Of a stretch of 64,000 nt of DNA, positions 1 through 64,000 are shown one piece after another (position 1 is the first letter of the stretch; the number at the start of each line of letters is the position of its first letter). The notes beneath the pieces are model-generated. The model worked only from the letters and a program-made list of their open reading frames with translations. It was not told where the DNA came from and did not search any database. Position numbers and translations under genes: made by a program. The stretch is from Halomarina salina (lineage in GTDB: Archaea > Halobacteriota > Halobacteria > Halobacteriales > Haloarculaceae), in NCBI RefSeq assembly GCF_023074835.1, contig NZ_JALLGW010000005.1, forward strand, positions 1 through 64,000. The letters run 5' to 3'.

Positions 1-1
1 C

Positions 2-133
2 CGCTGCAGCCGATTCCGACACAAACCGGCGTATTGGGAACATATCGGGCACCGCTGGCGCGGTGCCCTTGCCCTCTTCGACTTTCAGCCGCAGCTCTCG
101 CTATCAACAATCTACTTCGCAAGAGCGTTATAA
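2..133 (+). CDS. 3' end of an unidentified gene cut by the window edge
   Basis: An open frame enters from the left edge and ends at the TAA at 131-133. It gives about 43 residues, rich in aromatic and basic residues (contains HIGHRWRGALALFDFQ). I do not recognise the family; a transposase tail is possible. The frame is uninterrupted but too short for a firm call. Confidence 0.3.
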   Translation, partial: RCSRFRHKPAYWEHIGHRWRGALALFDFQPQLSLSTIYFARAL

Positions 134-152
134 AGTAAATAATCCCCGCTTG

Positions 153-233
153 ATGACAGACGAGTACTTTGAATCTGTATTCGAGAAGTTTGAGGAGTTG
201 GCTGAGACGGCGCGGGCCGCCGAACAGTCGTAG
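153..233 (+). CDS. possible 26-residue leaderless small protein
   Basis: The ATG at 153 opens a 26-residue acidic frame (MTDEYFESVFEKFEELAE...) predicted to be one amphipathic helix. A TATA-like TTATAAA at 128-134 lies at the distance expected for a leaderless haloarchaeal transcript starting at the ATG. The stop is followed at once by a perfect 16-base palindrome. The acidic composition suits a halophile, but a frame this short could be chance. Confidence 0.35.
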   Translation: MTDEYFESVFEKFEELAETARAAEQS

Positions 234-249
234 CTCCGAACGTTCGGAG
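234..249. repeat. perfect 16-base palindrome
   Basis: CTCCGAACGTTCGGAG is fully self-complementary and starts one base after the stop codon of the small frame at 153-233. It also lies about 40 bases past the end of the leftward gene at 289-1437. It could be a protein-binding site or a transcript-end hairpin. Confidence 0.4.
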
Positions 250-288
250 ATCTAACCCCTCGATTCCAATGGAACCCGTCCCGAGGCG

Positions 289-1437
289 TCACTCAGACGG
301 ATTATCCGCCTCAACCAATTCCTCATCTGTCTCTTCCGCAGGATCATTCAAAAACGTGTCCTGGTACTCACCGTCAACGACCCGGTGCGCACGGACCTCG
401 TAGTTCAGATGCTCCTGGCCATACTCTGATCGATCCGGCGGATCATCCACGTACCGGAAACACTCAACAAAGACCGTGCGTGGATGCAGCTTCTCACGCT
501 GATTCAGCTGGATGACGTCCACAGTGTTCCAGACATCCCAGTCCGTCTCCCCAACAAAACGGTCAATCAAATCGTCCAGGTACTCTTCGCTGGCCTCGTA
601 GTTAGCCGCCCCACCGAGTTCAGTATCATACGTCTCGTGATGCGGTGCCGGATCATCCAGTCGAGACGGCACCACCGGCGCCGACACGTCGTGCTCATCT
701 AATGTCTCCTCGACCTCTGCCCGGAGCTCATCATCAGCTCCCGGCGAAAGGATGACGCGATTGATCAGCGTATCCATATTCGCAGACAGGTTGACGTGGG
801 ACGGATTGTCCGGCCTGCTCTCGGGTGGCATCTCTTGACCGTCCGTCCGGATTATCGGGTTGCCGCCCCGGTTCGTGAGCAGCCGGAACTCTTGCTCGCT
901 GTCGAACGTTCGATGTTTGTAGAAGTACAGGACGTATGGAATCCCGGTCGGCGTAAATTCCTCCTCGTAATCCAAGTACCGGACAATACCCATATACAGA
1001 TCCTCTTGATCGGGCGCGATGAACTCCTCTATCTGCCGGTACGTGGTCTCGATCGCTACTCCTCGACCATCTGCGTACATCTCCCAGATCTCTGGGTCCT
1101 CATCCGTCCCGAGCCGCCAACAGCTCGCGTAGTAATTCTCACGGGCCGCTTCACGTGCCTGTTCTATTCCGCTGGCAAGATCCATCTCCTCGCCGTTGTT
1201 GAGAATCATCGATTCGGTCCGCTCCGAACGCTGCCCCTCTTGTTCACGGGCTGGTTCAGAGGCCTGGCCCTCGCGTTCTTCGTATCCCTCGGCTTGGCCA
1301 GCGCGGAACCCGTTTTCGAGTGTGTCGGCGAAGTGTCGGAGGGGTTTGTAGCGCCGGACGATCATCTGGTCTGAGGGTATCATCCATTCGGTGTCTTTGC
1401 CGGTGACCGGGCGGCGGGAGGGATCGCCTGATGTCAT
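289..1437 (-). CDS. DUF2971-family-like protein
   Basis: A 382-residue acidic soluble protein. The middle part (about residues 100-190) has the pattern of DUF2971 proteins: a C-W-x-x-G segment, then PEIWEMYADGRGVAIE, and later YFYKHRTFDSEQEFRLL, where the K and the E-x-E-x-R are the conserved family features. The first 95 or so residues are low-complexity and may not all be translated; MIVRRYKPLRHF at residue 25 is an alternative start. DUF2971 proteins are often found in phage-defence and abortive-infection neighbourhoods, and the CBASS operon follows in divergent orientation, but the biochemical role is unknown. Confidence 0.65.
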   Translation of the reverse strand: MTSGDPSRRPVTGKDTEWMIPSDQMIVRRYKPLRHFADTLENGFRAGQAEGYEEREGQASEPAREQEGQRSERTESMILNNGEEMDLASGIEQAREAARENYYASCWRLGTDEDPEIWEMYADGRGVAIETTYRQIEEFIAPDQEDLYMGIVRYLDYEEEFTPTGIPYVLYFYKHRTFDSEQEFRLLTNRGGNPIIRTDGQEMPPESRPDNPSHVNLSANMDTLINRVILSPGADDELRAEVEETLDEHDVSAPVVPSRLDDPAPHHETYDTELGGAANYEASEEYLDDLIDRFVGETDWDVWNTVDVIQLNQREKLHPRTVFVECFRYVDDPPDRSEYGQEHLNYEVRAHRVVDGEYQDTFLNDPAEETDEELVEADNPSE

Positions 1438-1676
1438 TTCCTTCGAATTATCCTCTTCACTACTTGTAGGCGACGACGATGAGGCCGGGTACGAACATTC
1501 GGTGTCACGACTTTCGAGGAGCGAAAACCAGTCGAAGAGCGTCCCGAAATCTACGGGTTATCGTGGCTGTCGAGAAGGGTGTGGAAATTATATACACAGG
1601 AATATGAAACAAAAAGAAGCAATCCATATCTTCGATATCGTAGAATGGGCACCACACTAGTGAGTGGGTCTTGGGT

Positions 1677-1767
1677 GTTTCCGGAAAAGCTGTTTTCCGC
1701 AGTCAAATTTGGGGGACGCAAAGCGATAGCGATGACTCTCCACAGCAGTAAGAGCTTTTCCGGAAAC
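1677..1767. repeat. 15-base inverted repeat upstream of orc1
   Basis: GTTTCCGGAAAAGCT at 1677-1691 is repeated perfectly in inverted orientation at 1753-1767, with 61 bases between. The left arm also forms an inner hairpin (CGGAAAA, 4 bases, TTTTCCG) at 1682-1699. The cluster lies in the 380-base gap between the divergent DUF2971-like gene and orc1. It could bind the adjacent initiator (origin or autoregulation) or another regulator. Confidence 0.6.
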
Positions 1768-1771
1768 AACC

Positions 1772-1796
1772 CGGTCAGGCTTTTATGACCTGACCG
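1772..1796 (+). promoter_or_regulatory. palindrome enclosing the orc1/CBASS TATA box
   Basis: CGGTCAGG at 1772-1779 and CCTGACCG at 1789-1796 are perfect inverted 8-mers. The 9-base spacer CTTTTATGA contains the likely TATA box, about 31 bases before the orc1 ATG at 1819. A dimeric regulator bound here would block TBP/TFB, so this reads as an operator on the orc1 promoter and, by read-through, CBASS. Confidence 0.55.
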
Positions 1797-1818
1797 AAAA
1801 TCAGACTATCAGAATCAA

Positions 1819-2847
1819 ATGATCCGCGATGCTCGCGTTCTCCGCGCCGGGTTCGTCCCTCGGGAAGTTGAGCATCGCGAGGCCGAAGTCAACCACCTCT
1901 CCAGTGTTCTCGAGCCCATCACGAACGGAGAACCAGCCGACACAGCTATCGTCACCGGACCCAGCGGAACGGGGAAGACCTGTATCTCGAAATTCGTCAC
2001 GGAACGACTTCGGGAAGAAGTTCTCGACGTCGAGACCACCTACGTCAACTGCTGGCGCAACTACACGCGGTTCCGCACGCTTTACCAGATCCTCGACGCC
2101 CTCGGCGCGACCATCGACATCCACCGGCAGTCGACGCCGCATGACGAACTCGTCGACCGCCTCCAGCAGCACGACGGCCCGCGAACGGTCATCATCCTCG
2201 ACGAGGTCGACCAGCTCGAAGACCCCAGCGTCATTTACGACCTCCACAGCCTCCCGCAGTTCGCGATCATCTGCATCGCGAACAAGGAAGAGGAGCTGTT
2301 CAGCCGCGTCGACGACCGCCTCGTGAGCCGACTGCGCTCCAGCGAGCACGTCCGGATGGACAAGTACCACGACGAGCAGCTGTACGACATCCTGAGTGCT
2401 CGGGCAAAGTGGGGGCTCGACGAGGACGTCATCACCGACGACCAGCTCTACCGGATCGCCGACGCGGCCGCCGGCGACGCCCGCCTCGCAATCGGCATCC
2501 TTCGTACGGCCGCCGGCAAAGCAGATCGCGAGAACCACGAGCGCATCACCGACGACATTCTCCTGGACGCCGCCGAGGATGCTCGGGCCCAGATCAAGCA
2601 GAAGAGCATCGATTCACTCACGCCACACCAGCGCATCGTCTACGACATCGTTCGTGAGCACGGCCCGCTCGGCCCAGGCGAGATTCATGACCACTATACG
2701 GACGAGGTGGACGATCCCCGGACGAAACGGACCGTCCGGTCCTATCTCTCCAAAATGGCTCAGTACAACCTCCTCGAGGCCGAGGGCACGAGCCGGGATC
2801 GAGAATACGCGATCATTGAGTCACCGCCAGCTGCAACAACCACTTAA
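1819..2847 (+). CDS. orc1: Orc1/Cdc6 replication initiator
   Basis: A 342-residue AAA+ initiator. Walker A is VTGPSGTGKT (about residues 45-54), Walker B is TVIILDEVDQL (about 122-132), followed by the sensor segment ending in RLVSRLRSS, the AAA+ lid (AAGDARLAIGILR), and a C-terminal winged helix from about residue 255 (SLTPHQRIVYDIVREHGPLG). Archaeal Orc1/Cdc6 binds origin boxes and loads MCM. The protein is shorter at the N-terminus than chromosomal Orc1, as is common for plasmid copies. It sits 24 bases before the CBASS operon in the same direction, and pieces of a related C-terminus recur at 7592-7668 and 9321-9455. Confidence 0.9.
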   Translation: MIRDARVLRAGFVPREVEHREAEVNHLSSVLEPITNGEPADTAIVTGPSGTGKTCISKFVTERLREEVLDVETTYVNCWRNYTRFRTLYQILDALGATIDIHRQSTPHDELVDRLQQHDGPRTVIILDEVDQLEDPSVIYDLHSLPQFAIICIANKEEELFSRVDDRLVSRLRSSEHVRMDKYHDEQLYDILSARAKWGLDEDVITDDQLYRIADAAAGDARLAIGILRTAAGKADRENHERITDDILLDAAEDARAQIKQKSIDSLTPHQRIVYDIVREHGPLGPGEIHDHYTDEVDDPRTKRTVRSYLSKMAQYNLLEAEGTSRDREYAIIESPPAATTT

Positions 2848-2851
2848 AACG
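2843..2851 (+). promoter_or_regulatory. possible internal promoter for the CBASS operon
   Basis: CTTAAAAC overlaps the orc1 stop codon and lies about 22-29 bases before the CD-NTase ATG at 2872. This is the spacing of a leaderless haloarchaeal promoter, so CBASS may be transcribed independently of orc1. Confidence 0.35.
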
Positions 2852-2871
2852 TTCCAGAACATCGATACACC

Positions 2872-3996
2872 ATGACCACACTCCCCACACTGTTCGAGAC
2901 CTTCCTGTCAAAGATCCGCCCGCAGGACGAGCACAATGATGCCTACAAGGAGGGCCACGAGACCCTCCGCGATCACTTGCAGAGTGACGATGACATCGAC
3001 GAGTTCTACATTGCAGACTTTCTACAGGGGAGCTATCGTCGGTGGACGGCACTCAGACCGCAGGAAGACGAGAAATCCGACGTTGACGTGGTCTTTGTCT
3101 CTGATCTCAGCAGTAATCTCGATACCGATGTTGCGCTAGGAAAATGCGAGCCGTTCCTGGATGAACACTATGAGGGACAGTGGGAACCAAATGCGCACTC
3201 CTACAAAATCGAGGAAGAGGAGGTGGAGATCGATCTGGTCTTGACAGCGGCACCCAGCGAGGCAACACGCGACGTCGTCAAATCGCTGGGTTCACTGGAC
3301 GTGGGAACAGCCCTGAGTCCGGACGACCTTTCAAGCGTGGCGGAGGCCCTCAATATGTCGGCAGATGGCGACGACGAGTGGAAGGACGAACCGCTCAAAA
3401 TCCCACATCGAGATGAGAACGAGTGGGAAAATACCCATCCCCTTGCAACTATCGCCTTCACCGTTAATAAGAACGATATCACGGATGGTCACTACGTGAA
3501 CGTCGTCAAGGCCATCAAATGGTGGCGGCGAACAAAGACACCCGACGTCGAAGGGCCGACAAGCTATCCCCTCGAACACATCGTCGGCCAGTGCTGTCCT
3601 GATGATATCGACAGCGTCGCTGAAGGCGTAACAAGGACGCTCGAAGAACTCACACGGCGGTTCAAGACCGACGCATTGGCTGAGGAAACCCCCGTCTTGC
3701 CTGCTCACGGGCTCCCGGAAAACCCCGAGAATGACGTCCTCAAACAAATCGACGGGGACGATTTCGCGGCGTTCTACGATGAGGCAGAGGATGCCGCAGA
3801 GCTCGCGCGAACAGCGCTGGATGAGGAGGACAAAGAAACAGCGAGGGAGTACTGGTACCAGCTCTTCGGTGAGCAATTCCCTCCGTTCGGAAGTGACGAC
3901 GACACTGACGATGGAGGAGAGAAAGCGATGTCAGTGGGGTCGTCCTCACAGGTAGAGGATCCATCTGACCACCAGTTCGCCAAGTCGGACAGCTGA
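2872..3996 (+). CDS. cdnE-like: CBASS cyclic-oligonucleotide synthase (CD-NTase)
   Basis: A 374-residue nucleotidyltransferase of the cGAS/DncV-like (CD-NTase) superfamily. The active site is visible: LQGS at residues 51-54, KSDVDVVF with metal-binding Asp70 and Asp72, and the third acid Asp121 in VEIDLVL. The helical C-terminal part follows, ending in a low-complexity tail. On phage sensing, such enzymes make a cyclic di- or trinucleotide that activates the effector. Here the effector has a SAVED domain, which in characterised systems binds cyclic trinucleotides, so a trinucleotide product is likely (inference). It is the first gene of a three-gene operon, with 8 bases to the next ATG. The CBASS genes look less GC-rich than the conjugation genes, suggesting separate acquisition. 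The gene symbol is generic; the clade was not determined. Confidence 0.9.
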   Translation: MTTLPTLFETFLSKIRPQDEHNDAYKEGHETLRDHLQSDDDIDEFYIADFLQGSYRRWTALRPQEDEKSDVDVVFVSDLSSNLDTDVALGKCEPFLDEHYEGQWEPNAHSYKIEEEEVEIDLVLTAAPSEATRDVVKSLGSLDVGTALSPDDLSSVAEALNMSADGDDEWKDEPLKIPHRDENEWENTHPLATIAFTVNKNDITDGHYVNVVKAIKWWRRTKTPDVEGPTSYPLEHIVGQCCPDDIDSVAEGVTRTLEELTRRFKTDALAEETPVLPAHGLPENPENDVLKQIDGDDFAAFYDEAEDAAELARTALDEEDKETAREYWYQLFGEQFPPFGSDDDTDDGGEKAMSVGSSSQVEDPSDHQFAKSDS

Positions 3997-4004
3997 CGTA
4001 ACAA

Positions 4005-6341
4005 ATGCCTCCCCACGAAATTACAGAAGCCATCGCAGCTATTGCCGAACGAGACGGAGTCACCGTCCTCAAAAACCCATATCGAGACGATAGCAACGGA
4101 CGGTGGATCGTTAAAATCCGACTGTGTCCCGACGACTTAGTACCCCATCCGGACGTGCCACGCGAGACGGACTGGTATGTCCATCTACGGGATACATACC
4201 CCGCCGGTTCAATTGGGATCTACCCTGCGGATCAAGAAGGGAACACCATTACCGCCACATTCCCCCACCAGAAGCTGAACGTGGCTGGGAGCAACGATAC
4301 TGCATGGCGAAGAGGCGATATCTGTGTTGCTCGGTATGGGCACACCCTCAGTCAAACGGGAGCCACCGGCGAACCCAGCACAAGCCGTGATCGACTCTGT
4401 TGGCATATAGACCGAGCATTGCGGTGGGTAAGTAATGCTGCGAAGGGGGAACTCCGGGAACCAGACGAACCGTTTGAAATCCCGGCCTTCGATACGAACT
4501 CGGCTTCGGCCCCGACCATCGCATTCAACGAGACGCAGGAGTCGTTCTCAGATTGGAGGACGGCGTATGGACAGTGGGGGACAGTCAATCTCCGCTCGTT
4601 GCCAACTGCTGAAGAGACATACGCGACTGTTACGTTCAAAGATAGCGACGATGAAGTCGTCTATCAGCCACAATGGGGCGGATATATCGATTCGAATCCT
4701 GATGACTCTGTTTCCGGAGCGTGGGCACTGTTAGAAGAGGTGCCGATTGAACCCCCGTGGGAGGCCCCAGAGACGTGGGAACAGTTAGACGTATTTTTCG
4801 AGGGTACCGAGACCGACCCGTACGAACTACGGGCGAATATTAAGCCCGTCTTAGACGATGAGCCGGTCAAGGTCCTTCTAATTGGATTCCCCATCCCAGC
4901 AACGGTTGGCGGCGACCCCGAGATCATCTATTGGCAACCAATCGAAATAAAAGAGTTCAAAGATCCGAATGACCTCTCCGGCGGATTTCGAGATACTGGA
5001 AAGGGGCCTGAGATAGCCGAACGGCGGGAAGCCGGAGAGGAACAGATTCGGTGGCTGGACTCGGACAACTGGTCGCATGAGCAGCTCACCAGACGCGGGC
5101 ATATGACAGAGTGGTTTCTAGATCGCAACATCGTACTCATCGGAGCGGGAGCGCTCGGCAGTATGGTTGCTGAGAACCTCGTTCGAGCCGGCTGTAAACA
5201 GCTTACCCTCGTCGACAATGATACGTATGAGATCGGCAACGTGGCTCGTCACACACTAACAATCGATGAGGTGGGGCGAAACAAGGCGACAGCAATCGCG
5301 GACCGGCTCGAATCCATTGCACCGTACGCCCAGGTCTTTGATGTGGATAGCGCCTTTCCACCGAGCGGTGAGTTGCCGGAGCCAATTAGAGAAGCGGAGG
5401 TAGTAATTGACTGTACCGCGTCACGGGGAGTTCGTCGCGCTCTGGATGCGATTAGATGGAATCACCCGGTCGTGTTTTGCTCCGCTGCGATGGGTCGGCG
5501 AGCGAACCAGTTGTTCTGCTTCACAGCTTACTCACATACGTTTCCGTACAGAGATTACAACGAAGCGTTCGATCCATGGCGGTTGCAAGAACAGATCGAA
5601 TGGGACGAAGACGAGGATGCCATCCCCGAACGAGTGGGCTGCTGGCACCCAGCATCAGTTATCCGAACGGACCGGGTGATGACGTGGGCTGGGACAGTGA
5701 CACGGCTTCTTGATCAGGCGACGGCATTGAGTCTGCGCGAGAATCACTTCACCGTACTCGAGACCGGTAGTGACGACGAGCTGCCGACTATTTCACAGGC
5801 CACACCTCCCTACCAGGACGGAACAATATGGCGAGCGCCGGAATCACCAATCACCGTACAGATTCCGGCCACGTGTCTTGAAGCGATGTATGATCGCTGC
5901 CGAAAGGAACATCCATGTGAAACGGGCGGGATTCTGGCTGGTACCGACCGTCTCGATGGACCAGCACTGGTGGTTAATGCCCGAGACCCACCGCGGGACT
6001 CCATTCAAGAACCAACTCGATTCCTCCGAGGAACCGACAAAGTCGAGGAGTGGCTCAAAGACGCCAGAGAGAGCATCGGCATCGACTATCTCGGGGAATG
6101 GCACTACCATCCCGGCGCATCACCCAATCTCAGTCGGGACGATCGAACTGCGATGAATGAAATCGCCAACGACGACGGCTACGACTGTCCGCATCCGCTC
6201 CTCTTCATCGTTGGTCAGGACGAAGAGGGTCAGTTCTCGATTAACGCCTATCTATTCCACGATAGTAAGGAATACGAGCAGTTAGAACGGATTGACAACC
6301 CAGATGCTGCTTCAACTCTCAACGTCGGTGACGATATATGA
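4005..6341 (+). CDS. cap2-cap3: CBASS E2-E1-JAB fusion protein (Cap2-Cap3)
   Basis: A 778-residue three-domain protein. Residues 1-160 are an E2-like domain with likely catalytic Cys107 (GDICVAR) and a following helix HIDRALRWVSNA. Residues 365-575 are a ThiF/E1 adenylation domain: IGAGALGS at 379-386, VDND at 403-406, NVARH, and candidate catalytic Cys546 (RVGCWHP). Residues 615-765 are a JAB/JAMM protease: Glu639 (CETGG), His700-x-His702-P-G and Ser710-x-x-Asp713. In type II CBASS, Cap2 (E1-E2) conjugates the CD-NTase C-terminus to targets and Cap3 (JAB) removes it; these are usually separate genes. All catalytic residues appear intact in one chain. The stop overlaps the ATG of the effector gene (ATGA), so translation is coupled. 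Confidence 0.9.
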   Translation: MPPHEITEAIAAIAERDGVTVLKNPYRDDSNGRWIVKIRLCPDDLVPHPDVPRETDWYVHLRDTYPAGSIGIYPADQEGNTITATFPHQKLNVAGSNDTAWRRGDICVARYGHTLSQTGATGEPSTSRDRLCWHIDRALRWVSNAAKGELREPDEPFEIPAFDTNSASAPTIAFNETQESFSDWRTAYGQWGTVNLRSLPTAEETYATVTFKDSDDEVVYQPQWGGYIDSNPDDSVSGAWALLEEVPIEPPWEAPETWEQLDVFFEGTETDPYELRANIKPVLDDEPVKVLLIGFPIPATVGGDPEIIYWQPIEIKEFKDPNDLSGGFRDTGKGPEIAERREAGEEQIRWLDSDNWSHEQLTRRGHMTEWFLDRNIVLIGAGALGSMVAENLVRAGCKQLTLVDNDTYEIGNVARHTLTIDEVGRNKATAIADRLESIAPYAQVFDVDSAFPPSGELPEPIREAEVVIDCTASRGVRRALDAIRWNHPVVFCSAAMGRRANQLFCFTAYSHTFPYRDYNEAFDPWRLQEQIEWDEDEDAIPERVGCWHPASVIRTDRVMTWAGTVTRLLDQATALSLRENHFTVLETGSDDELPTISQATPPYQDGTIWRAPESPITVQIPATCLEAMYDRCRKEHPCETGGILAGTDRLDGPALVVNARDPPRDSIQEPTRFLRGTDKVEEWLKDARESIGIDYLGEWHYHPGASPNLSRDDRTAMNEIANDDGYDCPHPLLFIVGQDEEGQFSINAYLFHDSKEYEQLERIDNPDAASTLNVGDDI

Positions 6342-7585
6342 CTGATCCAACTGGCCGTGTATTTCTCAGCTATAAGCACGAACAGACGAACGTCGCCAAC
6401 TTCCTGCAAACGGAACTGGAGCGACACGGGGTGCCGATTTGGCGGGATATCTTCGATTTGAAGCCGGAGCCACTCAGAGACGAAATCATCGACCAGTTGG
6501 AGAACCCGGAAACGGCCAGTGGTATTGCGCTCGTCAGTGAGGGCGTAGCCGACTCCGACATCATTCTTAACGACGAGTTGCCGGGATTCAACAAGCGCTG
6601 GGACGGGGATGATGAGTTTTTCGTGGTCGTTGTGCCATGTCCCGATGTCAGCGTTGGAGAAGCCAAATCGATACTCAACGAGGCACCGATCCTCCACGAC
6701 TTTTCCGCCTGGAAAATGCTCCCCCTGGAGGAGACCACGGCTGACAAAGCTACAGAGATCGTCCAGACCGTCTTATCAGAGCGGATCGAGCGGATAGATG
6801 GGTATTTACCGGACGGTGAGCCTCTCGAATGTTCACTTGACACCTACGAATCGCCGGCTCACGACATCGATCCAGCGATTGCTATTGACTGGTCAAGATC
6901 GTTCGAACATGGCCCACCATCCCAAGAAGTATGGAACCAGCGTCTACTCCCGGCCTTAACCACGGTGACGGACTGCCTCATTCAAAACACATCGGGGCGT
7001 CCCCTCCGCTTCCGTGGCCGAACGCATCTTCCCGCTGCGTTTGCGGTCGGTTACTGTCTCCCAACCACACGTCGTATCCAAGCAACGTGGATGCAACCCA
7101 CCGACCCTGCCGGGATGACAGAATGGGCACTCGATATCGACGAAGAGGAAAGCGGGTTAGAAGGAGAGCTCCAGCGACAACCGAATCACGGATCCGAGCT
7201 TGCGGTGCTCGTCAACATCGCGGCCGATGTGCAACCGGAGATAGACCAGATGCATAACAACCTTCCGGATTTCAACGGTGTGCTCAGATTGACACCGGAA
7301 GATGGGCCTGATGTGGAATTGTCCCCGGCACAGGCAGCCCATGCTGCAGATGTTTTCCGTACCAAGGTACGAGACGCGATCAAAGAACTGCCAAATACAT
7401 CGACCATTCATCTCTTCATAGCTGGCCCGATGGGGCTCGCCTTTCTCTTCGGGCGAAACTCAAACACTCTTAGACCGATCCAGACCTACCTCTATAGCAA
7501 AGACGAGGGTCGGTACTATCCTGCTGGTCGATTACAGGATCAGTCACTCTCAGACTGCTCAGGCACCGCCTCAGAAGAGCAATAG
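6338..7585 (+). CDS. TIR-SAVED CBASS effector
   Basis: A 415-residue effector. The N-terminal TIR domain spans about residues 5-150: GRVFLSYKHEQ starts strand A, and LNDELPG carries the candidate catalytic Glu80. The C-terminal SAVED domain spans about 165-405: SELAVLVNIAADVQPEI and IHLFIAGPMGLAFLFGR are the conserved core segments, and a terminal PIQTYLYSKDEGRYYPA matches the family ending. In studied TIR-SAVED proteins, a cyclic trinucleotide bound to SAVED drives filament assembly and NAD+ cleavage by TIR, killing or arresting the infected cell. It is the last gene of the operon and overlaps the previous gene by 4 bases. Confidence 0.9.
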   Translation: MTDPTGRVFLSYKHEQTNVANFLQTELERHGVPIWRDIFDLKPEPLRDEIIDQLENPETASGIALVSEGVADSDIILNDELPGFNKRWDGDDEFFVVVVPCPDVSVGEAKSILNEAPILHDFSAWKMLPLEETTADKATEIVQTVLSERIERIDGYLPDGEPLECSLDTYESPAHDIDPAIAIDWSRSFEHGPPSQEVWNQRLLPALTTVTDCLIQNTSGRPLRFRGRTHLPAAFAVGYCLPTTRRIQATWMQPTDPAGMTEWALDIDEEESGLEGELQRQPNHGSELAVLVNIAADVQPEIDQMHNNLPDFNGVLRLTPEDGPDVELSPAQAAHAADVFRTKVRDAIKELPNTSTIHLFIAGPMGLAFLFGRNSNTLRPIQTYLYSKDEGRYYPAGRLQDQSLSDCSGTASEEQ

Positions 7586-7591
7586 CAAATC

Positions 7592-7668
7592 AGTGCCCAT
7601 TGCCAGAAGAGCATCGACTCGATCATTTCGCACCAGCGCGTCGTCTACGAGGTGATTAAAGGACTGGT
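7592..7668 (+). pseudogene. orc1 C-terminal fragment (proximal piece)
   Basis: The frame reads QKSIDSIISHQRVVYEVIKG, which aligns with QKSIDSLTPHQRIVYDIVRE in the intact Orc1 at 1819-2847 (start of its winged-helix domain). The match stops near 7660 and no start codon or AAA+ domain is present. It begins a few bases after the TIR-SAVED stop codon, so it looks like the scar of an orc1 gene into which the CBASS or neighbouring genes were inserted. Confidence 0.75.
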
Positions 7669-7738
7669 AGGTCGTGTTTTGTTGACCGAGAGAATGCACC
7701 CCCGTGATTTATTACTGCAGGAGCGATTATGTCCTACT

Positions 7739-7861
7739 ATGAGCGCAAAGGGCCAGCTCCGTCGGTTCGAGAACAGGGCGCAGTTGCTGCGCCATATCTC
7801 TGAGGAAACCGGCACGGACATCGACACGCTTTGGGACGAGTACGAAGCCCAAGTCGAATAG
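7739..7861 (+). CDS. 40-residue small protein
   Basis: Encodes MSAKGQLRRFENRAQLLRHI... through EYEAQVE, a charged helical peptide. A TATA-like TTTATTA at 7707-7713 lies about 26-32 bases before the ATG at 7739, fitting a leaderless start. It ends 22 bases before the HEPN-like gene in the same direction, so it could be its antitoxin or regulator. No family recognised. Confidence 0.5.
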   Translation: MSAKGQLRRFENRAQLLRHISEETGTDIDTLWDEYEAQVE

Positions 7862-7883
7862 AGCTCTTTGCTGTTTTTGACGC

Positions 7884-9284
7884 GTGGGCGACGACACTGA
7901 TTTCGACTTATCGTTCGCAATAGATGCAGAGACAGTCTCTCTGAGCCCTATCGGGGAATATCAGGTTCTCGACCTGGAAGGGCCGGTCGTCATCGTTGGA
8001 GATGCGTCGTACCGCGTCGTTCCGGTCGGTGAGGAATCAGACGCGTCAGAAGATGTCCGGGAACTTAGCGTCGACGAGATACGTGCTGCACTCAGCGAAC
8101 TCGCTGACAACGACGACTTTCAGTCAATCGTAGACAATTGCCCGACGAATACGCCGCTCGTCTACGACGACATCGATTATTTGACTCGCCATCTCCCCAC
8201 AACTTCGCTCCAGAAGTGCCAGAAGCTGAGTGAGAGCACCCCTTTCGAGAAGGAATTACTCCTCCAAGTTGCCTACGTAGAACGCCAAAACTCTCTCGTC
8301 GGGCACTCAGACAACGTCCTCGAGTATTATCTCGAACAGCGTACTGAAATCGCTGAAAAACTCCGGTCCGCCGACGAGATCGACAGCGACGTTGAGCGGT
8401 CATTCTTTTCGTATCTCCTCCTCGCCTCGGCACTCATCGAAGAGTTGACGACAGAAACGGTCCTCAACGAGCTCTTTCGCGAGGAAGCTCGTCTCGACAG
8501 CATCACAGAGCACGTTCGGAGTATGGGGCACGCGAAGCGATTAGAGAAACTCTGTGATATCCAAATACTGACCGGAGGTGACCATGGATCGCTTGTCGAG
8601 GTCAAAGGACGTAGAAACAACCTCGTCCACGACGCGCAGAAGCGTGCAGGCCTTGACGAACTCGAATCGCGTCGTGAAGTCGCACAGATTCTCGAACAGA
8701 CTGATCGATGTGCGTCCGTCCTATTGACGATCTCGGGAAAGAACATCGAGTCAGTCATCGCGAAGCGGGGGTGTGAGCCCTATATCGAACACGCTCAATC
8801 TGAGGCAGTAGCCGACACAATCACAACCTGGGAACAGGAGAATCCAGAGCGCCTATCGAGACTGCACGACTGTGAAAGAGCAACCATCGAAGAGATTCGC
8901 TGGGATACCGAAGAGAGTGACCCTGGGAACAACATCACGGAGGGATTCACGTTTGATGGATTTGATGACGAAGAGCTGTATGAGATACTGATGGAGTTCG
9001 TCGGTGATGCCTCACAGGCGTTCCTCGACCGGATTGATGCCGATGCAAACGAGAGCAATCTCGATCGCTTCGATTTCGCAGTGATGGTGCTGCTCTGTGC
9101 TGGTCACAGTTACGAGGAGATTGCCCGGTGGCTGGATACTGACGAAAAGTATGTCCAGCGGAAGGAGAACGTGATAGCCTGGAGAGCTTCGCAGTTCGAG
9201 AAGGATCTGGTTGAGGAGATCCCCCGCCCAGAGGGCCCAACATGGCCATCGGACACGGCATCAGATGATCAGGATAGGTGCTAG
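7884..9284 (+). CDS. HEPN-like protein with C-terminal helix-turn-helix
   Basis: A 466-residue acidic protein with a GTG start. The central helical region (about residues 170-260) contains KGRRNNLVHD; Arg244-x4-His249 with Asn after Arg fits the R-N-x3-H active-site motif of HEPN ribonucleases. The C-terminus (about 405-445) has a sigma-like helix-turn-helix: FAVMVLLCAGHSYEEIARWL then TDEKYVQRKENVIAW. The first 60 residues are beta-rich. HEPN proteins act in toxin-antitoxin and abortive-infection systems, which suits this defence region, but RNNLVH also occurs in non-catalytic HEPN-like families. Two pieces of a decayed orc1 gene lie on either side, so this gene appears to be an insert. Confidence 0.55.
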   Translation: MGDDTDFDLSFAIDAETVSLSPIGEYQVLDLEGPVVIVGDASYRVVPVGEESDASEDVRELSVDEIRAALSELADNDDFQSIVDNCPTNTPLVYDDIDYLTRHLPTTSLQKCQKLSESTPFEKELLLQVAYVERQNSLVGHSDNVLEYYLEQRTEIAEKLRSADEIDSDVERSFFSYLLLASALIEELTTETVLNELFREEARLDSITEHVRSMGHAKRLEKLCDIQILTGGDHGSLVEVKGRRNNLVHDAQKRAGLDELESRREVAQILEQTDRCASVLLTISGKNIESVIAKRGCEPYIEHAQSEAVADTITTWEQENPERLSRLHDCERATIEEIRWDTEESDPGNNITEGFTFDGFDDEELYEILMEFVGDASQAFLDRIDADANESNLDRFDFAVMVLLCAGHSYEEIARWLDTDEKYVQRKENVIAWRASQFEKDLVEEIPRPEGPTWPSDTASDDQDRC

Positions 9285-9320
9285 CCTGATAACAGACGAG
9301 TCATCGTCGCATAGTACGTG

Positions 9321-9455
9321 ATGCTCTCTCAGCGGAAGGTACACATGGATAAGACCGAGCGTAAGCATCTCGAAGACCGCCTCACGGCAGAAGGTACCAT
9401 CCGGAATCGAGAGTACTCGCTCGTCGATTCGGCAGCTGCGTCGCCAATGGAGTGA
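9321..9455 (+). pseudogene. orc1 C-terminal fragment (distal piece)
   Basis: The frame encodes 44 residues (MLSQRKVHMDKTERKHL... TAEGTIRNREYSLVDSA) and ends at TGA 9453-9455. EGTIRNREYSLVDS aligns with EGTSRDREYAIIES at the very C-terminus of the Orc1 at 1819-2847. It completes the fragment at 7592-7668: the two pieces cover the beginning and end of the same winged-helix domain with about 1.65 kb of foreign DNA between. Confidence 0.65.
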
Positions 9456-9473
9456 CCGTGACCCCGTCACCGA

Positions 9474-9672
9474 TCAGGAACTGAACTCGCCGAGGCCCGA
9501 TTGCTCGTGGTCCAGCGGCTCGATGACCTCGGGATCGTCGTTGCCGGGATTGTTGACCCGCGTCGAGATTTCGTAGGCGTCCAGATCGTCTTTCGGGTAC
9601 GGCTGGCACAGTTCCTTTCGGGTGTCCAGATCTGCGGCGAGCCAGTCGGATTCCGCGTCCCTCGGGAGGACG
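9474..9672 (-). pseudogene. 3' fragment of an SRAP (YedK/HMCES-type) gene
   Basis: Leftward frame reading VVLPRDAESDWLAAD, then YEISTRVNNPGNDDPEVIEP and ending LDHEQSGLGEFSS. This is the C-terminal part of SRAP proteins, which crosslink to abasic sites in ssDNA. The catalytic N-terminal half is missing: upstream of about 9672 the same frame runs into sequence that codes for DNA polymerase on the other strand. It is a truncated remnant. Confidence 0.75.
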
Positions 9673-10679
9673 ACCGGGGCTACCTCGTTGACGTGTTGTA
9701 ACCGATTATCGACGCCCGCGACGAGATCAAGGCGGCCATCCGTCGCGAAAATGAGCGGGATGACCCCGACGAGGACCGACTGGCGGAACTCGAGGGGCGG
9801 TCGGGAGCGCTGAAGTGGATTCTCGTCGCTTGGTTCGGGTATCAAGGATTCAGCAACGCGAAGTATGAGAGAATTGAGTGCCACGAGGCAATCAACGCGT
9901 TCGCTCGCGATATTCTGCTTACCGCCAAACAGCGACTGGAGGACGGCGGCTGGCGGGTCGTCCACGGTATCGTCGACTCAATCTGGGTGACTCCGGACCC
10001 CGACGTCGACGACGATGACCTTGAGGGCCTCAAGGCGCTCGTGACGGAAATCACGGAACGCGTCGAGATTCGGCTCGAACACGAAGCCCACTAGGACTGG
10101 GTGGCGTTCGTGCCGCAGCGCGAGAGTAGCGCCGGTGCTTTGACCAAGTATTTCGGAAAAGTCGCTGATGAAGACGAGTTCAAGATACGCGGTATAGAAG
10201 CGCGGCAACGCTCAACGCCGCCGTTCATCGAGACGATCCAGCGTGAGTGTCTCGAACGGCTCGACGAGAGCCGGTCGGCGGACGCCGCACTTGAGCATCT
10301 CCAGGATGCTATCAACCAGCTTCACGCCGGAACGGTGCCGGTTGATGAACTCGTTGAGCGGAATTGTGTCTCAAAGCCACTCGAAGGATATTCACAGAAT
10401 ACGCAGAACGTAGCTGCTTTGAAGCGGGCTCGTGACCAGGACCTGGCCGTCCATCCCGGACAGGATCTCGAATACATAGTCGTCGACGACGAGAAACAGT
10501 CGAGAGACCGCGTCGCCCCCGCCCACGAAGAGGTCGAGACCTACGACGCCTCCTATTACGAGACTCAGCTTATCAGAACTGTCGAGAGTGTTCTATCTCC
10601 CATCGGGTGGAATCGAGACGATATTCGACGACAGCTCGGCGAAACACGAGTAATCGGTATCACCGACTTGGCCAGATGA
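9669..10679 (+). pseudogene. family B DNA polymerase, truncated with two in-frame stops
   Basis: One continuous frame codes for the C-terminal part of a haloarchaeal PolB2-type polymerase: DDRGYLVDVL, PIIDARDEIKAAI, WFGYQGFSNAKYERIECHEA, VVHGIVDSIWV and DWVAFVPQRESSAGALTKYF. The frame is broken by TAA at 9699-9701 (expected Gln between DVL and PIID) and TAG at 10092-10094 (expected Tyr in HYDW). All exonuclease and most palm sequence is absent. The left end abuts the SRAP fragment on the opposite strand. Confidence 0.85.
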
Positions 10680-11045
10680 CCCCTATTTCGCGTTGTGAAT
10701 GGATTAGGGGGAGACCAGACACCCCTATTTCGTGTTGTAAGACACCCCTTTTTCGAGTTGTAAAAGTCGTCTTTTCAGTCGATATAGCTCTTCTATAGCT
10801 AATATCCGGTTTTGGAGGTACTGGCTCGGGTTCCAGAGTGGAAACGAAGGGGTTAGTGAACGGATGGCACTGTTCGATCACTGGGCTGTTCAATGAACCA
10901 CCCCCCTATTTCGAGTTGTAAGCGACGAGATCGGCCACGAGAACAGCGGACATGCGGGTGGACCCCCCTATTTCGAGTTGTAACGCAATACTCGCCTTGA
11001 ACATTGAAGGCCAATATCAGGAGACCCCCCTATTTCGAGTTGTAA
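10680..11045 (+). repeat. six direct origin-type repeats downstream of orc
   Basis: Six same-direction copies of ACCCCTATTTCGAGTTGTAA-type boxes at 10680-10699 (degenerate), 10719-10740, 10742-10763, 10899-10921, 10961-10984 and 11024-11045. Some have CCCTTTTTCGAG in place of CCCTATTTCGAG. The same box recurs on the other side of the initiator gene (12553-13268). They look like origin recognition boxes/iterons for the Orc encoded at 11085-12515. Confidence 0.85.
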
Positions 11046-11084
11046 ACCGCGGGGAGGTCTAGTCCGACTCGGTCAATCGACCCG

Positions 11085-12515
11085 CTAGTTCAGGAACGAG
11101 TTCATCTGCGACTTGGCGACCGATCGCATCATTTCTTCTTCGCGCTCTAACTCTGCGAAACGGTCGTCTTCCAGTATCCGTTCCATGATCGACTCGGGGT
11201 CTTCAGCGAGATCGAAGTGCATGTGGATACCCTTGCCCCTCCCCCGACCACGTCGGTCGAACTCGAGGATACCGTAGGTCGCTTGTTCGGTGACGTGATT
11301 GACGAAGGTCTCTCGTCCGTAGAAATCGGCATCCAGGATGTCGCAGACGTACTGATAGAGGCTGTAGGAAGGACCGGCTGGAATCCAGTCGACACCAGCA
11401 GTTGAATAATAGTCCGTTGCAGCGACGGCGAAGATACAGAGTTTCTTCTGCGTCGACAGCCCCCCGATGTGGCGCAGTTTCCGGTCAGAGTCGTATCGCT
11501 CTTGGGCGGTCCGGACGTGGGTTTCCAACACCCGTTCGTCCCCCTGCTTATCGGCTAATTCGCCGGACCACCGAAGCAGGTCAATAGCCTTCCGTGCATC
11601 ACCATGGGTTTGCGAGCCGAACGCAGCCACGAGCGGAACGACGTCACTCGCGAGAGCTTCTTGTTTGAATGCGTCTTCGCGGTTTCGGAGGATATGTCGG
11701 AGCTGCGTCGCGTCGTAATCCTCGAAGAAAATCTCGTCAGGGTTGAACGAGCTGTTTGCTCGGCTGTTGAGATCAGACATGAAATCGACGTAGTTGGTTA
11801 TCGCGGTAACAGAGACGGGGCCGTCGAAGCGACCGAGATCGCGAGCCCGCGACAACTGGTAGAGAAGCGAATTGTACTCTGGTTCAGAGTATGGACCATC
11901 GAGCATGTCGATCTCGTCGAGAACAAAGATGACGCCATCGTAGTGCTCGCGCATAATTTCCCAGAGGCGCTCGAGTTTCTGGTCTGTCGAGACACCACTC
12001 TCGGGAACACCAGGTTCATCCTCGATATTCATCGTCGCTTCCTGGATCAGACGATAGACAGCGCGACTGGTGGTGCCAGGTCCCTCACAATTTATCGAAA
12101 ACACACCGAACCGCATTCCCTGAGCCTCGCTCAGCTCGACGATTTTCTTACAGACCGCGTGGATAATCAGCGACTTCCCGGTTCCAGACGGTCCGGTCAA
12201 CAACATATCCGGAATCCCCTGACCCTGGAGTGCGGGCTTTAGATTCGTGATGACGGTCTTCAGCTGGTCATCGCGACCAACGATTCGATCTTCGTCGATG
12301 ATGGTGTCGGGGCGAACCAGATCCTTATTCTCGAAGACAGTTTCGACAGATTCGGATTGGAGTTCATCCATGATCGAGATGCCGCTCCCCGAATCACCGA
12401 ATGTAGATTGGCTGGTGTCGGACCCGTCAGAATTGCTCCCCCCATCTCTCGGAACTTCGTCTATAGAACCAGACTGTTCCGTCTGATTATCTATATCCGG
12501 CGGTCCATCACCCAT
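11085..12515 (-). CDS. orc1: Orc1/Cdc6-type plasmid replication initiator
   Basis: A 476-residue AAA+ initiator. An acidic, Ser/Gly-rich N-terminus (about 75 residues) precedes IVGRDDQLKTV, Walker A LLTGPSGTGKS, Walker B GVIFVLDEIDML, a sensor segment and the lid HGDARKAIDLLR, then a C-terminal winged-helix part (STQKKLCIFAVAATDYYS). The C-terminus is longer than in the Orc at 1819-2847 and the two are distant paralogues. The gene is bracketed by matching repeats on both sides, so it is the likely initiator of this replicon. Confidence 0.9.
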   Translation of the reverse strand: MGDGPPDIDNQTEQSGSIDEVPRDGGSNSDGSDTSQSTFGDSGSGISIMDELQSESVETVFENKDLVRPDTIIDEDRIVGRDDQLKTVITNLKPALQGQGIPDMLLTGPSGTGKSLIIHAVCKKIVELSEAQGMRFGVFSINCEGPGTTSRAVYRLIQEATMNIEDEPGVPESGVSTDQKLERLWEIMREHYDGVIFVLDEIDMLDGPYSEPEYNSLLYQLSRARDLGRFDGPVSVTAITNYVDFMSDLNSRANSSFNPDEIFFEDYDATQLRHILRNREDAFKQEALASDVVPLVAAFGSQTHGDARKAIDLLRWSGELADKQGDERVLETHVRTAQERYDSDRKLRHIGGLSTQKKLCIFAVAATDYYSTAGVDWIPAGPSYSLYQYVCDILDADFYGRETFVNHVTEQATYGILEFDRRGRGRGKGIHMHFDLAEDPESIMERILEDDRFAELEREEEMMRSVAKSQMNSFLN

Positions 12516-12538
12516 GTCTCCATCCTCTGTAGGCCTAG

Positions 12539-12549
12539 TATAAATAAAT
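12539..12549 (-). promoter_or_regulatory. promoter of the orc gene
   Basis: Read on the minus strand, TTTATTTATA lies about 25-34 bases before the ATG at 12515, fitting a leaderless or near-leaderless promoter. A degenerate origin box (12553-12576) sits right beside the TATA/BRE region, so initiator binding could repress its own gene. Confidence 0.55.
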
Positions 12550-13045
12550 GAAGGGCACCGATTTCGATTTGTAAACGCGAAGGTTCAACCGACGGAGTGA
12601 CTGAGTCGGCTATCTCTTCTTTTCCAGGCTCGAACCGCTGTCGACGGAGCGGCACACCCCTATTTCGAGTTGTAACGTCTTGTCAAAGACAGAATAGAAT
12701 ATTGAGACACACCCCTTTTTCGAGTTGTAACGTCTTGGTAGCCTCTAACACAGTTTTGAGAATTACGCGATGGACGATTGTATCAAATGGTGATAATAAG
12801 ATGAACGAGTTCCACACGAGCCTCGAGTATAGGACCACAGGGCAAACCACGGACAGCACCCGGTGGAGATCACGAAGCGTCCTCGAGGAATCAACCCACA
12901 CCCCCACCCCTTTTTCGAGTTGTAACGGACAGCGATGACACGGGGAGAGAAGCTGTCGAACACGACGAGAACACCAAGGACGAACGGGAGAGGTCGTCAG
13001 AGCGCGGTTCTCAGAGGCTAACCCACGATCACCTCACTACTCACG

Positions 13046-13069
13046 GATACGTAAGCAAGCTTACGTATC
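13046..13069. repeat. 11-base-arm palindrome in the origin core
   Basis: GATACGTAAGC, two bases, GCTTACGTATC: arms match perfectly. Lies within the AT-rich segment between the inverted origin boxes. Could be a regulator site or a structured unwinding element. Confidence 0.55.
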
Positions 13070-13108
13070 GTTCGTAGGTATTGTCTAGTGCGGTTATGGT
13101 ATGCTACC

Positions 13109-13139
13109 GTACTACATAAAGTTTCCTTTATTGTAGTAC
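13109..13139. repeat. AT-rich inverted repeat in the origin core
   Basis: GTACTACATAAAG and CTTTATTGTAGTAC face each other across four bases, with one unpaired T. It is the most AT-rich spot of the origin and a candidate duplex-unwinding element. Confidence 0.5.
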
Positions 13140-13336
13140 ACTTTTGGAAATGGATGGTACGGTGTCTGTAACCGCTGGGATCGTGGGATACCGCCTGTTC
13201 GAGTCGAAACGCGGCAGTGACCCCCACCCACTCTCGTTCTGTTACAACTCGAAAAAGGGGTGGGGGTGTCCGACCTCGATCGACATCACTTCCGACAACC
13301 TTCCCACTCTGGTTCGAGTTTTCTGCCCTGCTGAGG

Positions 13337-13344
13337 TTTATAAG
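13337..13344 (+). promoter_or_regulatory. TATA box of the 13371 gene
   Basis: TTTATAAG lies 27-34 bases before the ATG at 13371, fitting a leaderless transcript. Confidence 0.6.
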
Positions 13345-13370
13345 CGATTACGCGGCTAGACCGCTCGCCG

Positions 13371-14165
13371 ATGACCGCCCCCACTCCAACCGACCTGTTC
13401 GACACCGATTCGCCATCCACCACCCCCCTGTACTCCCCCGTCACCGCCACGAACATCTACCACGCCGTGACCGACCTCGGATACCCTCCCGAGTACGTCA
13501 CCACCGTCGCTCGAGCTCTTGATGAATTTCAACTCGCTATCTCCGCCGCCAACGACGGCCACTTCCTCCTCGACCAGCTCGAACCCCAGGCCGACCGCTT
13601 CGAGATCCTCGACGTCGACCGCATCTCCGGCCGAACCCGCCTCAAGGACCTCCTGTTCTTCAGCGGGCCCTACGCAAAGACGATCCTCACCGACGCCATC
13701 GGCATCGCGATGCCCGAGTTCGAGGGCCCTGCCACGGGACACCCCTACCCAATGTCGCCCTCATCGTTTGGCGTCGACGACGACCACCCGCAGCGAGCCC
13801 ACGAGAACGTCACCGAAGACGACGCCGACGGAGCCGGGGACAGGAACGAGAACAGACGCCCGATATATGCGTTCGCCGATACCGACATCGACATCGCCGA
13901 AGTCCTCGATATCGACTTCACGATCTCTTCGCTCGACGAAGACCGACTCCTTCCCGGGATACACTCGCAAGTAATGCGCGCCGAGGTTCAACAGATTGCA
14001 GAACTCGCGTTCGCCTACTACCGAACAGAACCGGGCCTGATGAACGAACTCGACCCCGTCGTCGGTTGTACCTTCGCCGTCCGGTCAGCACCCCACGACG
14101 ACATCGTGATAGCAGAACCCGGCCCACGAACTGTGCCACTCCCTGGCGGCACACGCGTCGCCTGA
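13371..14165 (+). CDS. hypothetical acidic protein beside the origin
   Basis: A 264-residue acidic protein of no family I recognise. The N-terminal half (residues 25-110) is predicted alpha/beta with VTATNIYHAVTDLGYPPEYV; the C-terminal quarter has a helical segment EVQQIAELAFAYYRTEPGLM. Residues 135-155 are disordered and Asp-rich. There are no membrane segments. A TATA box at 13337-13344 supports the start. Its position immediately beside the origin suggests a replicon-maintenance role, but that is inference from place only. Confidence 0.7.
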   Translation: MTAPTPTDLFDTDSPSTTPLYSPVTATNIYHAVTDLGYPPEYVTTVARALDEFQLAISAANDGHFLLDQLEPQADRFEILDVDRISGRTRLKDLLFFSGPYAKTILTDAIGIAMPEFEGPATGHPYPMSPSSFGVDDDHPQRAHENVTEDDADGAGDRNENRRPIYAFADTDIDIAEVLDIDFTISSLDEDRLLPGIHSQVMRAEVQQIAELAFAYYRTEPGLMNELDPVVGCTFAVRSAPHDDIVIAEPGPRTVPLPGGTRVA

Positions 14166-14226
14166 CATAGCGAGAACCAGTTCACGGCCTAGTCGAGAAT
14201 CCTAATCTGGATTCTGTGGTGTCTTC

Positions 14227-14476
14227 CTACGCGAATCTCGAGGCGAGACTATACACGAGTCCGGCACCGCCGGCGACTATCGCGATGACGCCTAGGACGA
14301 AAGCGCATGTTCGGTGCACACGTCCCGGTGGGGGGATTCGGTCCCGCGTCGCCGAGGAGACAGACCGTGAACTGATACGAATACCAGACGAGCACCGCGC
14401 CCACGAGCAGGACCACGACGCTTAGTGCCAGGACGCCCAGCTTCCTATCGGACATCGCGGTCACCGTCTCGGTCAT
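14227..14476 (-). pseudogene. small two-helix membrane protein with a frameshift
   Basis: Starts MTETVTAMSDRKLGVLALS with a clear first membrane helix (LALSVVVLLVGAVLVWYSY). In the starting frame the protein ends in arginine-rich nonsense at 14249. Shifting frame at a run of six G (plus strand, 14330-14335) restores a second membrane helix (FVLGVIAIVAGGAGLVYSLA) ending at TAG 14227-14229. The intact gene would encode about 82 residues. The ATG overlaps the stop of the HNH gene (ATGA). Confidence 0.6.
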
Positions 14477-14850
14477 CGCAGCACCCACCGGATGCCTCGC
14501 AGGAAGGCTCGACCGGCCGCTCGAAGGACGCGCAGCCCGTTGAACCCACCCACACCGTAGCCACTCCCCGTCGGGTGACCGTGAATCCCATCGTGGCAGT
14601 ACTGGCAGACCGTCACCAAGTTCCCGAGATGATGCCAGCCACCGCCACGAAGAGACTGCCGGTGGTGAGCGTGCAATACGACCCCACCATCACCGGCGTG
14701 GGGACCACTTCGTCGCCCACACTACTGGCAGGTATAATTATCGCGCTCATAGACCGCCTTCCGACGAGCATCCCAGTCCGGCGGGTACTTCCCGTCGTGA
14801 GCTCCCGGGTCATCAAACCGACCGTTGATTCCGGAACGCCGTCCGAACAT
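14473..14850 (-). pseudogene. HNH endonuclease with an in-frame amber codon
   Basis: From ATG at 14850: MFGRRSGINGRFDDPGAH, ...WDARRKAVYERDNYTCQ, TAG (14722-14724), CGRRSGPHAGDGG, then LHAHHRQSLRGGGWHHLGN and LVTVCQYCHDGIHGHP. The amber codon replaces the middle of the first zinc-binding C-x-x-C, where CQYC would be expected (as in the second pair, CQYC). The catalytic H-H and the HDGIHG ending are intact. It is third in the RPA operon, 2 bases after the Rpap stop. Confidence 0.75.
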
Positions 14851-14852
14851 GA

Positions 14853-15650
14853 CTAGCCGGATTCGCTGTCGACGCCGGATGGGTCACCGAGTTGCTTCCC
14901 CAGCTCCTCCGGTGACAGCGACTCGCTCTCGAGATCCGCAGCGTCGTCGACGTCGTCGCCGGAGGATTCGGCCGAGTCCTCAGACTCGACTTCAAGCAGA
15001 CGCTTCTCGAACGCCTCTTCGTCGAGACTCGTCCCGCTCACCGCGTCGTGACCGCTCACATTGAGGAGGTCCTGGAGGGCGAACGCCGCGACGTGCGCGA
15101 ACGACGACCCATCGTGGCCGTACTGTTCGCGGGCAAGTGCTGCTACTTTCGGAGACGTCTCCTGCGCAGAGTGAACGCGCTCGAGAGTCCGCGCCGCTGT
15201 TTCGTACACCCACGCGTTCCGCGTCTCTAGGTGGATCACGCCGACGTCTTCGGGAACAACCGAGACGTTCACCGACCCGTCGTCAGTCTTGTAGGTCCGT
15301 GGCTTGCCGACGATCGTGACGAACTCCGGCGCCTGGACCTTCTTGAGTTGCTTGAGCGCGTCTGTCTGATACTCGCCAGCGTACACCCAGAACGTCCCGG
15401 TCGGGTCGACGACGCGAGCGCGGAGGTACTCTGCGCTCTCTCCGACGTCTTCGATATCCGTGACCGTGCCCGCGATACAGATGCGGTTGGCCCGCTCGCC
15501 CGTCGGGAGCGCAACGTAGACCGGGGCGCGCTCATCTTGTGAGGTTTTGAACGTGTAGGTCGCGGTATTCAGCTCTGCGGCGAAGACGCGCTTGGCGACT
15601 TCGCGAGTCGGTACGTCCGTCTGCTGGGGGGTGGTGTCTGCTGCTGCCAT
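14853..15650 (-). CDS. RPA-associated protein (Rpap)
   Basis: A 265-residue protein of the haloarchaeal RPA-associated family (COG3390-like). Diagnostic segments: VAKRVFAAELNTATYTF near the start, ERAPVYVALPTGERANRICI, ARVVDPTGTFWVYAGEYQ and EFVTIVGKPRTYKTDDG, forming an OB-fold domain over residues 20-160. The acidic C-terminus (residues 215-265) is disordered. In studied haloarchaea, Rpap partners work with the RPA encoded next door in ssDNA protection and repair. The gene follows the RPA gene by 5 bases. Confidence 0.85.
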   Translation of the reverse strand: MAAADTTPQQTDVPTREVAKRVFAAELNTATYTFKTSQDERAPVYVALPTGERANRICIAGTVTDIEDVGESAEYLRARVVDPTGTFWVYAGEYQTDALKQLKKVQAPEFVTIVGKPRTYKTDDGSVNVSVVPEDVGVIHLETRNAWVYETAARTLERVHSAQETSPKVAALAREQYGHDGSSFAHVAAFALQDLLNVSGHDAVSGTSLDEEAFEKRLLEVESEDSAESSGDDVDDAADLESESLSPEELGKQLGDPSGVDSESG

Positions 15651-15655
15651 TGGTC

Positions 15656-16744
15656 TTAGTTCCCTCCCGCCGCGACCGGCGCGTCATAGGTCTGCGGGAG
15701 ATCCTCGATGTTCTCGGCCGTCAGGCCCGGCCCATCATAGCCGTACTCAGAAAGCAAGTCATCAACCGCATCGTGGTAGCCCTGAGCGAACGCCCGGTTC
15801 GATGAATCCGTCGCCTCGTCGACGAGGAGATACCGACCGAGAAGCGGCCCCTCGACCGTGAATCGGCGGCCGATGAGCATCTCGGTCAGTCGCCGCTCAA
15901 CCACAGTGAGGTTGAGCGAGTCCGACGCCATCTCCATCGCCGTCTCCAGGTCAATGCCCGTCACGACTTCCGTCATTCCAGCGGTGAACAGACACTCCTG
16001 AACGGACTCCCCATCGTCGAGGACGCCCTTGATTCGGAGGTCGAACTCACCCTCGTTCGGGCCGTGCTCGCTACACTCGCCCTGCTGAATCACCCGCGTA
16101 CACTCCGGATCTGTGCATCGCTTGATGAGGCCCGACTGACTCTGTATCGCAACGAACACACCCTCATAGGCGGTCGTCATCGTCCCGACCGTGCCGATGG
16201 CCTCGGGACTGTCCCTCGCGTGCTCGATGATTTCACTCCGCGAATTAATCTTCAGCGAGTAATTGCCGTCGTACTCGTCGACGACGACGTCCTTGAACGT
16301 GTACGTCGTGTCCTCCTCAAGGACTGGGGGCTTCGATTTCGTCCACGCGACGAACTTCATCCGGCCGCTCTCGTCACCGACGAGACCAACCTGGTGGATT
16401 GAGTCCTCACGGGGGTCCCAGAGTTCGACGATTTTCGCTCGCACCGTCACCCATGCGCCGTCGGTGGTGCATTCAGCGAGCGGAAGCGGTTCCTCGGTCG
16501 TTCCCTGGTCGCCGCCTCGGAGTGAGGCCCAGAACGCTTCCGTATCCACATCCGCCTCTTTGAGGACGTGGTTACGGACGCTGTCGAAGGCCGCGCTTCT
16601 CGGCACTCGATACGTGTTCACGTAGGCGTCGAAAAGCGTCTCGAGAGCGTCGACGTCGTACTCATCTGTCTGGTCGTCCGAGAGGTGGGGAGCCACCTGC
16701 TCGTGGAGTAGTTGGGCATCTTCATGGAGGGTGTTCATGTCCAC
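15656..16744 (-). CDS. replication protein A (RPA), OB folds plus zinc motif
   Basis: A 362-residue ssDNA-binding protein of the haloarchaeal RPA family. N-terminal helical domain (HLSDDQTDEYDVDALETL), a first OB fold around residues 108-185 (GAWVTVRAKIVELWDPREDS, GRMKFVAWTKS), then a zinc motif CTDPECTRVIQQGECSEHG and a second OB-like domain (EFDLRIKGVLDDGESVQ). It heads a leftward operon with Rpap and the broken HNH and membrane genes. A TATA box (16767-16772) supports the start. Confidence 0.9.
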   Translation of the reverse strand: MDMNTLHEDAQLLHEQVAPHLSDDQTDEYDVDALETLFDAYVNTYRVPRSAAFDSVRNHVLKEADVDTEAFWASLRGGDQGTTEEPLPLAECTTDGAWVTVRAKIVELWDPREDSIHQVGLVGDESGRMKFVAWTKSKPPVLEEDTTYTFKDVVVDEYDGNYSLKINSRSEIIEHARDSPEAIGTVGTMTTAYEGVFVAIQSQSGLIKRCTDPECTRVIQQGECSEHGPNEGEFDLRIKGVLDDGESVQECLFTAGMTEVVTGIDLETAMEMASDSLNLTVVERRLTEMLIGRRFTVEGPLLGRYLLVDEATDSSNRAFAQGYHDAVDDLLSEYGYDGPGLTAENIEDLPQTYDAPVAAGGN

Positions 16745-16766
16745 TCAACTATACGCTCTATCTCGC

Positions 16767-16772
16767 TATAAA
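16767..16772 (-). promoter_or_regulatory. TATA box of the RPA-Rpap operon
   Basis: TTTATA on the minus strand, 23-28 bases before the ATG at 16744. The hairpin element found before the RPA genes at 44.6 and 61.3 kb is absent here. Confidence 0.6.
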
Positions 16773-17197
16773 CCGAGCCAGCGAAATCGGCCGTAATCGG
16801 GCGGTATACGTCGCTATTCCCCGCAATCCCGCATATCTCCACCGAGCGTCACGAGCCACGAATGCGGACACACACTCCTCTATCGAAGTGAAGTCGACGA
16901 CGAGATCGAAGCATCGGGATACGTGGCCTCGTTGCCAGCCACGCCGGAGTACCGTACTGCCACCGACCGTTGCACAGCGGTTGGTGGGGGAGTATGCGAA
17001 CCGTGGGACCCCCGACGTCGCGAACAGAGCCGCCGGGCGGGGAACGGCGAGTCAGCGATTCCTACGCAACACAGTGAAGTCAGTCTCCGGTCCAGTTGTT
17101 GCGTAGGATTAACCCCCTGGCCGCCCTCGCGCTGCTACGCCACAGAAATCCCGTCACCGCCATTCCGAGTCCCCGGCGTTGTGAGAGAGCGTCTTCC
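16773..17197. other. gap without a convincing gene
   Basis: Between the divergent RPA operon and the end of the leftward conjugation operon. Open frames here lack haloarchaeal acidic composition. The one clear structure is the palindromic repeat at 17061-17107. Confidence 0.5.
17061..17107. repeat. dispersed palindromic element, copy 1
   Basis: CCTACGCAACA and TGTTGCGTAGG are perfect 11-base inverted arms around a 25-base spacer. The same arms, with a 24-base spacer sharing CAGTG and a GGTC core, recur at 33538-33583. The structure resembles a minimal MITE or a recombination site. Confidence 0.6.
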
Positions 17198-18832
17198 CTA
17201 CTGGTAGCCGCGAGCAGGGCCGTCGGGTCCGGAATCTCCCTCATCATCCGCTCGCACGCCCGCTTTCGCTTCCGGAGAGTCGGTAGTCTCAGTATCCGAC
17301 CCGTCGTCGGCGTCTGGGAGTTCCCCCGTCTCGTGCGTCGCTGCTAACTCCGCTGACAGCTCCTCGAGAGCGTCCTCCGAAGGGAAGTCCTCGCGAGTGA
17401 CCGCGCTCGCGTCCCGGTGTGCCGCACTCCGGCGAGCCTGCCCGACGAGATTCGCGAGATCAGCGCCAGTCAACCCACCCGTGTGGCGGGCCAGCGCCGC
17501 GAACTCATCGCCCGACACTCTCGAGGGTATGTCCTTGAGATGGGTCTTGAGAATCGCGTGGCGGGCCTCTTCGTCGGGGAGGCCAACCTCGAAGTGTGCG
17601 GTCAGGCGACCCGGTCGGAGAATCGCCCGGTCGATATCGCCCGGTCGGTTCGTGGCCGAGACCACAATCGCCTCTCGGTCATCCCGCGTGAGTTGCGCAA
17701 GGAACTCACTCGTGACCTTCCGGTCTTCGGCGTGGGCACTCTTGGCGGTGTGTTCGCGAGCGCCGAAGAGATGTTCCGCCTCGTCGAGGAAGATGATACA
17801 CTGCCCGATCTCGTCGGCCTCGCTGAACAGCGTCTTGACCTGGTCGCTGCTTTCGTTGACCCACATACTCGTCACGTCCGCCGGCGACAGCTCCACGAAC
17901 GGGATATTTAGTTCTCCGGCGAGCGCTCTAGCGAACATCGTCTTCCCTGTCCCCGGAGGACCATACAGGAGGATGCCGCGCTCCGGTTCGATACCGAATC
18001 GTGAGTAGCGATCATCTCCTCGCTGTGCCGCTCGGAGTGGCTTGAGCACGTCTTCGCGGAGGGCGTCCTTCAGGTCGTAGTAGCCGCCGATATTGTCGAA
18101 CGACGTCTCTGAATATCGCCAGTCATAGCGGTACTCCTCCAGCGGAATTCGTTCTGTGGGAGACGAATACCCGAGCTGGAATTGTTCTCGAAGGTCTATT
18201 GGGACTTCGTCAATCGAGACGCGCTTCGGCGGACTCGGCGTGTGGGACGAGGGAGAGGTTTTCGAGGACGGACCGCCCGTGCTGTTGGAGTCCGGCGTCT
18301 CAGAGGTCGGTCCCCCTGCGAAGCCGATTGGGTCATACTCTGGCTCGTCGTCCTCAGCAATCTTCTGTTGGAGGATCCCTACAACGTACACGCCGATGAA
18401 GAGCCCAACCGGGATAGCGAGCAGGAACGGTGCGGACAGGAGATTCGAGAGCTCTCTCCCCCCGTTGGTCCCCGGGAGGAGCATATTCAGGAATGCGAGT
18501 CCGATCACCATCAGGATGAATACCACACTGCCAGCTCCAATCGGCGGGATAAGCGGCTTCCCGAGGAAGAAGAGGACGCCCACGATAGGAACCGTGAGAA
18601 GTCCGTACATCGCGATTCCCGCTGCTCCGTGCCACGCTGGAGTGAACAACGACGGATATGCGAGCAATCCCCAGCCCGAAACGAGAAGTGCGACGATGGC
18701 CGCTTCGAGTGCGCGCTCGCGACGACCGCCATCGGAGGTCGGTAAGCGGGGGCGGACGTAGACGTATGCAAGGTCGAGGATGATGATTGCCACAGTTCCA
18801 GTGGCGAGGTCCCCGTAATATGGTGGTGACAT
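17198..18832 (-). CDS. membrane-anchored AAA+ ATPase of the conjugation operon
   Basis: Start chosen at MSPPYYGDLATGTVAIIILD (ATG at 18832), because upstream sequence in this frame lacks haloarchaeal composition. About 544 residues. The first 190 contain five or so hydrophobic helices; then a linker and a FtsH/CDC48-like AAA+ domain: FDNIGGYYDLKDALREDV, Walker A LLYGPPGTGKT, Walker B CIIFLDEAEHLF, sensor/arginine-finger region VVSATNRPGDIDRAILRPGR and lid TGGLTGADLANLV. There is no zinc-protease domain, so it is not FtsH. Last gene of the leftward T4SS-like operon; possibly a remodelling ATPase for the transfer complex. Confidence 0.8.
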   Translation of the reverse strand: MSPPYYGDLATGTVAIIILDLAYVYVRPRLPTSDGGRRERALEAAIVALLVSGWGLLAYPSLFTPAWHGAAGIAMYGLLTVPIVGVLFFLGKPLIPPIGAGSVVFILMVIGLAFLNMLLPGTNGGRELSNLLSAPFLLAIPVGLFIGVYVVGILQQKIAEDDEPEYDPIGFAGGPTSETPDSNSTGGPSSKTSPSSHTPSPPKRVSIDEVPIDLREQFQLGYSSPTERIPLEEYRYDWRYSETSFDNIGGYYDLKDALREDVLKPLRAAQRGDDRYSRFGIEPERGILLYGPPGTGKTMFARALAGELNIPFVELSPADVTSMWVNESSDQVKTLFSEADEIGQCIIFLDEAEHLFGAREHTAKSAHAEDRKVTSEFLAQLTRDDREAIVVSATNRPGDIDRAILRPGRLTAHFEVGLPDEEARHAILKTHLKDIPSRVSGDEFAALARHTGGLTGADLANLVGQARRSAAHRDASAVTREDFPSEDALEELSAELAATHETGELPDADDGSDTETTDSPEAKAGVRADDEGDSGPDGPARGYQ

Positions 18833-19098
18833 TGTTTGTTGTTGGTGATGTCGATGGGTGAGTGGGTGGCCATGCGTCGCCCGAAGGCGGGGTCGGAAGT
18901 GATGCGATGTTGTATGGTGTAAATCGACGAGAGGGCCGACTGCGATTACGCGAGATGAATCCACAGTCCGTCTGTGGCTCTCGCAGCATCGCGGGACGGC
19001 CCCTCTCAATCACACACCTCTTAGCCCCATTCCCGTATATAAATCTCCGCGGGAGCGAAGACATAGCGGCTCAGAGCCCCCTCGACTCAATGCTGAGT

Positions 19099-20964
19099 CT
19101 AGACCTCCGGCCCGTTTCCATCGTCGGGCTTGGGTGGCTTGCTCTGGCCGCCCGCTGCTTTCCCGAACTCCGAGCCATTCGAGCCGATCATCGGCCCACC
19201 TGCCCGGCGGCCCGCGGAATACGCGAGGTAGGAGTTGCCACCAACCCCGCCGATCATCGCGGCCGCGCCAGTCTTCGCCGTGAACGTCCCTGCTTTCTTC
19301 CCGGTTCTCACACCCTTCTTGCCGGTCTCCACACGGCGGTTCCGTACAGCGTTCGTTGCGATGTCGCTCTCGGCGGTCGTGATGCGCTCGCTGGCATCCT
19401 GCTGGTCGGCCTTGGCCGCCCGGAACTTCCGCGAGAGGTTGACCGACCGACTCGCTCCATCCGTCCCCATATACGACATCTTCCGGTCGAGGGTATCGGG
19501 GTTGGTCTTGAACTCCGGCTTCTGGTTCTCCATCGGCTCGGCGTCAAGGAAGCCCTGTTTCTTGGCCTCGGCCATGTCTATCTCCTCGTTCGCCATCGCG
19601 TTCTGGATGAATTTCGCCTGCGACGACGCGGTTTTGTGGTCGGTTTGCGCCTCAGACAACGAGGCCTGTGCCGAGTCCAACTTTCCCGACGTCCCGTAGT
19701 GGCCGATACGCTTGGTCGCCTGCTGGTGTGCGCTCTGCTTGACACTGCTGACAGCGCCTTTCGCCCGCGCTGTCATGCGACTCGAGAGGCCGGACCCGCC
19801 GGCCCCGACGTTCGCACTCCCGGCACTCCCCGCGCTCGCTCCCGAGCCCGCGGCCGCGGCACTCGAACCGCCCGCCGCGCTACCGCCCGATGCGCCACCG
19901 GAGGCCGCACCGCCGGACCCACCAGCAGCCGCACCACCGGCCGCGCCAGCGACAGCGCCGCCGACAGCGGCCGTGACAGCCATCGTCGCGACTGCTGCCG
20001 CCTCACCAACCCCGATGGGCTGGCCCGCCCACGAGATGAGCTTCCAGATCGCCACGATGAGCACAACTGGGAAGAGCAGCATCAACGCGAGTTCGGCGAA
20101 GATCAGGCCGGTTTCGCCAGCAACATTCTGAATCATCGCCCCGGCGCTATCGGAACTCCCGCCCGTGGCCTGGAGGATACCACCGTGTTCGATGACCTGG
20201 AAGGCCAACACGATGATGGCGATGATCGGGCCGGCTAACAGCGCGAAGACGCCCATCCGCATGAACGTCGCTCCGACGCTCCCCACCGACTTGAAGGGAC
20301 CACGGCCCACGAACCAGACGACCGCGAAAAACGGCGTCCCGATGTAGGCCATCCAAATCATGAACCAGCGCAGTAGCAGGAAGAATAACGCCAGTAGGAG
20401 CGACAGCACCGCCAGAATCGCGGCGACTATCGAGACGATGAACTTCAGCGTCCACGTGGCGAACGTCGTGGGTGCGCCGACGAGACCGTTACCGTACCCA
20501 TAGTTCGCTACTCCTGGGTCGGGGTCGAGGTTCAGAATCGCCATTGTGACGGCATTCGTCGCGTCGATCGCGAATCCCCAGGCAGGCTGGGAAACTCCGA
20601 TGAACAACAGCACCATCACCGTCCGGACCACGAGGTCCATCAACCCGGACTCGCGGTCCTCACTGAATGGCCACGCGATGAGCGCCAACGCGATCATTAT
20701 CGGGAGCAAGACTAGCGAAATTTCGAATATCCCAGTCCACGCTCCGTTCGCCGCCGTCGAACCGTGTGGGTTCGGGACCTTCAGGAGGCCCTTGAGGAGC
20801 TCGTCAGTGAGCGCCGACGACATCTCTGACGCTGCCGCATTGAGCGTATCAATGAGCCATCCCCAGATTGCCTCTGCGACCGAATCGGGCCCGAGAATCT
20901 GGAGCGGCACTACCGACCCCACCGCGAGCTGCGGAACCATCAGGACCAGCAGCGTGGGGTCCAT
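19099..20964 (-). CDS. VirB6/TrbL-like polytopic membrane protein
   Basis: A 621-residue protein. Residues 1-330 hold about seven hydrophobic helices (FEISLVLLPIMIALALIAW, LVVRTVMVLLFIGVS, FIVSIVAAILAVLSLLLALF, FALLAGPIIAIIVLAF, LIFAELALMLLFPVVLIV). Then comes an alanine/glycine/serine low-complexity stretch (about 330-400) and a long charged helical tail that may be cytoplasmic. This layout is typical of VirB6/TrbL channel components. Its ATG overlaps the stop of the VirB4 gene, so the genes are translationally coupled. Confidence 0.75.
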   Translation of the reverse strand: MDPTLLVLMVPQLAVGSVVPLQILGPDSVAEAIWGWLIDTLNAAASEMSSALTDELLKGLLKVPNPHGSTAANGAWTGIFEISLVLLPIMIALALIAWPFSEDRESGLMDLVVRTVMVLLFIGVSQPAWGFAIDATNAVTMAILNLDPDPGVANYGYGNGLVGAPTTFATWTLKFIVSIVAAILAVLSLLLALFFLLLRWFMIWMAYIGTPFFAVVWFVGRGPFKSVGSVGATFMRMGVFALLAGPIIAIIVLAFQVIEHGGILQATGGSSDSAGAMIQNVAGETGLIFAELALMLLFPVVLIVAIWKLISWAGQPIGVGEAAAVATMAVTAAVGGAVAGAAGGAAAGGSGGAASGGASGGSAAGGSSAAAAGSGASAGSAGSANVGAGGSGLSSRMTARAKGAVSSVKQSAHQQATKRIGHYGTSGKLDSAQASLSEAQTDHKTASSQAKFIQNAMANEEIDMAEAKKQGFLDAEPMENQKPEFKTNPDTLDRKMSYMGTDGASRSVNLSRKFRAAKADQQDASERITTAESDIATNAVRNRRVETGKKGVRTGKKAGTFTAKTGAAAMIGGVGGNSYLAYSAGRRAGGPMIGSNGSEFGKAAGGQSKPPKPDDGNGPEV

Positions 20965-23285
20965 CAGCGCTCACCAGACGCCGGGACGTCCGACACAGCG
21001 CCATCGACGGAGTCCGATCCCGGCGACGGCTCTGCTGCGGCCCGGTCCTGTGCGAATTCACCAGAGAGTTGCATATCCAACTCGCGGTTCGTGATGTCCG
21101 GCATATCAGTCAGGTCCAGCTCGGACTCGACCGGTCCGGCATCTTCGGGGCGGCGCGTTCCCTCGCGCTCCTCGATGTACGTCCACGGGTCGAGGTTGTT
21201 GTCGATCATGTAGTGCTCAAAGTCTCCAGAGTGAACCTCGAGCCGGCGACGACCGTGTTTGGTAGTCGACAGCAGACAGCCAGAGTACCCGGATTCCTGC
21301 CCGCGCGGGGCTGACTGTAGGTACTTCACTTCAGCCGGCGAGAGGTCGAAGTACTCCTTCGTCGCGTCCGAGACCGACTGCGCATAGAACAGCATCTTGA
21401 TGTCACAGTTCTCGTAAATCTCGCGGCGCTCTTCCGTCCGCAGGAACTCGTGTGCGGTCTGACTCATCAGTGTCAGCCCGGCATCGTAGTGCCTGGCGTG
21501 GCGGATGAAGAGGTTGATGAGATCCCGCGTCGACTCCCGACCCAACAGATAGTGGGCCTCGTCGAACGTCACGTCGAAGCGATTCGGCGACCGCTTGGCC
21601 TCGAGGTACGCCCACTGCAACATCGCGTGGAGGATAAGCGGCATCTCGCCCGTGTCCGCGAAGGAACTCATGTCCATCACGACCAGCCGCGAGTTCAACT
21701 CGAGGTTCGTCGTCCCGTTCAGGTTGTAGTTGATACCGCCTGGCTTGAACGACTCAAATTTGGGTTCCAGGGACTTCGCGACCTCCTGGTGCTTTTCCGA
21801 GGGCGTGAACACCGCCATCGGGACCGAAATCCCGGCGTCCGTGATTGGCTCGCCCTCCTCAGAGAGCACGCCCATCTCGCAGAAGTGATCGAACTCGGCC
21901 TCGTCGACGAGGCCCTCCTCGAGCGCCGCCTCATAGCCACCGTGAGTGATGACCTCGACGCCCCGGATGAGATCGTCGATGATAGGCGACTCGTTCGCGT
22001 ACGTCTCGTACTCACCGAGGACAATCCCCTTCGAGAGATACGCGTAGTGGACCGCCTGGATCAGCATTCCCTCTTCCGCAGCGGGGAGGCCGCCCCGGTC
22101 TTCGTAGTGCGTGTTCAGCATCTCCACGACCGAGCGAACCGTCAGCGGGTAGGTATCCTCGGCCGCACCGAGGCCGCCCGACGGCGGTTCGATATCCATC
22201 GGGTTCACCTTCTGTGCGCCGCCGAAGCGAATGACTTCCCCGCCCAGCTTCTCCGCGAAGAACGGATAGTCGTCGCCCGCCGGGTCGAACAGCACACACT
22301 GGACCGTCGGGTCCGCCAGCAAGCGGCGGTAAATCTCGAGTTTCCGGGCGTAGGACTTCCCAGACCCCGTCTTCCCCGAAATGACCATTCCGTACCCGGA
22401 GTGTGCATAGCGGTCGATGATGACCGGCCGACTCGTGTCGTCGAACCCCATCATGATGCCGTCCGCGTCGTAAATCGGCGGCTCGACGAGGTTGAACAGC
22501 GTCGCCAGCGCTTCCAACTGAATCGGGTGGACGTTCTTGATAGTGTCCGTCGCGAGCGGGACAATCGTCCCGTTACCCTCGATTTGCTGGTGGCGAAGGA
22601 CGGTCGTCTCGACGTCCTGTTCGGCGAGGATGGTGTCGACGCGCTCGCGCATCTCGTCGAGTTCCTCGTGGGAATCCGCGATCAACTCCATGTAGATCGC
22701 GATGTCGTACACCTTCGTCGTCCCCCGAACCACGTCCTGAAGGATGCGCAGGAGGTCTTCGCGTTCGAGTTCGTCTTGGTGAGTGTCCGTCCGGCCCTTG
22801 CGACTCTTGAGCGCCAGCGACGTCGTCGTTTGCGTGTAGCGTCGCTGGAGTTGTTGGCGAGTCTTCGCGGGGTTACGCGGCGTGATGTGGAACGACAGTC
22901 GAAGGTCGACGTCCGCAATCGTCAGCGGGACGAGCCAGCCGAGATTGACCTTCCGGGGGAAGCCCGTGACGGTCATTATCTGCGTCACCTTCTCGTTGCG
23001 AATCTGGAACTCGGGGTGGCGCTCCATCGCACGGGGCGCGACGAGCTTCTTGTCGAGTTTCCCGCGCTCTTCGAGGGATTCGATGGCTGAGACCAACGGG
23101 AGTTCTTCGGCCTGTAACTGGTAGGCCGCCCACTCGATGTTCTTCCGAGTTGCGTCCCGGTCGAGCAGATTCAGATACTCGAGTGCGAGTTGCGTCTCCT
23201 CGCCCGTGAGGTCGTCAATCGGGATCCGTTCAGTCTCGTCATCCTCGGTACTGTCTCGCCCGAGGAGTCTGTGTAGGGGATTCAT
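20964..23285 (-). CDS. virB4: VirB4-like conjugation ATPase
   Basis: A 773-residue ATPase. Walker A is ISGKTGSGKS (residues 302-311), preceded by DTSRPVIIDRYAHSGYGMV; Walker B is FDVTFDEAHYLLGRESTRD, followed by RHARHYDAGLTLMSQTAHEF, a typical VirB4/HerA C-terminal signature. The N-terminal 250 residues match the VirB4 N-domain (VDLRLSFHITPRN, DLLRILQDVVRGTTKVYDIA). VirB4 energises assembly of the type IV secretion channel. It overlaps both neighbours by a few bases. Confidence 0.9.
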   Translation of the reverse strand: MNPLHRLLGRDSTEDDETERIPIDDLTGEETQLALEYLNLLDRDATRKNIEWAAYQLQAEELPLVSAIESLEERGKLDKKLVAPRAMERHPEFQIRNEKVTQIMTVTGFPRKVNLGWLVPLTIADVDLRLSFHITPRNPAKTRQQLQRRYTQTTTSLALKSRKGRTDTHQDELEREDLLRILQDVVRGTTKVYDIAIYMELIADSHEELDEMRERVDTILAEQDVETTVLRHQQIEGNGTIVPLATDTIKNVHPIQLEALATLFNLVEPPIYDADGIMMGFDDTSRPVIIDRYAHSGYGMVISGKTGSGKSYARKLEIYRRLLADPTVQCVLFDPAGDDYPFFAEKLGGEVIRFGGAQKVNPMDIEPPSGGLGAAEDTYPLTVRSVVEMLNTHYEDRGGLPAAEEGMLIQAVHYAYLSKGIVLGEYETYANESPIIDDLIRGVEVITHGGYEAALEEGLVDEAEFDHFCEMGVLSEEGEPITDAGISVPMAVFTPSEKHQEVAKSLEPKFESFKPGGINYNLNGTTNLELNSRLVVMDMSSFADTGEMPLILHAMLQWAYLEAKRSPNRFDVTFDEAHYLLGRESTRDLINLFIRHARHYDAGLTLMSQTAHEFLRTEERREIYENCDIKMLFYAQSVSDATKEYFDLSPAEVKYLQSAPRGQESGYSGCLLSTTKHGRRRLEVHSGDFEHYMIDNNLDPWTYIEEREGTRRPEDAGPVESELDLTDMPDITNRELDMQLSGEFAQDRAAAEPSPGSDSVDGAVSDVPASGER

Positions 23286-24859
23286 TGGTCTGCCTCGTTT
23301 CGCTCGTCCGTCGTGTCCACTTCCGCGTCCGTGTCCGTGTCCGCGTCTGCCGCCGTGAGCGAGTCGTCAGCAACCGCGTCGCCGTTCGTTTCGTCAGTGT
23401 CTACCTCTGTACGGCCGCCGTCGGTGAGAGGGTCAACGTCCATCTCGCCGTCGACGCCACCGACAGGCACCGTGGTGAGATTCGAGAGGTCCACCTTCTG
23501 CTGGGACCGCACTGCGAGGGCGACACAGAGCAGTAACGCGGCCAGTCCAGCCGCGTACACTTCGACCGTGAGCGTCGTCACAGCCACATTCGAGTCCCAC
23601 TCATAGGGGTACGCCTCGAGGAACAGGCTGATCGCATAGCCGACCACGCCGAGGCCGACCAGCGAGAGCGCCTTCGTCTTTCGTCCCGAAGGGAAGAGAA
23701 CGACGAGGCTCAACAGGAAGGCAGGGAGGCCCACCGCGCCGGTCGCGAACGAGGCCGTTCGAGCCAGCCAGTAGATGTCCGACCCGCGTTGGGGAACTTC
23801 CATCGACCACACGAATCCCCCCAGCGTCACGGCGCCGAGGAGGAAACTCAGTAGGCCGACGCTGACCCCCGCGTAGATGGCTCGCGGGACGACCGGGCGG
23901 GGACCGTGGCCCACTGGCCCGATGTTCCGTGCGTACCATCGAAGGATACGCGAGCTCGCCACCCGTTCGACGAACTCGGGGTGGGCATAGCCACCATCAC
24001 CGACGGCCGCGAGTGGGTCGGCATCCGACTCAATCTCAATCTCGGGGTACTCCTCGGAGATACGGTCGAACTCGAAGTCGCTATCCTCGTTCGCTTCCGC
24101 CTGGGCCGCCGCCTCGACATCGTAGGCCGCGTCAGCAACATCCTGAGCGCGGTCGTCCGGGCGCGTGTAGTTGCCCTGCGTGAACGAGATCGGTGGCTTC
24201 TGCCCGTGATAGACCTCATAGAGGACTTCCAAGACAGACGCTCGCGTGTCGAGCAGTTCCGTTTTCACCTGCGTTTGCGGGAGTTTCGAGGCCACACGCT
24301 GGGCGCGGGCTTTCACTTCTTCGAGACACGCGGCTTCCGTCTCGCTGTCCGTCTCGACATCGTTCCCACCCGGCAGGAACCCACGAATTTGGGCCATGAC
24401 GCCATCGTCGGCCTCTCCATCCTTCGCGACCGAGACCGCGACGTAGAAATCGCGGTCACGAATCTCCGCGACGTCGACGACGTTCCGCAGCCACTCAGCG
24501 TGATACTGTCGCCCGTAATCCATCAACGGCGACTCGTCGAGCGCTTCCTCTTCGCCAGCCCCGTCCTCGCTCGTCCCGATGAGCGGGCGGTCGACGTTCT
24601 CGAAACGTCCCAGGTAGGGCTCAGGATCGTACGCAGTCGTCACCGAGAGGATCTGCGCCGGGAACTGTAGCCCGCGAAGGAACGTCATGAACGACAAGTA
24701 GAGGCTCTCCCGGCGTTCCTCTGAGAGGATGAGCCACTCGCGGGGCTGGACCCGCATGAGCATCGCGTACGTCGTTGGCGTTTCTACGACACCGCCGTCA
24801 CGGACATTCTTGAAGTCCATGAGGTCCAGCGTCGAACCGGCGTCTTCGTATTCAGTCAT
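23282..24859 (-). CDS. conjugation membrane protein with TraC-like N-domain
   Basis: Start chosen at MTEYEDAGSTLDLMDFKNVR (ATG at 24859); about 525 residues. The N-terminal 230 residues (TTYAMLMRVQPREWLILSEE, LSFMTFLRGLQFPAQILSV, VKARAQRVASKLPQTQVK) resemble the accessory TraC-like domain of Gram-positive and archaeal conjugation operons. Four membrane helices follow between about residues 325 and 465, and a disordered acidic tail ends the protein. Directly upstream of virB4 with a 4-base overlap, and overlapping the preceding gene by 8 bases. Confidence 0.7.
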   Translation of the reverse strand: MTEYEDAGSTLDLMDFKNVRDGGVVETPTTYAMLMRVQPREWLILSEERRESLYLSFMTFLRGLQFPAQILSVTTAYDPEPYLGRFENVDRPLIGTSEDGAGEEEALDESPLMDYGRQYHAEWLRNVVDVAEIRDRDFYVAVSVAKDGEADDGVMAQIRGFLPGGNDVETDSETEAACLEEVKARAQRVASKLPQTQVKTELLDTRASVLEVLYEVYHGQKPPISFTQGNYTRPDDRAQDVADAAYDVEAAAQAEANEDSDFEFDRISEEYPEIEIESDADPLAAVGDGGYAHPEFVERVASSRILRWYARNIGPVGHGPRPVVPRAIYAGVSVGLLSFLLGAVTLGGFVWSMEVPQRGSDIYWLARTASFATGAVGLPAFLLSLVVLFPSGRKTKALSLVGLGVVGYAISLFLEAYPYEWDSNVAVTTLTVEVYAAGLAALLLCVALAVRSQQKVDLSNLTTVPVGGVDGEMDVDPLTDGGRTEVDTDETNGDAVADDSLTAADADTDTDAEVDTTDERNEADQ

Positions 24860-25373
24860 TGTAGGTCTCTCCGAGCGTTGTCGTCGCAGCGGGCCACTCC
24901 GAAGCGGGCCCAGCATCCGCATCCGAATCCGTATTCACCGTCAATTCTCTGTCCACAGTATCCGAGCGGTAACTCTCGTTCCCGCCCTCGTTCTCACTCA
25001 CACTCTCACTCTCGCTCGCCGCCGGGTCTGGCCGCTCCGTGATCCAGCCCTCGAAGGGCTCACGCGAGGCGATATCGTGGTCACCAGCCTCGGGAGGCTT
25101 CCAGAGGTACTCCGTCCGCCCTCGGAAGTGGCGAGCCATCGCTGCTGCAAACCGAATCGGGCGTTGTCCTTCCGGCGTCCGTGTGTAGATAATGATTCCA
25201 GCGAAGCCCCCGAGAATCACGAACGGCGCCGTGACCAGGAGCGGTAATCCAATCGCATAGAGGATGATTGGGACGATGAGCGGCGGACCCAACGACTCGG
25301 CCAACTTCCGGGCCGAGACGCCGAACACTTTCGAGGAAAGCAAATGCGACGCCATCGGGACGTCCTTGCTCAT
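24852..25373 (-). CDS. PrgI/VirB3-like small membrane protein
   Basis: 173 residues. Two adjacent membrane helices (PPLIVPIILYAIGLPLLVTA, PFVILGGFAGIIIYTR) are followed by RPIRFAAAMARHFRGRTEYL and a disordered acidic tail. Two N-terminal helices, then an arginine-rich segment ending in an aromatic-W-x-P pattern, just before the TraC/VirB4 genes, is the usual place and form of PrgI/VirB3 proteins. Overlaps the next gene by 8 bases. Confidence 0.65.
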   Translation of the reverse strand: MSKDVPMASHLLSSKVFGVSARKLAESLGPPLIVPIILYAIGLPLLVTAPFVILGGFAGIIIYTRTPEGQRPIRFAAAMARHFRGRTEYLWKPPEAGDHDIASREPFEGWITERPDPAASESESVSENEGGNESYRSDTVDRELTVNTDSDADAGPASEWPAATTTLGETYND

Positions 25374-25624
25374 TCAACCACCTCGTCGGTCTCTGCCGAC
25401 GCGTCCCTTTCAACATCGGCGTCACTCGCAACGCTGGCGACGCCGCCCGCGCGGAGGTGCTCTGGTGTCTGGAACTCTTCCGGCCAGTGACGCTCGGCGG
25501 CGAGCAACCGCTGCTCGGCCTTTAACAGCATCCCACGCCAGGTGAGTCCGTACTTTACACGAACGGAGTCGAGCCATTCGTACTCCTCTTGCGAGGTGAT
25601 TCTGATTCGGGTACTCCCCGCCAT
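25370..25624 (-). CDS. small WRG-motif protein, paralogue of the upstream gene
   Basis: 84 residues: RIRITSQEEYEWLDSVRVKY then GLTWRGMLLKAEQRLLAAER, and an acidic tail. The helical core, with aromatic-G-hydrophobic-x-W-R-G, matches the N-terminal part of the adjacent 201-residue protein (HGMVWRGVLLEGAKHAE). The pair probably arose by duplication. Possibly a ribbon-helix-helix-like regulator or an assembly factor; function unknown. Confidence 0.6.
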   Translation of the reverse strand: MAGSTRIRITSQEEYEWLDSVRVKYGLTWRGMLLKAEQRLLAAERHWPEEFQTPEHLRAGGVASVASDADVERDASAETDEVVE

Positions 25625-26229
25625 CAGTAGTCCCCGCTATAATCGTACAGATGGTCGTCATAGATCTCCCACTCCTCGAGTTCGTCATCAGGGTGGTCGG
25701 CCTCTTGCCCTTCGTGGCGAAGCACATCCCCCACGTCCGCGTGTGCATCGAGATGGAGTACCTCGCCGTCTTCGAGGGCACGGGCTTCCTGTACGTCCCA
25801 CTGCTTGTACGCCCGCGTTCGGTCGGTATCAACACGCGACGGCTGTGCCTCCACGCCCGCTACTTCGGGAGTGGGGTGGCTCTCGATGTTGCCCTCACGC
25901 TGTCGTTGCGTGTCGGCGTCCGTTTCATCATCGAACGCAGAGAGTGGGATCTCTGCCGTCGCTCGGATGCGCTGTTGCTCACGAATCTGCTCTCGCAACT
26001 CCTCGGTCAGCTCCGACCGGCTCGGGGCCGCGCCGTCCCCGGTCGGGTTGGGGAGCGTTGTCGCGAGTGCTGGGTGGAGCTCTGTGAGCGCCTTAAGCAA
26101 ATCTACACTTTCTGCGTGTTTAGCCCCCTCGAGTAGGACGCCGCGCCACACCATCCCGTGTCGGTCACGGAGATCGCGTAGGCGGTCGGCCTCCTGTTGA
26201 GAGTGCCAATCAACTTGGATTTCAGGCAT
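25624..26229 (-). CDS. WRG-motif protein, first gene of the leftward conjugation operon
   Basis: Start chosen at MPEIQVDWHSQQEADRLRDL (ATG at 26229); about 201 residues. The first 60 residues are homologous to the 84-residue neighbour (share the hydrophobic-W-R-G-hydrophobic-L-L core). The remainder is charged, with ELTEELREQIREQQRIRAT predicted as coiled coil, and an acidic C-terminus ending DDHLYDYSGDY. As the first gene after the palindromic operator region (26444-26491), it may be a regulator of transfer genes (inference). Confidence 0.6.
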   Translation of the reverse strand: MPEIQVDWHSQQEADRLRDLRDRHGMVWRGVLLEGAKHAESVDLLKALTELHPALATTLPNPTGDGAAPSRSELTEELREQIREQQRIRATAEIPLSAFDDETDADTQRQREGNIESHPTPEVAGVEAQPSRVDTDRTRAYKQWDVQEARALEDGEVLHLDAHADVGDVLRHEGQEADHPDDELEEWEIYDDHLYDYSGDY

Positions 26230-26443
26230 AGGAGGGTGTTCCCGTTGTTTGGATTGTGGACAGAGTCCCGGATGGCGCTCGCCGGAGCGTCGCGAGTCCC
26301 ACCGAGCGTCTCGAGACGCTCCGCAAACTCGCGCCAATTTCGGGCGGGCGAGCAGTCGCTCGAATTGTGGGCGACCGACTGGTTATGACCGGGATTTTCC
26401 ATCGACATCCGTAAGCCAGCCGACCTTAAGATGTTATCACGCC

Positions 26444-26491
26444 CACATTTCTACATTCAATGTGGTCCCTGTAGCACCACATCCGATGTGA
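26444..26491. promoter_or_regulatory. palindromic operator, site 1
   Basis: Two linked sites: CCACATTTCTACATTCAATGTGG (split, with outer arms CCACAT and ATGTGG) and CCACATCCGATGTG. The second is a near-perfect palindrome CACATCnGATGTG. They lie between the divergent conjugation gene sets, about 95 bases before the ATG at 26585. Related sites occur at 35857-35896 and 54625-54661, so this looks like the operator of a shared regulator. Confidence 0.6.
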
Positions 26492-26584
26492 CCGAGGAGG
26501 GTATTTACCCGCAGACGGCCTCCCGTGCTGTACCAAACACCACCGTCGCTACACCAGACGGTGCGTGGAGAGAACACCCTCCCC

Positions 26585-27124
26585 ATGATAGAACTACAAC
26601 CAGAGGCCATCGAGGTCGCCAGCCGGTGGCTCATCCTCGCCGGGCCTCCCTCACTACCCAGTACAGCCATCGACGCGGCCTCCTCGGTCGCCCCGTCGCT
26701 TCGAGCAGCTGGCGGCCCGCTCCAACCTCTCGGATTCGGCTTTGGATCTGGCGGTTTTCGACTCGGTAATAACCTCAACCTCATACAGACGCTCACGCGT
26801 GCACAAGTACTCTACCCGGACGCACTCCTTTCGACCCCGGATTCACAGCGAGCTTCGGTCCTTCCCTTACAATCCGGCACGGACCTCAGCACGCTCGTTG
26901 CCGATTTGAAAGATGCAATCAGGGTCCCCGGCTGGGTCGGAACCCTCCTCAAGTGGAGTGGCCTCATCACGATGATTGTCGGCATCATTGCGTACTTCAT
27001 CAGCCCCTCTCTGAACAACCGACGGCGCGGATTCATGATGGCGACCACAGGCATCGTCATCTCGATTATCGGCTTCGCCTTCCCCGTCTTCATCAGCCTG
27101 CTTGACCATGTCCTCTCAGGCTGA
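26585..27124 (+). CDS. small membrane protein of the rightward conjugation set
   Basis: Start chosen at MIELQPEAIEVASRWLILAG (ATG at 26585); 179 residues. The C-terminus has two membrane helices (LITMIVGIIAYFISPSL and MATTGIVISIIGFAFPVFIS) separated by the basic NNRRRGF. This is the hairpin layout of small pilin-like or channel subunits. It overlaps the next gene by 17 bases. Confidence 0.7.
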   Translation: MIELQPEAIEVASRWLILAGPPSLPSTAIDAASSVAPSLRAAGGPLQPLGFGFGSGGFRLGNNLNLIQTLTRAQVLYPDALLSTPDSQRASVLPLQSGTDLSTLVADLKDAIRVPGWVGTLLKWSGLITMIVGIIAYFISPSLNNRRRGFMMATTGIVISIIGFAFPVFISLLDHVLSG

Positions 27125-29657
27125 CTCCCCCCAGAAGGGGGCCGGTACTGACAGTCAACGGGCCGACCCCGAGACCGAGGACGAGTCAAAGACCGAGACC
27201 GGGACTGGGACCGGAGTGCACCAGGACGACACCACGCTGGGAGGGCGTGTCACGTCGGCTGGTCGCGCATTCCGAACCGGACTCTCCGAGCGACGTCTCA
27301 GTCTCTCCCGGCTCAAGCGCACCGACGGGCGGTACGGACAGCACATCCACGCGTGCATTACGATGGCGCTCGTGGGATCGCTCCTGCTCGCGTCCGTCAG
27401 CGTCGCCGCCGCTGGCCTGGGGGCTATCACCGCAATCCCGTCCCCCGACCCCGGTGTCGAGAAGTTCTACGACGATACCTACCGTATCCTCGCGAACAAC
27501 GACGACGACGTTGACCCGAGTGACATCTCCTACGACGGCTACTTCGAGAACGACTATCCATATGGGCCGGTCGAGCTCCAAGCCAAATCGCAATCTCCCT
27601 CTCAGACGCTTCGATACGTCGCGACGCAAGACCTCTACATCAGAGACCTCAGCGATTTCCAAGCCGTCCCGTATCGAGATCGGTGGACGCACTATGCCGA
27701 TATCACCTCCTACCAGGAGACGCAGTTCCTCCTCGTCCACGGCAACAACACCTATGACGGCCCGACGAGCACCGACGGAAAGTGGTTCGTCCGCGTCACC
27801 AGCCAATACGGTGAATGGCAACCCGTCTATAATGCCGAGGTCAGGTGGGACCGTAATGCGGAGGAACTCTACGTGGCAAACCCAGAGGAAGCGCTCATCC
27901 ACACCGCGTACTACTCGAACACGATAGACCGAAACCTCCACGCCGCCGGCCAGTACTCGCGGTACGCCCAAGACTCCGACCGCGTCGCCATCCCGACGGT
28001 GAATGGCCGAGAACTCTATCCGACCAGCGATGGCGCGAGTATGTCCCGACAGTGGGGGCAGTCGAACTTCGACACCGTCCGCGATGCGTGGGTTGGCATC
28101 AACCACGTCTTCGGTGGCGTCTGGTATCGCGATAGTTACGTCGTGGGCGGAACCCCCATGCGGGGAGCCTACGTTCCGTTCGACCACCGAGCCATCACAC
28201 CGCCGGACTACAGCTACGACGACCAGTGTAAGATAAAGCACATCCACCGCCGAACGCACACCCACGATAACTCTACGCACACGCACAAGAGTACCCACTG
28301 GCACTACTACGACCGGACGAAGTGGGCCGAGTACGAACTCATCAACTCTAGTGCGGAAGTCACCTCTGTCCAGCTTGACCGCCCCGGATTCAGCGGTGAA
28401 TCCGACTGGGCGAAATTCGGTGACACAACCTGGATTGCTATCGAAGACCCGTCGAGTATGTCCCTCGAATACCCCCGAGGGGAATACACCCTCACCGCCA
28501 CGCTCCGGGTGACCAGCGAGGTCGAAAGTCGCTGGGGCATCACGAGTTCGCGGTGCAACGAATGGTCGAAATCCAGTACGAGCACGTACACTCACACGAC
28601 GCAATACAGCGTCCCCGTGACGATCACCGACTTCGATTCGCCCAATCTCAACATCAGCGTCGTTCACATCGACGGAGAAGGCGACGACCGACTGCTCATC
28701 ACGTGGATGGGCGACCAGGATCTTCCACACGATCCGTGGAGACAGATTCAGGTCGACGTCAACGGGAAAGTCGTCAATATCGACTCACCGTGGCGCTTCT
28801 ACGGTGTCTCGCGGAACGACGCGGTCGAAGTCCGGACGGCAAGCGGGTCGAACACACACGACGTAACCCACACGCAAGGCGACCGCTGGCCAGCCATCTA
28901 CCACTATCAAACGAGCGTCGCCAACGTCACGATGGAGTTCCCACGTCAACAGGACTCCGTCGAAACCCAACGCTGGGGCTACCTCCGAACGGTCGATACG
29001 CAAGTCGCAGCCCGACCCGGTGGAGCACCGCTCCCTGCCGGCGTCAGCGACACGGACAACGACGCACCAACCGAACTCTACACGCAGTACGTCGTGACCC
29101 TCAACTCCAACGACCTCGAAACTGGCGAGACGGCCACGGCGACTGCCGACAACCCCTTCGGAGGCAGTCTCGACGACCAACTCAACGTCTCTACTAAACC
29201 CTACTCTCCAACCGTTCTTCGGCTGATGGAGATAGATCGCTCACCCACCGGCGAAGGGCACGAGGGCACACTCATCTTGACCGATACGAACAGCAACTTC
29301 CTCGACAACAAGACCATCACCGTCACCCAAGCAGACGGGACGAACTGGACCGTCACCACCGACTCTGAGGGGCGTGCCTCAGTTACGTGGGACGGGATGA
29401 CCCTCCGAGCCAGGTACGACGGCGATGTATGGGACACCGGCCCGGACAACCCATACTACAAGGGTGACAGCATCCTCTATCTCCTACCACCGGGAGACGT
29501 TGCCTTCGTAGCCGCCGGCACCGTCGGCGAGTACATCTCCGGGGCAATCAATAACACCCTCATCTTCGTCGAGTGGCTCGCCCTCGGTATCTTCGCGTTC
29601 TGGTACGTGCGGATGCGCCGCCGCACGACCAAACGCGGCGGAGGGAAGAAAGCATGA
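27108..29657 (+). CDS. very large exported protein with C-terminal membrane anchor
   Basis: 849 residues from ATG 27108. After a charged cytosolic N-terminus (about 85 residues) comes a membrane helix (CITMALVGSLLLASVSVAAA), a long acidic extracellular part, and a C-terminal helix (LIFVEWLALGIFAFWYVRMR) with a basic tail. Around residues 370-400 there is a His-rich loop with many H-x-H repeats flanked by cysteines, suggesting metal binding. Near the end an Ig-like region reads TLILTDTNSNFLDNKTITV and TTDSEGRASVTWDGM. Its place between channel-type proteins suggests a mating-contact or surface component of the transfer apparatus (inference). Confidence 0.7.
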   Translation: MSSQADSPQKGAGTDSQRADPETEDESKTETGTGTGVHQDDTTLGGRVTSAGRAFRTGLSERRLSLSRLKRTDGRYGQHIHACITMALVGSLLLASVSVAAAGLGAITAIPSPDPGVEKFYDDTYRILANNDDDVDPSDISYDGYFENDYPYGPVELQAKSQSPSQTLRYVATQDLYIRDLSDFQAVPYRDRWTHYADITSYQETQFLLVHGNNTYDGPTSTDGKWFVRVTSQYGEWQPVYNAEVRWDRNAEELYVANPEEALIHTAYYSNTIDRNLHAAGQYSRYAQDSDRVAIPTVNGRELYPTSDGASMSRQWGQSNFDTVRDAWVGINHVFGGVWYRDSYVVGGTPMRGAYVPFDHRAITPPDYSYDDQCKIKHIHRRTHTHDNSTHTHKSTHWHYYDRTKWAEYELINSSAEVTSVQLDRPGFSGESDWAKFGDTTWIAIEDPSSMSLEYPRGEYTLTATLRVTSEVESRWGITSSRCNEWSKSSTSTYTHTTQYSVPVTITDFDSPNLNISVVHIDGEGDDRLLITWMGDQDLPHDPWRQIQVDVNGKVVNIDSPWRFYGVSRNDAVEVRTASGSNTHDVTHTQGDRWPAIYHYQTSVANVTMEFPRQQDSVETQRWGYLRTVDTQVAARPGGAPLPAGVSDTDNDAPTELYTQYVVTLNSNDLETGETATATADNPFGGSLDDQLNVSTKPYSPTVLRLMEIDRSPTGEGHEGTLILTDTNSNFLDNKTITVTQADGTNWTVTTDSEGRASVTWDGMTLRARYDGDVWDTGPDNPYYKGDSILYLLPPGDVAFVAAGTVGEYISGAINNTLIFVEWLALGIFAFWYVRMRRRTTKRGGGKKA

Positions 29658-30157
29658 GTAGCGTCGGCGGCTTCGTCGAGCCCTTCCTCCGTATCTACCA
29701 GCTCGCAGAGGTACTCGGGCGCTACGGGATGCTCACCGCACTCGTGGTCGGCGTGACCGGATGGTTCTACGCCTCAAAGGACGCCCGCTCGATGGACCGC
29801 TACCGAGGGATGGCTGTCGGCGGCGCAAGTGGGTTCGTCGCCATCACTGGCCTCGACGTCCTCTACGACGTCCTCGTGTTCATCTTGGGGTCTCGATTCC
29901 TCCCCACCGGCTGGCCATACGGCGCGGTCACGGGTCCACAGGCAAGCTCGATCTCACAACTCGCAACTGCCCTCAGTCTCGCACTTGAAGCGCTTGGCCT
30001 CGCCGTCTTCATCATCGGGGTGACCTGGTGGGCATTCGGCAGCCGCGACTCGCTCGCCGACGCCCGAGGGCGACGAGGCATCGTCATCGGCCTCACGCTC
30101 GTCGGGGCGAGTATCGGCGGCAACGTGTTCAGCACGCTCGCCTGGATTCTCCTCTGA
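29654..30157 (+). CDS. four-helix membrane protein of the conjugation set
   Basis: 167 residues from ATG 29654, overlapping the previous stop (ATGA). Hydrophobic helices: YGMLTALVVGVTGWFYA, GGASGFVAITGLDVLYDVLV, LALEALGLAVFIIGVTWWAF and VIGLTLVGASIGGNVFSTLA. Small loops carry basic residues. Function unknown; probably part of the membrane channel. Confidence 0.7.
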   Translation: MSSVGGFVEPFLRIYQLAEVLGRYGMLTALVVGVTGWFYASKDARSMDRYRGMAVGGASGFVAITGLDVLYDVLVFILGSRFLPTGWPYGAVTGPQASSISQLATALSLALEALGLAVFIIGVTWWAFGSRDSLADARGRRGIVIGLTLVGASIGGNVFSTLAWILL

Positions 30158-30170
30158 CCGTCTCACCTCC

Positions 30171-30222
30171 ATGACCACAGACTCAAATTCAAACACTCCA
30201 GACCGCACAGACACCGACATTG
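30171..30222 (+). pseudogene. 5' end of a conjugation-set gene cut by an IS element
   Basis: The ATG at 30171, 13 bases after the previous gene, opens MTTDSNSNTPDRTDTDI in normal acidic style. At about 30219 the sequence becomes the end of the tnpB element (TTGAC then CTCCTCCCGCGCC), and the frame continues as arginine-rich nonsense. The rest of the gene is not found beyond the two elements. Confidence 0.6.
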
Positions 30223-30300
30223 ACCTCCTCCCGCGCCTGAAGACGCGGGAATCCCGCCACGGAATTCCAGGCCGAGCGTTCGCCCGACCCTACGGTTTCA
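30219..30300 (-). ncRNA. candidate TnpB guide (omega) RNA region
   Basis: In IS605-family elements the guide RNA covers the 3' end of tnpB and the right end. Here the segment contains the GC hairpin CCCGCG...CGCGGG immediately inside the element boundary, after the tnpB stop. The guide would be the flanking DNA at about 30200-30218. Position inferred from known systems; no transcript evidence. Confidence 0.4.
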
Positions 30301-31536
30301 AGACGCATACGTTCCAAGCGTCTCTTGCTGGACTTCAGCATCGGCTTGGCTGTCTTGTGGCGCGGTCAAACGCGCCCCATCCTCAGCCGAGTCATCGTCG
30401 TTCGGGTGTTCTCTGGAACGACTCTCTCCGCTGAGGTAGCGGTCTGCGATGTTCACCGCTCCGTTCACGTCCGCTTGGTATTCGCCCATCCAGCAAGCGT
30501 CGTTCGTACACTTGAATGTCGCCTGCCGCGGACGATACCTTACCTCACCGCAAGCGTGGCACTCCTTCGAGGTGTTGCGCGGGTTCACCGTCTCGACGGG
30601 GATACCCATCTCAACGGCCTTGTAGCGTATCTGCGCGTGGAGTTTGGCGAACCCCCATCCGTGGAGACGGCGGTTCATGTACTCGCCGTAGTCCATCGAC
30701 TCCCGTATGTACGTCAGGTCTTCGAGAACGAGTACAGGGTTTTCGACGGACTCGGCGTACTCCACGACTTCGCGGGTGACGCGGTGGAATACGTCGTCTA
30801 TCTGGTCCCACAGGTCGTCACCGAACGACTCTGCGATACACTCGCTACCGCGCGTCTGAAGCCGCCTCGTGGCGGTGAAGTAGGTCTTACGGAGCCGACG
30901 AACGGTCTTCCCCTCGTCGGCCCACAGTTCGGGAGCGGTCGGAGAACCGTGGTCGTCGCGGTGACACACCGTGACGAGTGACGCTTCCCCAATATCGACA
31001 CCGATGGGCGTCCGTTCTTCGGCGGACGCCTCGGAACCAACCCCTACGTCTCGGGTGGCAGTAACGTGGAGGAACCACGTCCCATCCCGCTCGAACAGCC
31101 GACTCTCACCCATCTCCGCGTCGCCAGCGTTCAACGCTTCGAGCCAGTCCTGTTGTTCGGGGTTCGGCTGGGCTGGCATCCAGAGGTGGTAGTCCTCGTG
31201 GTGCGGAATTTTGACGTACCACTCGATTGCGTTCTCGGGCTTGTGGTCGAGACGTAGCCCCTCGTTCGTGAAGCGGACAGGGTGGTCGTCGTGAAGTTCG
31301 CCCGCGTTGTAGGTCGTCGTGAGTTGCGGGACGTACTTCTTGAGAGCGTTCTTCGCGTACCCGCTCAGGTCGTAGTTGACCACCACGTCGTTCGCTTCGG
31401 TCTGCGTGGTACATCGGGCGTTGAAGGCGTCGTGAAGTGCCTGCTGGTACGCCTCGCGCGTCTTACAGAGTTTCCTCCGCTTGTGTGCGTTCGGCTGAAC
31501 CAGTTTCAGTTCCAGCGTCTTCGTGAGTTCAGTCAC
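30298..31536 (-). CDS. tnpB: TnpB RNA-guided nuclease
   Basis: 412 residues, GTG start. RuvC-type catalytic residues are present: Asp in IGVDIGEASLVTV, Glu in VLVLEDLTYIRES and Asp in YQADVNGAVNIA. The zinc ribbon is CHACGEVRYRPRQATF followed by KCTNDAC. The helical N-terminal domain begins TKTLELKLVQPNAHKRRKL. TnpB nicks DNA at sites matching its guide RNA and helps retain the element. Appears intact. Confidence 0.9.
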   Translation of the reverse strand: MTELTKTLELKLVQPNAHKRRKLCKTREAYQQALHDAFNARCTTQTEANDVVVNYDLSGYAKNALKKYVPQLTTTYNAGELHDDHPVRFTNEGLRLDHKPENAIEWYVKIPHHEDYHLWMPAQPNPEQQDWLEALNAGDAEMGESRLFERDGTWFLHVTATRDVGVGSEASAEERTPIGVDIGEASLVTVCHRDDHGSPTAPELWADEGKTVRRLRKTYFTATRRLQTRGSECIAESFGDDLWDQIDDVFHRVTREVVEYAESVENPVLVLEDLTYIRESMDYGEYMNRRLHGWGFAKLHAQIRYKAVEMGIPVETVNPRNTSKECHACGEVRYRPRQATFKCTNDACWMGEYQADVNGAVNIADRYLSGESRSREHPNDDDSAEDGARLTAPQDSQADAEVQQETLGTYAS

Positions 31537-31549
31537 CTAAAGCGGTCAA

Positions 31550-31699
31550 GGCGGATGCCCCTTCCTCAACGAGCGCCGGGGTTCCGGCGTCCGCGCCGGA
31601 AGCACAAGCGAGTAGGGAGGGGAGGAGCCGACAACTGCCACGGAACCGCGCGACGCTGGCAGGCCGACTCCCAAGCGTATATAAGACGCCCGCCCATAT
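31550..31699. other. spacer between the two tnpB elements
   Basis: Holds a GC-rich inverted repeat (CCGGCGTCCGCGCCGG) and, at 31678-31687, a TATA-like GTATATAAGA 16-25 bases before the second tnpB start. It probably includes the left end of the second element. The plus-strand frame reads like the tail of a further TnpB (KADAPSSTSAGVPAS), suggesting a remnant of a third copy. Confidence 0.4.
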
Positions 31700-31705
31700 G
31701 TGAGT

Positions 31706-32965
<1,260 letters not shown>

Positions 32966-32992
32966 GCGAGCGTCAGGGCGGGGTAGTTGACG

Positions 32993-33514
32993 ATGTACTC
33001 TGATCTGACTTCGCCGAACTACGCGACAGCGACCATCTACGACGAAAACGGTGGCTATCTCGAATCCGTCGAGGGCCCCGTCGCCGCGACGTGGCGCGAA
33101 CTGGCCATCGGGCTCTCAGAAATCGAGTCGCTCGACCCCGACCGCGGGATGTTCTTCCGCCACAAACAGGAGAAAGAGCGTGCCTACGTCATGCGGGATA
33201 TGGCCTTCCCCATCGACATCATCTTCATCGACGCCGACGGGACCATCACGACCATCCACCACGTCGAACCCGAAACCGACGGCGAACCCTATACGGAATA
33301 TCGGGGGCGAGCGAAGTACGTCCTCGAAGTACCATACCAGTGGACGATTGAGAACGACATCGCCGTCGGCGACACAGTACAATTCGAGTGGGGGCCACCG
33401 CGAGTTCGCAGCGGCGGTTCGACTGTCGTCGCTATCATCGAGGACGAACACGGACCCGATGTGGTCGTCCCCGAGCCGCACCGCTCCCCGAGTTTTCCCC
33501 GATCGAGCGCTTGA
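32993..33514 (+). CDS. DUF192 protein, probably truncated at the N-terminus
   Basis: 173 residues. Family signatures: ATWRELAIGLSEIESLDPDR, GMFFRHKQEKERAYVMRDMA, FPIDIIFIDADGTITTIHHV and EYRGRAKYVLEVPYQW. DUF192 proteins are usually exported and start with a signal peptide; here none is seen and the frame begins right at the tnpB element boundary, so the insertion probably removed it. The C-terminus (VVVPEPHRSPSFPRSSA) also looks unusual. Confidence 0.75.
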   Translation: MYSDLTSPNYATATIYDENGGYLESVEGPVAATWRELAIGLSEIESLDPDRGMFFRHKQEKERAYVMRDMAFPIDIIFIDADGTITTIHHVEPETDGEPYTEYRGRAKYVLEVPYQWTIENDIAVGDTVQFEWGPPRVRSGGSTVVAIIEDEHGPDVVVPEPHRSPSFPRSSA

Positions 33515-33965
33515 GTCTAGTCACGGGAGCTGTTGTTCCTACGCAACACAGTGTATCAATTTGGAGGTCAATTGTTGCGTAGGATTCTCGGAGGCGATGT
33601 CTCACGGAAACCGGTCGAATCGCGCCAGCGAACACGCACAGTGCGTCAGGCTCTGTTGAAATCCTCAGAAATTGACAGAGAGTGCGTGCAAGATACAGTG
33701 CGCATATCGGTCACCCGCCGGTCGTGGTCTATGGGGAGATGGGAGCGCTAACGCGGTGTCGTTACACTCGCGCGGCTCGCTGCGTTCCTCAGGCCTTCGG
33801 CCCTGCAGTACTTACTTCGCCGTGCTTCGCGTAACGGTCGGCCCGTTTCAGTCCCCCCATTTGTTGATTCGGTCAGCACGTCTTGGAACATAGCCAAAAT
33901 AGCAACCCAACTACAAGAATCTGGTTCAGGAAACCCTCATTCACGCCGGGGCGAAACTACAGTCG
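33515..33965. other. gap with repeat copy and IS-like end
   Basis: No convincing gene. Contains palindromic element copy 2 (33538-33583) and the left end of the IS6-like island (33649 onward). The rest, to the MFS start, is unassigned. Confidence 0.5.
33538..33583. repeat. dispersed palindromic element, copy 2
   Basis: CCTACGCAACA and TGTTGCGTAGG arms identical to those at 17061-17107, with a 24-base spacer. Flanking bases (TTC before, ATT after) also match. Located 20 bases after the DUF192 stop. Confidence 0.6.
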
Positions 33966-35329
33966 ATGCGTACCCCCGGTGTCGTCACACGGTACTACCT
34001 GTACGAGGCCACCGACACCTCGGGGTTCGTCTGGCCGGTGTTCACGCTGTTCCTGCTCTCGCGGGGGCTCTCCTTCACCGAGATAGCCACACTGAGCGCC
34101 GCGATGGCCGTCCTCGTCGTCGTGGGGGAAGTGCCCACGGGCTACGTCGGCGACCGCATCGGCCGGCGAAACAGCCTCGTCGTCGGTCGGGTTGCGGCCG
34201 TCGCCTCGCTGCTCGGGTTCCTCGTCGTCACGACGTTCCCCGGCTTCCTCGCGCTCTACGCGCTCTGGGCGCTGACGTTCACGTTCGCCTCCGGCACCGA
34301 GGAAGCGTGGCTGTACGAGACGCTCGACGACCGTCTCGACGCCGACGAGTTCACCCGCGTCCGGGGTCGCGGCCGGGCCATCGGGTCGTGGGCGATGGCC
34401 GCCACGATGGTCGCCTCGGGCTTTCTCTACGTCGGTAACGTGGAGTGGCCGTTTCTCGCGGCGGCGGCCGTCGGTGTGCTGAGCGTGGGCGTCCTGCTGA
34501 CGATGCCCGAGCCCGGCGGCGACGGCGAGCGGGACTAACCGCTCTCGGTCACCGAGGCGATTCCGGTCGTTCGTGACGCGCTCTCGCGTCCCGGTGTCAG
34601 GTCGCTCGTCCTCTACGTCGGCCTGTTCTACGGCGTCGTGAGCGCGGCTGACGACCTCATCCAGCCCATCGCCGTCGATGCGTTCGACGGCTATCTCGCC
34701 GTGCTCCCGGCGGCCGCTTCGGGGCTCCCCGAGGAGGCGCTCCTCGGATTTTTGTACGCCGGATTCACCGCTGTCGCGGGGGTCGCCAGCGACAACGCCG
34801 GTCGCGTCGAATCCGCGCTCGGGACGACGGGTGCGGTCGTCATCCTCCCCGCCGTCGTCGCGGTCTGCTATCTGTTCCCGCTGGCGGCGACGGCCACCGC
34901 GGTTCCGGTGTTCTTCGTTCTGAAGGCGGGGCGAGCGGCCGTGGCACCCGTCGCCGGGCAGTTCCTGAACGACCGGGTCGAGAGCGTGGGCCGCGCGACG
35001 ACGCTCTCGGCTGCCGCGATGGTGTTCGCCCTGATTCGGGTGCCGCTGAAGCTGCTGGCCGGGGGCGTGGCCGACCTCGCCGGACCGGTAGCCGGTGTGG
35101 GCGCGCTCGGCGTGGTGTTCCTCCTCGCTGGTGGGACGCTGGTGGCCGTCGAACGCCCCGGCGTGACGGGTAGCGGTGAGCCTGAGCCCGGCGACTGACC
35201 CCAACACGGTCTCTATTACTTAGTTCGCTCGCTCAGGAGCGAAACGAAGGGTGGAAGACTGCTGGATACACGCTCTATATTCAGCACGGCTGCTGAGAAC
35301 TATCAGCGACTAAGGATTTCAACAGAGCC
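33649..35329. mobile_element. passenger island with IS6-like inverted ends
   Basis: Begins GGCTCTGTTGAAATCC at 33649 and ends with its inverse GGATTTCAACAGAGCC at 35314-35329. The ends resemble terminal repeats of IS6-family elements. No transposase lies between them; instead there is a broken MFS gene. The left inner sequence (GTGCGTGCAAGATACAG) matches the end at 53500-53561; the right inner sequence (GTGCTGAATATAGAG) matches the end at 47407 onward. No flanking 8-base duplication is seen. Confidence 0.55.
33966..35198 (+). pseudogene. MFS transporter with an internal stop codon
   Basis: One frame from ATG 33966 to TGA 35198 encodes a 12-helix major-facilitator protein, broken once by TAA at 34536-34538. 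The N-terminal half has the MFS motif A-like loop GYVGDRIGRRNSLVVGR; the C-terminal half resumes PLSVTEAIPVVRDAL and has the remaining helices (FYGVVSAADDLIQP, LGVVFLLAGGTLVAV). Both halves keep good codon use, so the stop is recent. Lies inside the IS6-like island. Confidence 0.8.
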
Positions 35330-35383
35330 AGCTATTTGATTGTGGAGAGCGACCGGCGGGAAAGACCGCGTGGGTGGCTCTGC

Positions 35384-35665
35384 TCAGTCGTCACCAGGCA
35401 TCGAGAATGGCTGGTCACCCGTGTATGAGAGAACTGGGAACGCCGGGTTCTCAAAGACATCGGCCTCGGGGAATCCGACCGAGTCCAGAATCTCGTTGAC
35501 CGCCTCGTCGAACGTCTTGTTCGCGAGCGGATTGTAATTCTTGTAGGCCGTCAAACGCGTGTGCGTATTCCGGTGCAGACAAACGTTGATCGTCGTCCGG
35601 GGTTCGTCACAGTCGGTAGCAGTACCCGTGGTTGGTGTGGTGTTTTTGGCTGACACTTCAATCAC
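35384..35665 (-). CDS. small ribbon-helix-helix-like protein
   Basis: 93 residues. The centre reads RTTINVCLHRNTHTRLTAYK, typical of haloarchaeal CopG/antitoxin-like proteins (beta strand, then helix), followed by TFDEAVNEILDSVGFPEAD. It lies just outside the IS6-like island and close to the divergent transfer genes. May be a DNA-binding antitoxin or regulator; no toxin gene is adjacent. Confidence 0.6.
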   Translation of the reverse strand: MIEVSAKNTTPTTGTATDCDEPRTTINVCLHRNTHTRLTAYKNYNPLANKTFDEAVNEILDSVGFPEADVFENPAFPVLSYTGDQPFSMPGDD

Positions 35666-35856
35666 TCGATGGACTGGGTCTACGAGGAGGGTGTTCCCTT
35701 ATCCGGAGACGCTTACGTATGGCATGAAAATAAACTGAGCGGTCACCCCCACAATCCCGCCCCTCTGCGAATCCCCCGCAAATCCGAGTCTATTTTCGAA
35801 ACGGCGAAATCAGCCGCATAGACTGTTCACGAAGCGGTCCTCGACTACTGCTCTGA

Positions 35857-35896
35857 CCACATCACTACATCCGCTACATTACCACATCCAATGTGG
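35857..35896 (+). promoter_or_regulatory. palindromic operator, site 2
   Basis: Contains ACCACATCCAATGTGG (35881-35896), preceded by GACCACATCACTACATCC and CTACATT. Matches the sites at 26444-26491 and 54625-54661. A TATA-like CTTTATT follows at 35905-35911, about 36-42 bases before the pilin-like gene. Confidence 0.6.
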
Positions 35897-35946
35897 GCTG
35901 CGCTTCTTTATTCTCGTTCTCGCCGTATTCGTGTTCGAGGAATCAC

Positions 35947-36288
35947 ATGAACACCCTCCCTGTAACGAAACACCTGAAGAAGCACCGAATGACCGTCCTC
36001 ATGGGCCTCATCGCACTGACCCTCTTCGTGCAGCCTGTCGCGGCACAGACCGGCACGAGTGGTCTGGAAGGCATCATGACCAACCTGTACGACACCGTCC
36101 TGCTCGTCCTCAAGTACGCAGGTCTCGTCGGCCTCGCGCTAGGCGCAATCGTCTGGTTCACCGCCCGCAAGAACTCCGACCGTGCAGAAAACGGGATGTG
36201 GCTCATGATCGGCGGAGCCAGCATGACGATCTTCTACTTCGGGGTCACCGTCTTCGTGGCGCTTCTCGAGTGGATCGCCACCCCCTGA
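35947..36288 (+). CDS. VirB2/TrbC-like pilin subunit
   Basis: 113 residues from ATG 35947. An N-terminal signal-like helix (MTVLMGLIALTLFVQPVAAQ, with a likely cut after VAA) is followed by a short loop and two membrane helices (VLKYAGLVGLALGAIVWFTA; MLIGGASMTI-type helix ending VFVALLEWIA) joined by the charged RKNSDRAENG. Size and layout fit VirB2-type major pilin proteins. It directly follows operator site 2 and precedes the coupling-protein gene. Confidence 0.7.
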   Translation: MNTLPVTKHLKKHRMTVLMGLIALTLFVQPVAAQTGTSGLEGIMTNLYDTVLLVLKYAGLVGLALGAIVWFTARKNSDRAENGMWLMIGGASMTIFYFGVTVFVALLEWIATP

Positions 36289-36461
36289 CCCGGCAGGGAC
36301 GGATAGGAAACACACCTCAATCATCGTCCCACTCGTGCCCGAACAACCAACCGGGCCCTTTCCGAGTGGCTCGTTTCACAGCTCGGGAGCGACAGCTTCC
36401 GAGGCACTACCCGTGGAACACCGGCGTCCCCGGACGAGACGCTCACCCGCCAATCACGATA

Positions 36462-36572
36462 ATGACCGAGCACACCAACAGCAATCGAATCGTCCCGTCC
36501 ACCGGGACTCTCGCGACCATCGCACGCCCCACCGGGCGACCTCTCCCCGGCCGCGTAGAGGTGATGCGATGA
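36462..36572 (+). CDS. 36-residue coupled small protein
   Basis: MTEHTNSNRIVPSTGTLATI... ending GRVEVMR. Its stop overlaps the start of the coupling-protein gene (ATGA), and its last codons contain that gene's ribosome site (GAGGTGAT). It may be a real peptide or a leader that couples translation. Confidence 0.4.
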   Translation: MTEHTNSNRIVPSTGTLATIARPTGRPLPGRVEVMR

Positions 36573-39500
36573 CTGCAACGCCCTCAGACCGCAAATCACT
36601 CGACCAGGACCCCGACGTCGACACGGACGCCGACGCTCCAGAGAGCTCACAGCCCCCCAAGAGCGTATTTGAGCGGAAAGGCCTCGACCTCTCGCATCTC
36701 CGGGCCGACGCTCCGAACTCCACGACGGACGCGAGCGAGCAACAGAACGACCGTACAGAGGAGGAACTCCCCGCGGAGACTGGCACAGAGCCATCCGACC
36801 TTGACCGCGTCAAGACGCCAGCAACCGCAGGCGACCAGGATGCGTCACGTGAGGACCGTCTCGCCGCCTACGAGGACGTCGAAGTCGGGTCCGGCCCCGG
36901 AAAGAAACTCGGCGACCCTATCGAAGCCCGCCCGTACATCCATATCTCCCCCGCTCGCGAGCAGGTCACGCCCGGCAACATCATCGCCGGACTCTTCGGC
37001 CTCTATCGAGCCGGCGTCACCGACACTGGGCGGTTCAACCTCGCGGGCCGCCTCGGACTCAAAGACACGAAGAAATCTTTCGAGTTCGTCATTCACAAGC
37101 CGCGAGACACCAAACGCTTCGACTTCTACGTCTCGGTAACGCCCTACGACGCAACCGCGTTCAAGACACTCGCTGCCAACATCGCCGCGATGTATCCCGA
37201 GTCTTTTGAGTTCGAGATCGTCCCGTTCAACCCCGTGGCCGCGTTCGCCAGCGACAACGGCAACGCACAGGTGGGCGGTCGACGGATTGCGACCCTCGAA
37301 GATATTGGCGACCTCGAGCGCCTCAGCGGGTTCGAGGACCCCGCCGTGTTCGAGGACCATGATATCGGCCGTGGCGACGGGCCCTCACCAGAGGAAGCCG
37401 AGCAGCAACTCATCAAGAAAGGCGTCCCCCTCCGTCCCGAGGAAGTCCCCGAGGAGAAACGTCCCTCGCTGGTTCGCTGGAAAGGCATCTCGTCGAAAAA
37501 GAACGACTGGATGACGCTCCTACGGCCGTTCAGCGACATCGCGACGGACAACGACGACCAGTATCGGTCGCCCCTGAGCGTCCTCCTCGAGCAGGCTGTG
37601 CACGCCGACGACCCGTTCATGTTCCAGACCGTGTTCAAACCACGACCCGACTGGACGAGTGAAGCCGAAGTTCACAAGCGCAACCTCAAGATGGGCAACC
37701 ACGGGACGTTCAGCGCGTTCAAAAACGAGTTCGCCCGCCAGATGTTCGGCACCTCGGAACAGGAACGCCGCAACATCCACCGAGGCGATATCTCAGAACA
37801 GGTCGGGGGGACCGTCACCGCCGGTGACAGCAACAAAATCACCGGCTCGCGGATGGCCCAGATCGACCACAAACAGCCCACGACGACGTTCGACCTCACG
37901 CTCCGGGCCGCCTGTAACGAACAGACCATCCAGAGCATCTCGAACGCCTTCACCTCGCTGTCAGGCCCCTACTACGGCATCGAAGGCGACCTCCTCGGCA
38001 TCAGCGACAAAGAGTTCGCCGCGCTCTGTCACGCCCGGCTTGCGACCTCGAGCGGGCTCTCCGGGCGCTTCAGCAAAGGCGACCCTATCCTGTGTGCCTC
38101 GCCTGACGAACTCGCGAACTTCGTCGTCGTCCCCCACACGGACGCACTCCCCCGCGCGAGTCGCGGATCCTCCGGCGGCTCACCCGACGCTCGCTCGCCA
38201 CTCACTGCGACTGACGAGGACCTCCTCTCGCAGTATAACCACGGGATGTGTATCGGGTACGCCGAGACTGCCGTCGACAACCGGCCGGACATCCCGATCC
38301 GCCTGAGCGCCGAACAACTCACCCACCACGTGATGCGCGCAGCCACGACGGGTGGCGGGAAGACCACCGCGATGATTAACGACACCCTCAGCGCCTACGA
38401 GTCGTTCGACGGCCCAATCTTCGTCTTCGACAAGAAGGGCGGGTCGATGGCCGACCAGTACAAGCGCGCCCACTTCAAGAAGTTCGGGAACCTCGACGAC
38501 GTCGTCCATATCACCGTCCCGGGGCCGAACGACGAGGTCCTCGCGTTCCCCTACTTCGATATTCGCCCGCAACTCGCCGCCGGCGTCAGTCGAACCGTCG
38601 CTGTCCAAGAGAAAATCGACCGCTACAACGAACTGCTCGTGTACGTCCTCGGTCGAGAAATGGCTGACCAGGCGTTCGTCGCTCAGGAAATTCTCAACAG
38701 CCTCATCAAGGCGATGTTCGACCCCGTTCACGGCCAGGATGCATGGCCCATCAGCGACCTCCTGACTGCGGCGATGGACATGCAGAAACTTGGGAGCATG
38801 AACGAGGAAACGAAGGCCCAGGGGAAGCTCCCACTCGTGAGCGATGCCACGCTCCACCGGACCCTTCAGCGCCACGTCGATGCTGACCGCCAGCGGTTCA
38901 TGACCTCCATCGACGCGGTGATGAATCGGATAACGAAACTCGCAGAGCGGTCGTTCATCTGGCGGATTCTCAACTTCGTCCCAGAATGGGACGAGGAGAA
39001 CGGGCACTACGCCCACCAATCGCCGATGTTCGACATCCAGGACATCCTCGCCAGCAAGCGCGTCGTTCTCATCGACACCGGCGACCTCCGGCCCGCCTCG
39101 AGCAACCTCTTCACGTTCATGTTGCTCGATTACATCTGGTCCGGCGCTCGCCTCCGCCATCGCCTCGGCAAGACACCGCCTGTCAGCGATGGCTATGTGA
39201 TCAACCTGATCATCGACGAGGCCGCGCCGCTCCTCCAGTCCGAACTCGTCCGCGACGACATGATACCAGATGGCCGGGAGTTCGGCCTCGCCCTCGAGGT
39301 CATCGTTCACTTCGCCGAGCAGGTAAAATCCGACGCCCTCGACGTCTCCTCCTACAAGGAGATTCTACGGAACATCAACACCAAACTCATCGGCAAACTC
39401 GCCGTCGACGACGAGCTGGTGATGACACTCTTCCACGAGGGCATCGAAGACGAGGAACTCGTCGACCGGATTACGTCACTCCCGCGTGGAGAATGGGTCG

Positions 39501-40930
39501 CCCAACTCCCCGACACGGGCTTCATGACCGACGTTCCCGAACTTGTCACGCTCCTGCCGGTCGGCATCCCCGCCGGCCACCGGGACTCGGACGACCCCGT
39601 GAACGAGGATTCAGTCTCGCCCTACGGTGACTCCTTCGGGGGGATCGACGCGAAGAAGACACGCCAAACGCGGGACGACTACTGTCTCATCCCCGGAAGC
39701 AACACGGACCCCTCCGCCGAGCAACTCTCGGCATCCCACACCGGCTCTGGGGTCGATACCACCGATCCGAACGCACACCACAACGATGTGCCCGGCTCCG
39801 GCTCCGACTCCGACTCGGAGCCCGAAGAAGACGTCTGGGAGAGTCGGCGGAACGTAGCAACTCAGGTCGGGACGCAACCCGCAAATGGTGGCGCTCAGAA
39901 TGGCCCGTCGAGGCCTGTCACCCGGCCCGCCGACGACCTCACGGACGACTTTGGTTCGCGCCGAGCAGCCAGCGAAGGAAACGGTGGTGCTCAGGCCGAA
40001 TCCCCCGCTGAACGTGGCGGTGAAGATTCGGTAAGCAATCTGGAAGATCGTATCAACGACTTCCTCTACAACGGGACCGACCCAACCACCACGGACGAGA
40101 CTGTTACCGCCGTTGCACACGGTGGCGTGGAGGGAGATACGACCCGCGCCGATGGAGCGGGGGCGGCCACGGAGAATCCTTCGGACGCTGACCACGCCGA
40201 CCGGCACGATACCTGGGTCGGTGGCGTTGGCTCAGGCATAGACGAGAATCTGACAGTTCAGGAACGCCAATTTCTCGCAGCCGTCGTGACGACTGTGAAC
40301 GGTCGGCATCCCAAGTTCGATATGCTCGAAACGATGAAGCCGATAAATAGTCACTTCTCTGAGGTAGACCCCGACCGGCTCATCGACCTCGGCTACCTCG
40401 AGAAGGTGACCGAGAATCTCCGCGTCTACTACACCGTCACCGAGGACGGTCAGCGTGCGTGTGGCGCTCGCGTCGCCTTCGGTGAAGACCAGGGTGACGT
40501 CAACGAGAAGACCTATCACAAGGTGATGGTCGAGGCACTCGCTCGCACACTCGCGGCCGACAAAACCTATCACTATTTCGTCAAGCGGTACACCCCAATC
40601 TTCGGGACCGACGTGAATCCAGATGTCGTCGCGTACAAAGACGATAAGCCAGCTGTGATCGGAGAGGCAATCTGGAACGTCCCCCACGAGCACATCGTCA
40701 AACACTATGAGGACTTCAACCGCTTCGACGTAGAGAAGAAAATCTGGGTCGTCCCGAATCTCTCAGAAGCAAAGAATATCCTACGTGCCCTCTACAACGC
40801 AGGGCTGATTGACGAAATGCCCGCCGAACGAAACAGTCGCTCCTACGACGACATAACTCGGGCTACCTGGGGCGACGACAGCGAGTGGCAGTTCGTTGGC
40901 GCCTCAAATCTCCTCGATGAACTCCAGTAG
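36569..40930 (+). CDS. VirD4/TraD-like conjugative coupling ATPase
   Basis: About 1453 residues from ATG 36569, with GAGGTGAT just upstream. After a disordered acidic N-terminus (about 110 residues) there is a N-domain (KKSFEFVIHKPRDTKRFDFY), a HerA/FtsK-type motor with Walker A ATTGGGKTTA (about residue 593), FVFDKKGGSMADQYK, and Walker B VINLIIDEAAPLLQ. Two long disordered stretches follow, then a C-terminal domain with a winged-helix-like part (LTVQERQFLAAVVTTVNGRH) and a nuclease-like fold (VNPDVVAYKDDKPAVIGEAI). Coupling proteins pump DNA into the T4SS. The C-terminal PDVVAY...GEA pattern resembles PD-(D/E)xK nucleases and is unusual for this family. Confidence 0.8.
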   Translation: MTATPSDRKSLDQDPDVDTDADAPESSQPPKSVFERKGLDLSHLRADAPNSTTDASEQQNDRTEEELPAETGTEPSDLDRVKTPATAGDQDASREDRLAAYEDVEVGSGPGKKLGDPIEARPYIHISPAREQVTPGNIIAGLFGLYRAGVTDTGRFNLAGRLGLKDTKKSFEFVIHKPRDTKRFDFYVSVTPYDATAFKTLAANIAAMYPESFEFEIVPFNPVAAFASDNGNAQVGGRRIATLEDIGDLERLSGFEDPAVFEDHDIGRGDGPSPEEAEQQLIKKGVPLRPEEVPEEKRPSLVRWKGISSKKNDWMTLLRPFSDIATDNDDQYRSPLSVLLEQAVHADDPFMFQTVFKPRPDWTSEAEVHKRNLKMGNHGTFSAFKNEFARQMFGTSEQERRNIHRGDISEQVGGTVTAGDSNKITGSRMAQIDHKQPTTTFDLTLRAACNEQTIQSISNAFTSLSGPYYGIEGDLLGISDKEFAALCHARLATSSGLSGRFSKGDPILCASPDELANFVVVPHTDALPRASRGSSGGSPDARSPLTATDEDLLSQYNHGMCIGYAETAVDNRPDIPIRLSAEQLTHHVMRAATTGGGKTTAMINDTLSAYESFDGPIFVFDKKGGSMADQYKRAHFKKFGNLDDVVHITVPGPNDEVLAFPYFDIRPQLAAGVSRTVAVQEKIDRYNELLVYVLGREMADQAFVAQEILNSLIKAMFDPVHGQDAWPISDLLTAAMDMQKLGSMNEETKAQGKLPLVSDATLHRTLQRHVDADRQRFMTSIDAVMNRITKLAERSFIWRILNFVPEWDEENGHYAHQSPMFDIQDILASKRVVLIDTGDLRPASSNLFTFMLLDYIWSGARLRHRLGKTPPVSDGYVINLIIDEAAPLLQSELVRDDMIPDGREFGLALEVIVHFAEQVKSDALDVSSYKEILRNINTKLIGKLAVDDELVMTLFHEGIEDEELVDRITSLPRGEWVAQLPDTGFMTDVPELVTLLPVGIPAGHRDSDDPVNEDSVSPYGDSFGGIDAKKTRQTRDDYCLIPGSNTDPSAEQLSASHTGSGVDTTDPNAHHNDVPGSGSDSDSEPEEDVWESRRNVATQVGTQPANGGAQNGPSRPVTRPADDLTDDFGSRRAASEGNGGAQAESPAERGGEDSVSNLEDRINDFLYNGTDPTTTDETVTAVAHGGVEGDTTRADGAGAATENPSDADHADRHDTWVGGVGSGIDENLTVQERQFLAAVVTTVNGRHPKFDMLETMKPINSHFSEVDPDRLIDLGYLEKVTENLRVYYTVTEDGQRACGARVAFGEDQGDVNEKTYHKVMVEALARTLAADKTYHYFVKRYTPIFGTDVNPDVVAYKDDKPAVIGEAIWNVPHEHIVKHYEDFNRFDVEKKIWVVPNLSEAKNILRALYNAGLIDEMPAERNSRSYDDITRATWGDDSEWQFVGASNLLDELQ

Positions 40931-40949
40931 CCATTTCCAGGGGTACGCG

Positions 40950-41259
40950 CAAAGTCCGCGCACGGTGCGTACAGCAGGTACGAGCCTGCTACCCCCAGAA
41001 TCAGGGTCTGAGCCGACCTCCCTACCGTTACAACTTAGCGCACACGCGCAAAACTGCCTAGAAAGTCTAAAAAGCGCGCTCGTGGCTCTGCTCTCCCCCG
41101 GCCAAATTGAGGGCGATTCGAGTGCGCGCAAATCTGCGCAAAATCCGCGCACGGCGCGCACAGTGGGTACGAGCCTTGAAAACCCAGAATCTGGGTCTGA
41201 GACAACCCCCCTACCGTTACAACTTAGCGCACACGCGCAAAACTGCCTAGAGACTCTAT
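40950..41259. repeat. two 120-base direct repeats, candidate second origin
   Basis: Copies at about 40950-41069 and 41139-41259, offset 189-190 bases. Shared blocks: CCGCGCACGG, GGTACGAGCCT, CCCAGAATC, GGGTCTGAG and a 40-base identical stretch from CTACCGTTACAAC through GCGCACACGCGCAAAAC to TGCCTAG. Each holds an inverted CCCAGA/TCTGGG pair (perfect in copy 2) and GCGCAAAA motifs. They lie just before the primase-polymerase gene, so they may be its origin, or an oriT. Confidence 0.75.
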
Positions 41260-41452
41260 CGAGCAATTTGGTGTCCCCATTCGGAACCTTCGATGCTATA
41301 TACCATAGTATTGGATTAGAGGGGGTCTCCAGTTCTGCGCGAATCGCGCGCAGGGTGTCGATTTTCCCTCAAATCGGGTCGAGATCGACAATCCGGGTTT
41401 GTTTCGCCCGCCGCCGAGTGGCGACGACCCTTCCAAACATCACGATGAATCT

Positions 41453-43660
41453 ATGACGAATATAGACGTAACAAACGACGCAATCCCGGCCAATATCCGC
41501 TCTATCGAGAACTGGATTCTCTGGCGTGAGGGAGAGCGCAACGGGAAAGCTACCAAAATCCCGACTAAACCGTATCGCACCAGCGGTGATATCAACTGCG
41601 ACGTCACCAACCCCAAACAGCGCCGCGACTTCGACACTGCGTGGGAGGCACTCAACGACTCCCGCGTGCCCGGCGATGGCCTTGGCTTCGTCTTCACCGA
41701 CAACGTCTCCATCACCGGCGTCGACCTCGATAAGTGTCGTGACCCTGATACAGGCGAGCTCGAAGACTGGGCCGAAGATATCATCGACCGACTCGACTCA
41801 TACACCGAAGTGTCTCCCTCCGGCACGGGTGTGCATATCCTCGTCGGGGGCGAACTGACCGCCACCGGGAATCGCCGGGGTCGCGTCGAGATGTACGACT
41901 CCGATCGCTACTTCACCGTGACCGGGGCGCACCTCGAGGACACGCCCACGGAGATTCGGAAATGTCAGGACGAGTTAGACGCCGTTCACGGTGAGTACAT
42001 TCGTGGTGAGTCCAGCTCGGATAGGCAGTTGAGTCTCGCCGATACCGCCGTGAGCGATACCTCAGAAAGTGGAGGTAATCGTGGCGGTCGGCGTTCCACC
42101 GAAGTCCCTGGTCGGCAGAGTGAAAGCGCCCTCGTCGAGCGCTACGGTGACACCTTCAGAAACATCCGTGACCCGGCCATCCGAGAAGCCCTCGAGCGGG
42201 TCCAGACGAAGTACCTTCCCCCGGTGTGCCCCAGTACGTTTGCCGACCTCGCAGGGCCCGGTATCGAGCTATCAGATAGCGAGATTCTGAAGCGGATGTA
42301 CGACTCGCAAGGTGGCGACCGGAAACGCCGCCTCTACGAAGGCGACTCTTCGATGTGGGGGTCTCACGATGCCGATTATCCGAGTCAGTCTGAAGCGGAT
42401 ATGGCGTTCGCTCATACGCTTGCGTTCTGGACGGGGAAAGACCCCGATCGGATGGACGCGCTCTTTCGTACCTCCGGGTTGATGCGACCCAAGTGGGACG
42501 GCCAACACTACTCGAGCGGTGCGACCTATGGCGCCGTCACTCTCGCCCGCGCGCTCCTCCGAGTGGATGACCACTACGAACTCCCGAGTGACGATGGGGT
42601 GAAGTTCTCGAAGGCCGACGGGCCAACGGCATCGTCCTCTCCCTCGACCTCGGCCTCGGATATCCCCGCGAATGACGTGGCATCATCAGCATCCGCTCAG
42701 AAGCCACAGGACTCCGCTGGTGCGGCCGGGGGTTCTTTCGTGAGTGATGGCACGTCTGCATCGGCCGAGGCCGCTCCGAGCGCCCCAGGTCCGCTGCACA
42801 CGGATGACGCCGTGACTGCCGCCGAGAGTTCCCCCGACGTACTCCTCGACCTCGACGGCGACAACGACAGCGACAGTGGGGCCGACGACGGAGATGTGGG
42901 TGTGGATATGGGTGTGGACCCGGCCGCTGCTGCGGACGCGGCTGCGAACGCCCCCACTGGACAGTCAGCGTCGACGGCCATGCGCGACGCTTCCCCCGCC
43001 TCGAACGACCGGGGCGAGTCGACCCCTGGTGGGAGCGTCACTCCCCAGGGCGTCTCGCCCGCTGCTCCCGACGGGACGGACATCGACTCCGACCTCGATG
43101 AGAGTACGCAACGGATGATGACCGAGTCCGTCATGAGAGCCGGTGGTAAATGGTCGCGGACGAATCCGCATCTCGACGATTCCGAGAAGCATCCTACGGA
43201 TTGGACCGTTGGTCCTATCGAGGGTCGGACGCCGACGGCGCAGGCGATGAAGGTCGCTCGCGAGGACAACCGCGTGCTTGCGAGGTATCAGACCCGCCTC
43301 GAAGAGCGGCTCCGCGATCTCGCGGATGTTGAGGAGGAACGCGACCGCTACAAGTTCACCGCCGAGACCTACCTGAAGGCGATGGACGAGCTGATGGGTG
43401 AACGCGAACGCTACCGCAGCCAGCTCACGCGGGCCGGCTTGTTGTCGCCGGCCGACGCCGACCTTCCGGATGACTCCGTCAAGCGGCTCAAGCAGATTCT
43501 CCGCCCGATGGTTCGTAGCGAAGACGTTGCGACGGCCAAGGAGACGCTCTCAGGCCTCGATGCCGTCCTTCGCGAGTACGAGGAGGCCAACGAGCGGATC
43601 CAGGCCGACGAACGCGAACGCCGGAAACAGCGGGGAATGTTCTCCCGCTTCTTCGGCTAA
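41453..43660 (+). CDS. primase-polymerase-like replication protein
   Basis: 735 residues from MTNIDVTNDAIPANI. The N-terminal 180 residues fit the archaeo-eukaryotic primase fold of NrS-1/phage PrimPol proteins: motif I ITGVDLDKC (Asp91, Asp93), motif II SPSGTGVHI (His128), motif III DRYFTVTG (residues 151-158). A helical domain follows (MAFAHTLAFWTGKDPDRMDA, typical of plasmid primase proteins), then a 190-residue disordered acidic stretch, then a coiled coil (RLRDLADVEEERDRYKF). No helicase domain. Probably makes primers or starts replication at the repeats upstream. Confidence 0.75.
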   Translation: MTNIDVTNDAIPANIRSIENWILWREGERNGKATKIPTKPYRTSGDINCDVTNPKQRRDFDTAWEALNDSRVPGDGLGFVFTDNVSITGVDLDKCRDPDTGELEDWAEDIIDRLDSYTEVSPSGTGVHILVGGELTATGNRRGRVEMYDSDRYFTVTGAHLEDTPTEIRKCQDELDAVHGEYIRGESSSDRQLSLADTAVSDTSESGGNRGGRRSTEVPGRQSESALVERYGDTFRNIRDPAIREALERVQTKYLPPVCPSTFADLAGPGIELSDSEILKRMYDSQGGDRKRRLYEGDSSMWGSHDADYPSQSEADMAFAHTLAFWTGKDPDRMDALFRTSGLMRPKWDGQHYSSGATYGAVTLARALLRVDDHYELPSDDGVKFSKADGPTASSSPSTSASDIPANDVASSASAQKPQDSAGAAGGSFVSDGTSASAEAAPSAPGPLHTDDAVTAAESSPDVLLDLDGDNDSDSGADDGDVGVDMGVDPAAAADAAANAPTGQSASTAMRDASPASNDRGESTPGGSVTPQGVSPAAPDGTDIDSDLDESTQRMMTESVMRAGGKWSRTNPHLDDSEKHPTDWTVGPIEGRTPTAQAMKVAREDNRVLARYQTRLEERLRDLADVEEERDRYKFTAETYLKAMDELMGERERYRSQLTRAGLLSPADADLPDDSVKRLKQILRPMVRSEDVATAKETLSGLDAVLREYEEANERIQADERERRKQRGMFSRFFG

Positions 43661-43792
43661 TCCAGCCGCCTCGCACTCCTCCGTCCTCCTCTGTCCTCTT
43701 CCGCCTCCGCTCTGCTGGTGGGGTGGTCGCCGCGCGTCTCGGCAGTGTCTCTCCTACCCGCCAGCGGTGTGCCCCTCCTCGTCGCTTGGCGA

Positions 43793-43820
43793 GTATTGGC
43801 CCCCAAATGGGGGTGAGGGA
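43793..43820 (+). promoter_or_regulatory. GTATTGG hairpin element 1
   Basis: GTATTGGCCCCCAAATGG... with a C5/G5 stem and trailing TGAGGGA. Ends 6 bases before the ATG at 43827. The G-run plus TGAGG resembles a ribosome site held in the stem. Confidence 0.7.
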
Positions 43821-43826
43821 TTTGAG

Positions 43827-44132
43827 ATGACTACCATCCAGTCCGACGAGCGGCGCACCGACACCTACCACACGGCCGAGCGCGAGCCGGTCAGCGTGGT
43901 GTTCAAGACAGGCGAGGAACCCGAGTTCCGCAAGCCCGACCACGACCCGCACGGCGAGACCTTCGCCGCAGTCAGCCACTCGTTCACCTCCTGTGACGGT
44001 GGCTGTGGGACAAGCGGCTTGGTCCCGACCGCGCTCCTCGAGGACGCCGATGGCCTCACCGGGTGGCCCCCGTTCGATGTCCTCTGTGAAGCCTGTGCGG
44101 ACGCAGTCGTTCGCGACGACTACTCGTTCTAA
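43827..44132 (+). CDS. small zinc-binding protein
   Basis: 101 residues: VSVVFKTGEEPEFRKPDHDP, then HSFTSCDGGCGTSGLVPTAL and FDVLCEACADAVVRDDYSF. The C-x3-C and C-x2-C pairs form a probable zinc site. Unknown role. Hairpin element 1 lies directly upstream. Confidence 0.6.
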   Translation: MTTIQSDERRTDTYHTAEREPVSVVFKTGEEPEFRKPDHDPHGETFAAVSHSFTSCDGGCGTSGLVPTALLEDADGLTGWPPFDVLCEACADAVVRDDYSF

Positions 44133-44222
44133 CGGTCGACCCGAGAACGAGCACCACCGAACCGACACGACAGAACAGACCCGTTCGATGTTCGCGGTCC
44201 CTCTTTCTTCCTTCCACCGTGG

Positions 44223-44250
44223 GTATTGGCCCCCGAAGGGGGGTGAGGGA
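44223..44250 (+). promoter_or_regulatory. GTATTGG hairpin element 2
   Basis: GTATTGGCCCCCGAAGGG... followed by TGAGGGA. C5/G5 stem with a GAA loop. Confidence 0.7.
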
Positions 44251-44464
44251 CGTGTGAGAGGGCGATGAAGACATCAGTCTTGTTCGTCGTCTCGACATCG
44301 AACTCACGAGCGACAGGGACGATCCCCGTCGGTCGGCACGAGCGTGCGAGCTGTCCCGATTCACGGACACAGACGGAGACTCCCCTCGGGGATTTCCCGA
44401 CACTCGGGGCGGTGCGATCGTTACGCGCTGCCGCCGGCGGTTGTCCTGCCTGCGACTCCCGAAA

Positions 44465-44492
44465 GTATTGGCCCCCAAAGGGGGGTGAGGGA
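44465..44492 (+). promoter_or_regulatory. GTATTGG hairpin element 3
   Basis: GTATTGGCCCCCAAAGGG... followed by TGAGGGA. Ends 68 bases before the RPA-Rpap fusion gene. Confidence 0.7.
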
Positions 44493-44560
44493 GAGCGGGT
44501 GGGGCGAGGAGCGTCCTCGTTCTGTCCTGCCTCGTGAACATCCCCCTCAGAGATACAACA

Positions 44561-46156
44561 ATGAGTGCAAACTCCAACCTCAGCGTGGAGCAGCGTGCGG
44601 CAGACATCAGCGGCAAGTTCGACGAAGTGGGCGTAGACGTGCCCGCCTCGACCGTCCAGGAGCGAATCGCGGCGATGCAGGAGTTCAGCGTCCCGCTCGA
44701 GGAGGCGACCACGACGACTGTTCGCAACCTCGCAGCGGAGTACGACCTCGATGACGGCGACCTGTCCGAGGACATCTCGGCGCTGGCGGGCTTCGGTGGC
44801 GACGCGAGCGGCTCGCACGCCTTCGAGCGCGTCATGCTCGGCGACATCGCAGACGTCGGCCCGGAGGAATGGGTGGACGTCCGAGCGCAGGTCGTCAACC
44901 TCTGGGAGCCCAAGCACGACTCCATGCGGCAGGTCGGCCTCATCGGTGATGAGAGCGCCCAGATGAAGTTCGTCGTCTGGCAGAAGAACACCGAGAGCCT
45001 GCCTGCCCTCGAGGAGGGCGTCACCTACGACATCGCCTCGGCCATCACCAACGAGTACGAAGGCAAGTACTCCATCTCGCTTAACAAGGCCAGCGAGGTC
45101 ACCGAGGCCGCCGCCGAGGACGCCGTCGAACCCACCGATGGCAAAGTGCGCGCAACGGGCACGCTCGTCGCCCTCGAAGACGGGAGTGGCCTCATCAAGC
45201 GCTGTCCCCACGAGGACTGCACCCGCGTCGTCCAGAACGGCCGCTGCTCCGAGCATGGCGAAGTTGATGGTGTGTTCGACCTTCGGCTGAAAGCCATCCT
45301 CGACGACGGTGAGCGCGCTGTCCGAGCGCTGTTCAACGCCGAGATGACCACCGCTGTCAGTGGCATCACGCTTGAGCGAGCGAAGGAAATGGCCGCTGAT
45401 GCCCTCGACGCCAGCGTCGTCGGCGCAGAACTCCGCGCCTCGCTCATCGGGAAGACCTTCGACGTGCGTGGCCCGGTCGTCGGCGAGTACTTCCTCGTGG
45501 ACGAAGCGGTCGAGACGGGCTACTCCGCTGACAACCCCGGCCTCAACGACGCGAGCATCGCCCCGGCCGTCACTCAGCGCCAGCCGGCCAAGCGCCTGTT
45601 TGCCGAAGAACTCAACCAGGCGACCCACTCGTTCACCCGCCCCGAAGACGAGGGCGATGACCGAGCGCCGAAGTTCACGCTCCTGCCGAGTGGCGAGGCG
45701 GCCAACCGCGTGTTCGTCGTCGGGACGCTCATCGAGACGGCTGATGTCGGCAGTGACTCCGAGTTCTGGAAGGGGCGCGTGATGGCCGCTCGTGAGGCCG
45801 CCAACCTCTACGCCGGGCAGTACCAGGCAGAGGCAATGGACGTGCTCCGGTCGGCCGAGACGCCCTCGTACGTGGCCGTGGTCGGCAAACTCCACCACTA
45901 CGAGACGGACTACGGCGTGAAGGTGTCCATCCAACCTGAGTCCATCACGGTCGTCGACCGCGAGGCCCGTGACTCGTGGGTGGCCGAGACCATCGACGCG
46001 ACCCAGCAGCGCCTCGGCGCGCTCGCCAGTCGCGACTCCGACGCCACCGACGCCGTCCAGTCGGTGTACCAGTCGGATGTCTCCGACATCGAAGCGGCAG
46101 TCGAGGCGGCCATCAAGGACATCGCGCCGGAAGCGAGTCTCGCTCAAGCCCAGTAA
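44561..46156 (+). CDS. RPA-Rpap natural fusion protein
   Basis: 531 residues. Residues 1-315 are an RPA: helical N-domain, OB fold (EWVDVRAQVVNLWEPKHDSM, QMKFVVWQKN), zinc motif Cys215-x4-Cys220-x8-Cys229-x2-His232 (CPHEDCTRVVQNGRCSEHG) and second OB (FDLRLKAILDDGERA, FDVRGPVVGEYFLVDEA). After a 20-residue linker, residues 340-531 are Rpap (AKRLFAEELNQATHSF, ERAPKFTLLPSGE-like segment, ANLYAGQYQAEAM, YVAVVGKLHHYETD). In the other two loci of this window the same proteins are separate, adjacent genes. Hairpin element 3 lies upstream. Confidence 0.88.
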   Translation: MSANSNLSVEQRAADISGKFDEVGVDVPASTVQERIAAMQEFSVPLEEATTTTVRNLAAEYDLDDGDLSEDISALAGFGGDASGSHAFERVMLGDIADVGPEEWVDVRAQVVNLWEPKHDSMRQVGLIGDESAQMKFVVWQKNTESLPALEEGVTYDIASAITNEYEGKYSISLNKASEVTEAAAEDAVEPTDGKVRATGTLVALEDGSGLIKRCPHEDCTRVVQNGRCSEHGEVDGVFDLRLKAILDDGERAVRALFNAEMTTAVSGITLERAKEMAADALDASVVGAELRASLIGKTFDVRGPVVGEYFLVDEAVETGYSADNPGLNDASIAPAVTQRQPAKRLFAEELNQATHSFTRPEDEGDDRAPKFTLLPSGEAANRVFVVGTLIETADVGSDSEFWKGRVMAAREAANLYAGQYQAEAMDVLRSAETPSYVAVVGKLHHYETDYGVKVSIQPESITVVDREARDSWVAETIDATQQRLGALASRDSDATDAVQSVYQSDVSDIEAAVEAAIKDIAPEASLAQAQ

Positions 46157-46560
46157 GGGGCGAGCCGTCCCCACCTCTCCGAGGCGTTTTTTGACGCTCG
46201 AAGCCCCTGATCCGGTTCGGCTAGCGCTCCCACGGTTGTGAGAGGCCTGTCGCTTCCGCCCCGCCCCGTTCCGCCGCCCCGCTCCCGGCCTCGCTTCGCT
46301 CGGCCGGTTACCGGCGCGGGTCGACTCACCCCGGATGGACGGTCACGCTCGGGCCAAGTATTGGTCCCCTAAGGGGGTGAGGAAGTCGAGCAGCGCGGCG
46401 TGTCGCCGCGACGTCGACGACACTCGCGTCGTTCCGATTCCGATTCCGATTCCGAGCCAGAGCTCTAGCTCGATCTCGATGTTGTCCGCGGCGCGACCGT
46501 GCGCCGCCGACCGGACCGAGCCGATCAGTCTCGACTCACCTTCGACTCCGACCACGAATC
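46157..46560. other. gap with a hairpin element and simple repeats
   Basis: No gene supported. Has hairpin element 4 (46358-46384) and tandem GATTCC units near 46436-46458. Confidence 0.5.
46358..46384 (+). promoter_or_regulatory. GTATTGG hairpin element 4
   Basis: GTATTGGTCCCCTAAGGG... followed by TGAGGAA. Lies 176 bases before the small membrane protein gene at 46561. Confidence 0.65.
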
Positions 46561-46788
46561 ATGTCCATCCGATATGCAACCCCAGTCAATGTACCGCTCC
46601 TGACCACCGCCGTCTTTTCGATGTTTATCACCGCCTACGTCGGGATGATGTTCCTCGCCGTTGATCCACAGTTCGCTACCACCGGCCTCTGGACCGTCTG
46701 TGTCGGTGGCTTCGCAGTCTCGACCGCATACATCGTCATCTCGACGAGCCGCCGCATCCTCCACGCGTTCACCCGATCGTCCTGGTAA
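46561..46788 (+). CDS. 75-residue two-helix membrane protein
   Basis: MSIRYATPVNVPLLTTAVFS; helices LLTTAVFSMFITAYVGMMFL and GLWTVCVGGFAVSTAYIVIS joined by VDPQFATT, with a basic C-terminus. No family recognised. Starts at a clean ATG. Confidence 0.55.
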   Translation: MSIRYATPVNVPLLTTAVFSMFITAYVGMMFLAVDPQFATTGLWTVCVGGFAVSTAYIVISTSRRILHAFTRSSW

Positions 46789-47406
46789 CCGGCGGTCGCT
46801 GTGCATCGAAACCCCGCCGAGCGCCCCTGGCGCGACGGCGGTTCACCCGGTCTCAGGCGGTGCGGCTGCATCGCTCCGGTCCCCGACTCCACACTCTACG
46901 ACGAGATTTTTCGCCCCCCCCGAAAGGGGATGAGGGTGCGACTCGACTGTCCAGTACTCACCTCGTCGACGCCGGCGACTTGTCATCGACCTCGTCGACG
47001 ATCCCGAGTCTCGCGCCGCCTCGCTTCGCTAGCCCTCGCAACCAACCGACGTCCCGATACTGCACGTGAGCACTCCCGGTGTATCCACTCATCCCGAGCG
47101 AACGCGCCGTCGCAATGCCGGGCGCACCACCATCGAGCCACAGCCGCCTTGAGCGACACGCTCCGTCGCCCCACGGACGGCGGCCAGCATCGCACTCCCA
47201 CGCCGCCCCACCCTGGCTCGCGCGATGTCACAGCATCTAACATCCCGTGTTGTTCATGTCCTTGAGGGCGTGCTGAGGTCCACGGATTTCGGTACCTCGA
47301 CAGCTGTGACCCCCCACTCGAAACCTCCTTTGCGAATTTGAATTGGCTGAATGCACTCCCTGACCAGACACTAGGCCATTGACCTCGCGCACTGTTTGTT
47401 CTGGTA
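46789..47406. other. gap without a supported gene
   Basis: Contains a variant hairpin element (46905-46936). Frames near 47250-47400 might be remnants of a mobile-element gene, since they abut the IS6-like end at 47407, but I cannot identify one. Confidence 0.4.
46905..46936 (+). promoter_or_regulatory. hairpin element 5 (variant)
   Basis: GATTTTTCGCCCCC... loop GAAA ... GGGGATGAGGG. Same plan as the other copies with a T-rich start. No gene follows closely. Confidence 0.5.
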
Positions 47407-47515
47407 GGCTCTGTTGAAATCCTCGGTCGCTGATGGGTTGTTTGGGCCGTGCTGAATATAGAGGGTGTGTGCAGCACACCTGTGCTATCCGGGGTCGCAC
47501 ATCTTGGGTTCGCAG

Positions 47516-48754
47516 TTACGAGTAGGCCGGCTCTGGTGCTCGCCATGCGACCGCGATTCCGCAGATCGCGAGGCATCCAGCCAATAGAAATGCCGTATCG
47601 AACCCTGCAAGATCGATGACGACACCTCCTGCAATCGGTGCGAGAAACGCTCCCGCTAGCCCAACACTCGTCTGGAACGCGACGGCTGTCGCAGCGACCC
47701 GGGAATCGACGATTTCTCGGACGTATGTGAAAGACAGCCCCAGCGTGAGCTGAACCGCAAACCCGGTGAGAAGGAGGAGCCCAACGAGCAGTGGAAGCGA
47801 TCGAAACCGAGTGAAGACGAGTACGAGTGGCGCAGCAACCACGAAGGAACCGAAGACGATGGGTTGGCGGCGACCACCGAAAACTCGGTCAGACAGGAGT
47901 CCACTACTGATTCTGGAGACGACGCCAATTGCGGGGAACACAGCCACCAACAGCCCACTCACTGCGAGTGACAGGCCTAGTTCGGTCGTGAGATACGACG
48001 CACCCCAGCTATTCACGAACAGGTATAACGAATAGCCCAGAAAGCCGAGCAACCCAACTGACCACACCTTCCGGTTTCGAAGAACCGCGCCGAACTCCTG
48101 AATCGAGGGCGCGTCTCCACTGCTCGCCCCGAGGCCTCGACTGGCCGGCCAGAACAGGACGAACCCGACTAGCGTGAGGCCCGTGAACGCGACAAAGATC
48201 GCGGGCCACCCGAATCGATGCGCAATCAGTGGTCCAGTCCCCTGCCCGAGCGCAAATCCGATCGGGCCACTAGCGGTGAAGATGCCGACAGCAGTTGCCC
48301 GGTTTTCGCTGGTCGCTGCCCGACTCACGATATCGATGCCGGCGTTCCAGACGACGACGTAGGCGACCCCACCGAGGGCTCGTGATGCAATCACTGACCG
48401 GTAGTCCCCTCGCTGGCCAGCGATCCATCCCCACGTCCCTGCAACAACGAGGGTGAGAACTGCAAGGGCCATCGCAGTTCTGGAATCCGTCCGGTCGAGC
48501 ACCGCTCCAGTTGGGAGGCTTGCGATTACTGCGGTGCCGAACATGATGCCGACGAGGAAGCCCGCGATCGTCGAGCCGATACCCAGCGAGTCACGAATGA
48601 GTGGGGTGACACTCGCAGGGACGATCTCGTAGGCAGCCAACCCTGTCGAGATGAGACTGGCTCCAGCTACGACCAGCCATATCGACTGATAGTTCTGTTG
48701 CGGTTCGTTACTGGCTGTTGTTTCGGAATCGGTGGTGGTAGGTCGGGGAGACAT
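47516..48754 (-). CDS. MFS transporter
   Basis: 412 residues from MSPRPTTTDSETTASN (ATG at 48754); upstream codons in frame lack normal composition. Twelve hydrophobic helices; the loop after helix 2 reads GTAVIASLPTGAVLDRTDSR (MFS motif A), and the second half repeats the pattern (SRISSGLLSDRVFGGRRQP). Substrate cannot be told. Intact, unlike the MFS pseudogene at 33966, to which it is not closely similar. Divergent from the Bat-type gene. Confidence 0.85.
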   Translation of the reverse strand: MSPRPTTTDSETTASNEPQQNYQSIWLVVAGASLISTGLAAYEIVPASVTPLIRDSLGIGSTIAGFLVGIMFGTAVIASLPTGAVLDRTDSRTAMALAVLTLVVAGTWGWIAGQRGDYRSVIASRALGGVAYVVVWNAGIDIVSRAATSENRATAVGIFTASGPIGFALGQGTGPLIAHRFGWPAIFVAFTGLTLVGFVLFWPASRGLGASSGDAPSIQEFGAVLRNRKVWSVGLLGFLGYSLYLFVNSWGASYLTTELGLSLAVSGLLVAVFPAIGVVSRISSGLLSDRVFGGRRQPIVFGSFVVAAPLVLVFTRFRSLPLLVGLLLLTGFAVQLTLGLSFTYVREIVDSRVAATAVAFQTSVGLAGAFLAPIAGGVVIDLAGFDTAFLLAGCLAICGIAVAWRAPEPAYS

Positions 48755-49016
48755 TACTCGGAAGTGTGGTCGGACAGTGAGGTGCGGAAATCGGGAACCG
48801 ACAGGAAACCGTGACGAGTCCCGAACATCGTGTGTCCATGTTACGTACCGCTCCCCATCCCTCTGCGGGTTAGATAACAAACGTCTTTGCTCACGGAGGG
48901 TTCGATAGTTAACTAGTCATGCACGCACATTCCAGCCTGTGGCAGCAGCAGCAGAACTGGGGGAGAGTTCGAGTCCGTGCCGAGAAAAGCGTCTGCCGTA
49001 CCTTCGTGGCCCAATA

Positions 49017-51896
49017 ATGGTTCTTTCCTCCCCCGTCACCGATTCGTCGACGGTGTTGCTCGTCGGGACCGACGACTGGCTCACGCGATTCGCCGCGACG
49101 CTTGAGGCTCGGACTGACGCGACGGTGAAGACAGTTGGAAGCAAGGTGGAAACGCTCGAAATCGTTCGAGAGCGAACCACAGATTGTCTCATCAGCGAGT
49201 ACGCGCTCGAAGGGGCAACCGGACTCGAACTCCTCAGGGAGATCCGGACTGAAACAACGTCGCTTCCGGTATTACTCTGTACCGCCGACGGGAGCGAAGC
49301 CATCGCTAGCGAGGCAATCGAAGCCGGCGTCACCGATTACATCGCACTCACGGACCCGGCCGAAGAGATGATCGACCAACTCACCGAGCGAGTTGAGCGG
49401 GCGATTCGGTCCGCACAGCGAGCGAGCACGCAACGGGAGCGGGCTAGACAGTTCGACGCGATATTCAACGACTCACGGACCGCGACGTGGGTTCTTGCCA
49501 CGGATGGCACGCTTGAACGCGTGAACGAGACTGCCCGAGAGATGATCGACGTAAAAACCGAGTCAATCGTTGGTGAACCCTTCTGGACGCTTCCGTGGTG
49601 GACAGACCCCGGTACGACGAACACGGACGTACAACAGATCGTGGAGAAAGCACTCGATGGGAGATTCGGCAACGCGGTCGTCACACAGCCACCACACGTC
49701 GAGGAACCACGCGTCATCGATCTCTCTGTGCGCCCAGTCGAGAGTGAACGCGGCGACATCGTTTCGATTCTCGTCGAGGGGGTCGACATCACTGAGCGCG
49801 TCGACCTCGAACGTGACCTGCGTCAATCGGAGGAACTCCATCGAGTTACGCTCAACAACATGACCGACACCGTCCTCATCACGAACGAAGACGGTGAGTA
49901 CACCTACGTCTGTCCCAACGTTCACTTCATATTCGGCTACACGGCCGACGAAATCCACGATCGAGAGACGATCGACGATCTTCTCGGTGCGGATCTATTC
50001 GACCGCGACGAGCTCAGGGCTGAGGGCGTGCTGAAGAACATCGAGACGACCGCGACGGACAAGGCAGGTCGTGAACACACGCTTCTGGTCAACGTTCGCG
50101 AGGTCTCGATTCAGGACGGCACGCTTCTCTTCAGCTGTCGAGACATCACGAAACGCAAGCAACGTGAGGAAGCGCTCGCGACACTCCAAGGGACCGCCCG
50201 TGATTTCCTGTACGCCGAAACCCATCAGGAGATAGCCCAACACGTTGTTGACGATACACCAGGTGTTCTCGATCTGGAGGCGAGTGCTGTCTATCTCTTC
50301 GATGCCGACTCGAACGATCTCCGACCCGCGGCCCGCTCGACAACGATGAGAGAACTCAACGGGCCGCTCCCCACGGTCCACGCCGACGGAGAAACGCTTC
50401 CGAGTTATAGCTTCGTCGAGGATGAAGCGCTGTTCTTCGATGACGTCCACCAGGCAGACCGTCTCGAAAACCGGGCGACTGAGCTTCGCAGTGCAGCGTA
50501 TATCCCACTCGGCAACCACGGCGTATTCGTCGTTGGCTCGAACCGGGTCGGTGCCTTCGATGATGTGACCCGAGAACTGGCCGATCTCCTCGCTGCAACC
50601 GCTGAGGCTGCCCTCGACCGAGTCACACGGGAGTCTCGTCTACGCGAACAGGATCGCACGCTTCAGGCGCAAAACGAACAGCTCACCTCGCTGAACCGTA
50701 TCAACGAGACGATCCGTGAAATCGACCAAGCCCTCGTGCAAGCCGAAACGAGAGAGGAGGTCGATCATACGGTCTGCGAACTGTTGACCGCCGATGACCG
50801 GTTCCGGTTCGCTTGGATCGGAACGGTGGACATGACGACCGACGTCGTCGAGCCACGGGCCTGGGCCGGCAGCGAACAGGGGTATCTGGATAGCCAAGCG
50901 TTCGCTATCGATATGTCCAGTGCAGAGCCGGCCGGCCAGACCGCCGCTACCGGCGACCTGACGATGGTGACGAACGTCGCCGCCGGACTCCGCGAGGACC
51001 CGTGGCGGAAGGAGGCCCTCGCTCGTGACTACCTCTCTGTACTGAGCATCCCCCTCGTCTACAACGATCTCACGCACGGGGTGTTGACTGTCTACGCCCC
51101 GACCCAAGACGCGTTCGACGACATGACGAAGGCTGTATTAGGCGAACTCGGCGAAACCATCGCGTCTGCTCTCAGTGCAATCGAGCGGAAGAACGCGCTG
51201 CTCACGACATCGATGACGCGTGTCGAATTTGCCATCGACGATTCGGCGTTCGTCCTCACTCGGCTCGCGAAAGACGCAGCGTGCACACTCTCGTATCAGG
51301 GGGGAGTCCAACAATCCACAGAGGGAAGCTACGTGTTCGTGACCGTCGAGGACGGAGCCGTAACTGATGTCGCAGACGCGGCCTCGCAGCTGGTCGGCGT
51401 CGACGAGGTGCAACAGATTAGTGAGGCTGGTGAAGGGGGTGTTCTACGGCTTCGGCTCACGCAGCCGTTCCTCGCCATGGAGTTGGCCGATCACGGTGCC
51501 GTCTTCCGTGAGGCGACTGCCGACCCAGCGTCCACGATACTCGTCATCGACATCCCAGATAGTATCGACGTCCGAACGGTCACGCAACTCGTCCGGGAGA
51601 CGTTCTCTACTGCCGAACTCCGTTCGAAGCAGACGCTGGATCAGTCCGCCGAACACGACTTGTACTCGAAATTCCTCAAGAAGTTGACCGAGCGCCAACT
51701 TGAGGTGATCCAGACGGCATACTACAGCGGTTTCTTCGAATCGCCCCGCGAAAGCACCGGCGAAGACGTTGCGGAGACACTCGGAATATCCCCGCCGGCG
51801 TTCTATAAGCACGCCCGGACCGTCCAACGCAAACTGTTCGAGACGCTCTTCGAGGAGAACAACTTCTCGATTCCTGGAACCGGCGAGGTTCAATAA
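49017..51896 (+). CDS. Bat-type (bacterio-opsin activator-like) regulator
   Basis: 959 residues from MVLSSPVTDSSTVLLVG. Domain order: receiver-like (about 10-125), PAS (about 140-260), PAS (270-385), GAF (395-545), GAF (570-730), Bat domain (about 740-880) and HTH_10 (900-950; LTERQLEVIQTAYYSGFFES, GEDVAETLGISPPAFYKHAR). This is the architecture of haloarchaeal Bat regulators, which respond to oxygen or light. The receiver lacks the usual phosphoacceptor: DCLISEYALEGATGLELLRE has Glu where Asp is expected. Probably controls a neighbour such as glutamate dehydrogenase or genes elsewhere. Confidence 0.85.
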   Translation: MVLSSPVTDSSTVLLVGTDDWLTRFAATLEARTDATVKTVGSKVETLEIVRERTTDCLISEYALEGATGLELLREIRTETTSLPVLLCTADGSEAIASEAIEAGVTDYIALTDPAEEMIDQLTERVERAIRSAQRASTQRERARQFDAIFNDSRTATWVLATDGTLERVNETAREMIDVKTESIVGEPFWTLPWWTDPGTTNTDVQQIVEKALDGRFGNAVVTQPPHVEEPRVIDLSVRPVESERGDIVSILVEGVDITERVDLERDLRQSEELHRVTLNNMTDTVLITNEDGEYTYVCPNVHFIFGYTADEIHDRETIDDLLGADLFDRDELRAEGVLKNIETTATDKAGREHTLLVNVREVSIQDGTLLFSCRDITKRKQREEALATLQGTARDFLYAETHQEIAQHVVDDTPGVLDLEASAVYLFDADSNDLRPAARSTTMRELNGPLPTVHADGETLPSYSFVEDEALFFDDVHQADRLENRATELRSAAYIPLGNHGVFVVGSNRVGAFDDVTRELADLLAATAEAALDRVTRESRLREQDRTLQAQNEQLTSLNRINETIREIDQALVQAETREEVDHTVCELLTADDRFRFAWIGTVDMTTDVVEPRAWAGSEQGYLDSQAFAIDMSSAEPAGQTAATGDLTMVTNVAAGLREDPWRKEALARDYLSVLSIPLVYNDLTHGVLTVYAPTQDAFDDMTKAVLGELGETIASALSAIERKNALLTTSMTRVEFAIDDSAFVLTRLAKDAACTLSYQGGVQQSTEGSYVFVTVEDGAVTDVADAASQLVGVDEVQQISEAGEGGVLRLRLTQPFLAMELADHGAVFREATADPASTILVIDIPDSIDVRTVTQLVRETFSTAELRSKQTLDQSAEHDLYSKFLKKLTERQLEVIQTAYYSGFFESPRESTGEDVAETLGISPPAFYKHARTVQRKLFETLFEENNFSIPGTGEVQ

Positions 51897-52007
51897 CTAA
51901 CCCCTTTCGTAAGAGGTTGTTTGGCTGTTAACCTTCAGCTATTCGCTGATACACTTATTAGACTGATTAGAGTGCCCCGCATTCCACGCTGGCACTCGTG
52001 AACTTCC

Positions 52008-52151
52008 ATGAGAGATGTCGACCCCGAACCCGACGGAGAAACCCCATACGAGTGCTTCACGTGTGGCAACATCATCATCGCTGAGAACAGCCCCGGCCAG
52101 TGTCCCGATTGTAGTGGCTCGATGCGAAATCGGCAGGTCCCACTGGAATAA
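52008..52151 (+). CDS. 47-residue rubrerythrin-like zinc ribbon protein
   Basis: [20 protein letters not shown] then [18 protein letters not shown]. Two C-x2-C pairs (CFTC, CPDC) make a compact zinc ribbon typical of small haloarchaeal proteins of this type. It ends 2 bases before the glutamate dehydrogenase ATG (TAACCATGG), so the two are co-transcribed. Confidence 0.8.
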
Positions 52152-52153
52152 CC

Positions 52154-53452
52154 ATGGCATCCCAAACTGACCCCCTCCGTGACGAACCAGGTGATGCCGT
52201 GGAGTCGTCCGAATCGGAATCGGCGCTCCAAACGGCTCGCCGGCAGCTGTACCACGCTGCTGATCACCTGGACATCGACCCGAGTATCGTCGAACGGCTC
52301 AAATATCCGAAGAAGGTCCACGAAGTAACGGTCCCAATCAAGCGGGATGACGGTACCGTCGAAGTGTTCACGGGCTACCGAGCCCAACACGATAGTGTCA
52401 GAGGTCCATTCAAAGGCGGGCTTCGATACCACCCTGACGTGACCCGAGACGAGTGTGTCGGCCTCGGTATGTGGATGACCTGGAAATGTGCCGTTATGGA
52501 TCTGCCTTTCGGCGGGGCAAAAGGTGGCATTGCCGCCAACCCGAAGGATTTGAGTTCGACCGAAAAAGAACGGCTCACTCGCCGGTTCGCACAAGAAATA
52601 CGCGACGTCATCGGCCCGAACCAGGATATCCCTGCTCCCGATATGGGGACGGACCCTCAGACGATGGCGTGGCTGATGGATGCCTACTCGATGCAGGAAG
52701 GCGAGACGACACCGGGTGTTGTCACCGGCAAGCCGCCGGTGGTCGGTGGTAGTGAAGGCCGTGAAGAAGCCCCCGGACGGAGCGTAGCGATCATCACGAA
52801 GTTGGTCTGTGAGTACTACGACCGCAAGCTCAAGGAGACGACGGTTGCTGTCCAAGGATACGGGAGCGTTGGCGCGAATGCGGCTCGACTGCTCGACGAG
52901 TGGGGCGCGACTGTCGTCGCAGTCAGCGACGTGAATGGAGCGATGTACGAACCAGAAGGGGTCGACACGGCTTCAGTCCCGTCACACGACGAAGAGCCGG
53001 AAGCAGTTACCAAGTACGCGGACACCGTCATTTCGAACGACGAGTTACTCACGCTCGATGTCGATGTGCTCATCCCAGCAGCACTGGGGAACGTGATCAC
53101 CGAGGAAAATGCAAAGGCGGTTGCAGCGGATTTCGTCGTCGAAGGTGCGAACGGCCCAACGATCTCGACCGCGGATTCTATTCTTGCAGAGCGAGGTGTC
53201 GCAGTGATTCCCGATATTCTCGCCAATGCTGGTGGAGTGACGGTAAGCTACTTCGAGTGGCTCCAGGATATCAATCGGCGAGCATGGTCGCTCGAACGGG
53301 TGAACGATGAACTCGAAGCGGAGATGCGGGCTGCCTGGGATGCGGTTCGATCAGAGTTCGAACAACGCGACGTCACTTGGCGTGATGCAGCCTATATCGT
53401 TGCGTTGTCCCGGATTGCCGAGGCGCATGAAGCGCGAGGGTTGTGGCCGTAA
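52154..53452 (+). CDS. gdhA: glutamate dehydrogenase
   Basis: 432 residues, full length. Signatures: [39 protein letters not shown] with the catalytic Lys, [20 protein letters not shown], the Rossmann loop [20 protein letters not shown], and [19 protein letters not shown]. It interconverts glutamate and 2-oxoglutarate plus ammonia using NAD(P). Cofactor choice not decided. A core metabolic gene, so its presence among plasmid genes suggests a moved chromosomal segment. Confidence 0.9.
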
Positions 53453-54059
53453 CCTGCCCTCGCTGCTCCACGCTACGGGCCTGTTCTCATTGACGCTGAC
53501 CGACTCGCGCGCTGTATCTTGCACGCATATCCTGTCAAGCTCTGAGGATTTCACCAGAGGCTTATGGTACTTTCTCGCAAGGAGGGTGTCCCCGGCCATC
53601 CTTCCGTAAGAGGCCGAGTTCCCGTGCTTCCACGGGCAGTGGGATCGGGACTGGCTTTGCTATCGGGTTCGGCGATACAGTCATCCGCGGCGAATTCGCC
53701 GCCGGAGACTGCTCCGCTGATCCTACGCTCGGCACTGGTCGAGCAACTTCGCTCGCTCGTGGCAGGAGACGTGGGAAACTGTCCTAATCCCCGGTGGATG
53801 TGTGCCCATCTGTGGAGGGGGGTCGTCCGTCCCTGGAGGGTGTTTTGGGCACGACATCAGTTGTCTCTTTAACATAATAAATATTATGACTTTCGGGGTC
53901 ACAATCAGAATACTGGGTTCGAATACCTAGGAAGATTGTGGTGAACTGCTGTTGCTCAGACCAGCTTGAACCACCCAGAAGCCGCCGCACTCTCAGTCAC
54001 CCTGCCGAACACCCCGACAACGTGGGGACGACCCCGACCCACGCACCATCTGTGTATCC
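53453..54059. other. gap with an IS6-like end
   Basis: Holds the degenerate IS6-like end at 53500-53561. The stretch 53570-54059 has frames of low quality only; T-rich ATAATAAATATTATGAC at 53873-53889 is palindromic. A GGTTCGAA motif at 53917 resembles a tRNA T-loop, but no tRNA fold was found. Confidence 0.45.
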
Positions 54060-54581
54060 CTACTTCGTCTCGCCGCCTCGCGCGCTCCTCGCTCGCTCGC
54101 CCGCCGCCGCTTCCTCCAGCCTCAAGACGTCAATCTCCGACCCGTCCCCAGAGGACGCGTCTGTCACCGCGTCCGGCTCCGCCGCCGTTTCCACCGCTGG
54201 CTCCTCTACTCCTGACGACGCCCGCCGAACCCCCAAGACAGTCAACGGAATATCCTTCATTCGCACACCCAACTCCCGCTTCGCGATGCGCGAACTCTCC
54301 TCCGCTGAGAACGCCTCGAACTGCGCCAACACCGTCAAGACCACCAACGCGAAATCCGTCGTCGAAAGCGCCGCCTCATACTCATACCCGCAGGACGGAC
54401 ACGCAACGTCCTGAACGACGATCTCCGAGTACCGCGCCGACGTCTGATTCACCCTCTTGCCCACCTCCGACACCGCGATGTTGATCACGTCCTGGACGCC
54501 CGTCGTTCCCGCCACCACCCATGGAACCGACAGCTGTACCTCAAACCATGTCTCCTCCTCACCGTGCCGAGACGTCGTCAT
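54060..54581 (-). CDS. UPF0212 (DUF555)-family protein
   Basis: 173 residues from MTTSRHGEEETWFEVQLSV. Matches the archaeal UPF0212 family: VPWVVAGTTGVQDVINIAVS, EVGKRVN, VACPSCGYEYEAALS (zinc C-x2-C), ALVVLTVLAQFEAFSAEES and ELGVRMKDIPLTVL. The usual second cysteine pair is not obvious, and an extra 60-residue acidic tail follows. Function of the family is unknown. Operator site 3 lies 44 bases upstream of the ATG. Confidence 0.75.
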   Translation of the reverse strand: MTTSRHGEEETWFEVQLSVPWVVAGTTGVQDVINIAVSEVGKRVNQTSARYSEIVVQDVACPSCGYEYEAALSTTDFALVVLTVLAQFEAFSAEESSRIAKRELGVRMKDIPLTVLGVRRASSGVEEPAVETAAEPDAVTDASSGDGSEIDVLRLEEAAAGERARSARGGETK

Positions 54582-54933
54582 ACTGTTGTTCCATATGCGT
54601 CTCACCCGTATGAGGACTCGTTGACTACATTGAATGTGGAACTACATCCACCACATTCTGGTCCGCACGATATCGACCGGAGCACAGGCTGCTTCTGGGG
54701 GGTCGTGGTCGACGGTTCGGGAGGCTGAGGCGCTGCTCGGCGGCTTCATGTCCAGTTTTCGAAAGAGAGTTTAGTTGGAATTCTGAGTTCGATCGGTAGG
54801 GAACTCGGGGGTGCTAGGGTTCGTTACAGTTCAGGACACAACCGGGTAACGGGGAGTACCGTTATCGAGGTCTGTCGAATCTGAGCCTGAATCCGAACCT
54901 GAGTGCGGGTATCAGCTGTGCTCATACACATAC
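54582..54933. other. gap with operator site 3
   Basis: Besides the operator (54625-54661), nothing is recognised. The genes on either side are both leftward. Confidence 0.5.
54625..54661 (-). promoter_or_regulatory. palindromic operator, site 3
   Basis: CTACATTGAATGTGG followed by ACTACATCCACCACATTC. The first part is the inverse of TACATTCAATGTGG-type sequence at site 1; ACTACATCC is shared with site 2. Upstream of the UPF0212-family gene. Confidence 0.55.
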
Positions 54934-57165
54934 TCAGGCAGCTCCTCCGTCGAGTGACTCGGTGTACTCGGTGAGACGCTGTTCGGTGTATTCCTTACAA
55001 CTCTCAACACCAGCGCGTGCCAGGCAGAGTGGGTGGAATCGAGACGCTACGACCGGATCGTAGTTCATGTCTTCATTCCGGACACCACAAACCCAACACG
55101 ACGAGGGGTCACGAGACGAGTCGCCGTTCACGAATCTCATCAACGCGTTTGCCTTGAAGAGACCGAGTGCCTCAGGGTGGTCCTTGAGGAATCGGCGATT
55201 TCGCTTCATCTGACGCTCTTGATGTGCGAGCTGTTTGCGTTCAGTAATTGCTTGAACACGGTCGGAGACACGAGCGAGTTCGTCTTCGATGAGCGTCTCG
55301 ACCAGCACTGGCGAAGGCCAGGTTGTCGAAACGTCACCAGAGAACTTCGCAGCGGAACTCCGGGGAACAGCCTCACCAGCATCAGACGATTGCGACGACT
55401 GACTAACACGCTGAGGTGTCGCAGGCGTCGAGCGAGTCGATGGGGTGACCGGTGCACGCTCGAGAATCTGAATCTCGGATTCCCAACGCGAGTCGAGCTT
55501 CGGTTGACCTTGATACGTCTGGTTGGACTTCTTGTACGGTAACTTGAAGTCAACCAGGCGGACCACGTCACCTTCGTTCGGCTCGGTGAGAATCTTCTTC
55601 GAGATGATTACTTCTCCATCGGCGTCATCCGGGTCGGCCGTTGATGCAGTAATCTCCTCTTCGCTTGACTCCCAGACAGAGACACGAACTTCATCCTCGC
55701 GGCGATCTCCATCCTTGACGATCATCCCGAATTTCAATCCAGGGACGTCAGCATGGTAGACCTTCTTCACGACGCCTTGCGTGGTGAGATAGCCTTTTGA
55801 GGACCAGAGGTTCGCCTGTAGAATCGCGTTGATTCGCAGGACATTCCTCGGGTTCGTTGCTTCGTCTTCGAGGAGTCTGAGGAAGGCCGACGTCACATCT
55901 TGTCCATCCAACACACCCTGTGCAAGATTAGACGCGATTTCGACGGGTCGGCGACGAATCTCGTGGACGGTCTCAGCCTGTAGCAATCTGCGTGCTTCGG
56001 CCAAGACCTCCTCACGAAGTTCGGAATCCTCGGCGGCGAGCTCCCGAAGGGGCTCGGCGAGGTCGTAGAGCTGCTGGGCGACGGTCTGTTCACGACGCTC
56101 AGGAGCAACACCAGCACACGCGCTACGATAGCAAGCGAGCAATTCGGTGTGTGCATCCAACGTCGCAGCCAGGCCAGTCAGGTGTCCAGCAGCGTCAATT
56201 CCCGCAGAGACTCTCTTCAGCTCTGCATCCAACGCCAGTCGGCGCTCGATACCAGGAATCGACGACCGAGAGTACTCCGCTGGATTCGCAACGAGAGTCC
56301 GGAGTGCGACTAACTCCCCAGAGGGAAGCGTCACTTCCAGGTCGTCCGTTCCGACACCCTCTGCCTCGCGTGGCGTCTGCTCATCCTCGGGGATGATCTT
56401 CAGCGCACGCAGTCGGCGAGTGTGTGCATCCAGCTGGTCTTCAGGGACGAGTGTTCGTCCAAGGCGCACCGGAACATCCGTCGAACTGATGGGGTCGTAC
56501 TCATCGAAGCCAGACGCCGTGCCCGTCAACTGATCGCCAGTCGGGTCGGTCAGGCGGTCGTGGCCCATGTAGATGTACTGCCCACGTGCGATGACATCAG
56601 ATTCAGAGAGCGCATCAGCGGGTCGTCCGCAAGCGTTCATCTCAGTCCTCCGCTCATCACTCCGAGACGCGACCATCGGTTGGTCATCGTACCAGCCGTA
56701 GACGCCCTCGGATTCACGTTCGAGTTCGAGTTCAGAACCGGACTCGTGCGCACCAGTACGCTCGGACTCACGCTCGAAGTCGACACCGGCATCGACATCG
56801 ACGAGGACGTCGACATCGGTGTCGAATTCGGAGTCAGATTCGGTGGTCGAGTGTTGTCCATCCACAGTGCCACGGAACTCACGCTCTGTCGAGAGTGCGG
56901 ACGGCGAGTGGGAACTCGCGTCTGCGTTCGTGTCTGCATCGAGGTTGAGCCACCGACGAATCGTCGGGGATTCCACTCCGTCGTCGAGACGGCGGATCTC
57001 CTCGGTGGAGAGGCGAACCGTCGCCGGGAATCCGTGGTCTGCCGCCTTTGAGACCAGGCGAACAGTGTGGGTGGGGTGCTCATTTTCGGTGTTGTGTTCG
57101 ATTTCGGTACTGCCGCTCTGCTGTCCGTCCTCGGTGAGGTCGGACCTGTCGGTGTATCCACTCAT
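54934..57165 (-). CDS. OB-fold protein with C-terminal zinc motif
   Basis: 743 residues from MSGYTDRSDLTEDGQQSGST. The N-terminal 250 residues are disordered and acidic. Residues about 250-480 are helical (LRALKIIPEDEQTPRE, YDLAEPLRELAAEDSELREE). An OB-fold-like segment follows at about 500-620 (LTTQGVVKKVYHADVPGLKF, EVRVSVWESSEEE, GDVVRLVDFKLPYKKSNQTY). Near the end CWVCGVRNEDMNYD then FHPLCLARAG is a likely zinc-binding C-x2-C / H-x3-C site. OB fold plus zinc site suggests a ssDNA- or RNA-binding protein, in keeping with the RPA genes nearby. Family not recognised. Confidence 0.65.
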   Translation of the reverse strand: MSGYTDRSDLTEDGQQSGSTEIEHNTENEHPTHTVRLVSKAADHGFPATVRLSTEEIRRLDDGVESPTIRRWLNLDADTNADASSHSPSALSTEREFRGTVDGQHSTTESDSEFDTDVDVLVDVDAGVDFERESERTGAHESGSELELERESEGVYGWYDDQPMVASRSDERRTEMNACGRPADALSESDVIARGQYIYMGHDRLTDPTGDQLTGTASGFDEYDPISSTDVPVRLGRTLVPEDQLDAHTRRLRALKIIPEDEQTPREAEGVGTDDLEVTLPSGELVALRTLVANPAEYSRSSIPGIERRLALDAELKRVSAGIDAAGHLTGLAATLDAHTELLACYRSACAGVAPERREQTVAQQLYDLAEPLRELAAEDSELREEVLAEARRLLQAETVHEIRRRPVEIASNLAQGVLDGQDVTSAFLRLLEDEATNPRNVLRINAILQANLWSSKGYLTTQGVVKKVYHADVPGLKFGMIVKDGDRREDEVRVSVWESSEEEITASTADPDDADGEVIISKKILTEPNEGDVVRLVDFKLPYKKSNQTYQGQPKLDSRWESEIQILERAPVTPSTRSTPATPQRVSQSSQSSDAGEAVPRSSAAKFSGDVSTTWPSPVLVETLIEDELARVSDRVQAITERKQLAHQERQMKRNRRFLKDHPEALGLFKANALMRFVNGDSSRDPSSCWVCGVRNEDMNYDPVVASRFHPLCLARAGVESCKEYTEQRLTEYTESLDGGAA

Positions 57166-57438
57166 AACAAGCTCGAAAAGCGCCGTGCTTTCCACTCTCA
57201 GAGACGCGAACAGCGATGATAACTGTATCGTGGTATCCCTGCGCTGTCTGTCGGTTTTCTGTTGAAGACCCCCGCAATTCCGCGTACATTCAACGGGCCT
57301 CCGGTGCGCGAAGGACGACCGCCCGCGAACGCCCACGTCGAACAGAAGCGATCAGGACGGATACTCGCTCATAGAACGGCGCTCCCGCTCGCCGAAAGTA
57401 GAGTGGAAAGGCGAGTTTGCCTTTCCGAGCTTGTTATG
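57163..57438. repeat. inverted duplication of a 5' leader
   Basis: CATAACAAGCTCG at 57163-57175 (start codon and leader of the leftward gene) has a perfect inverse, CGAGCTTGTTATG, at 57426-57438, leading into a rightward ATG. Both leaders also carry a small stem next to it: GGAAAGGC/GCCTTTCC at 57405-57426, and AAAGC/GCTTT at 57177-57191. Confidence 0.6.
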
Positions 57439-57547
57439 ATGAGCCGTTCAAGGCTCAATGTAGCTACTCTACGCCCGGATATAACGATATCGTCGAGGGA
57501 CCTCGAAGATGGAACTATACATCGCTGGTTCTGTTGGTAGTCGAGTC
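57166..57547. other. gap between the OB-fold gene and the TumE-like gene
   Basis: Holds the leader duplication and a small rightward frame (57436-57540). Nothing else recognised. Confidence 0.45.
57436..57540 (+). CDS. possible 34-residue peptide after duplicated leader
   Basis: MMSRSRLNVATLRPDITISS... ending IHRWFCW. It follows a leader matching that of the leftward 743-residue protein gene, which is the main reason to note it. The composition is basic, unlike most halophile proteins, so it may be a truncated or false gene. Confidence 0.25.
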   Translation: MMSRSRLNVATLRPDITISSRDLEDGTIHRWFCW

Positions 57548-58030
57548 TCAAGGAGGATTGCTTCCAGCGTTCAGCGGGTCATATGACTGGTTGTGGTAGG
57601 CGACGCGCCAGAGTTTGAGCACAGCACGAGTAACCAGTGCCTCCGGTGACTGCTTGATGCAGGACTCCTCAACCTCGTTCGGGTCTGAACTCGCATTAGG
57701 TGGTGGGTGATAATGCTCGAGACCAGGCACGTGGATATAGTCTCCATCGTGTGGATGCTTTCCCCACCGGAAGTTCACGCCCTTGGAGTCGGTATAGTGA
57801 AACTTGTAGTCTCCACGGATTGTCCACTGAACGTCAATTCGACCACTCTCGGCCTCACAAAGGCCATCCTCGAGGCTGATCTCAAGTACAGATGGGTTGA
57901 GATAGTCGTCGAGCGAAGGTTTCGCGAGTGGCTCTGTCTCGTCGATAATATCGCGGATTGTGATCAGGGCCGATCGGTCAATCGGCCCACGGAGCGAGTG
58001 GCTCTCCTCCGTTCCAGCTGGCTTCGACAT
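57548..58030 (-). CDS. TumE-like (DUF6516) toxin candidate
   Basis: 160 residues. Core features: VLEISLEDGLCEAESGRIDV, YKFHYTDSKGVNFRWGKHPH and HVPGLEHYHPPPNASSDPNE, matching TumE/DUF6516 proteins (the Y-x-H-Y...R-W...PH...HHP pattern). Ends PLNAGSNPP. Paired 3 bases after the HTH gene, in the order regulator then toxin. TumE proteins act as toxins in TA pairs; here that is inferred. Confidence 0.65.
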   Translation of the reverse strand: MSKPAGTEESHSLRGPIDRSALITIRDIIDETEPLAKPSLDDYLNPSVLEISLEDGLCEAESGRIDVQWTIRGDYKFHYTDSKGVNFRWGKHPHDGDYIHVPGLEHYHPPPNASSDPNEVEESCIKQSPEALVTRAVLKLWRVAYHNQSYDPLNAGSNPP

Positions 58031-58033
58031 CGA

Positions 58034-58621
58034 CTAGGCCGAAATGCTGCGGTCGGTCGAGCGACGATCGCCATCGACGAATCGTTCAGCATTCGCGATC
58101 GAGAGGGCTGCGTTTGCGAACGCGAGGTTGCGCCGGAGCGTCTGCCACTCTTGAATCGTCTCCGAATCGATAGCCTGCTGATCCGAGGCTATGTCTCCGA
58201 GTGTCTGGTTCGTCTGCTCGACGGCTAGCTCTTCGGGCGAATCAACGCCGTATTCAGAGCGATACTCGTTGAGCTGATCGCGCATCTCGCCGATACGCGT
58301 GACGAGTTCATCCGTCGAGACGTGCTCGAGGATATCTGCCGCCTGCTCAACGACGAGCGATTCAGGGGACCGGCGGTAAGTTGTGCCACCGTGTTCGCCG
58401 GTAGCCGTTACGACGAATCCCTCGTCGGCGAGTGCATTGAGGTGCTTTCGAGCCGTCTTCGGCGAGGTGAGAGCGTCCTCGGCGACGGTGTCTGCCGACA
58501 CGGGTGAATACGTGTGGGCGATAACGTGGCGGACACGCTCGTAAGGTGTCGTCTCCTCCTTCCAATCCTCTCGGACCTCCTCGTTGATATCCGCGAACTC
58601 GGCCGGCGCTCGATCACTCAT
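58034..58621 (-). CDS. winged-HTH protein, TumE partner
   Basis: 195 residues from MSDRAPAEFADINEEVREDW. Winged helix at about 25-95: TTPYERVRHVIAHTYSPVSA, LTSPKTARKHLNALADEGFV, TYRRSPESLVVE. Then a long helical part (TDELVTRIGEMRDQLNEYRS). Acidic N-terminus. Likely antitoxin and autorepressor of the pair with the TumE-like gene. Confidence 0.75.
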   Translation of the reverse strand: MSDRAPAEFADINEEVREDWKEETTPYERVRHVIAHTYSPVSADTVAEDALTSPKTARKHLNALADEGFVVTATGEHGGTTYRRSPESLVVEQAADILEHVSTDELVTRIGEMRDQLNEYRSEYGVDSPEELAVEQTNQTLGDIASDQQAIDSETIQEWQTLRRNLAFANAALSIANAERFVDGDRRSTDRSISA

Positions 58622-58823
58622 ACTGGTTCCTTTGTGGTGCGGGAATATAGTATTTTGCCACGGGACTATGTTACCCAACCTCCGCATCCTGTCGTCCACT
58701 CTCGGTCGTTCCGGGCTCCACGTCACATACGCTGTTCGAGAAGCCCTGTGAGGACTGTACCAAGTTGTGTCGCTGGTAATCGAACTCCGCCTCCACAGAC
58801 CGGGCTCGGCTAGCTCTCGCTCA

Positions 58824-58851
58824 GTATTGGCCCCCCAAGGGGGCCGAGGGG
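58824..58851 (+). promoter_or_regulatory. GTATTGG hairpin element 6
   Basis: GTATTGGCCCCCCAAGGG... followed by CCGAGGGG. Ends 66 bases before the OB/TFIIS-ribbon gene. The adjoining gene on the left is divergent, so this copy cannot be a 3' terminator. Confidence 0.65.
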
Positions 58852-58917
58852 AGTTCGAGAGGAGGATGGCCGACAGCCGTCCGCCTCCCGAATCATCCAC
58901 CACGGAGTGACCTACCG

Positions 58918-60648
58918 ATGACATACTACCACGACGGACAGCAACGCCTCTCGAACAGCGACGTCGAACAAGACGACCGCTTCGACGAACTCCGGCTACG
59001 CGGGCTCTACGAAAGCCCCCATCTCGAAAGCGACTGCCTCGGCGTCCGACTCGAGAACGCAGGTGAGCTCATGATGGCCGCCCGGACCCAGCCCGAATAC
59101 GACGAGTTCGGCCTTGAAATCGAAGGTACCGGAGAACAGGCACTCGACGCCTACTGGGTCGGCGCAAGCCTCCGCACCACCCAAGCCCGCGACATCGATC
59201 CGATGGACCTCACCGACGAGGACCTCACCGGACTCCCACTCGAAGCCCAAGAACGCCTCCATGGACTTCGTGAAGAGCGGAAACGCCAGCGAGCGAAAGC
59301 CCTCGCCGCCCACGTCGCGGGCATCGACCGCGAGACACGGCGCCGGGAGGAACTCCTCAGTGAGTGCCGCGAGCGCCGTGCCGACTACAACGACCGCGTC
59401 ATCGGCGACAACATCCACTCCTACGACCCCTTCGAGCATCTCGACGAGGAAACCACACAGCGCGTTCACGACGCTGCTGACCGAATCACCGACCGGCTCG
59501 TCACGCCCCCGAACAAGACCATCATCGAACACCGCCTCGGCAGCAAGGTCGCCCGGGGGCAGGACCTCTTCACCGCCCAATCGAACGTCCTCGACGAACT
59601 CTACCAGGAAGCGGGCGTCATCCAGCCCATCTCCTCAGTGCCGATCATCCCCTCGAAGTACAACCTCGAAGCCGACATCCAGGGGACCGTCACGCGACTC
59701 TGGCAACCCAAGTCCCGCACCCAACAGCAGGTCGGCCTCATCGAAGACGACACCGGGACCATCAAATTCACCGTCTGGACGAAATCCAGTCAGGGAACCA
59801 TCCTCCACGAAGGCGACCTCGTGCGCGTTGTCGCCGGGAAAGTCGGGAAATACCAGGGACAGGCGACGCTCGCCGCCGACTCCGAGACTCGCATCACGGT
59901 CATCGAGGCCGGCGACGGGCCAGCGCCACGCGGCGACATCCCCAACGTCGACTGGGCGAAATACGCCAAACGAAATCGCGAACGCGGCATCGAACAACCG
60001 TTCCAGCGACACGGCGGCTGCTCGATCCCCGCCCTTGGGACACCCGGTGTGCAGGAAGTCTCTCGTCCCGTCCACACGCCGGTCGACCGTCTCGACGCCG
60101 AACAGAGCGGGCAGATGGACGCCCACGAATGGCTCAAAGCCACCGAGATATTCGACGAAGACGGCGACGTCCCACTCCCGACCTGGTGGCGCGAACAAGC
60201 CACCGTCGTCTCCGTCCTCGTCGACGCCGACCGTGACGCGATTCACGCCGCCGTCCACGACGTCATCGCCACCTCGCAGCCCGACTCGACGTCCGTCCCA
60301 GACCATCCCGTCCCACAGGGCAAGCGCCGCCTCTGGGCGCTCGTGCGAAACCTCGACCACTTCGGAACCGCACTCGAGGACGAGGACTCGGACGCTACCG
60401 ACCAGTCCATAGAAGCCACCGAGGACGCCAGCACGAACGCGCTTACCGGCGTCACGACTCCCGACACCCCCGAGACAACGGCGACGACAGAGCCGAGCCT
60501 CGGCCTGCCCACGACCACCTGCCGGTGTCCCGAGTGCTCCCACGACCGGGCGCACTACCGGCTCGTCCAACTCCGCTCTATCGACGAGCCACCGACCAGA
60601 CTCCTCTCGTGTGCCAGTTGCGGCCAGCGCTGGCGCGATGACAGCTAA
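58918..60648 (+). CDS. OB-fold (RPA-like) protein with TFIIS-type zinc ribbon
   Basis: 576 residues. N-terminal charged helical region (about 105-160 coiled coil: EERKRQRAKALAAHVAGIDR). OB fold at about 247-330: YNLEADIQGTVTRLWQPKSR, QVGLIEDDTGTIKFTVWTKS, VRVVAGKVGKYQGQATLAAD, close to haloarchaeal RPA. The C-terminus (535-576) is a TFIIS/RpoM-type ribbon: Cys537-x2-Cys540 (CPEC), LVQLRSIDEPPTR with the acidic pair Asp556-Glu557, and Cys565-x2-Cys568 (CASCGQRWRDD). In TFS/TFIIS the D-E pair enters RNA polymerase and triggers RNA cleavage. Fusion of this ribbon to an RPA-type OB fold is unusual; it could link transcription and ssDNA. Element 6 lies upstream. Confidence 0.8.
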   Translation: MTYYHDGQQRLSNSDVEQDDRFDELRLRGLYESPHLESDCLGVRLENAGELMMAARTQPEYDEFGLEIEGTGEQALDAYWVGASLRTTQARDIDPMDLTDEDLTGLPLEAQERLHGLREERKRQRAKALAAHVAGIDRETRRREELLSECRERRADYNDRVIGDNIHSYDPFEHLDEETTQRVHDAADRITDRLVTPPNKTIIEHRLGSKVARGQDLFTAQSNVLDELYQEAGVIQPISSVPIIPSKYNLEADIQGTVTRLWQPKSRTQQQVGLIEDDTGTIKFTVWTKSSQGTILHEGDLVRVVAGKVGKYQGQATLAADSETRITVIEAGDGPAPRGDIPNVDWAKYAKRNRERGIEQPFQRHGGCSIPALGTPGVQEVSRPVHTPVDRLDAEQSGQMDAHEWLKATEIFDEDGDVPLPTWWREQATVVSVLVDADRDAIHAAVHDVIATSQPDSTSVPDHPVPQGKRRLWALVRNLDHFGTALEDEDSDATDQSIEATEDASTNALTGVTTPDTPETTATTEPSLGLPTTTCRCPECSHDRAHYRLVQLRSIDEPPTRLLSCASCGQRWRDDS

Positions 60649-60660
60649 CCACCACTGTTC

Positions 60661-60725
60661 GATTCGGTTCGATTCGATACCGCTCGCCTCGTTTCGCCTC
60701 GATTCGACTCGCTTCGATTCCGCAC
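60661..60725. repeat. TTCGATTC simple repeats
   Basis: Irregular tandem TTCGATTC/CTCGATTCG units directly after the stop codon. Low-complexity; may be a decayed array. Confidence 0.4.
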
Positions 60726-60753
60726 CATCCACACCACGATTCACCAGACCCCC

Positions 60754-61035
60754 ATGTGCTCCAACACCAACTCCGACAGCGATAGCAACGACATCGAACC
60801 TGAATCCCTTCCCACCAACGAGGAGCTGTTCGACCTCTATATCGTCGACGGCGAAGACCCCTCGCGAGCGGTCAATCCCGACGACCGATACCGGCCTGAC
60901 TCGCCGGGGCCAGGCCCGACCGTCGGGACGCGCTTCGCCACGCTCCAAGACGGGTCGTTCGCCATTATCGAGCGTGCCGCCCTCGGCGGATGGATCAGCG
61001 CCGACGAAACCATAAGCCTCGAAGACGCTCGCTGA
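60754..61035 (+). CDS. 93-residue acidic hypothetical protein
   Basis: MCSNTNSDSDSNDIEPESLP, NEELFDLYIVDGEDPSRAVN, then FATLQDGSFAIIERAALGGW. Acidic, soluble. The FATLQDGSFAI segment occurs in small haloarchaeal proteins of unknown function, as far as I can judge. Between two ssDNA-binding genes. Confidence 0.6.
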   Translation: MCSNTNSDSDSNDIEPESLPTNEELFDLYIVDGEDPSRAVNPDDRYRPDSPGPGPTVGTRFATLQDGSFAIIERAALGGWISADETISLEDAR

Positions 61036-61084
61036 CCGAGCAGGACAGGACTCGCAGGCCGTCGCGACCAGCAACCCTCCCAGA

Positions 61085-61112
61085 GTTTTTGCTCCCCACG
61101 GGGGATGAGGGG
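61085..61112 (+). promoter_or_regulatory. hairpin element 7 (variant)
   Basis: GTTTTTGCTCCCCACGGGG... followed by ATGAGGGG. Same layout as the others. Ends 138 bases before the RPA gene. Confidence 0.6.
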
Positions 61113-61250
61113 AATCGGAGGAGAGACGAGAGATACCGTGTCTCGCACGGCTCTCGTGTGCCTCGTTCCGACGCTTCTCGGCCCGTCTCCCTCGTGGAGA
61201 AACTCCCCCAGAAGACACCTCAAACAGCCATCGAACCAAAACTCGAACCA

Positions 61251-62204
61251 ATGTCCACCAACGCAACACCCGCAGATTCGGCGGTCAACGCCTCCAGCGA
61301 CGACCTCGCGACGGCCGCGACCACCCTCATCGAACAGTTCCCCGACGATGCCGGCGATGAAGTCCTTCCGAGTGTCGACGATATCGTCACCCGGCTCGAC
61401 CAGATGGTCAACGGCTACAACGTGCCGCTCGAGGAGGCTACTCGCGCCACGCGCAACCACTACCTCGACGTGCTAGGCATCGAATACGACGACCTCGCAC
61501 TCCCCTCGCAGAGTGCCGGCGACACGACGCTCGACGAAATCAACACAGACGGCCAGTGGGTCAGCGTCACCGTCAAAGTCGTCGACCTATGGGAGCCGAC
61601 TAGCGACAGCATCGCCCAGGTCGGACTCATCGGCGACGAGAGCGGCCGACTCAAGTTCACCAAGTGGGCGAAAGCCGACCTTCCCGAACTCAAGGAGGAC
61701 GGCGTGTACCGTCTCTACAACGTCGTCACCAGCGAGTACGAAGGCCGCTACTCCATCAACCTCAACTCCCGATCGGTCATCGAACCCGTGGATGACGATA
61801 TCGAAGTCGGCAACAACGCCGAGGAGTTGACCATCGAGGCCCCGATGGTCGCGATCCAGTCCGGAAGCGGGCTCATCAAGCGCTGTCTCCACGACGGCTG
61901 TACGCGCGTCCTCCAGAACGGCCGGTGTGCCGAACACGGAACGGTCGAAGGCGAGTTCGACCTCCGAATCAAGGCCGTCTTCGACGACGGCGTGCGCGTC
62001 CAGCACGCCATCTTCGACAAGGAGGCGACCGAAGCCCTAGCCGACATCACCATCGAGGAGGCCAAACAGCAAGCGATGGACGCTCTCGATACGAGCGTCG
62101 TCGCGAACGACCTCACCGACGCCCTCGTCGGTCGCTACTACCGAGTCAGCGGCCGCGTCATCGGGAAATACCTGCTCGTCGATGAGGCCGACCCACTCCC
62201 GTAG
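61251..62204 (+). CDS. replication protein A (RPA), third locus
   Basis: 317 residues from MSTNATPADSAVNASSDDLA. Same plan as the other two RPAs: helical N-domain (VDDIVTRLDQMVNGYNVPLE), OB fold (QWVSVTVKVVDLWEPTSDSI, GRLKFTKWAKA), zinc motif CLHDGCTRVLQNGRCAEHG, second OB (FDLRIKAVFDDGVRVQHAIF, RYYRVSGRVIGKYLLVDEAD). Followed 37 bases later by Rpap. Hairpin element 7 upstream. Confidence 0.9.
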   Translation: MSTNATPADSAVNASSDDLATAATTLIEQFPDDAGDEVLPSVDDIVTRLDQMVNGYNVPLEEATRATRNHYLDVLGIEYDDLALPSQSAGDTTLDEINTDGQWVSVTVKVVDLWEPTSDSIAQVGLIGDESGRLKFTKWAKADLPELKEDGVYRLYNVVTSEYEGRYSINLNSRSVIEPVDDDIEVGNNAEELTIEAPMVAIQSGSGLIKRCLHDGCTRVLQNGRCAEHGTVEGEFDLRIKAVFDDGVRVQHAIFDKEATEALADITIEEAKQQAMDALDTSVVANDLTDALVGRYYRVSGRVIGKYLLVDEADPLP

Positions 62205-62241
62205 GCCCACGCCCCGCCACTACCCTCTCCAATTCACTATA

Positions 62242-63108
62242 ATGAGTAACTCAGCATCCACAGCCGACAGCAGTACCGACAGCAACAGCACCCAGCGACA
62301 GGGCCGACAGGTCGCAAAGCGCGCCTTCGCCGTCGAACTCAACGACGCAACCCACGTCTTCAAAGAGAGCGACGAGGAGCGGGCCCCGAACTTCGCGCTG
62401 CTCCCAAGCGGCGAGACCGCGAACCGCTACTTCCTCGTCGGGACCGTCACCGAAGTCAACGACGTTGGCAAGGACAGCGAATATTGGCAGGCCCGAATCG
62501 TCGATCCCACGGGCACGGTGTTCGTCTACGCTGGTCAGTACCAGCCCGACGTCACCGCGTTTCTCTCCGGCCTCGAACCCCCCGCGTACGTCGCCATCAC
62601 TGCCAAGCCCAGCACGTACGAAACCGACGACGGCAACGTGAACGTCTCACTCCGCCCCGAGACCATCACCCGCGTCGATGAAGCCACCCGCAACCAGTGG
62701 GTGCGCGAAACCATCGACCGGACGGCTGCCCGCCTCGACGCCTACGAGGACGACGACGGCAACGGCACGCCCCCGTACATCGCGATGAGCCGCGAACAGT
62801 ACGGGGACAACCTCTCACTCGAGGTCTACCGCAATGCCCTCAACGACGCTCGCGAAGACGTTGGGATGGACGCTGTCCCCTACGACGACGACACCGAGGG
62901 AGAGGTTGAGGTCGAGGCCGACACCAAGGGCGGCTCCACCCGCGTTTACGACGCCGACGACGCCGACCAGAGCGATGACGGCGACCACGACACTGACAGC
63001 AATATCGACAGCAACGGCGAGTCCGACCCCGAGGAGCTGACGGAAGAGGGGGCCATCGACGAAGCGGCCCTCGCCTCGGCCGTCGCCAACGCCGGCCTGG
63101 AGGAGTGA
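62242..63108 (+). CDS. RPA-associated protein (Rpap), third locus
   Basis: 288 residues from MSNSASTADSSTDSNSTQRQ. Core: QVAKRAFAVELNDATHVFKE, RAPNFALLPSGETANRYFLV, ARIVDPTGTVFVYAGQYQPD, AYVAITAKPSTYETDDGNVN, then helical ATRNQWVRETIDRTAARLDA. The last 80 residues are disordered and acidic, ending in a short helix (ALASAVANAGLEE). Works with the RPA encoded just upstream. Confidence 0.88.
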   Translation: MSNSASTADSSTDSNSTQRQGRQVAKRAFAVELNDATHVFKESDEERAPNFALLPSGETANRYFLVGTVTEVNDVGKDSEYWQARIVDPTGTVFVYAGQYQPDVTAFLSGLEPPAYVAITAKPSTYETDDGNVNVSLRPETITRVDEATRNQWVRETIDRTAARLDAYEDDDGNGTPPYIAMSREQYGDNLSLEVYRNALNDAREDVGMDAVPYDDDTEGEVEVEADTKGGSTRVYDADDADQSDDGDHDTDSNIDSNGESDPEELTEEGAIDEAALASAVANAGLEE

Positions 63109-63348
63109 TTCGTCGCAAGAGGCCTTCCACAACAGCACTCCGGCACGGTCGTTCTCTCTCAGGGGGATACGCAAGCATCCCACCCACGTCTCATCCGCGT
63201 TCGAGTAACCGAATCGAACGCGGGTGACACTCCACACGCGACGCCCATTTTTTGTACAGCGATGCTCCTCAATCTGAGTCGCCCCGCCCCACCAGCACGC
63301 CCACTTTGTCTCCCTCGAATCGGTGGAGGGCACCCGTCCGAATCACCA

Positions 63349-63882
63349 ATGGCAACACTCCAAGTCAGCACCGCCTCAAACGCACCGACTGTCGACCACG
63401 AACGCGTCGACGAACTCCGCTCCTTCCTCACCGAGTGGCTCCTCGGAACCGGCCCATTCGACGACCTCACCGCCGACGTCATCGAACCCGAACCCGAACC
63501 TGAGCAAGACGCCGAGACGGATAGCGATACCGAGACTGGCGACACGCCATCACCGTATCTCGTCTTGTACGGTTACGCCTCCTTCGGGCCAGCACACCGC
63601 CCGACCGTCCGTGACGCTGCTCGGGACCACCTCGACGCCGACGGCGATCTCGAGGGCCTCAGCGACGACGACCGCGACGCCTTCATCGACGCCGAAACCG
63701 AGGACCTCGTGTACGACTACCAGCACGAGCACACCGAGGACTTCCTGCGCGAACTCGCAGAATACCTCACTGAACTGTTCATCGTCCAGACCGCCGGCTA
63801 CGAGAAATGCCGCTTTCCGCTCGTCGGCTACCAGTACACGGTCGACCCCGACGGCGAAATCACCCACGTCTCACTGGCTTGA
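63349..63882 (+). CDS. acidic hypothetical protein
   Basis: 177 residues from MATLQVSTASNAPTVDHERV. A folded part is likely at 15-40 (DELRSFLTEWLLGTGPFDDL) and 70-175 (SPYLVLYGYASFGPAHRPTV, EDFLRELAEYLTELFIVQTA, CRFPLVGYQYTVDPDGEITH). Acidic linker between. No family recognised. Confidence 0.65.
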   Translation: MATLQVSTASNAPTVDHERVDELRSFLTEWLLGTGPFDDLTADVIEPEPEPEQDAETDSDTETGDTPSPYLVLYGYASFGPAHRPTVRDAARDHLDADGDLEGLSDDDRDAFIDAETEDLVYDYQHEHTEDFLRELAEYLTELFIVQTAGYEKCRFPLVGYQYTVDPDGEITHVSLA

Positions 63883-63972
63883 GTGCTCGTCGCCCCCGGG
63901 CCCGCAACTCAGACTTCGAGGACGCTCTCGAGTCCCACTCACACATGACTCACGTCACTACCAGACTCTCTC

Positions 63973-64000
63973 ATGACGTTCTACGCTCGACTCTCCGGCT
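63973..64000 (+). CDS. start of a gene cut by the right edge
   Basis: ATG at 63973 opens MTFYARLSG and continues out of the window. Too short to name. Confidence 0.35.

Follow-up and report, generated by a model that had tools for sequence, protein, structure and literature searches.

A haloarchaeal type II CBASS operon with a fused E2-E1-JAB enzyme and a cyclase that appears to be encoded as a precursor

The stretch of DNA analysed here (the window) spans the initial 64 kb of a contig of 135,404 bases, in a genome of 4.46 Mb and 10 contigs. It carries three plus-strand ORFs, with spacings of 8 and -4 bases, that encode a CD-NTase (hereafter the cyclase), a single polypeptide with E2, E1 and JAB domains, and a TIR-SAVED effector (Table 1). 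These genes form one operon, and the operon is a type II CBASS: the sequence includes an intact CD-NTase, the cysteines of a Cap2-like E2-E1 enzyme, a JAB domain of the JAMM type and an effector with a SAVED sensor. A sequence-only reading of this DNA had named the same ORFs, spacings and catalytic residues, all of which agree with the ORF list and with an alignment of 28 homologues. Its description of the locus, as a type II CBASS that has a TIR-SAVED effector and combines E2, E1 and JAB in a single chain, is likewise supported by profiles, structures and invariant residues. In overall kind, the system is an ordinary type II CBASS with a fused enzyme that is already in PADLOC. What is unusual is the cyclase, which appears to be a precursor.

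Table 1. Features of the CBASS operon, in window coordinates.
Feature	Position	Strand	Evidence
CD-NTase gene, 374 aa	2872..3996	+	ORF call, SMODS, PADLOC, solved CdnD-type structures
E2-E1-JAB fusion gene (Cap2-Cap3), 778 aa	4005..6341	+	ORF, profile and structure matches
TIR-SAVED effector gene, 415 aa	6338..7585	+	ORF, profiles, 7qqk, invariant Glu80
Ala370 codon of the cyclase, predicted mature C-terminus	3979..3981	+	End point of 10 of 28 fused-system cyclases (Ala/Gly)
KSDS tail after Ala370, four residues, predicted to be trimmed	3982..3993	+	Tail in 17 of 17 close-group cyclases; stop-loss relative to TAG in G224 and G858
E2 catalytic Cys107	4323..4325	+	Invariant in 28 of 28; opposite Ala of 7to3
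E1 catalytic Cys546	5640..5642	+	Invariant in 28 of 28; opposite Ala of 7to3
JAB/JAMM domain, about residues 613-760 (borders set by us)	5841..6284	+	Prok-JAB at 622-738, PDLC00890, invariant E639, H700, H702, S710 and D713

The cyclase matches the Pfam profile SMODS (1.3e-18) and the PADLOC cyclase model PDLC00822 (458 bits), and residues G53, S54, D70, D72 and D121 are invariant in all 28 homologues. Since it is nearest to cyclic AMP-AMP-GMP synthases among solved structures (7ljl, E=2.4e-68; 7to3_C, E=2.9e-68), its signal is likely a trinucleotide. The effector matches the Pfam SAVED profile at 4.1e-29, TIR_2 at 8.6e-06 (26.7 bits, below the cut-off of 28), the PADLOC TIR-SAVED model PDLC02012 at 1.2e-91, and the solved TIR-SAVED protein 7qqk at 3.5e-13. 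Glu80 of its TIR domain is invariant in 28 of 28 homologues and lies opposite E84 of 7qqk, which we take to be the catalytic glutamate. Given this position and its membership of the TIR-SAVED family, the TIR domain would be expected to cleave NAD+. In one assembly, G795 (loci L005 and L072), the frame of TIR-SAVED appears interrupted beyond about residue 255.

The 778-residue protein matches the Pfam profiles ThiF (3e-26) and Prok-JAB (6.2e-11, residues 622-738), and the PADLOC JAB model PDLC00890 matches it at 1.5e-35. The JAB is the C-terminal domain of this protein and has no gene of its own. The Pfam match to Prok-E2_A is below the cut-off (E=0.0056, 16.6 bits against 25); hence, the E2 is assigned from full-length matches. 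The Cap2 structure 7to3 aligns with residues 20-573 (E=4.5e-83), and the PADLOC model PDLC00835, labelled “E1-E2” and 778 residues long, matches residues 1-778 at 1620 bits. Residues C107 and C546 lie opposite alanines in the 7to3 chain, which are presumably trapping mutants; both cysteines are conserved without exception in the 28 fused homologues, as are E639, H700, H702, S710 and D713. The NCBIfam Cap3 model NF050170 gives 24.5 bits against a cut-off of 200, and the JAB part alone has a sole match by sequence, to the peptidase 9ild (E=0.0017). A Foldseek search with the AlphaFold2 model ranks Cap2 7to3 first (E=1.1e-38), and the model, with a mean pLDDT of 69.6 and a pTM of 0.49, is too poor to show where the JAB lies with respect to the active sites of the E1 and the E2. 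The domain assignment in the sequence-only reading thus stands, with the JAB placed by profiles, and the E2 placed by 7to3 and PADLOC rather than by Pfam.

The fusion is genuine. Each of the 28 full-length relatives, which include the window's own genome and range in identity to the window protein from 41 to 100%, has a single open frame spanning E2, E1 and JAB with no internal stop, ruling out a sequencing fusion. The earlier statement that Cap2 and Cap3 normally come from separate genes fits the bacterial relatives examined, but the fused chain itself was already known: PADLOC (2023) includes a 778-residue model of it, and a 2006 paper describes E2-E1-JAB triple modules in other operons (PMC1779556).

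A protein search found a full-length match in 14 of 392 genomes drawn from the order. Across five families of Halobacteriales, 28 of 487 genomes are positive (10/146, 12/170, 4/125, 1/18 and 1/28). Seventeen of the 28, the window included, are at least 88% identical and make up what we call the close group: eight belong to the window's family, eight to a second and one to a third. Named records assigned to this group represent Halorientalis, Halogeometricum, Halorubrum, Halosimplex, Halobellus, Natronoglomus, Halogranum, Haloglomus, Halovenus, Halomarina, Halobaculum, Haloarcula and Haloplanus. Thirty-two PLSDB records match at E values up to 1e-30; the eight from haloarchaea among them align in one piece across 99-100% of the query, and in Desulfosarcina and Priestia megaterium the JAB has a gene of its own, with an 8-base overlap with the E2-E1 gene. 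The JAB is also in another frame in G516, a genome from the same phylum but outside the order. Three of five scans of viral contigs gave no match, one gave a single split system (L082) and one gave three. In a tree of the 28 fused and seven split E2-E1 sequences, all fused sequences cluster together (100/100) and the fusion is a single change, on a tree whose outgroup branches are long and drew a warning from the tool.

The window cyclase ends HQFA-KSDS, so that the last encoded residue is Ser and Ala370 lies four residues inside. It lacks the C-terminal Gly/Ala that is the hallmark of cyclases conjugated by Cap2, which is present in 10 of 28 fused homologues and 13 of 14 split controls; assignment to type II does not depend on this hallmark. 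All 17 close-group cyclases have four residues after HQFA: ESDS in 11, and KSDS (the window), VSDS, ASDS, EADS, ESDN and ETDN in one each. The final residue is Ser in 15 and Asn in two. In the nearest relatives, G224 and G858 (74% identical), TAG follows HQFA directly, where the close group has GAG, AAG, GTG or GCG; hence, one base change can yield the tail. A more distant fused system, G393 (53%), has an unrelated tail, EFA-WSN. The other eight fused-system cyclases end FA or FG, so that 18 of 28 are tailed and 10 are tail-free. A second strain of Haloplanus rubicundus (L090, outside the 28) has a cyclase that ends QRFA. For two of the tailed genes, the plasmid records give a length of 374 residues. 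Our literature search, which covered titles and the openings of abstracts, mostly outside subscription journals, returned no tailed cyclase and no haloarchaeal fused Cap2-Cap3.

On the tree of the 28 fused systems, the tail corresponds to two changes. These C-terminal caps therefore probably arose twice in fused systems; two gains are the most parsimonious history, one gain plus losses is also possible, and the branch joining G224 and G858 to the close group is weak (87/50). The fusion does not require a tail, since 10 of the 28 fused systems have none. Nor are odd cyclase ends unique to fusions. Our controls were 14 split systems, from Deinococcus (two), Desulfosarcina, Priestia (two), Nostoc, Sphingomonas, four viral contigs, Enterobacter, Salmonella and Klebsiella, and their cyclases end FA or FG with one exception: L082, a type II system on a metagenomic viral contig with its JAB in a separate frame, has a cyclase (positions 4001-5068) that ends RFSQIC. 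Six of the 14 (three viral contigs, Enterobacter, Salmonella and Klebsiella) appear to be versions of a single enterobacterial system. In Deinococcus actinosclerus the E1 match is weak, in Priestia koreensis Cap2 is split between two frames, and the Klebsiella control was counted from its cyclase end alone. Two Spirosoma records lie outside the 14: in S. oryzicola (L088) the cyclase ends in Gln and no Cap2 was found, and in the second (L091) the stretch examined holds no cyclase.

Is the conjugation machinery still maintained beside a cyclase that ends in Ser or Asn? Within the close group, dN/dS is 0.146 for the E2, 0.115 for the E1, 0.102 for the JAB and 0.135 for the cyclase body. Thus, judging from substitution patterns, the three enzymatic domains are kept under purifying selection, and these low values, together with the invariance of the catalytic residues, argue that the machinery is maintained despite the encoded end. 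For the tail itself, dN/dS is 0.353, similar to the value for the final 17 codons of the 778-residue protein, where its C-terminus is loose (0.387), and four codons are too few sites to show selection for the tail. Residues 363-370 of the cyclase have no amino-acid change within the close group; this invariance is weak by itself, since 46 of 367 eight-residue cyclase windows are likewise unchanged. Across the 10 tail-free rows, 174 columns of the 778-residue protein do not vary. A single one of them, Arg753 in the JAB, changes in both tailed lineages, against 0.21 expected by chance: the residue is Asp throughout the close group and Gln in G393. A tie between this change and the tail is only a lead, because two tail-free split systems have the same residues there (Asp in Sphingomonas, Gln in Deinococcus).

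How could a cyclase with a Ser end be conjugated? According to PMC10097602, conjugation proceeds through the C-terminal Gly/Ala of the cyclase, a residue highly conserved among 1,583 cyclases from operons with full-length Cap2 and Cap3, and changing Gly to Ser at this end abolished both the thioester and the conjugate; the enzymes were bacterial, and the result may not hold for haloarchaeal ones. The cyclase of Bacillus cereus ends KPGGFA (PMC11153139). Cap3 is described as cleaving a linear Sumo-cGAS-cGAS fusion directly after its first cGAS (PMC10097602), and BilC offers a known case of a JAB maturing a modifier, BilA (PMC11354881). From a conjugation machine under selection beside a cyclase with an encoded Ser end, we infer the trimming itself, the JAB as the trimmer, and trimming as the gate of conjugation. 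The JAB is proposed as the trimmer because it is the sole recognisable protease of the operon, and is of a type known to cut at that point (PMC10097602). We lean, with moderate confidence, towards the reading that the cyclase is a precursor that is trimmed to Ala370 by the fused JAB before the E1 uses it, such that the JAB is needed for conjugation and not just for undoing it.

We propose the following order of events. The JAB domain would cut after Ala370 and remove KSDS; the E1 domain would then adenylate Ala370, and the cyclase would pass to Cys546 and on to Cys107 of the E2. The E2 would join the cyclase to a target, from which the same JAB could later release it. Upon infection, the cyclase would make a cyclic oligonucleotide, probably a trinucleotide, the SAVED domain would bind it, and the TIR domain would destroy NAD+. 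What conjugation achieves is debated, with a boost to signalling described in one study (PMC10097602) and a restraint of the cyclase on PspA in another (PMC11153139). In its fullest form, our proposal is that the cyclase is a pro-modifier, capped until the built-in JAB of the E1-E2 enzyme uncaps it, with one polypeptide maturing, attaching and releasing the sensor; we regard the case for this wider statement as evenly balanced.

An alternative explanation is that the haloarchaeal E1 has shifted in specificity and adenylates the new Ser/Asn end directly, with no trimming. The last tail residue, Ser or Asn in each of the 17, is in keeping with this, and the unrelated tail of G393 also ends in Asn. 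However, F369 is invariant in 28 of 28 cyclases and Ala370 is present in all 18 tailed forms, although the tail places them three or four residues inside, and the loss of thioester and conjugate upon the Gly to Ser change in the tested enzyme (PMC10097602) also argues against direct use of such an end. We consider a shifted E1 unlikely. Alternatively, conjugation may have been lost in the close group, leaving the tail as a tolerated stop-loss and the cyclase working unconjugated, as in type I CBASS. A single base change does account for the tail, the tail codons are loosely constrained, and in one system that has been tested, Cap2 was not required against phage P1 (PMC10097602). This explanation is improbable given the dN/dS of the E2 (0.146) and E1 (0.115) in the 17, and the invariance of C107 and C546, which extends to the second tailed lineage. 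We similarly doubt that an unrelated host protease removes the tail while the JAB acts as a deconjugase only: the analysis, which covered the operon's own protease, gave no evidence in its favour, the cut must be exact, and the operon has a protease of the type that cuts exactly there (PMC10097602).

Least probable is the model of the sequence-only reading, in which the fusion provides equal dosage and makes conjugation self-limiting and the tail has no role: JAB and E1-E2 do share one chain in all 28 systems, but the equal amounts of ligase and protease, while real, hold for any fusion, the fusion itself may be a neutral outcome given the overlapping split genes of Desulfosarcina and P. megaterium, and the conjugation of a Ser-ending cyclase is left unexplained. 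The sequence points not to self-limiting conjugation but to a tail past a usable Ala, with which the JAB would be needed to start conjugation. The further suggestion of that reading, that the TIR-SAVED effector would have to assemble into filaments to withstand molar KCl, is speculative.

If precursor trimming by the fused JAB is correct, it gives the JAB a direct positive role, with conjugation unable to begin without it. It would also mean that ubiquitin-type precursor processing can arise by a single stop-loss, given a matching protease, and that the processing step of pro-ubiquitin, pro-SUMO and pro-Atg8 has been carried to a modifier without a ubiquitin fold. In addition, the 778-residue protein is a naturally covalent E2-E1-JAB enzyme for structural work.

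The type II CBASS typified by Enterobacter cloacae (CdnD, Cap2, Cap3 and a SAVED effector) shares with the window a homologous cyclase and E2-E1 enzyme (7to3), the order cyclase, Cap2, JAB, and a SAVED effector. In contrast, on a plasmid of the E. cloacae complex (L089), Cap2 is followed by a JAB in a different frame, the SAVED gene is upstream, and the cyclase terminates in RFA. The E. cloacae-type SAVED protein (Cap4) presumably bears a nuclease rather than a TIR domain. The full-length match to PDLC00835 places the window fusion in the same fused family, although the label of that model names E1-E2 only, with no JAB, and the cyclase tail lies outside it. The 6A triple module found with a metallo-beta-lactamase (Iyer 2006, PMC1779556, in part; NF058523, 6A-MBL cap2_3) also has E2, E1 and JAB in this order in one chain, whereas the partner of the window fusion is a CD-NTase. 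Membership of 6A-MBL was rejected: NF058523 gives 238 bits against a cut-off of 320, and none of ten neighbouring proteins scanned matches MBL. In BilABCD, as in our proposal, a JAB exposes the reactive C-terminal residue of a modifier (PMC11354881, from passages); that system differs in having a ubiquitin-like modifier, separate enzyme genes and no cyclase. The effector has the architecture and Glu position of TIR-SAVED 7qqk, but the similarity is just 52.5 bits.

An Orc1/Cdc6-like gene (1819-2847) lies directly upstream of the cyclase, and a piece from the 3' part of such a gene recurs just behind TIR-SAVED (2599-2645 and 7604-7650; 47 nt, 83%). The repeat exceeds 200 nt in L002, L006, L041, L044 and L062, which suggests that an orc gene was the insertion site of the CBASS cassette. 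Defence probably does not depend on Orc, since it is in pieces in L002 and only its C-terminal part matches in L003. A block of about 7.9 kb (1757-9677) is common, in whole or part, to the close-group loci at 85-95% DNA identity across haloarchaeal genera. Its ends recur, on the left at 1750-1758 in most close-group loci and on the right at 9677 in nine, and the block looks mobile.

Within this block, a 466-residue ORF (7884-9284) has no Pfam, PADLOC or NCBIfam match below E 0.04; nine of 19 related loci retain it at 93-97%, and it has no match in L006, L007 and L044. Short ORFs at 9474-9965 and 10101-10679 match only the C-terminal parts of SRAP peptidase and family B DNA polymerase, respectively, and are probably decayed genes beside the cassette. 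On the minus strand at 289-1437, a 382-residue protein matches the PADLOC candidate PDC-S31 (1.7e-08) and, weakly, DUF2971 (0.029), and is possibly the product of another defence gene. The G+C content of positions 1-13000 is mostly 52-59%, compared with mostly 57-66% elsewhere in the window, which is consistent with a foreign island. Further along, 20964-23285 (minus strand) and 41453-43660 (plus strand) have HerA/VirB4-like ATPase matches (DUF87, AAA_10) and an NrS-1 polymerase-like HBD domain, as would fit a plasmid.

Follow-up and report, generated by a model that had tools for sequence, protein, structure and literature searches.

An RPA-type OB fold and a TFIIS-type zinc ribbon joined in a single haloarchaeal plasmid protein

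Introduction

Rescue of backtracked RNA polymerase has been described for TFIIS and archaeal TFS, both of which push a D-E pair through the polymerase funnel so that the backtracked RNA is cleaved (PMC5715097, PMC8448823). Archaeal TFS (TIGR01384 / PF01096) is a protein of about 105 aa with an N-terminal ribbon (N-ZR) and a C-terminal Cys4 ribbon (C-ZR) bearing the catalytic D-E tip, and eukaryotic TFIIS (S-II) consists of domain II and the ribbon. A cleavage ribbon with a D-E tip is also found in A12.2 of Pol I and C11 of Pol III, which are polymerase subunits with an N-terminal ribbon. Sulfolobus TFS4 has put a TFS-derived ribbon to another use in a virus and mobile-element context, and it inhibits the polymerase by virtue of a hairpin that is shortened, has lost the D-E pair and carries tip lysines (PMC5715097). 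Loss of TFIIS activity has wider consequences, as TFIIS prevents backtracking-linked R-loops and genome instability and expression of a mutant TFIIS raises both (PMC6863433).

Single-stranded DNA-binding proteins have been linked to transcription from another direction. Pyrococcus RPA41 binds the RNA polymerase subunits A1 and A2, RPA stimulates transcription in vitro and the Sulfolobus SSB binds RNA polymerase (PMC3820547). A zinc-binding module is present in DBD-C of RPA1, where the zinc finger lies inside the OB fold and is followed by 100-120 aa (PMC8329085). The Halobacterium minichromosomes encode the single-OB proteins Rfa5 and Rfa6, whose deletion mutants are reported to be sensitive to mitomycin C (PMC5924565). 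In bacterial leading regions ssDNA promoters of the Frpo type, which are foldable elements, precede SSB-type genes (PMC11541004).

Here a haloarchaeal plasmid gene is described in which an OB-fold protein of 530 aa carries a TFIIS-type ribbon at its C-terminus. The protein is by its sequence neither TFS nor TFIIS, as it has no N-terminal ribbon and no domain II; it scores 31.3 bits against TIGR01384 (cut-off 64.75) and matches TIGR01385 in the ribbon alone (24.6 vs 237.1 bits). It further differs from TFS in having I555 in place of Ala and LL, ML or FL instead of FF as the hydrophobic core pair after TR. A12.2 and C11 are the best structural matches among those listed (4c2m, TMq 0.79, rmsd 1.4), but they are built into the polymerase, whereas the carrier here is a protein of the ssDNA-binding type. 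The tip QLRSIDEPPTR is kept without gaps and without Lys, and by these features the fusion is not a TFS4-type inhibitor. Compared with the Rfa5/Rfa6 type, in which proteins of about 290-330 aa stop behind the OB fold, it has an additional 95 N-terminal and about 235 C-terminal residues, and unlike the zinc finger of RPA1 DBD-C its ribbon is terminal and follows a linker. The element upstream of the gene is conserved and has an inverted repeat in most but not all sites, and it may or may not be of the Frpo type. The ribbon domain and the single-OB plasmid family are already known, but no description of the OB-TFIIS ribbon architecture was found in the open-access literature searched.

Gene and domain organisation

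The fusion gene lies in a window of 64,000 nucleotides, the whole stretch of DNA analysed here, which sits on a 135,404-base contig (C5) of a haloarchaeal-type genome of 4.46 Mb in ten contigs. Its open reading frame has an ATG start and no internal stops, and its features are collected with those of the surrounding DNA in Table 1. A first-pass annotation, made from the letters and their open reading frames, had read the gene as an OB fold and a TFIIS-type ribbon in one frame, and this was borne out by the profile matches and the full-length relatives. Its statement that the rest of the protein is RPA-like held for residues about 96-340 but not for residues 1-95 and 341-490, for which the plasmid collection gave no relatives outside the fusion family. 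Residues 1-95 are 73% identical between clades and have a pLDDT below 50 in the AlphaFold model. The whole-protein model, built with 21 aligned sequences, is confident for the helical region and the OB barrel (about 171-330) and of low confidence elsewhere, and therefore no function is drawn from residues 1-95 or 341-530.

Table 1. Positions of the fusion gene, its domains, neighbouring genes and copies of the upstream motif. Positions are those of the window, except where C5 marks a position on the contig outside it.
Feature	Position	Strand	Basis
Cdc6 gene, own contig	11085-12515		
Further motif copy	43792-43819	+	motif scans
Further motif copy	44222-44249	+	motif scans
Perfect motif copy before another RPA gene (44561-46156)	44464..44491	+	motif scans
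DUF555 gene, beyond the long hypothetical gene on all plasmids viewed	54060-54605		annotation
Gene of a long hypothetical protein, divergent from the fusion and conserved beside it	54934..57336	-	annotation of plasmids viewed
Motif AGTATTGGnCCCCnAAGGGGnnTGAGGG upstream of the fusion, 67 bases from its ATG	58823..58850	+	motif scans
CDS, OB-fold / TFIIS-ribbon fusion, 576 aa	58918..60648	+	profile and structure-sequence matches, full-length relatives
Residues 1-95, conserved N-terminal region, fusion family only	58918..59202	+	11 plasmid records
Residues 96-240, helical region common to the ribbon-less single-OB plasmid family	59203..59637	+	homology, model
Residues 251-330, RPA/SSB-type OB fold, five-stranded barrel	59668..59907	+	profiles, AlphaFold, Foldseek
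Residues 341-490, middle region, fusion family only	59938..60387	+	plasmid search; model mostly low confidence
Residues 487-530, fast-evolving linker, probably flexible	60376..60507	+	37% identity between clades, pLDDT below 50
Residues 531-576, TFIIS-type C4 zinc ribbon, tip QLRSIDEPPTR	60508..60645	+	profile, alignment, model
Codons of the acidic pair D556-E557, catalytic for RNA cleavage in TFIIS/TFS	60583..60588	+	alignment
93-aa ORF directly 3' of the fusion	60754..61035	+	ORF list
Motif copy before the RPA gene	61084..61111	+	motif scans
RPA gene (replication factor A by PRK07217), with its start set at the ATG of MSTNATPAD	61251..62204	+	profile; "replication factor A" annotation in homologous plasmids
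Second, RPA-associated DNA-binding protein gene	62242..63108	+	"DNA-binding protein" annotation at the same place in homologous plasmids
TFB gene, own contig	C5:65973-66428		
Motif copy on the same contig outside the window	C5:67119-67146	+	motif scans
PCNA gene, own contig	C5:67299-68303		

Zinc ribbon

The ribbon belongs to the TFIIS ribbon domain, Pfam Zn_ribbon_TFIIS (PF01096) matching residues 536-573 with an E-value of 3.2e-13 and 49.7 bits against a cut-off of 21. Its cysteines are C537, C540, C565 and C568, and the pattern CxxC-x24-CxxC is present in all members of the family except a frameshifted Haloglomus copy. Alignment with 22 haloarchaeal TFS ribbons, taken from both paralogues, was free of gaps at 39-54% identity, and the four cysteines together with Q551, D556, E557, T560, R561, W572 and R573 were common to the fusion and TFS ribbons. 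The D556-E557 pair is invariant in every fusion copy that covers the tip and in the 22 aligned TFS ribbons.

A sequence search of solved structures matched this stretch to the ribbons of TFIIS, A12.2, C11 and Thermococcus RPB9. The isolated ribbon, modelled with the 22 TFS ribbons aligned, reached a mean pLDDT of 85, and when the model was compared with the PDB by Foldseek all 50 matches listed were chains from an RNA polymerase or a complex of one (A12.2, C11, RPB9, TFIIS), the first among them being Pol I A12.2, Thermococcus RPB9 and Pol III C11. The model and these listed matches point to a three-stranded ribbon fold like that of TFIIS, A12.2 and C11. The first-pass annotation had proposed an intact TFIIS-type ribbon with its D-E pair, a claim that stands on the Pfam match over the cut-off, the strict conservation and the ribbon model, and its numbering of D556 and E557 was correct. 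A rubredoxin-like or otherwise unrelated type of ribbon, which it had named as the finding that would speak against the proposal, was checked by modelling and is ruled out by the ribbon model and the Foldseek comparison.

OB fold and ribbon-less relatives

The NCBIfam model PRK07217 (replication factor A, E 1.8e-12) and SSB models match residues about 252-330, and the Pfam OB-fold model matches residues 254-322 at 2.8e-05, slightly under its cut-off. Solved archaeal OB domains were found for the same stretch in the sequence search of solved structures, and Foldseek groups the modelled OB with archaeal RPA/SSB domains. From the fold alone the domain is predicted to bind ssDNA.

Residues about 96-345 fall within a wide haloarchaeal plasmid family of proteins of about 290-340 aa that are without any ribbon, the helical region and single OB fold being homologous over about 240 aa at 30-40% identity. 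Haloferax members of this family are HVO_A0019, A0374 and A0409, and the relatives on Halobacterium pNRC100 and pNRC200 are 299 aa long. The latter are probably Rfa5 and Rfa6, judging by size, location and single-OB content rather than by an accession match. On the basis of these alignments, the fusion belongs in enlarged form to the haloarchaeal single-OB plasmid SSB family.

Distribution and conservation

A database search for the domain pair, which the first-pass annotation had called for, recovered full-length relatives both on plasmids and in genomes. A tblastn search of 72,556 PLSDB plasmids found them on 11 plasmids, all haloarchaeal and from nine genera, at 60-94% identity, and a query with the ribbon only returned the same 11 plasmids and five others with other TFS-type genes. 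The full-length protein is present in eight of 392 genomes of the order, the genome studied here included, and further copies were found in GTDB contigs of Halonotius, Halorubrum, Haloglomus irregulare, Halosimplex and Halomicroarcula; a copy in a Haloquadratum MAG was left out because assembly gaps interrupt the gene. Since intact relatives occur on many plasmids, and in several genomes as well, a chance or assembly fusion is ruled out. The fusion is intact on all but one of the 11 PLSDB plasmids, the exception being that of Haloglomus. In the copy of Haloglomus halophilum a small deletion just past DEPPT shifts the frame of the second half of the ribbon, which is otherwise intact, and takes away the second Cys pair; this is either a recent loss or a sequencing error.

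In all intact copies the four cysteines and the tip are invariant across four clades. Between clades the ribbon is 81% identical with a pN/pS of 0.20, compared to 37% and 0.58 for the adjoining linker, and therefore the ribbon is under purifying selection as a unit. Fusion proteins that are 99% identical occur in Haloplanus, Halobellus and Halorientalis, which indicates that the element moves between hosts.

An association with phages, which had also been raised from the sequence, is not supported: no relative of the fusion was found among 50,697 phage records or in two scans of IMG/VR viral contigs, nor was there a PHROG match, and on these searches a phage or virus gene is rejected. The host carries two ordinary TFS elsewhere in its genome. 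A census of TFIIS ribbons in 59 genomes of the order gave one or two matches in nearly all of them, fitting chromosomal TFS, with extra matches only in the genome studied here (the fusion) and one weak hit, and thus no independent OB-ribbon fusion; as some long open frames lay outside the inspection, rare other fusions are possible in these genomes.

Gene neighbourhood

The fusion gene sits within a plasmid replication block that contains RPA, RPA-associated, TFB and PCNA genes. On ten homologous plasmids viewed by their annotation the RPA and RPA-associated genes are usually downstream of the fusion, nine carry an annotated small ORF of 91-100 aa immediately 3' of it, and TFB, PCNA and orc1/cdc6 are found nearby on many. 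The first-pass annotation had suggested a role where transcription meets exposed ssDNA, at R-loops, in plasmid transfer or in phage transcription. The plasmid side of this has support as context, the gene being plasmid-encoded, beside replication genes and on the same contig as a VirB4-like ATPase. This ATPase (20964-23285) matches conju_CD1110 with an E-value of 1.2e-51, under the cut-off of the model, and with a DUF7139 gene it forms candidate transfer machinery at 20964-24922 on the reverse strand. Fusion-bearing plasmids are typed as non-mobilizable in PLSDB, that is, no relaxase is recognised.

The contig has three RPA loci besides the fusion. One of them (44561-46156) encodes a protein of 531 aa in which an RPA part matching PRK07217 runs into a domain resembling the RPA-associated protein of Table 1 (QPAKRLFAEELNQATHSF...), an apparent natural fusion of RPA with its partner. 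At 14853-16744 on the reverse strand an RPA gene (15656-16744) lies beside an OB-fold gene (14853-15650). An NrS-1 polymerase HBD domain was detected at 41399-43660 (E 1.9e-26), which may be part of a plasmid primase-polymerase or a helicase-binding piece. A DUF7342 winged-helix gene and a gene weakly resembling the TumE toxin (57548-58624, reverse strand) may constitute a toxin-antitoxin pair; a winged-helix gene paired with a small ORF also adjoins the single-OB gene of pNRC200 and, on some plasmids, the fusion.

Upstream motif

Nearly all of the relatives checked have a motif of the form AGTATTGG-nCCCC-nAA-GGGG-nnTGAGGG some 60-80 bases ahead of the fusion ATG. A scan of the 4.46 Mb genome allowing ≤3 mismatches found six copies, all on this contig and strand, compared to none for the reversed control. 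They precede the fusion, the RPA gene, PCNA, another RPA gene and two small ORFs, and on the homologous plasmids the motif stands before the same genes. With ≤2 mismatches allowed it was found in only three of 293 genomes, the one studied here and two others that both carry the fusion. All 59 scanned sites are in gene orientation, and most have a C4-5/G4-5 inverted repeat, which is imperfect in part of them. A scan for sigma-70 promoters and terminators gave nothing useful, as expected in an archaeon. We take the motif to be the putative control element of a regulon for plasmid replication to which the fusion gene belongs, and it may be a promoter, an operator or a hairpin.

Possible functions

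Our preferred reading, put forward tentatively and with a little less than even confidence, is that the protein is a plasmid-borne transcript-cleavage factor tethered to ssDNA, which rescues or clears stalled polymerase at replication forks or R-loops. A TFS-like cleavage ribbon would be joined by a flexible linker to an ssDNA-binding protein of the plasmid single-OB type, made together with the plasmid RPA and PCNA through the common upstream element. The OB domain would hold the protein on exposed ssDNA, be it the non-template strand of a stalled bubble, an R-loop or a plasmid replication fork, while the ribbon on its tether would enter RNA polymerase by the NTP-entry funnel and place D556-E557 at the active site. 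Backtracked RNA would then be cleaved and the stalled polymerase would resume, or clear before it blocked plasmid replication. In favour of this stand the two domains, the strictly conserved catalytic tip, the ribbon fold, the selection on the ribbon, the ribbon-less parent family, the replication genes nearby and the common motif, with precedents in the RPA and SSB that bind RNA polymerase (PMC3820547) and in the part that TFIIS plays against R-loops (PMC6863433). Binding to ssDNA and to the polymerase, the cleavage itself, action at conflicts or R-loops and the co-expression of the fusion with RPA and PCNA are steps that we infer. Several observations count against this reading. TFS docks on the polymerase jaw/lobe through an N-terminal ribbon that the fusion lacks, and the protein has no identified domain that would dock in its place. 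I555 stands next to the D-E pair where all 22 aligned TFS have Ala, V550 occupies a position where they have Lys or Gln, and the two ordinary TFS of the host leave the need for a third unexplained. In addition, the frameshift in Haloglomus may mean that the ribbon is dispensable there, if it is not a sequencing error, and most of the full-length model is of low confidence.

RPB9, a mainly structural relative, is without the D-E pair. Were the fusion ribbon likewise mainly a docking device, as in RPB9/A12-like subunits, the protein would join an ssDNA-binding protein to the host RNA polymerase at plasmid promoters and act together with the plasmid-encoded TFB, with cleavage secondary; the TFB gene in the same block and the element-specific motif common to the block genes fit such recruitment, but the strict conservation of D556-E557 and the surrounding catalytic tip argues for cleavage, and we consider recruitment unlikely. 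A precedent is the Sulfolobus SSB, which is described as recruiting RNA polymerase and able to support transcription without TBP in vitro (PMC3820547). Conservation of the tip also bears on the proposal that the ribbon has nothing to do with polymerase and serves an RPA simply as a zinc module, structural or for binding nucleic acids, in the way of RPA1 DBD-C. Zinc fingers are frequent in RPA proteins (PMC8329085) and the isolated TFIIS ribbon is described as nucleic-acid binding in the title of PDB 1tfi, but nucleic-acid binding does not require the tip that is kept here, the ribbon forms the last 46 residues after a flexible linker and its structural matches are to polymerase-associated ribbons, which leaves this proposal quite unlikely. 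The first-pass annotation had also suggested inhibition of a phage or host polymerase. A protein that plugs the funnel of a host or competing polymerase and lowers host transcription would suit a plasmid-borne gene, and an archaeal TFS paralogue turned inhibitor is known (PMC5715097, PMC8448823). However, because TFS4 lost the D-E pair and has tip lysines, the opposite of the fusion, in which D-E is invariant, the hairpin full-length and Lys absent, inhibition is disfavoured (PMC5715097) and we regard it as very unlikely.

It is also conceivable, though improbable, that the fusion coats single-stranded plasmid DNA during early replication or cell entry and helps RNA polymerase to start and keep moving on it, a suggestion modelled on the SSB genes and ssDNA promoters of bacterial leading regions. 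Consistent with this are the three RPA loci that accompany the fusion on a single plasmid, the VirB4-like ATPase (under its model cut-off), the spread of nearly identical fusions between genera, and the motif, with its inverted repeat, oriented like the fusion gene at every scanned site, for which the Frpo elements beside SSB genes provide a precedent (PMC11541004). On the other hand, the non-mobilizable typing and the absence of any known oriT or transfer polarity count against transfer, part of the sites have an imperfect inverted repeat, the uniform orientation of the motif is simply that of the genes, and entry of archaeal plasmids as ssDNA is an assumption. By analogy, the fusion and the plasmid TFB, RPA, PCNA and motif might together be a system that either keeps host polymerase at work on the plasmid DNA while this is single-stranded or clears it away. 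Such a system would be the archaeal equivalent of the leading-region/Frpo strategy known from bacterial conjugative plasmids, and we give it little probability.

Significance

Archaeal and yeast RPA associate with RNA polymerase for a molecular reason that is not known (PMC3820547). If our preferred reading of a tethered cleavage factor is true, a natural single chain that joins both activities would offer a direct, mutable test (D556A/E557A) of cleavage delivered to ssDNA at replication-transcription conflicts. If the analogy with Frpo were true, a transcript-cleavage factor would be physically built into an ssDNA-binding protein. The common upstream motif marks out a candidate regulon in plasmids of a family that has been little described, and the fusion, if it acts as proposed, would show how a mobile element manages the polymerase of its host.
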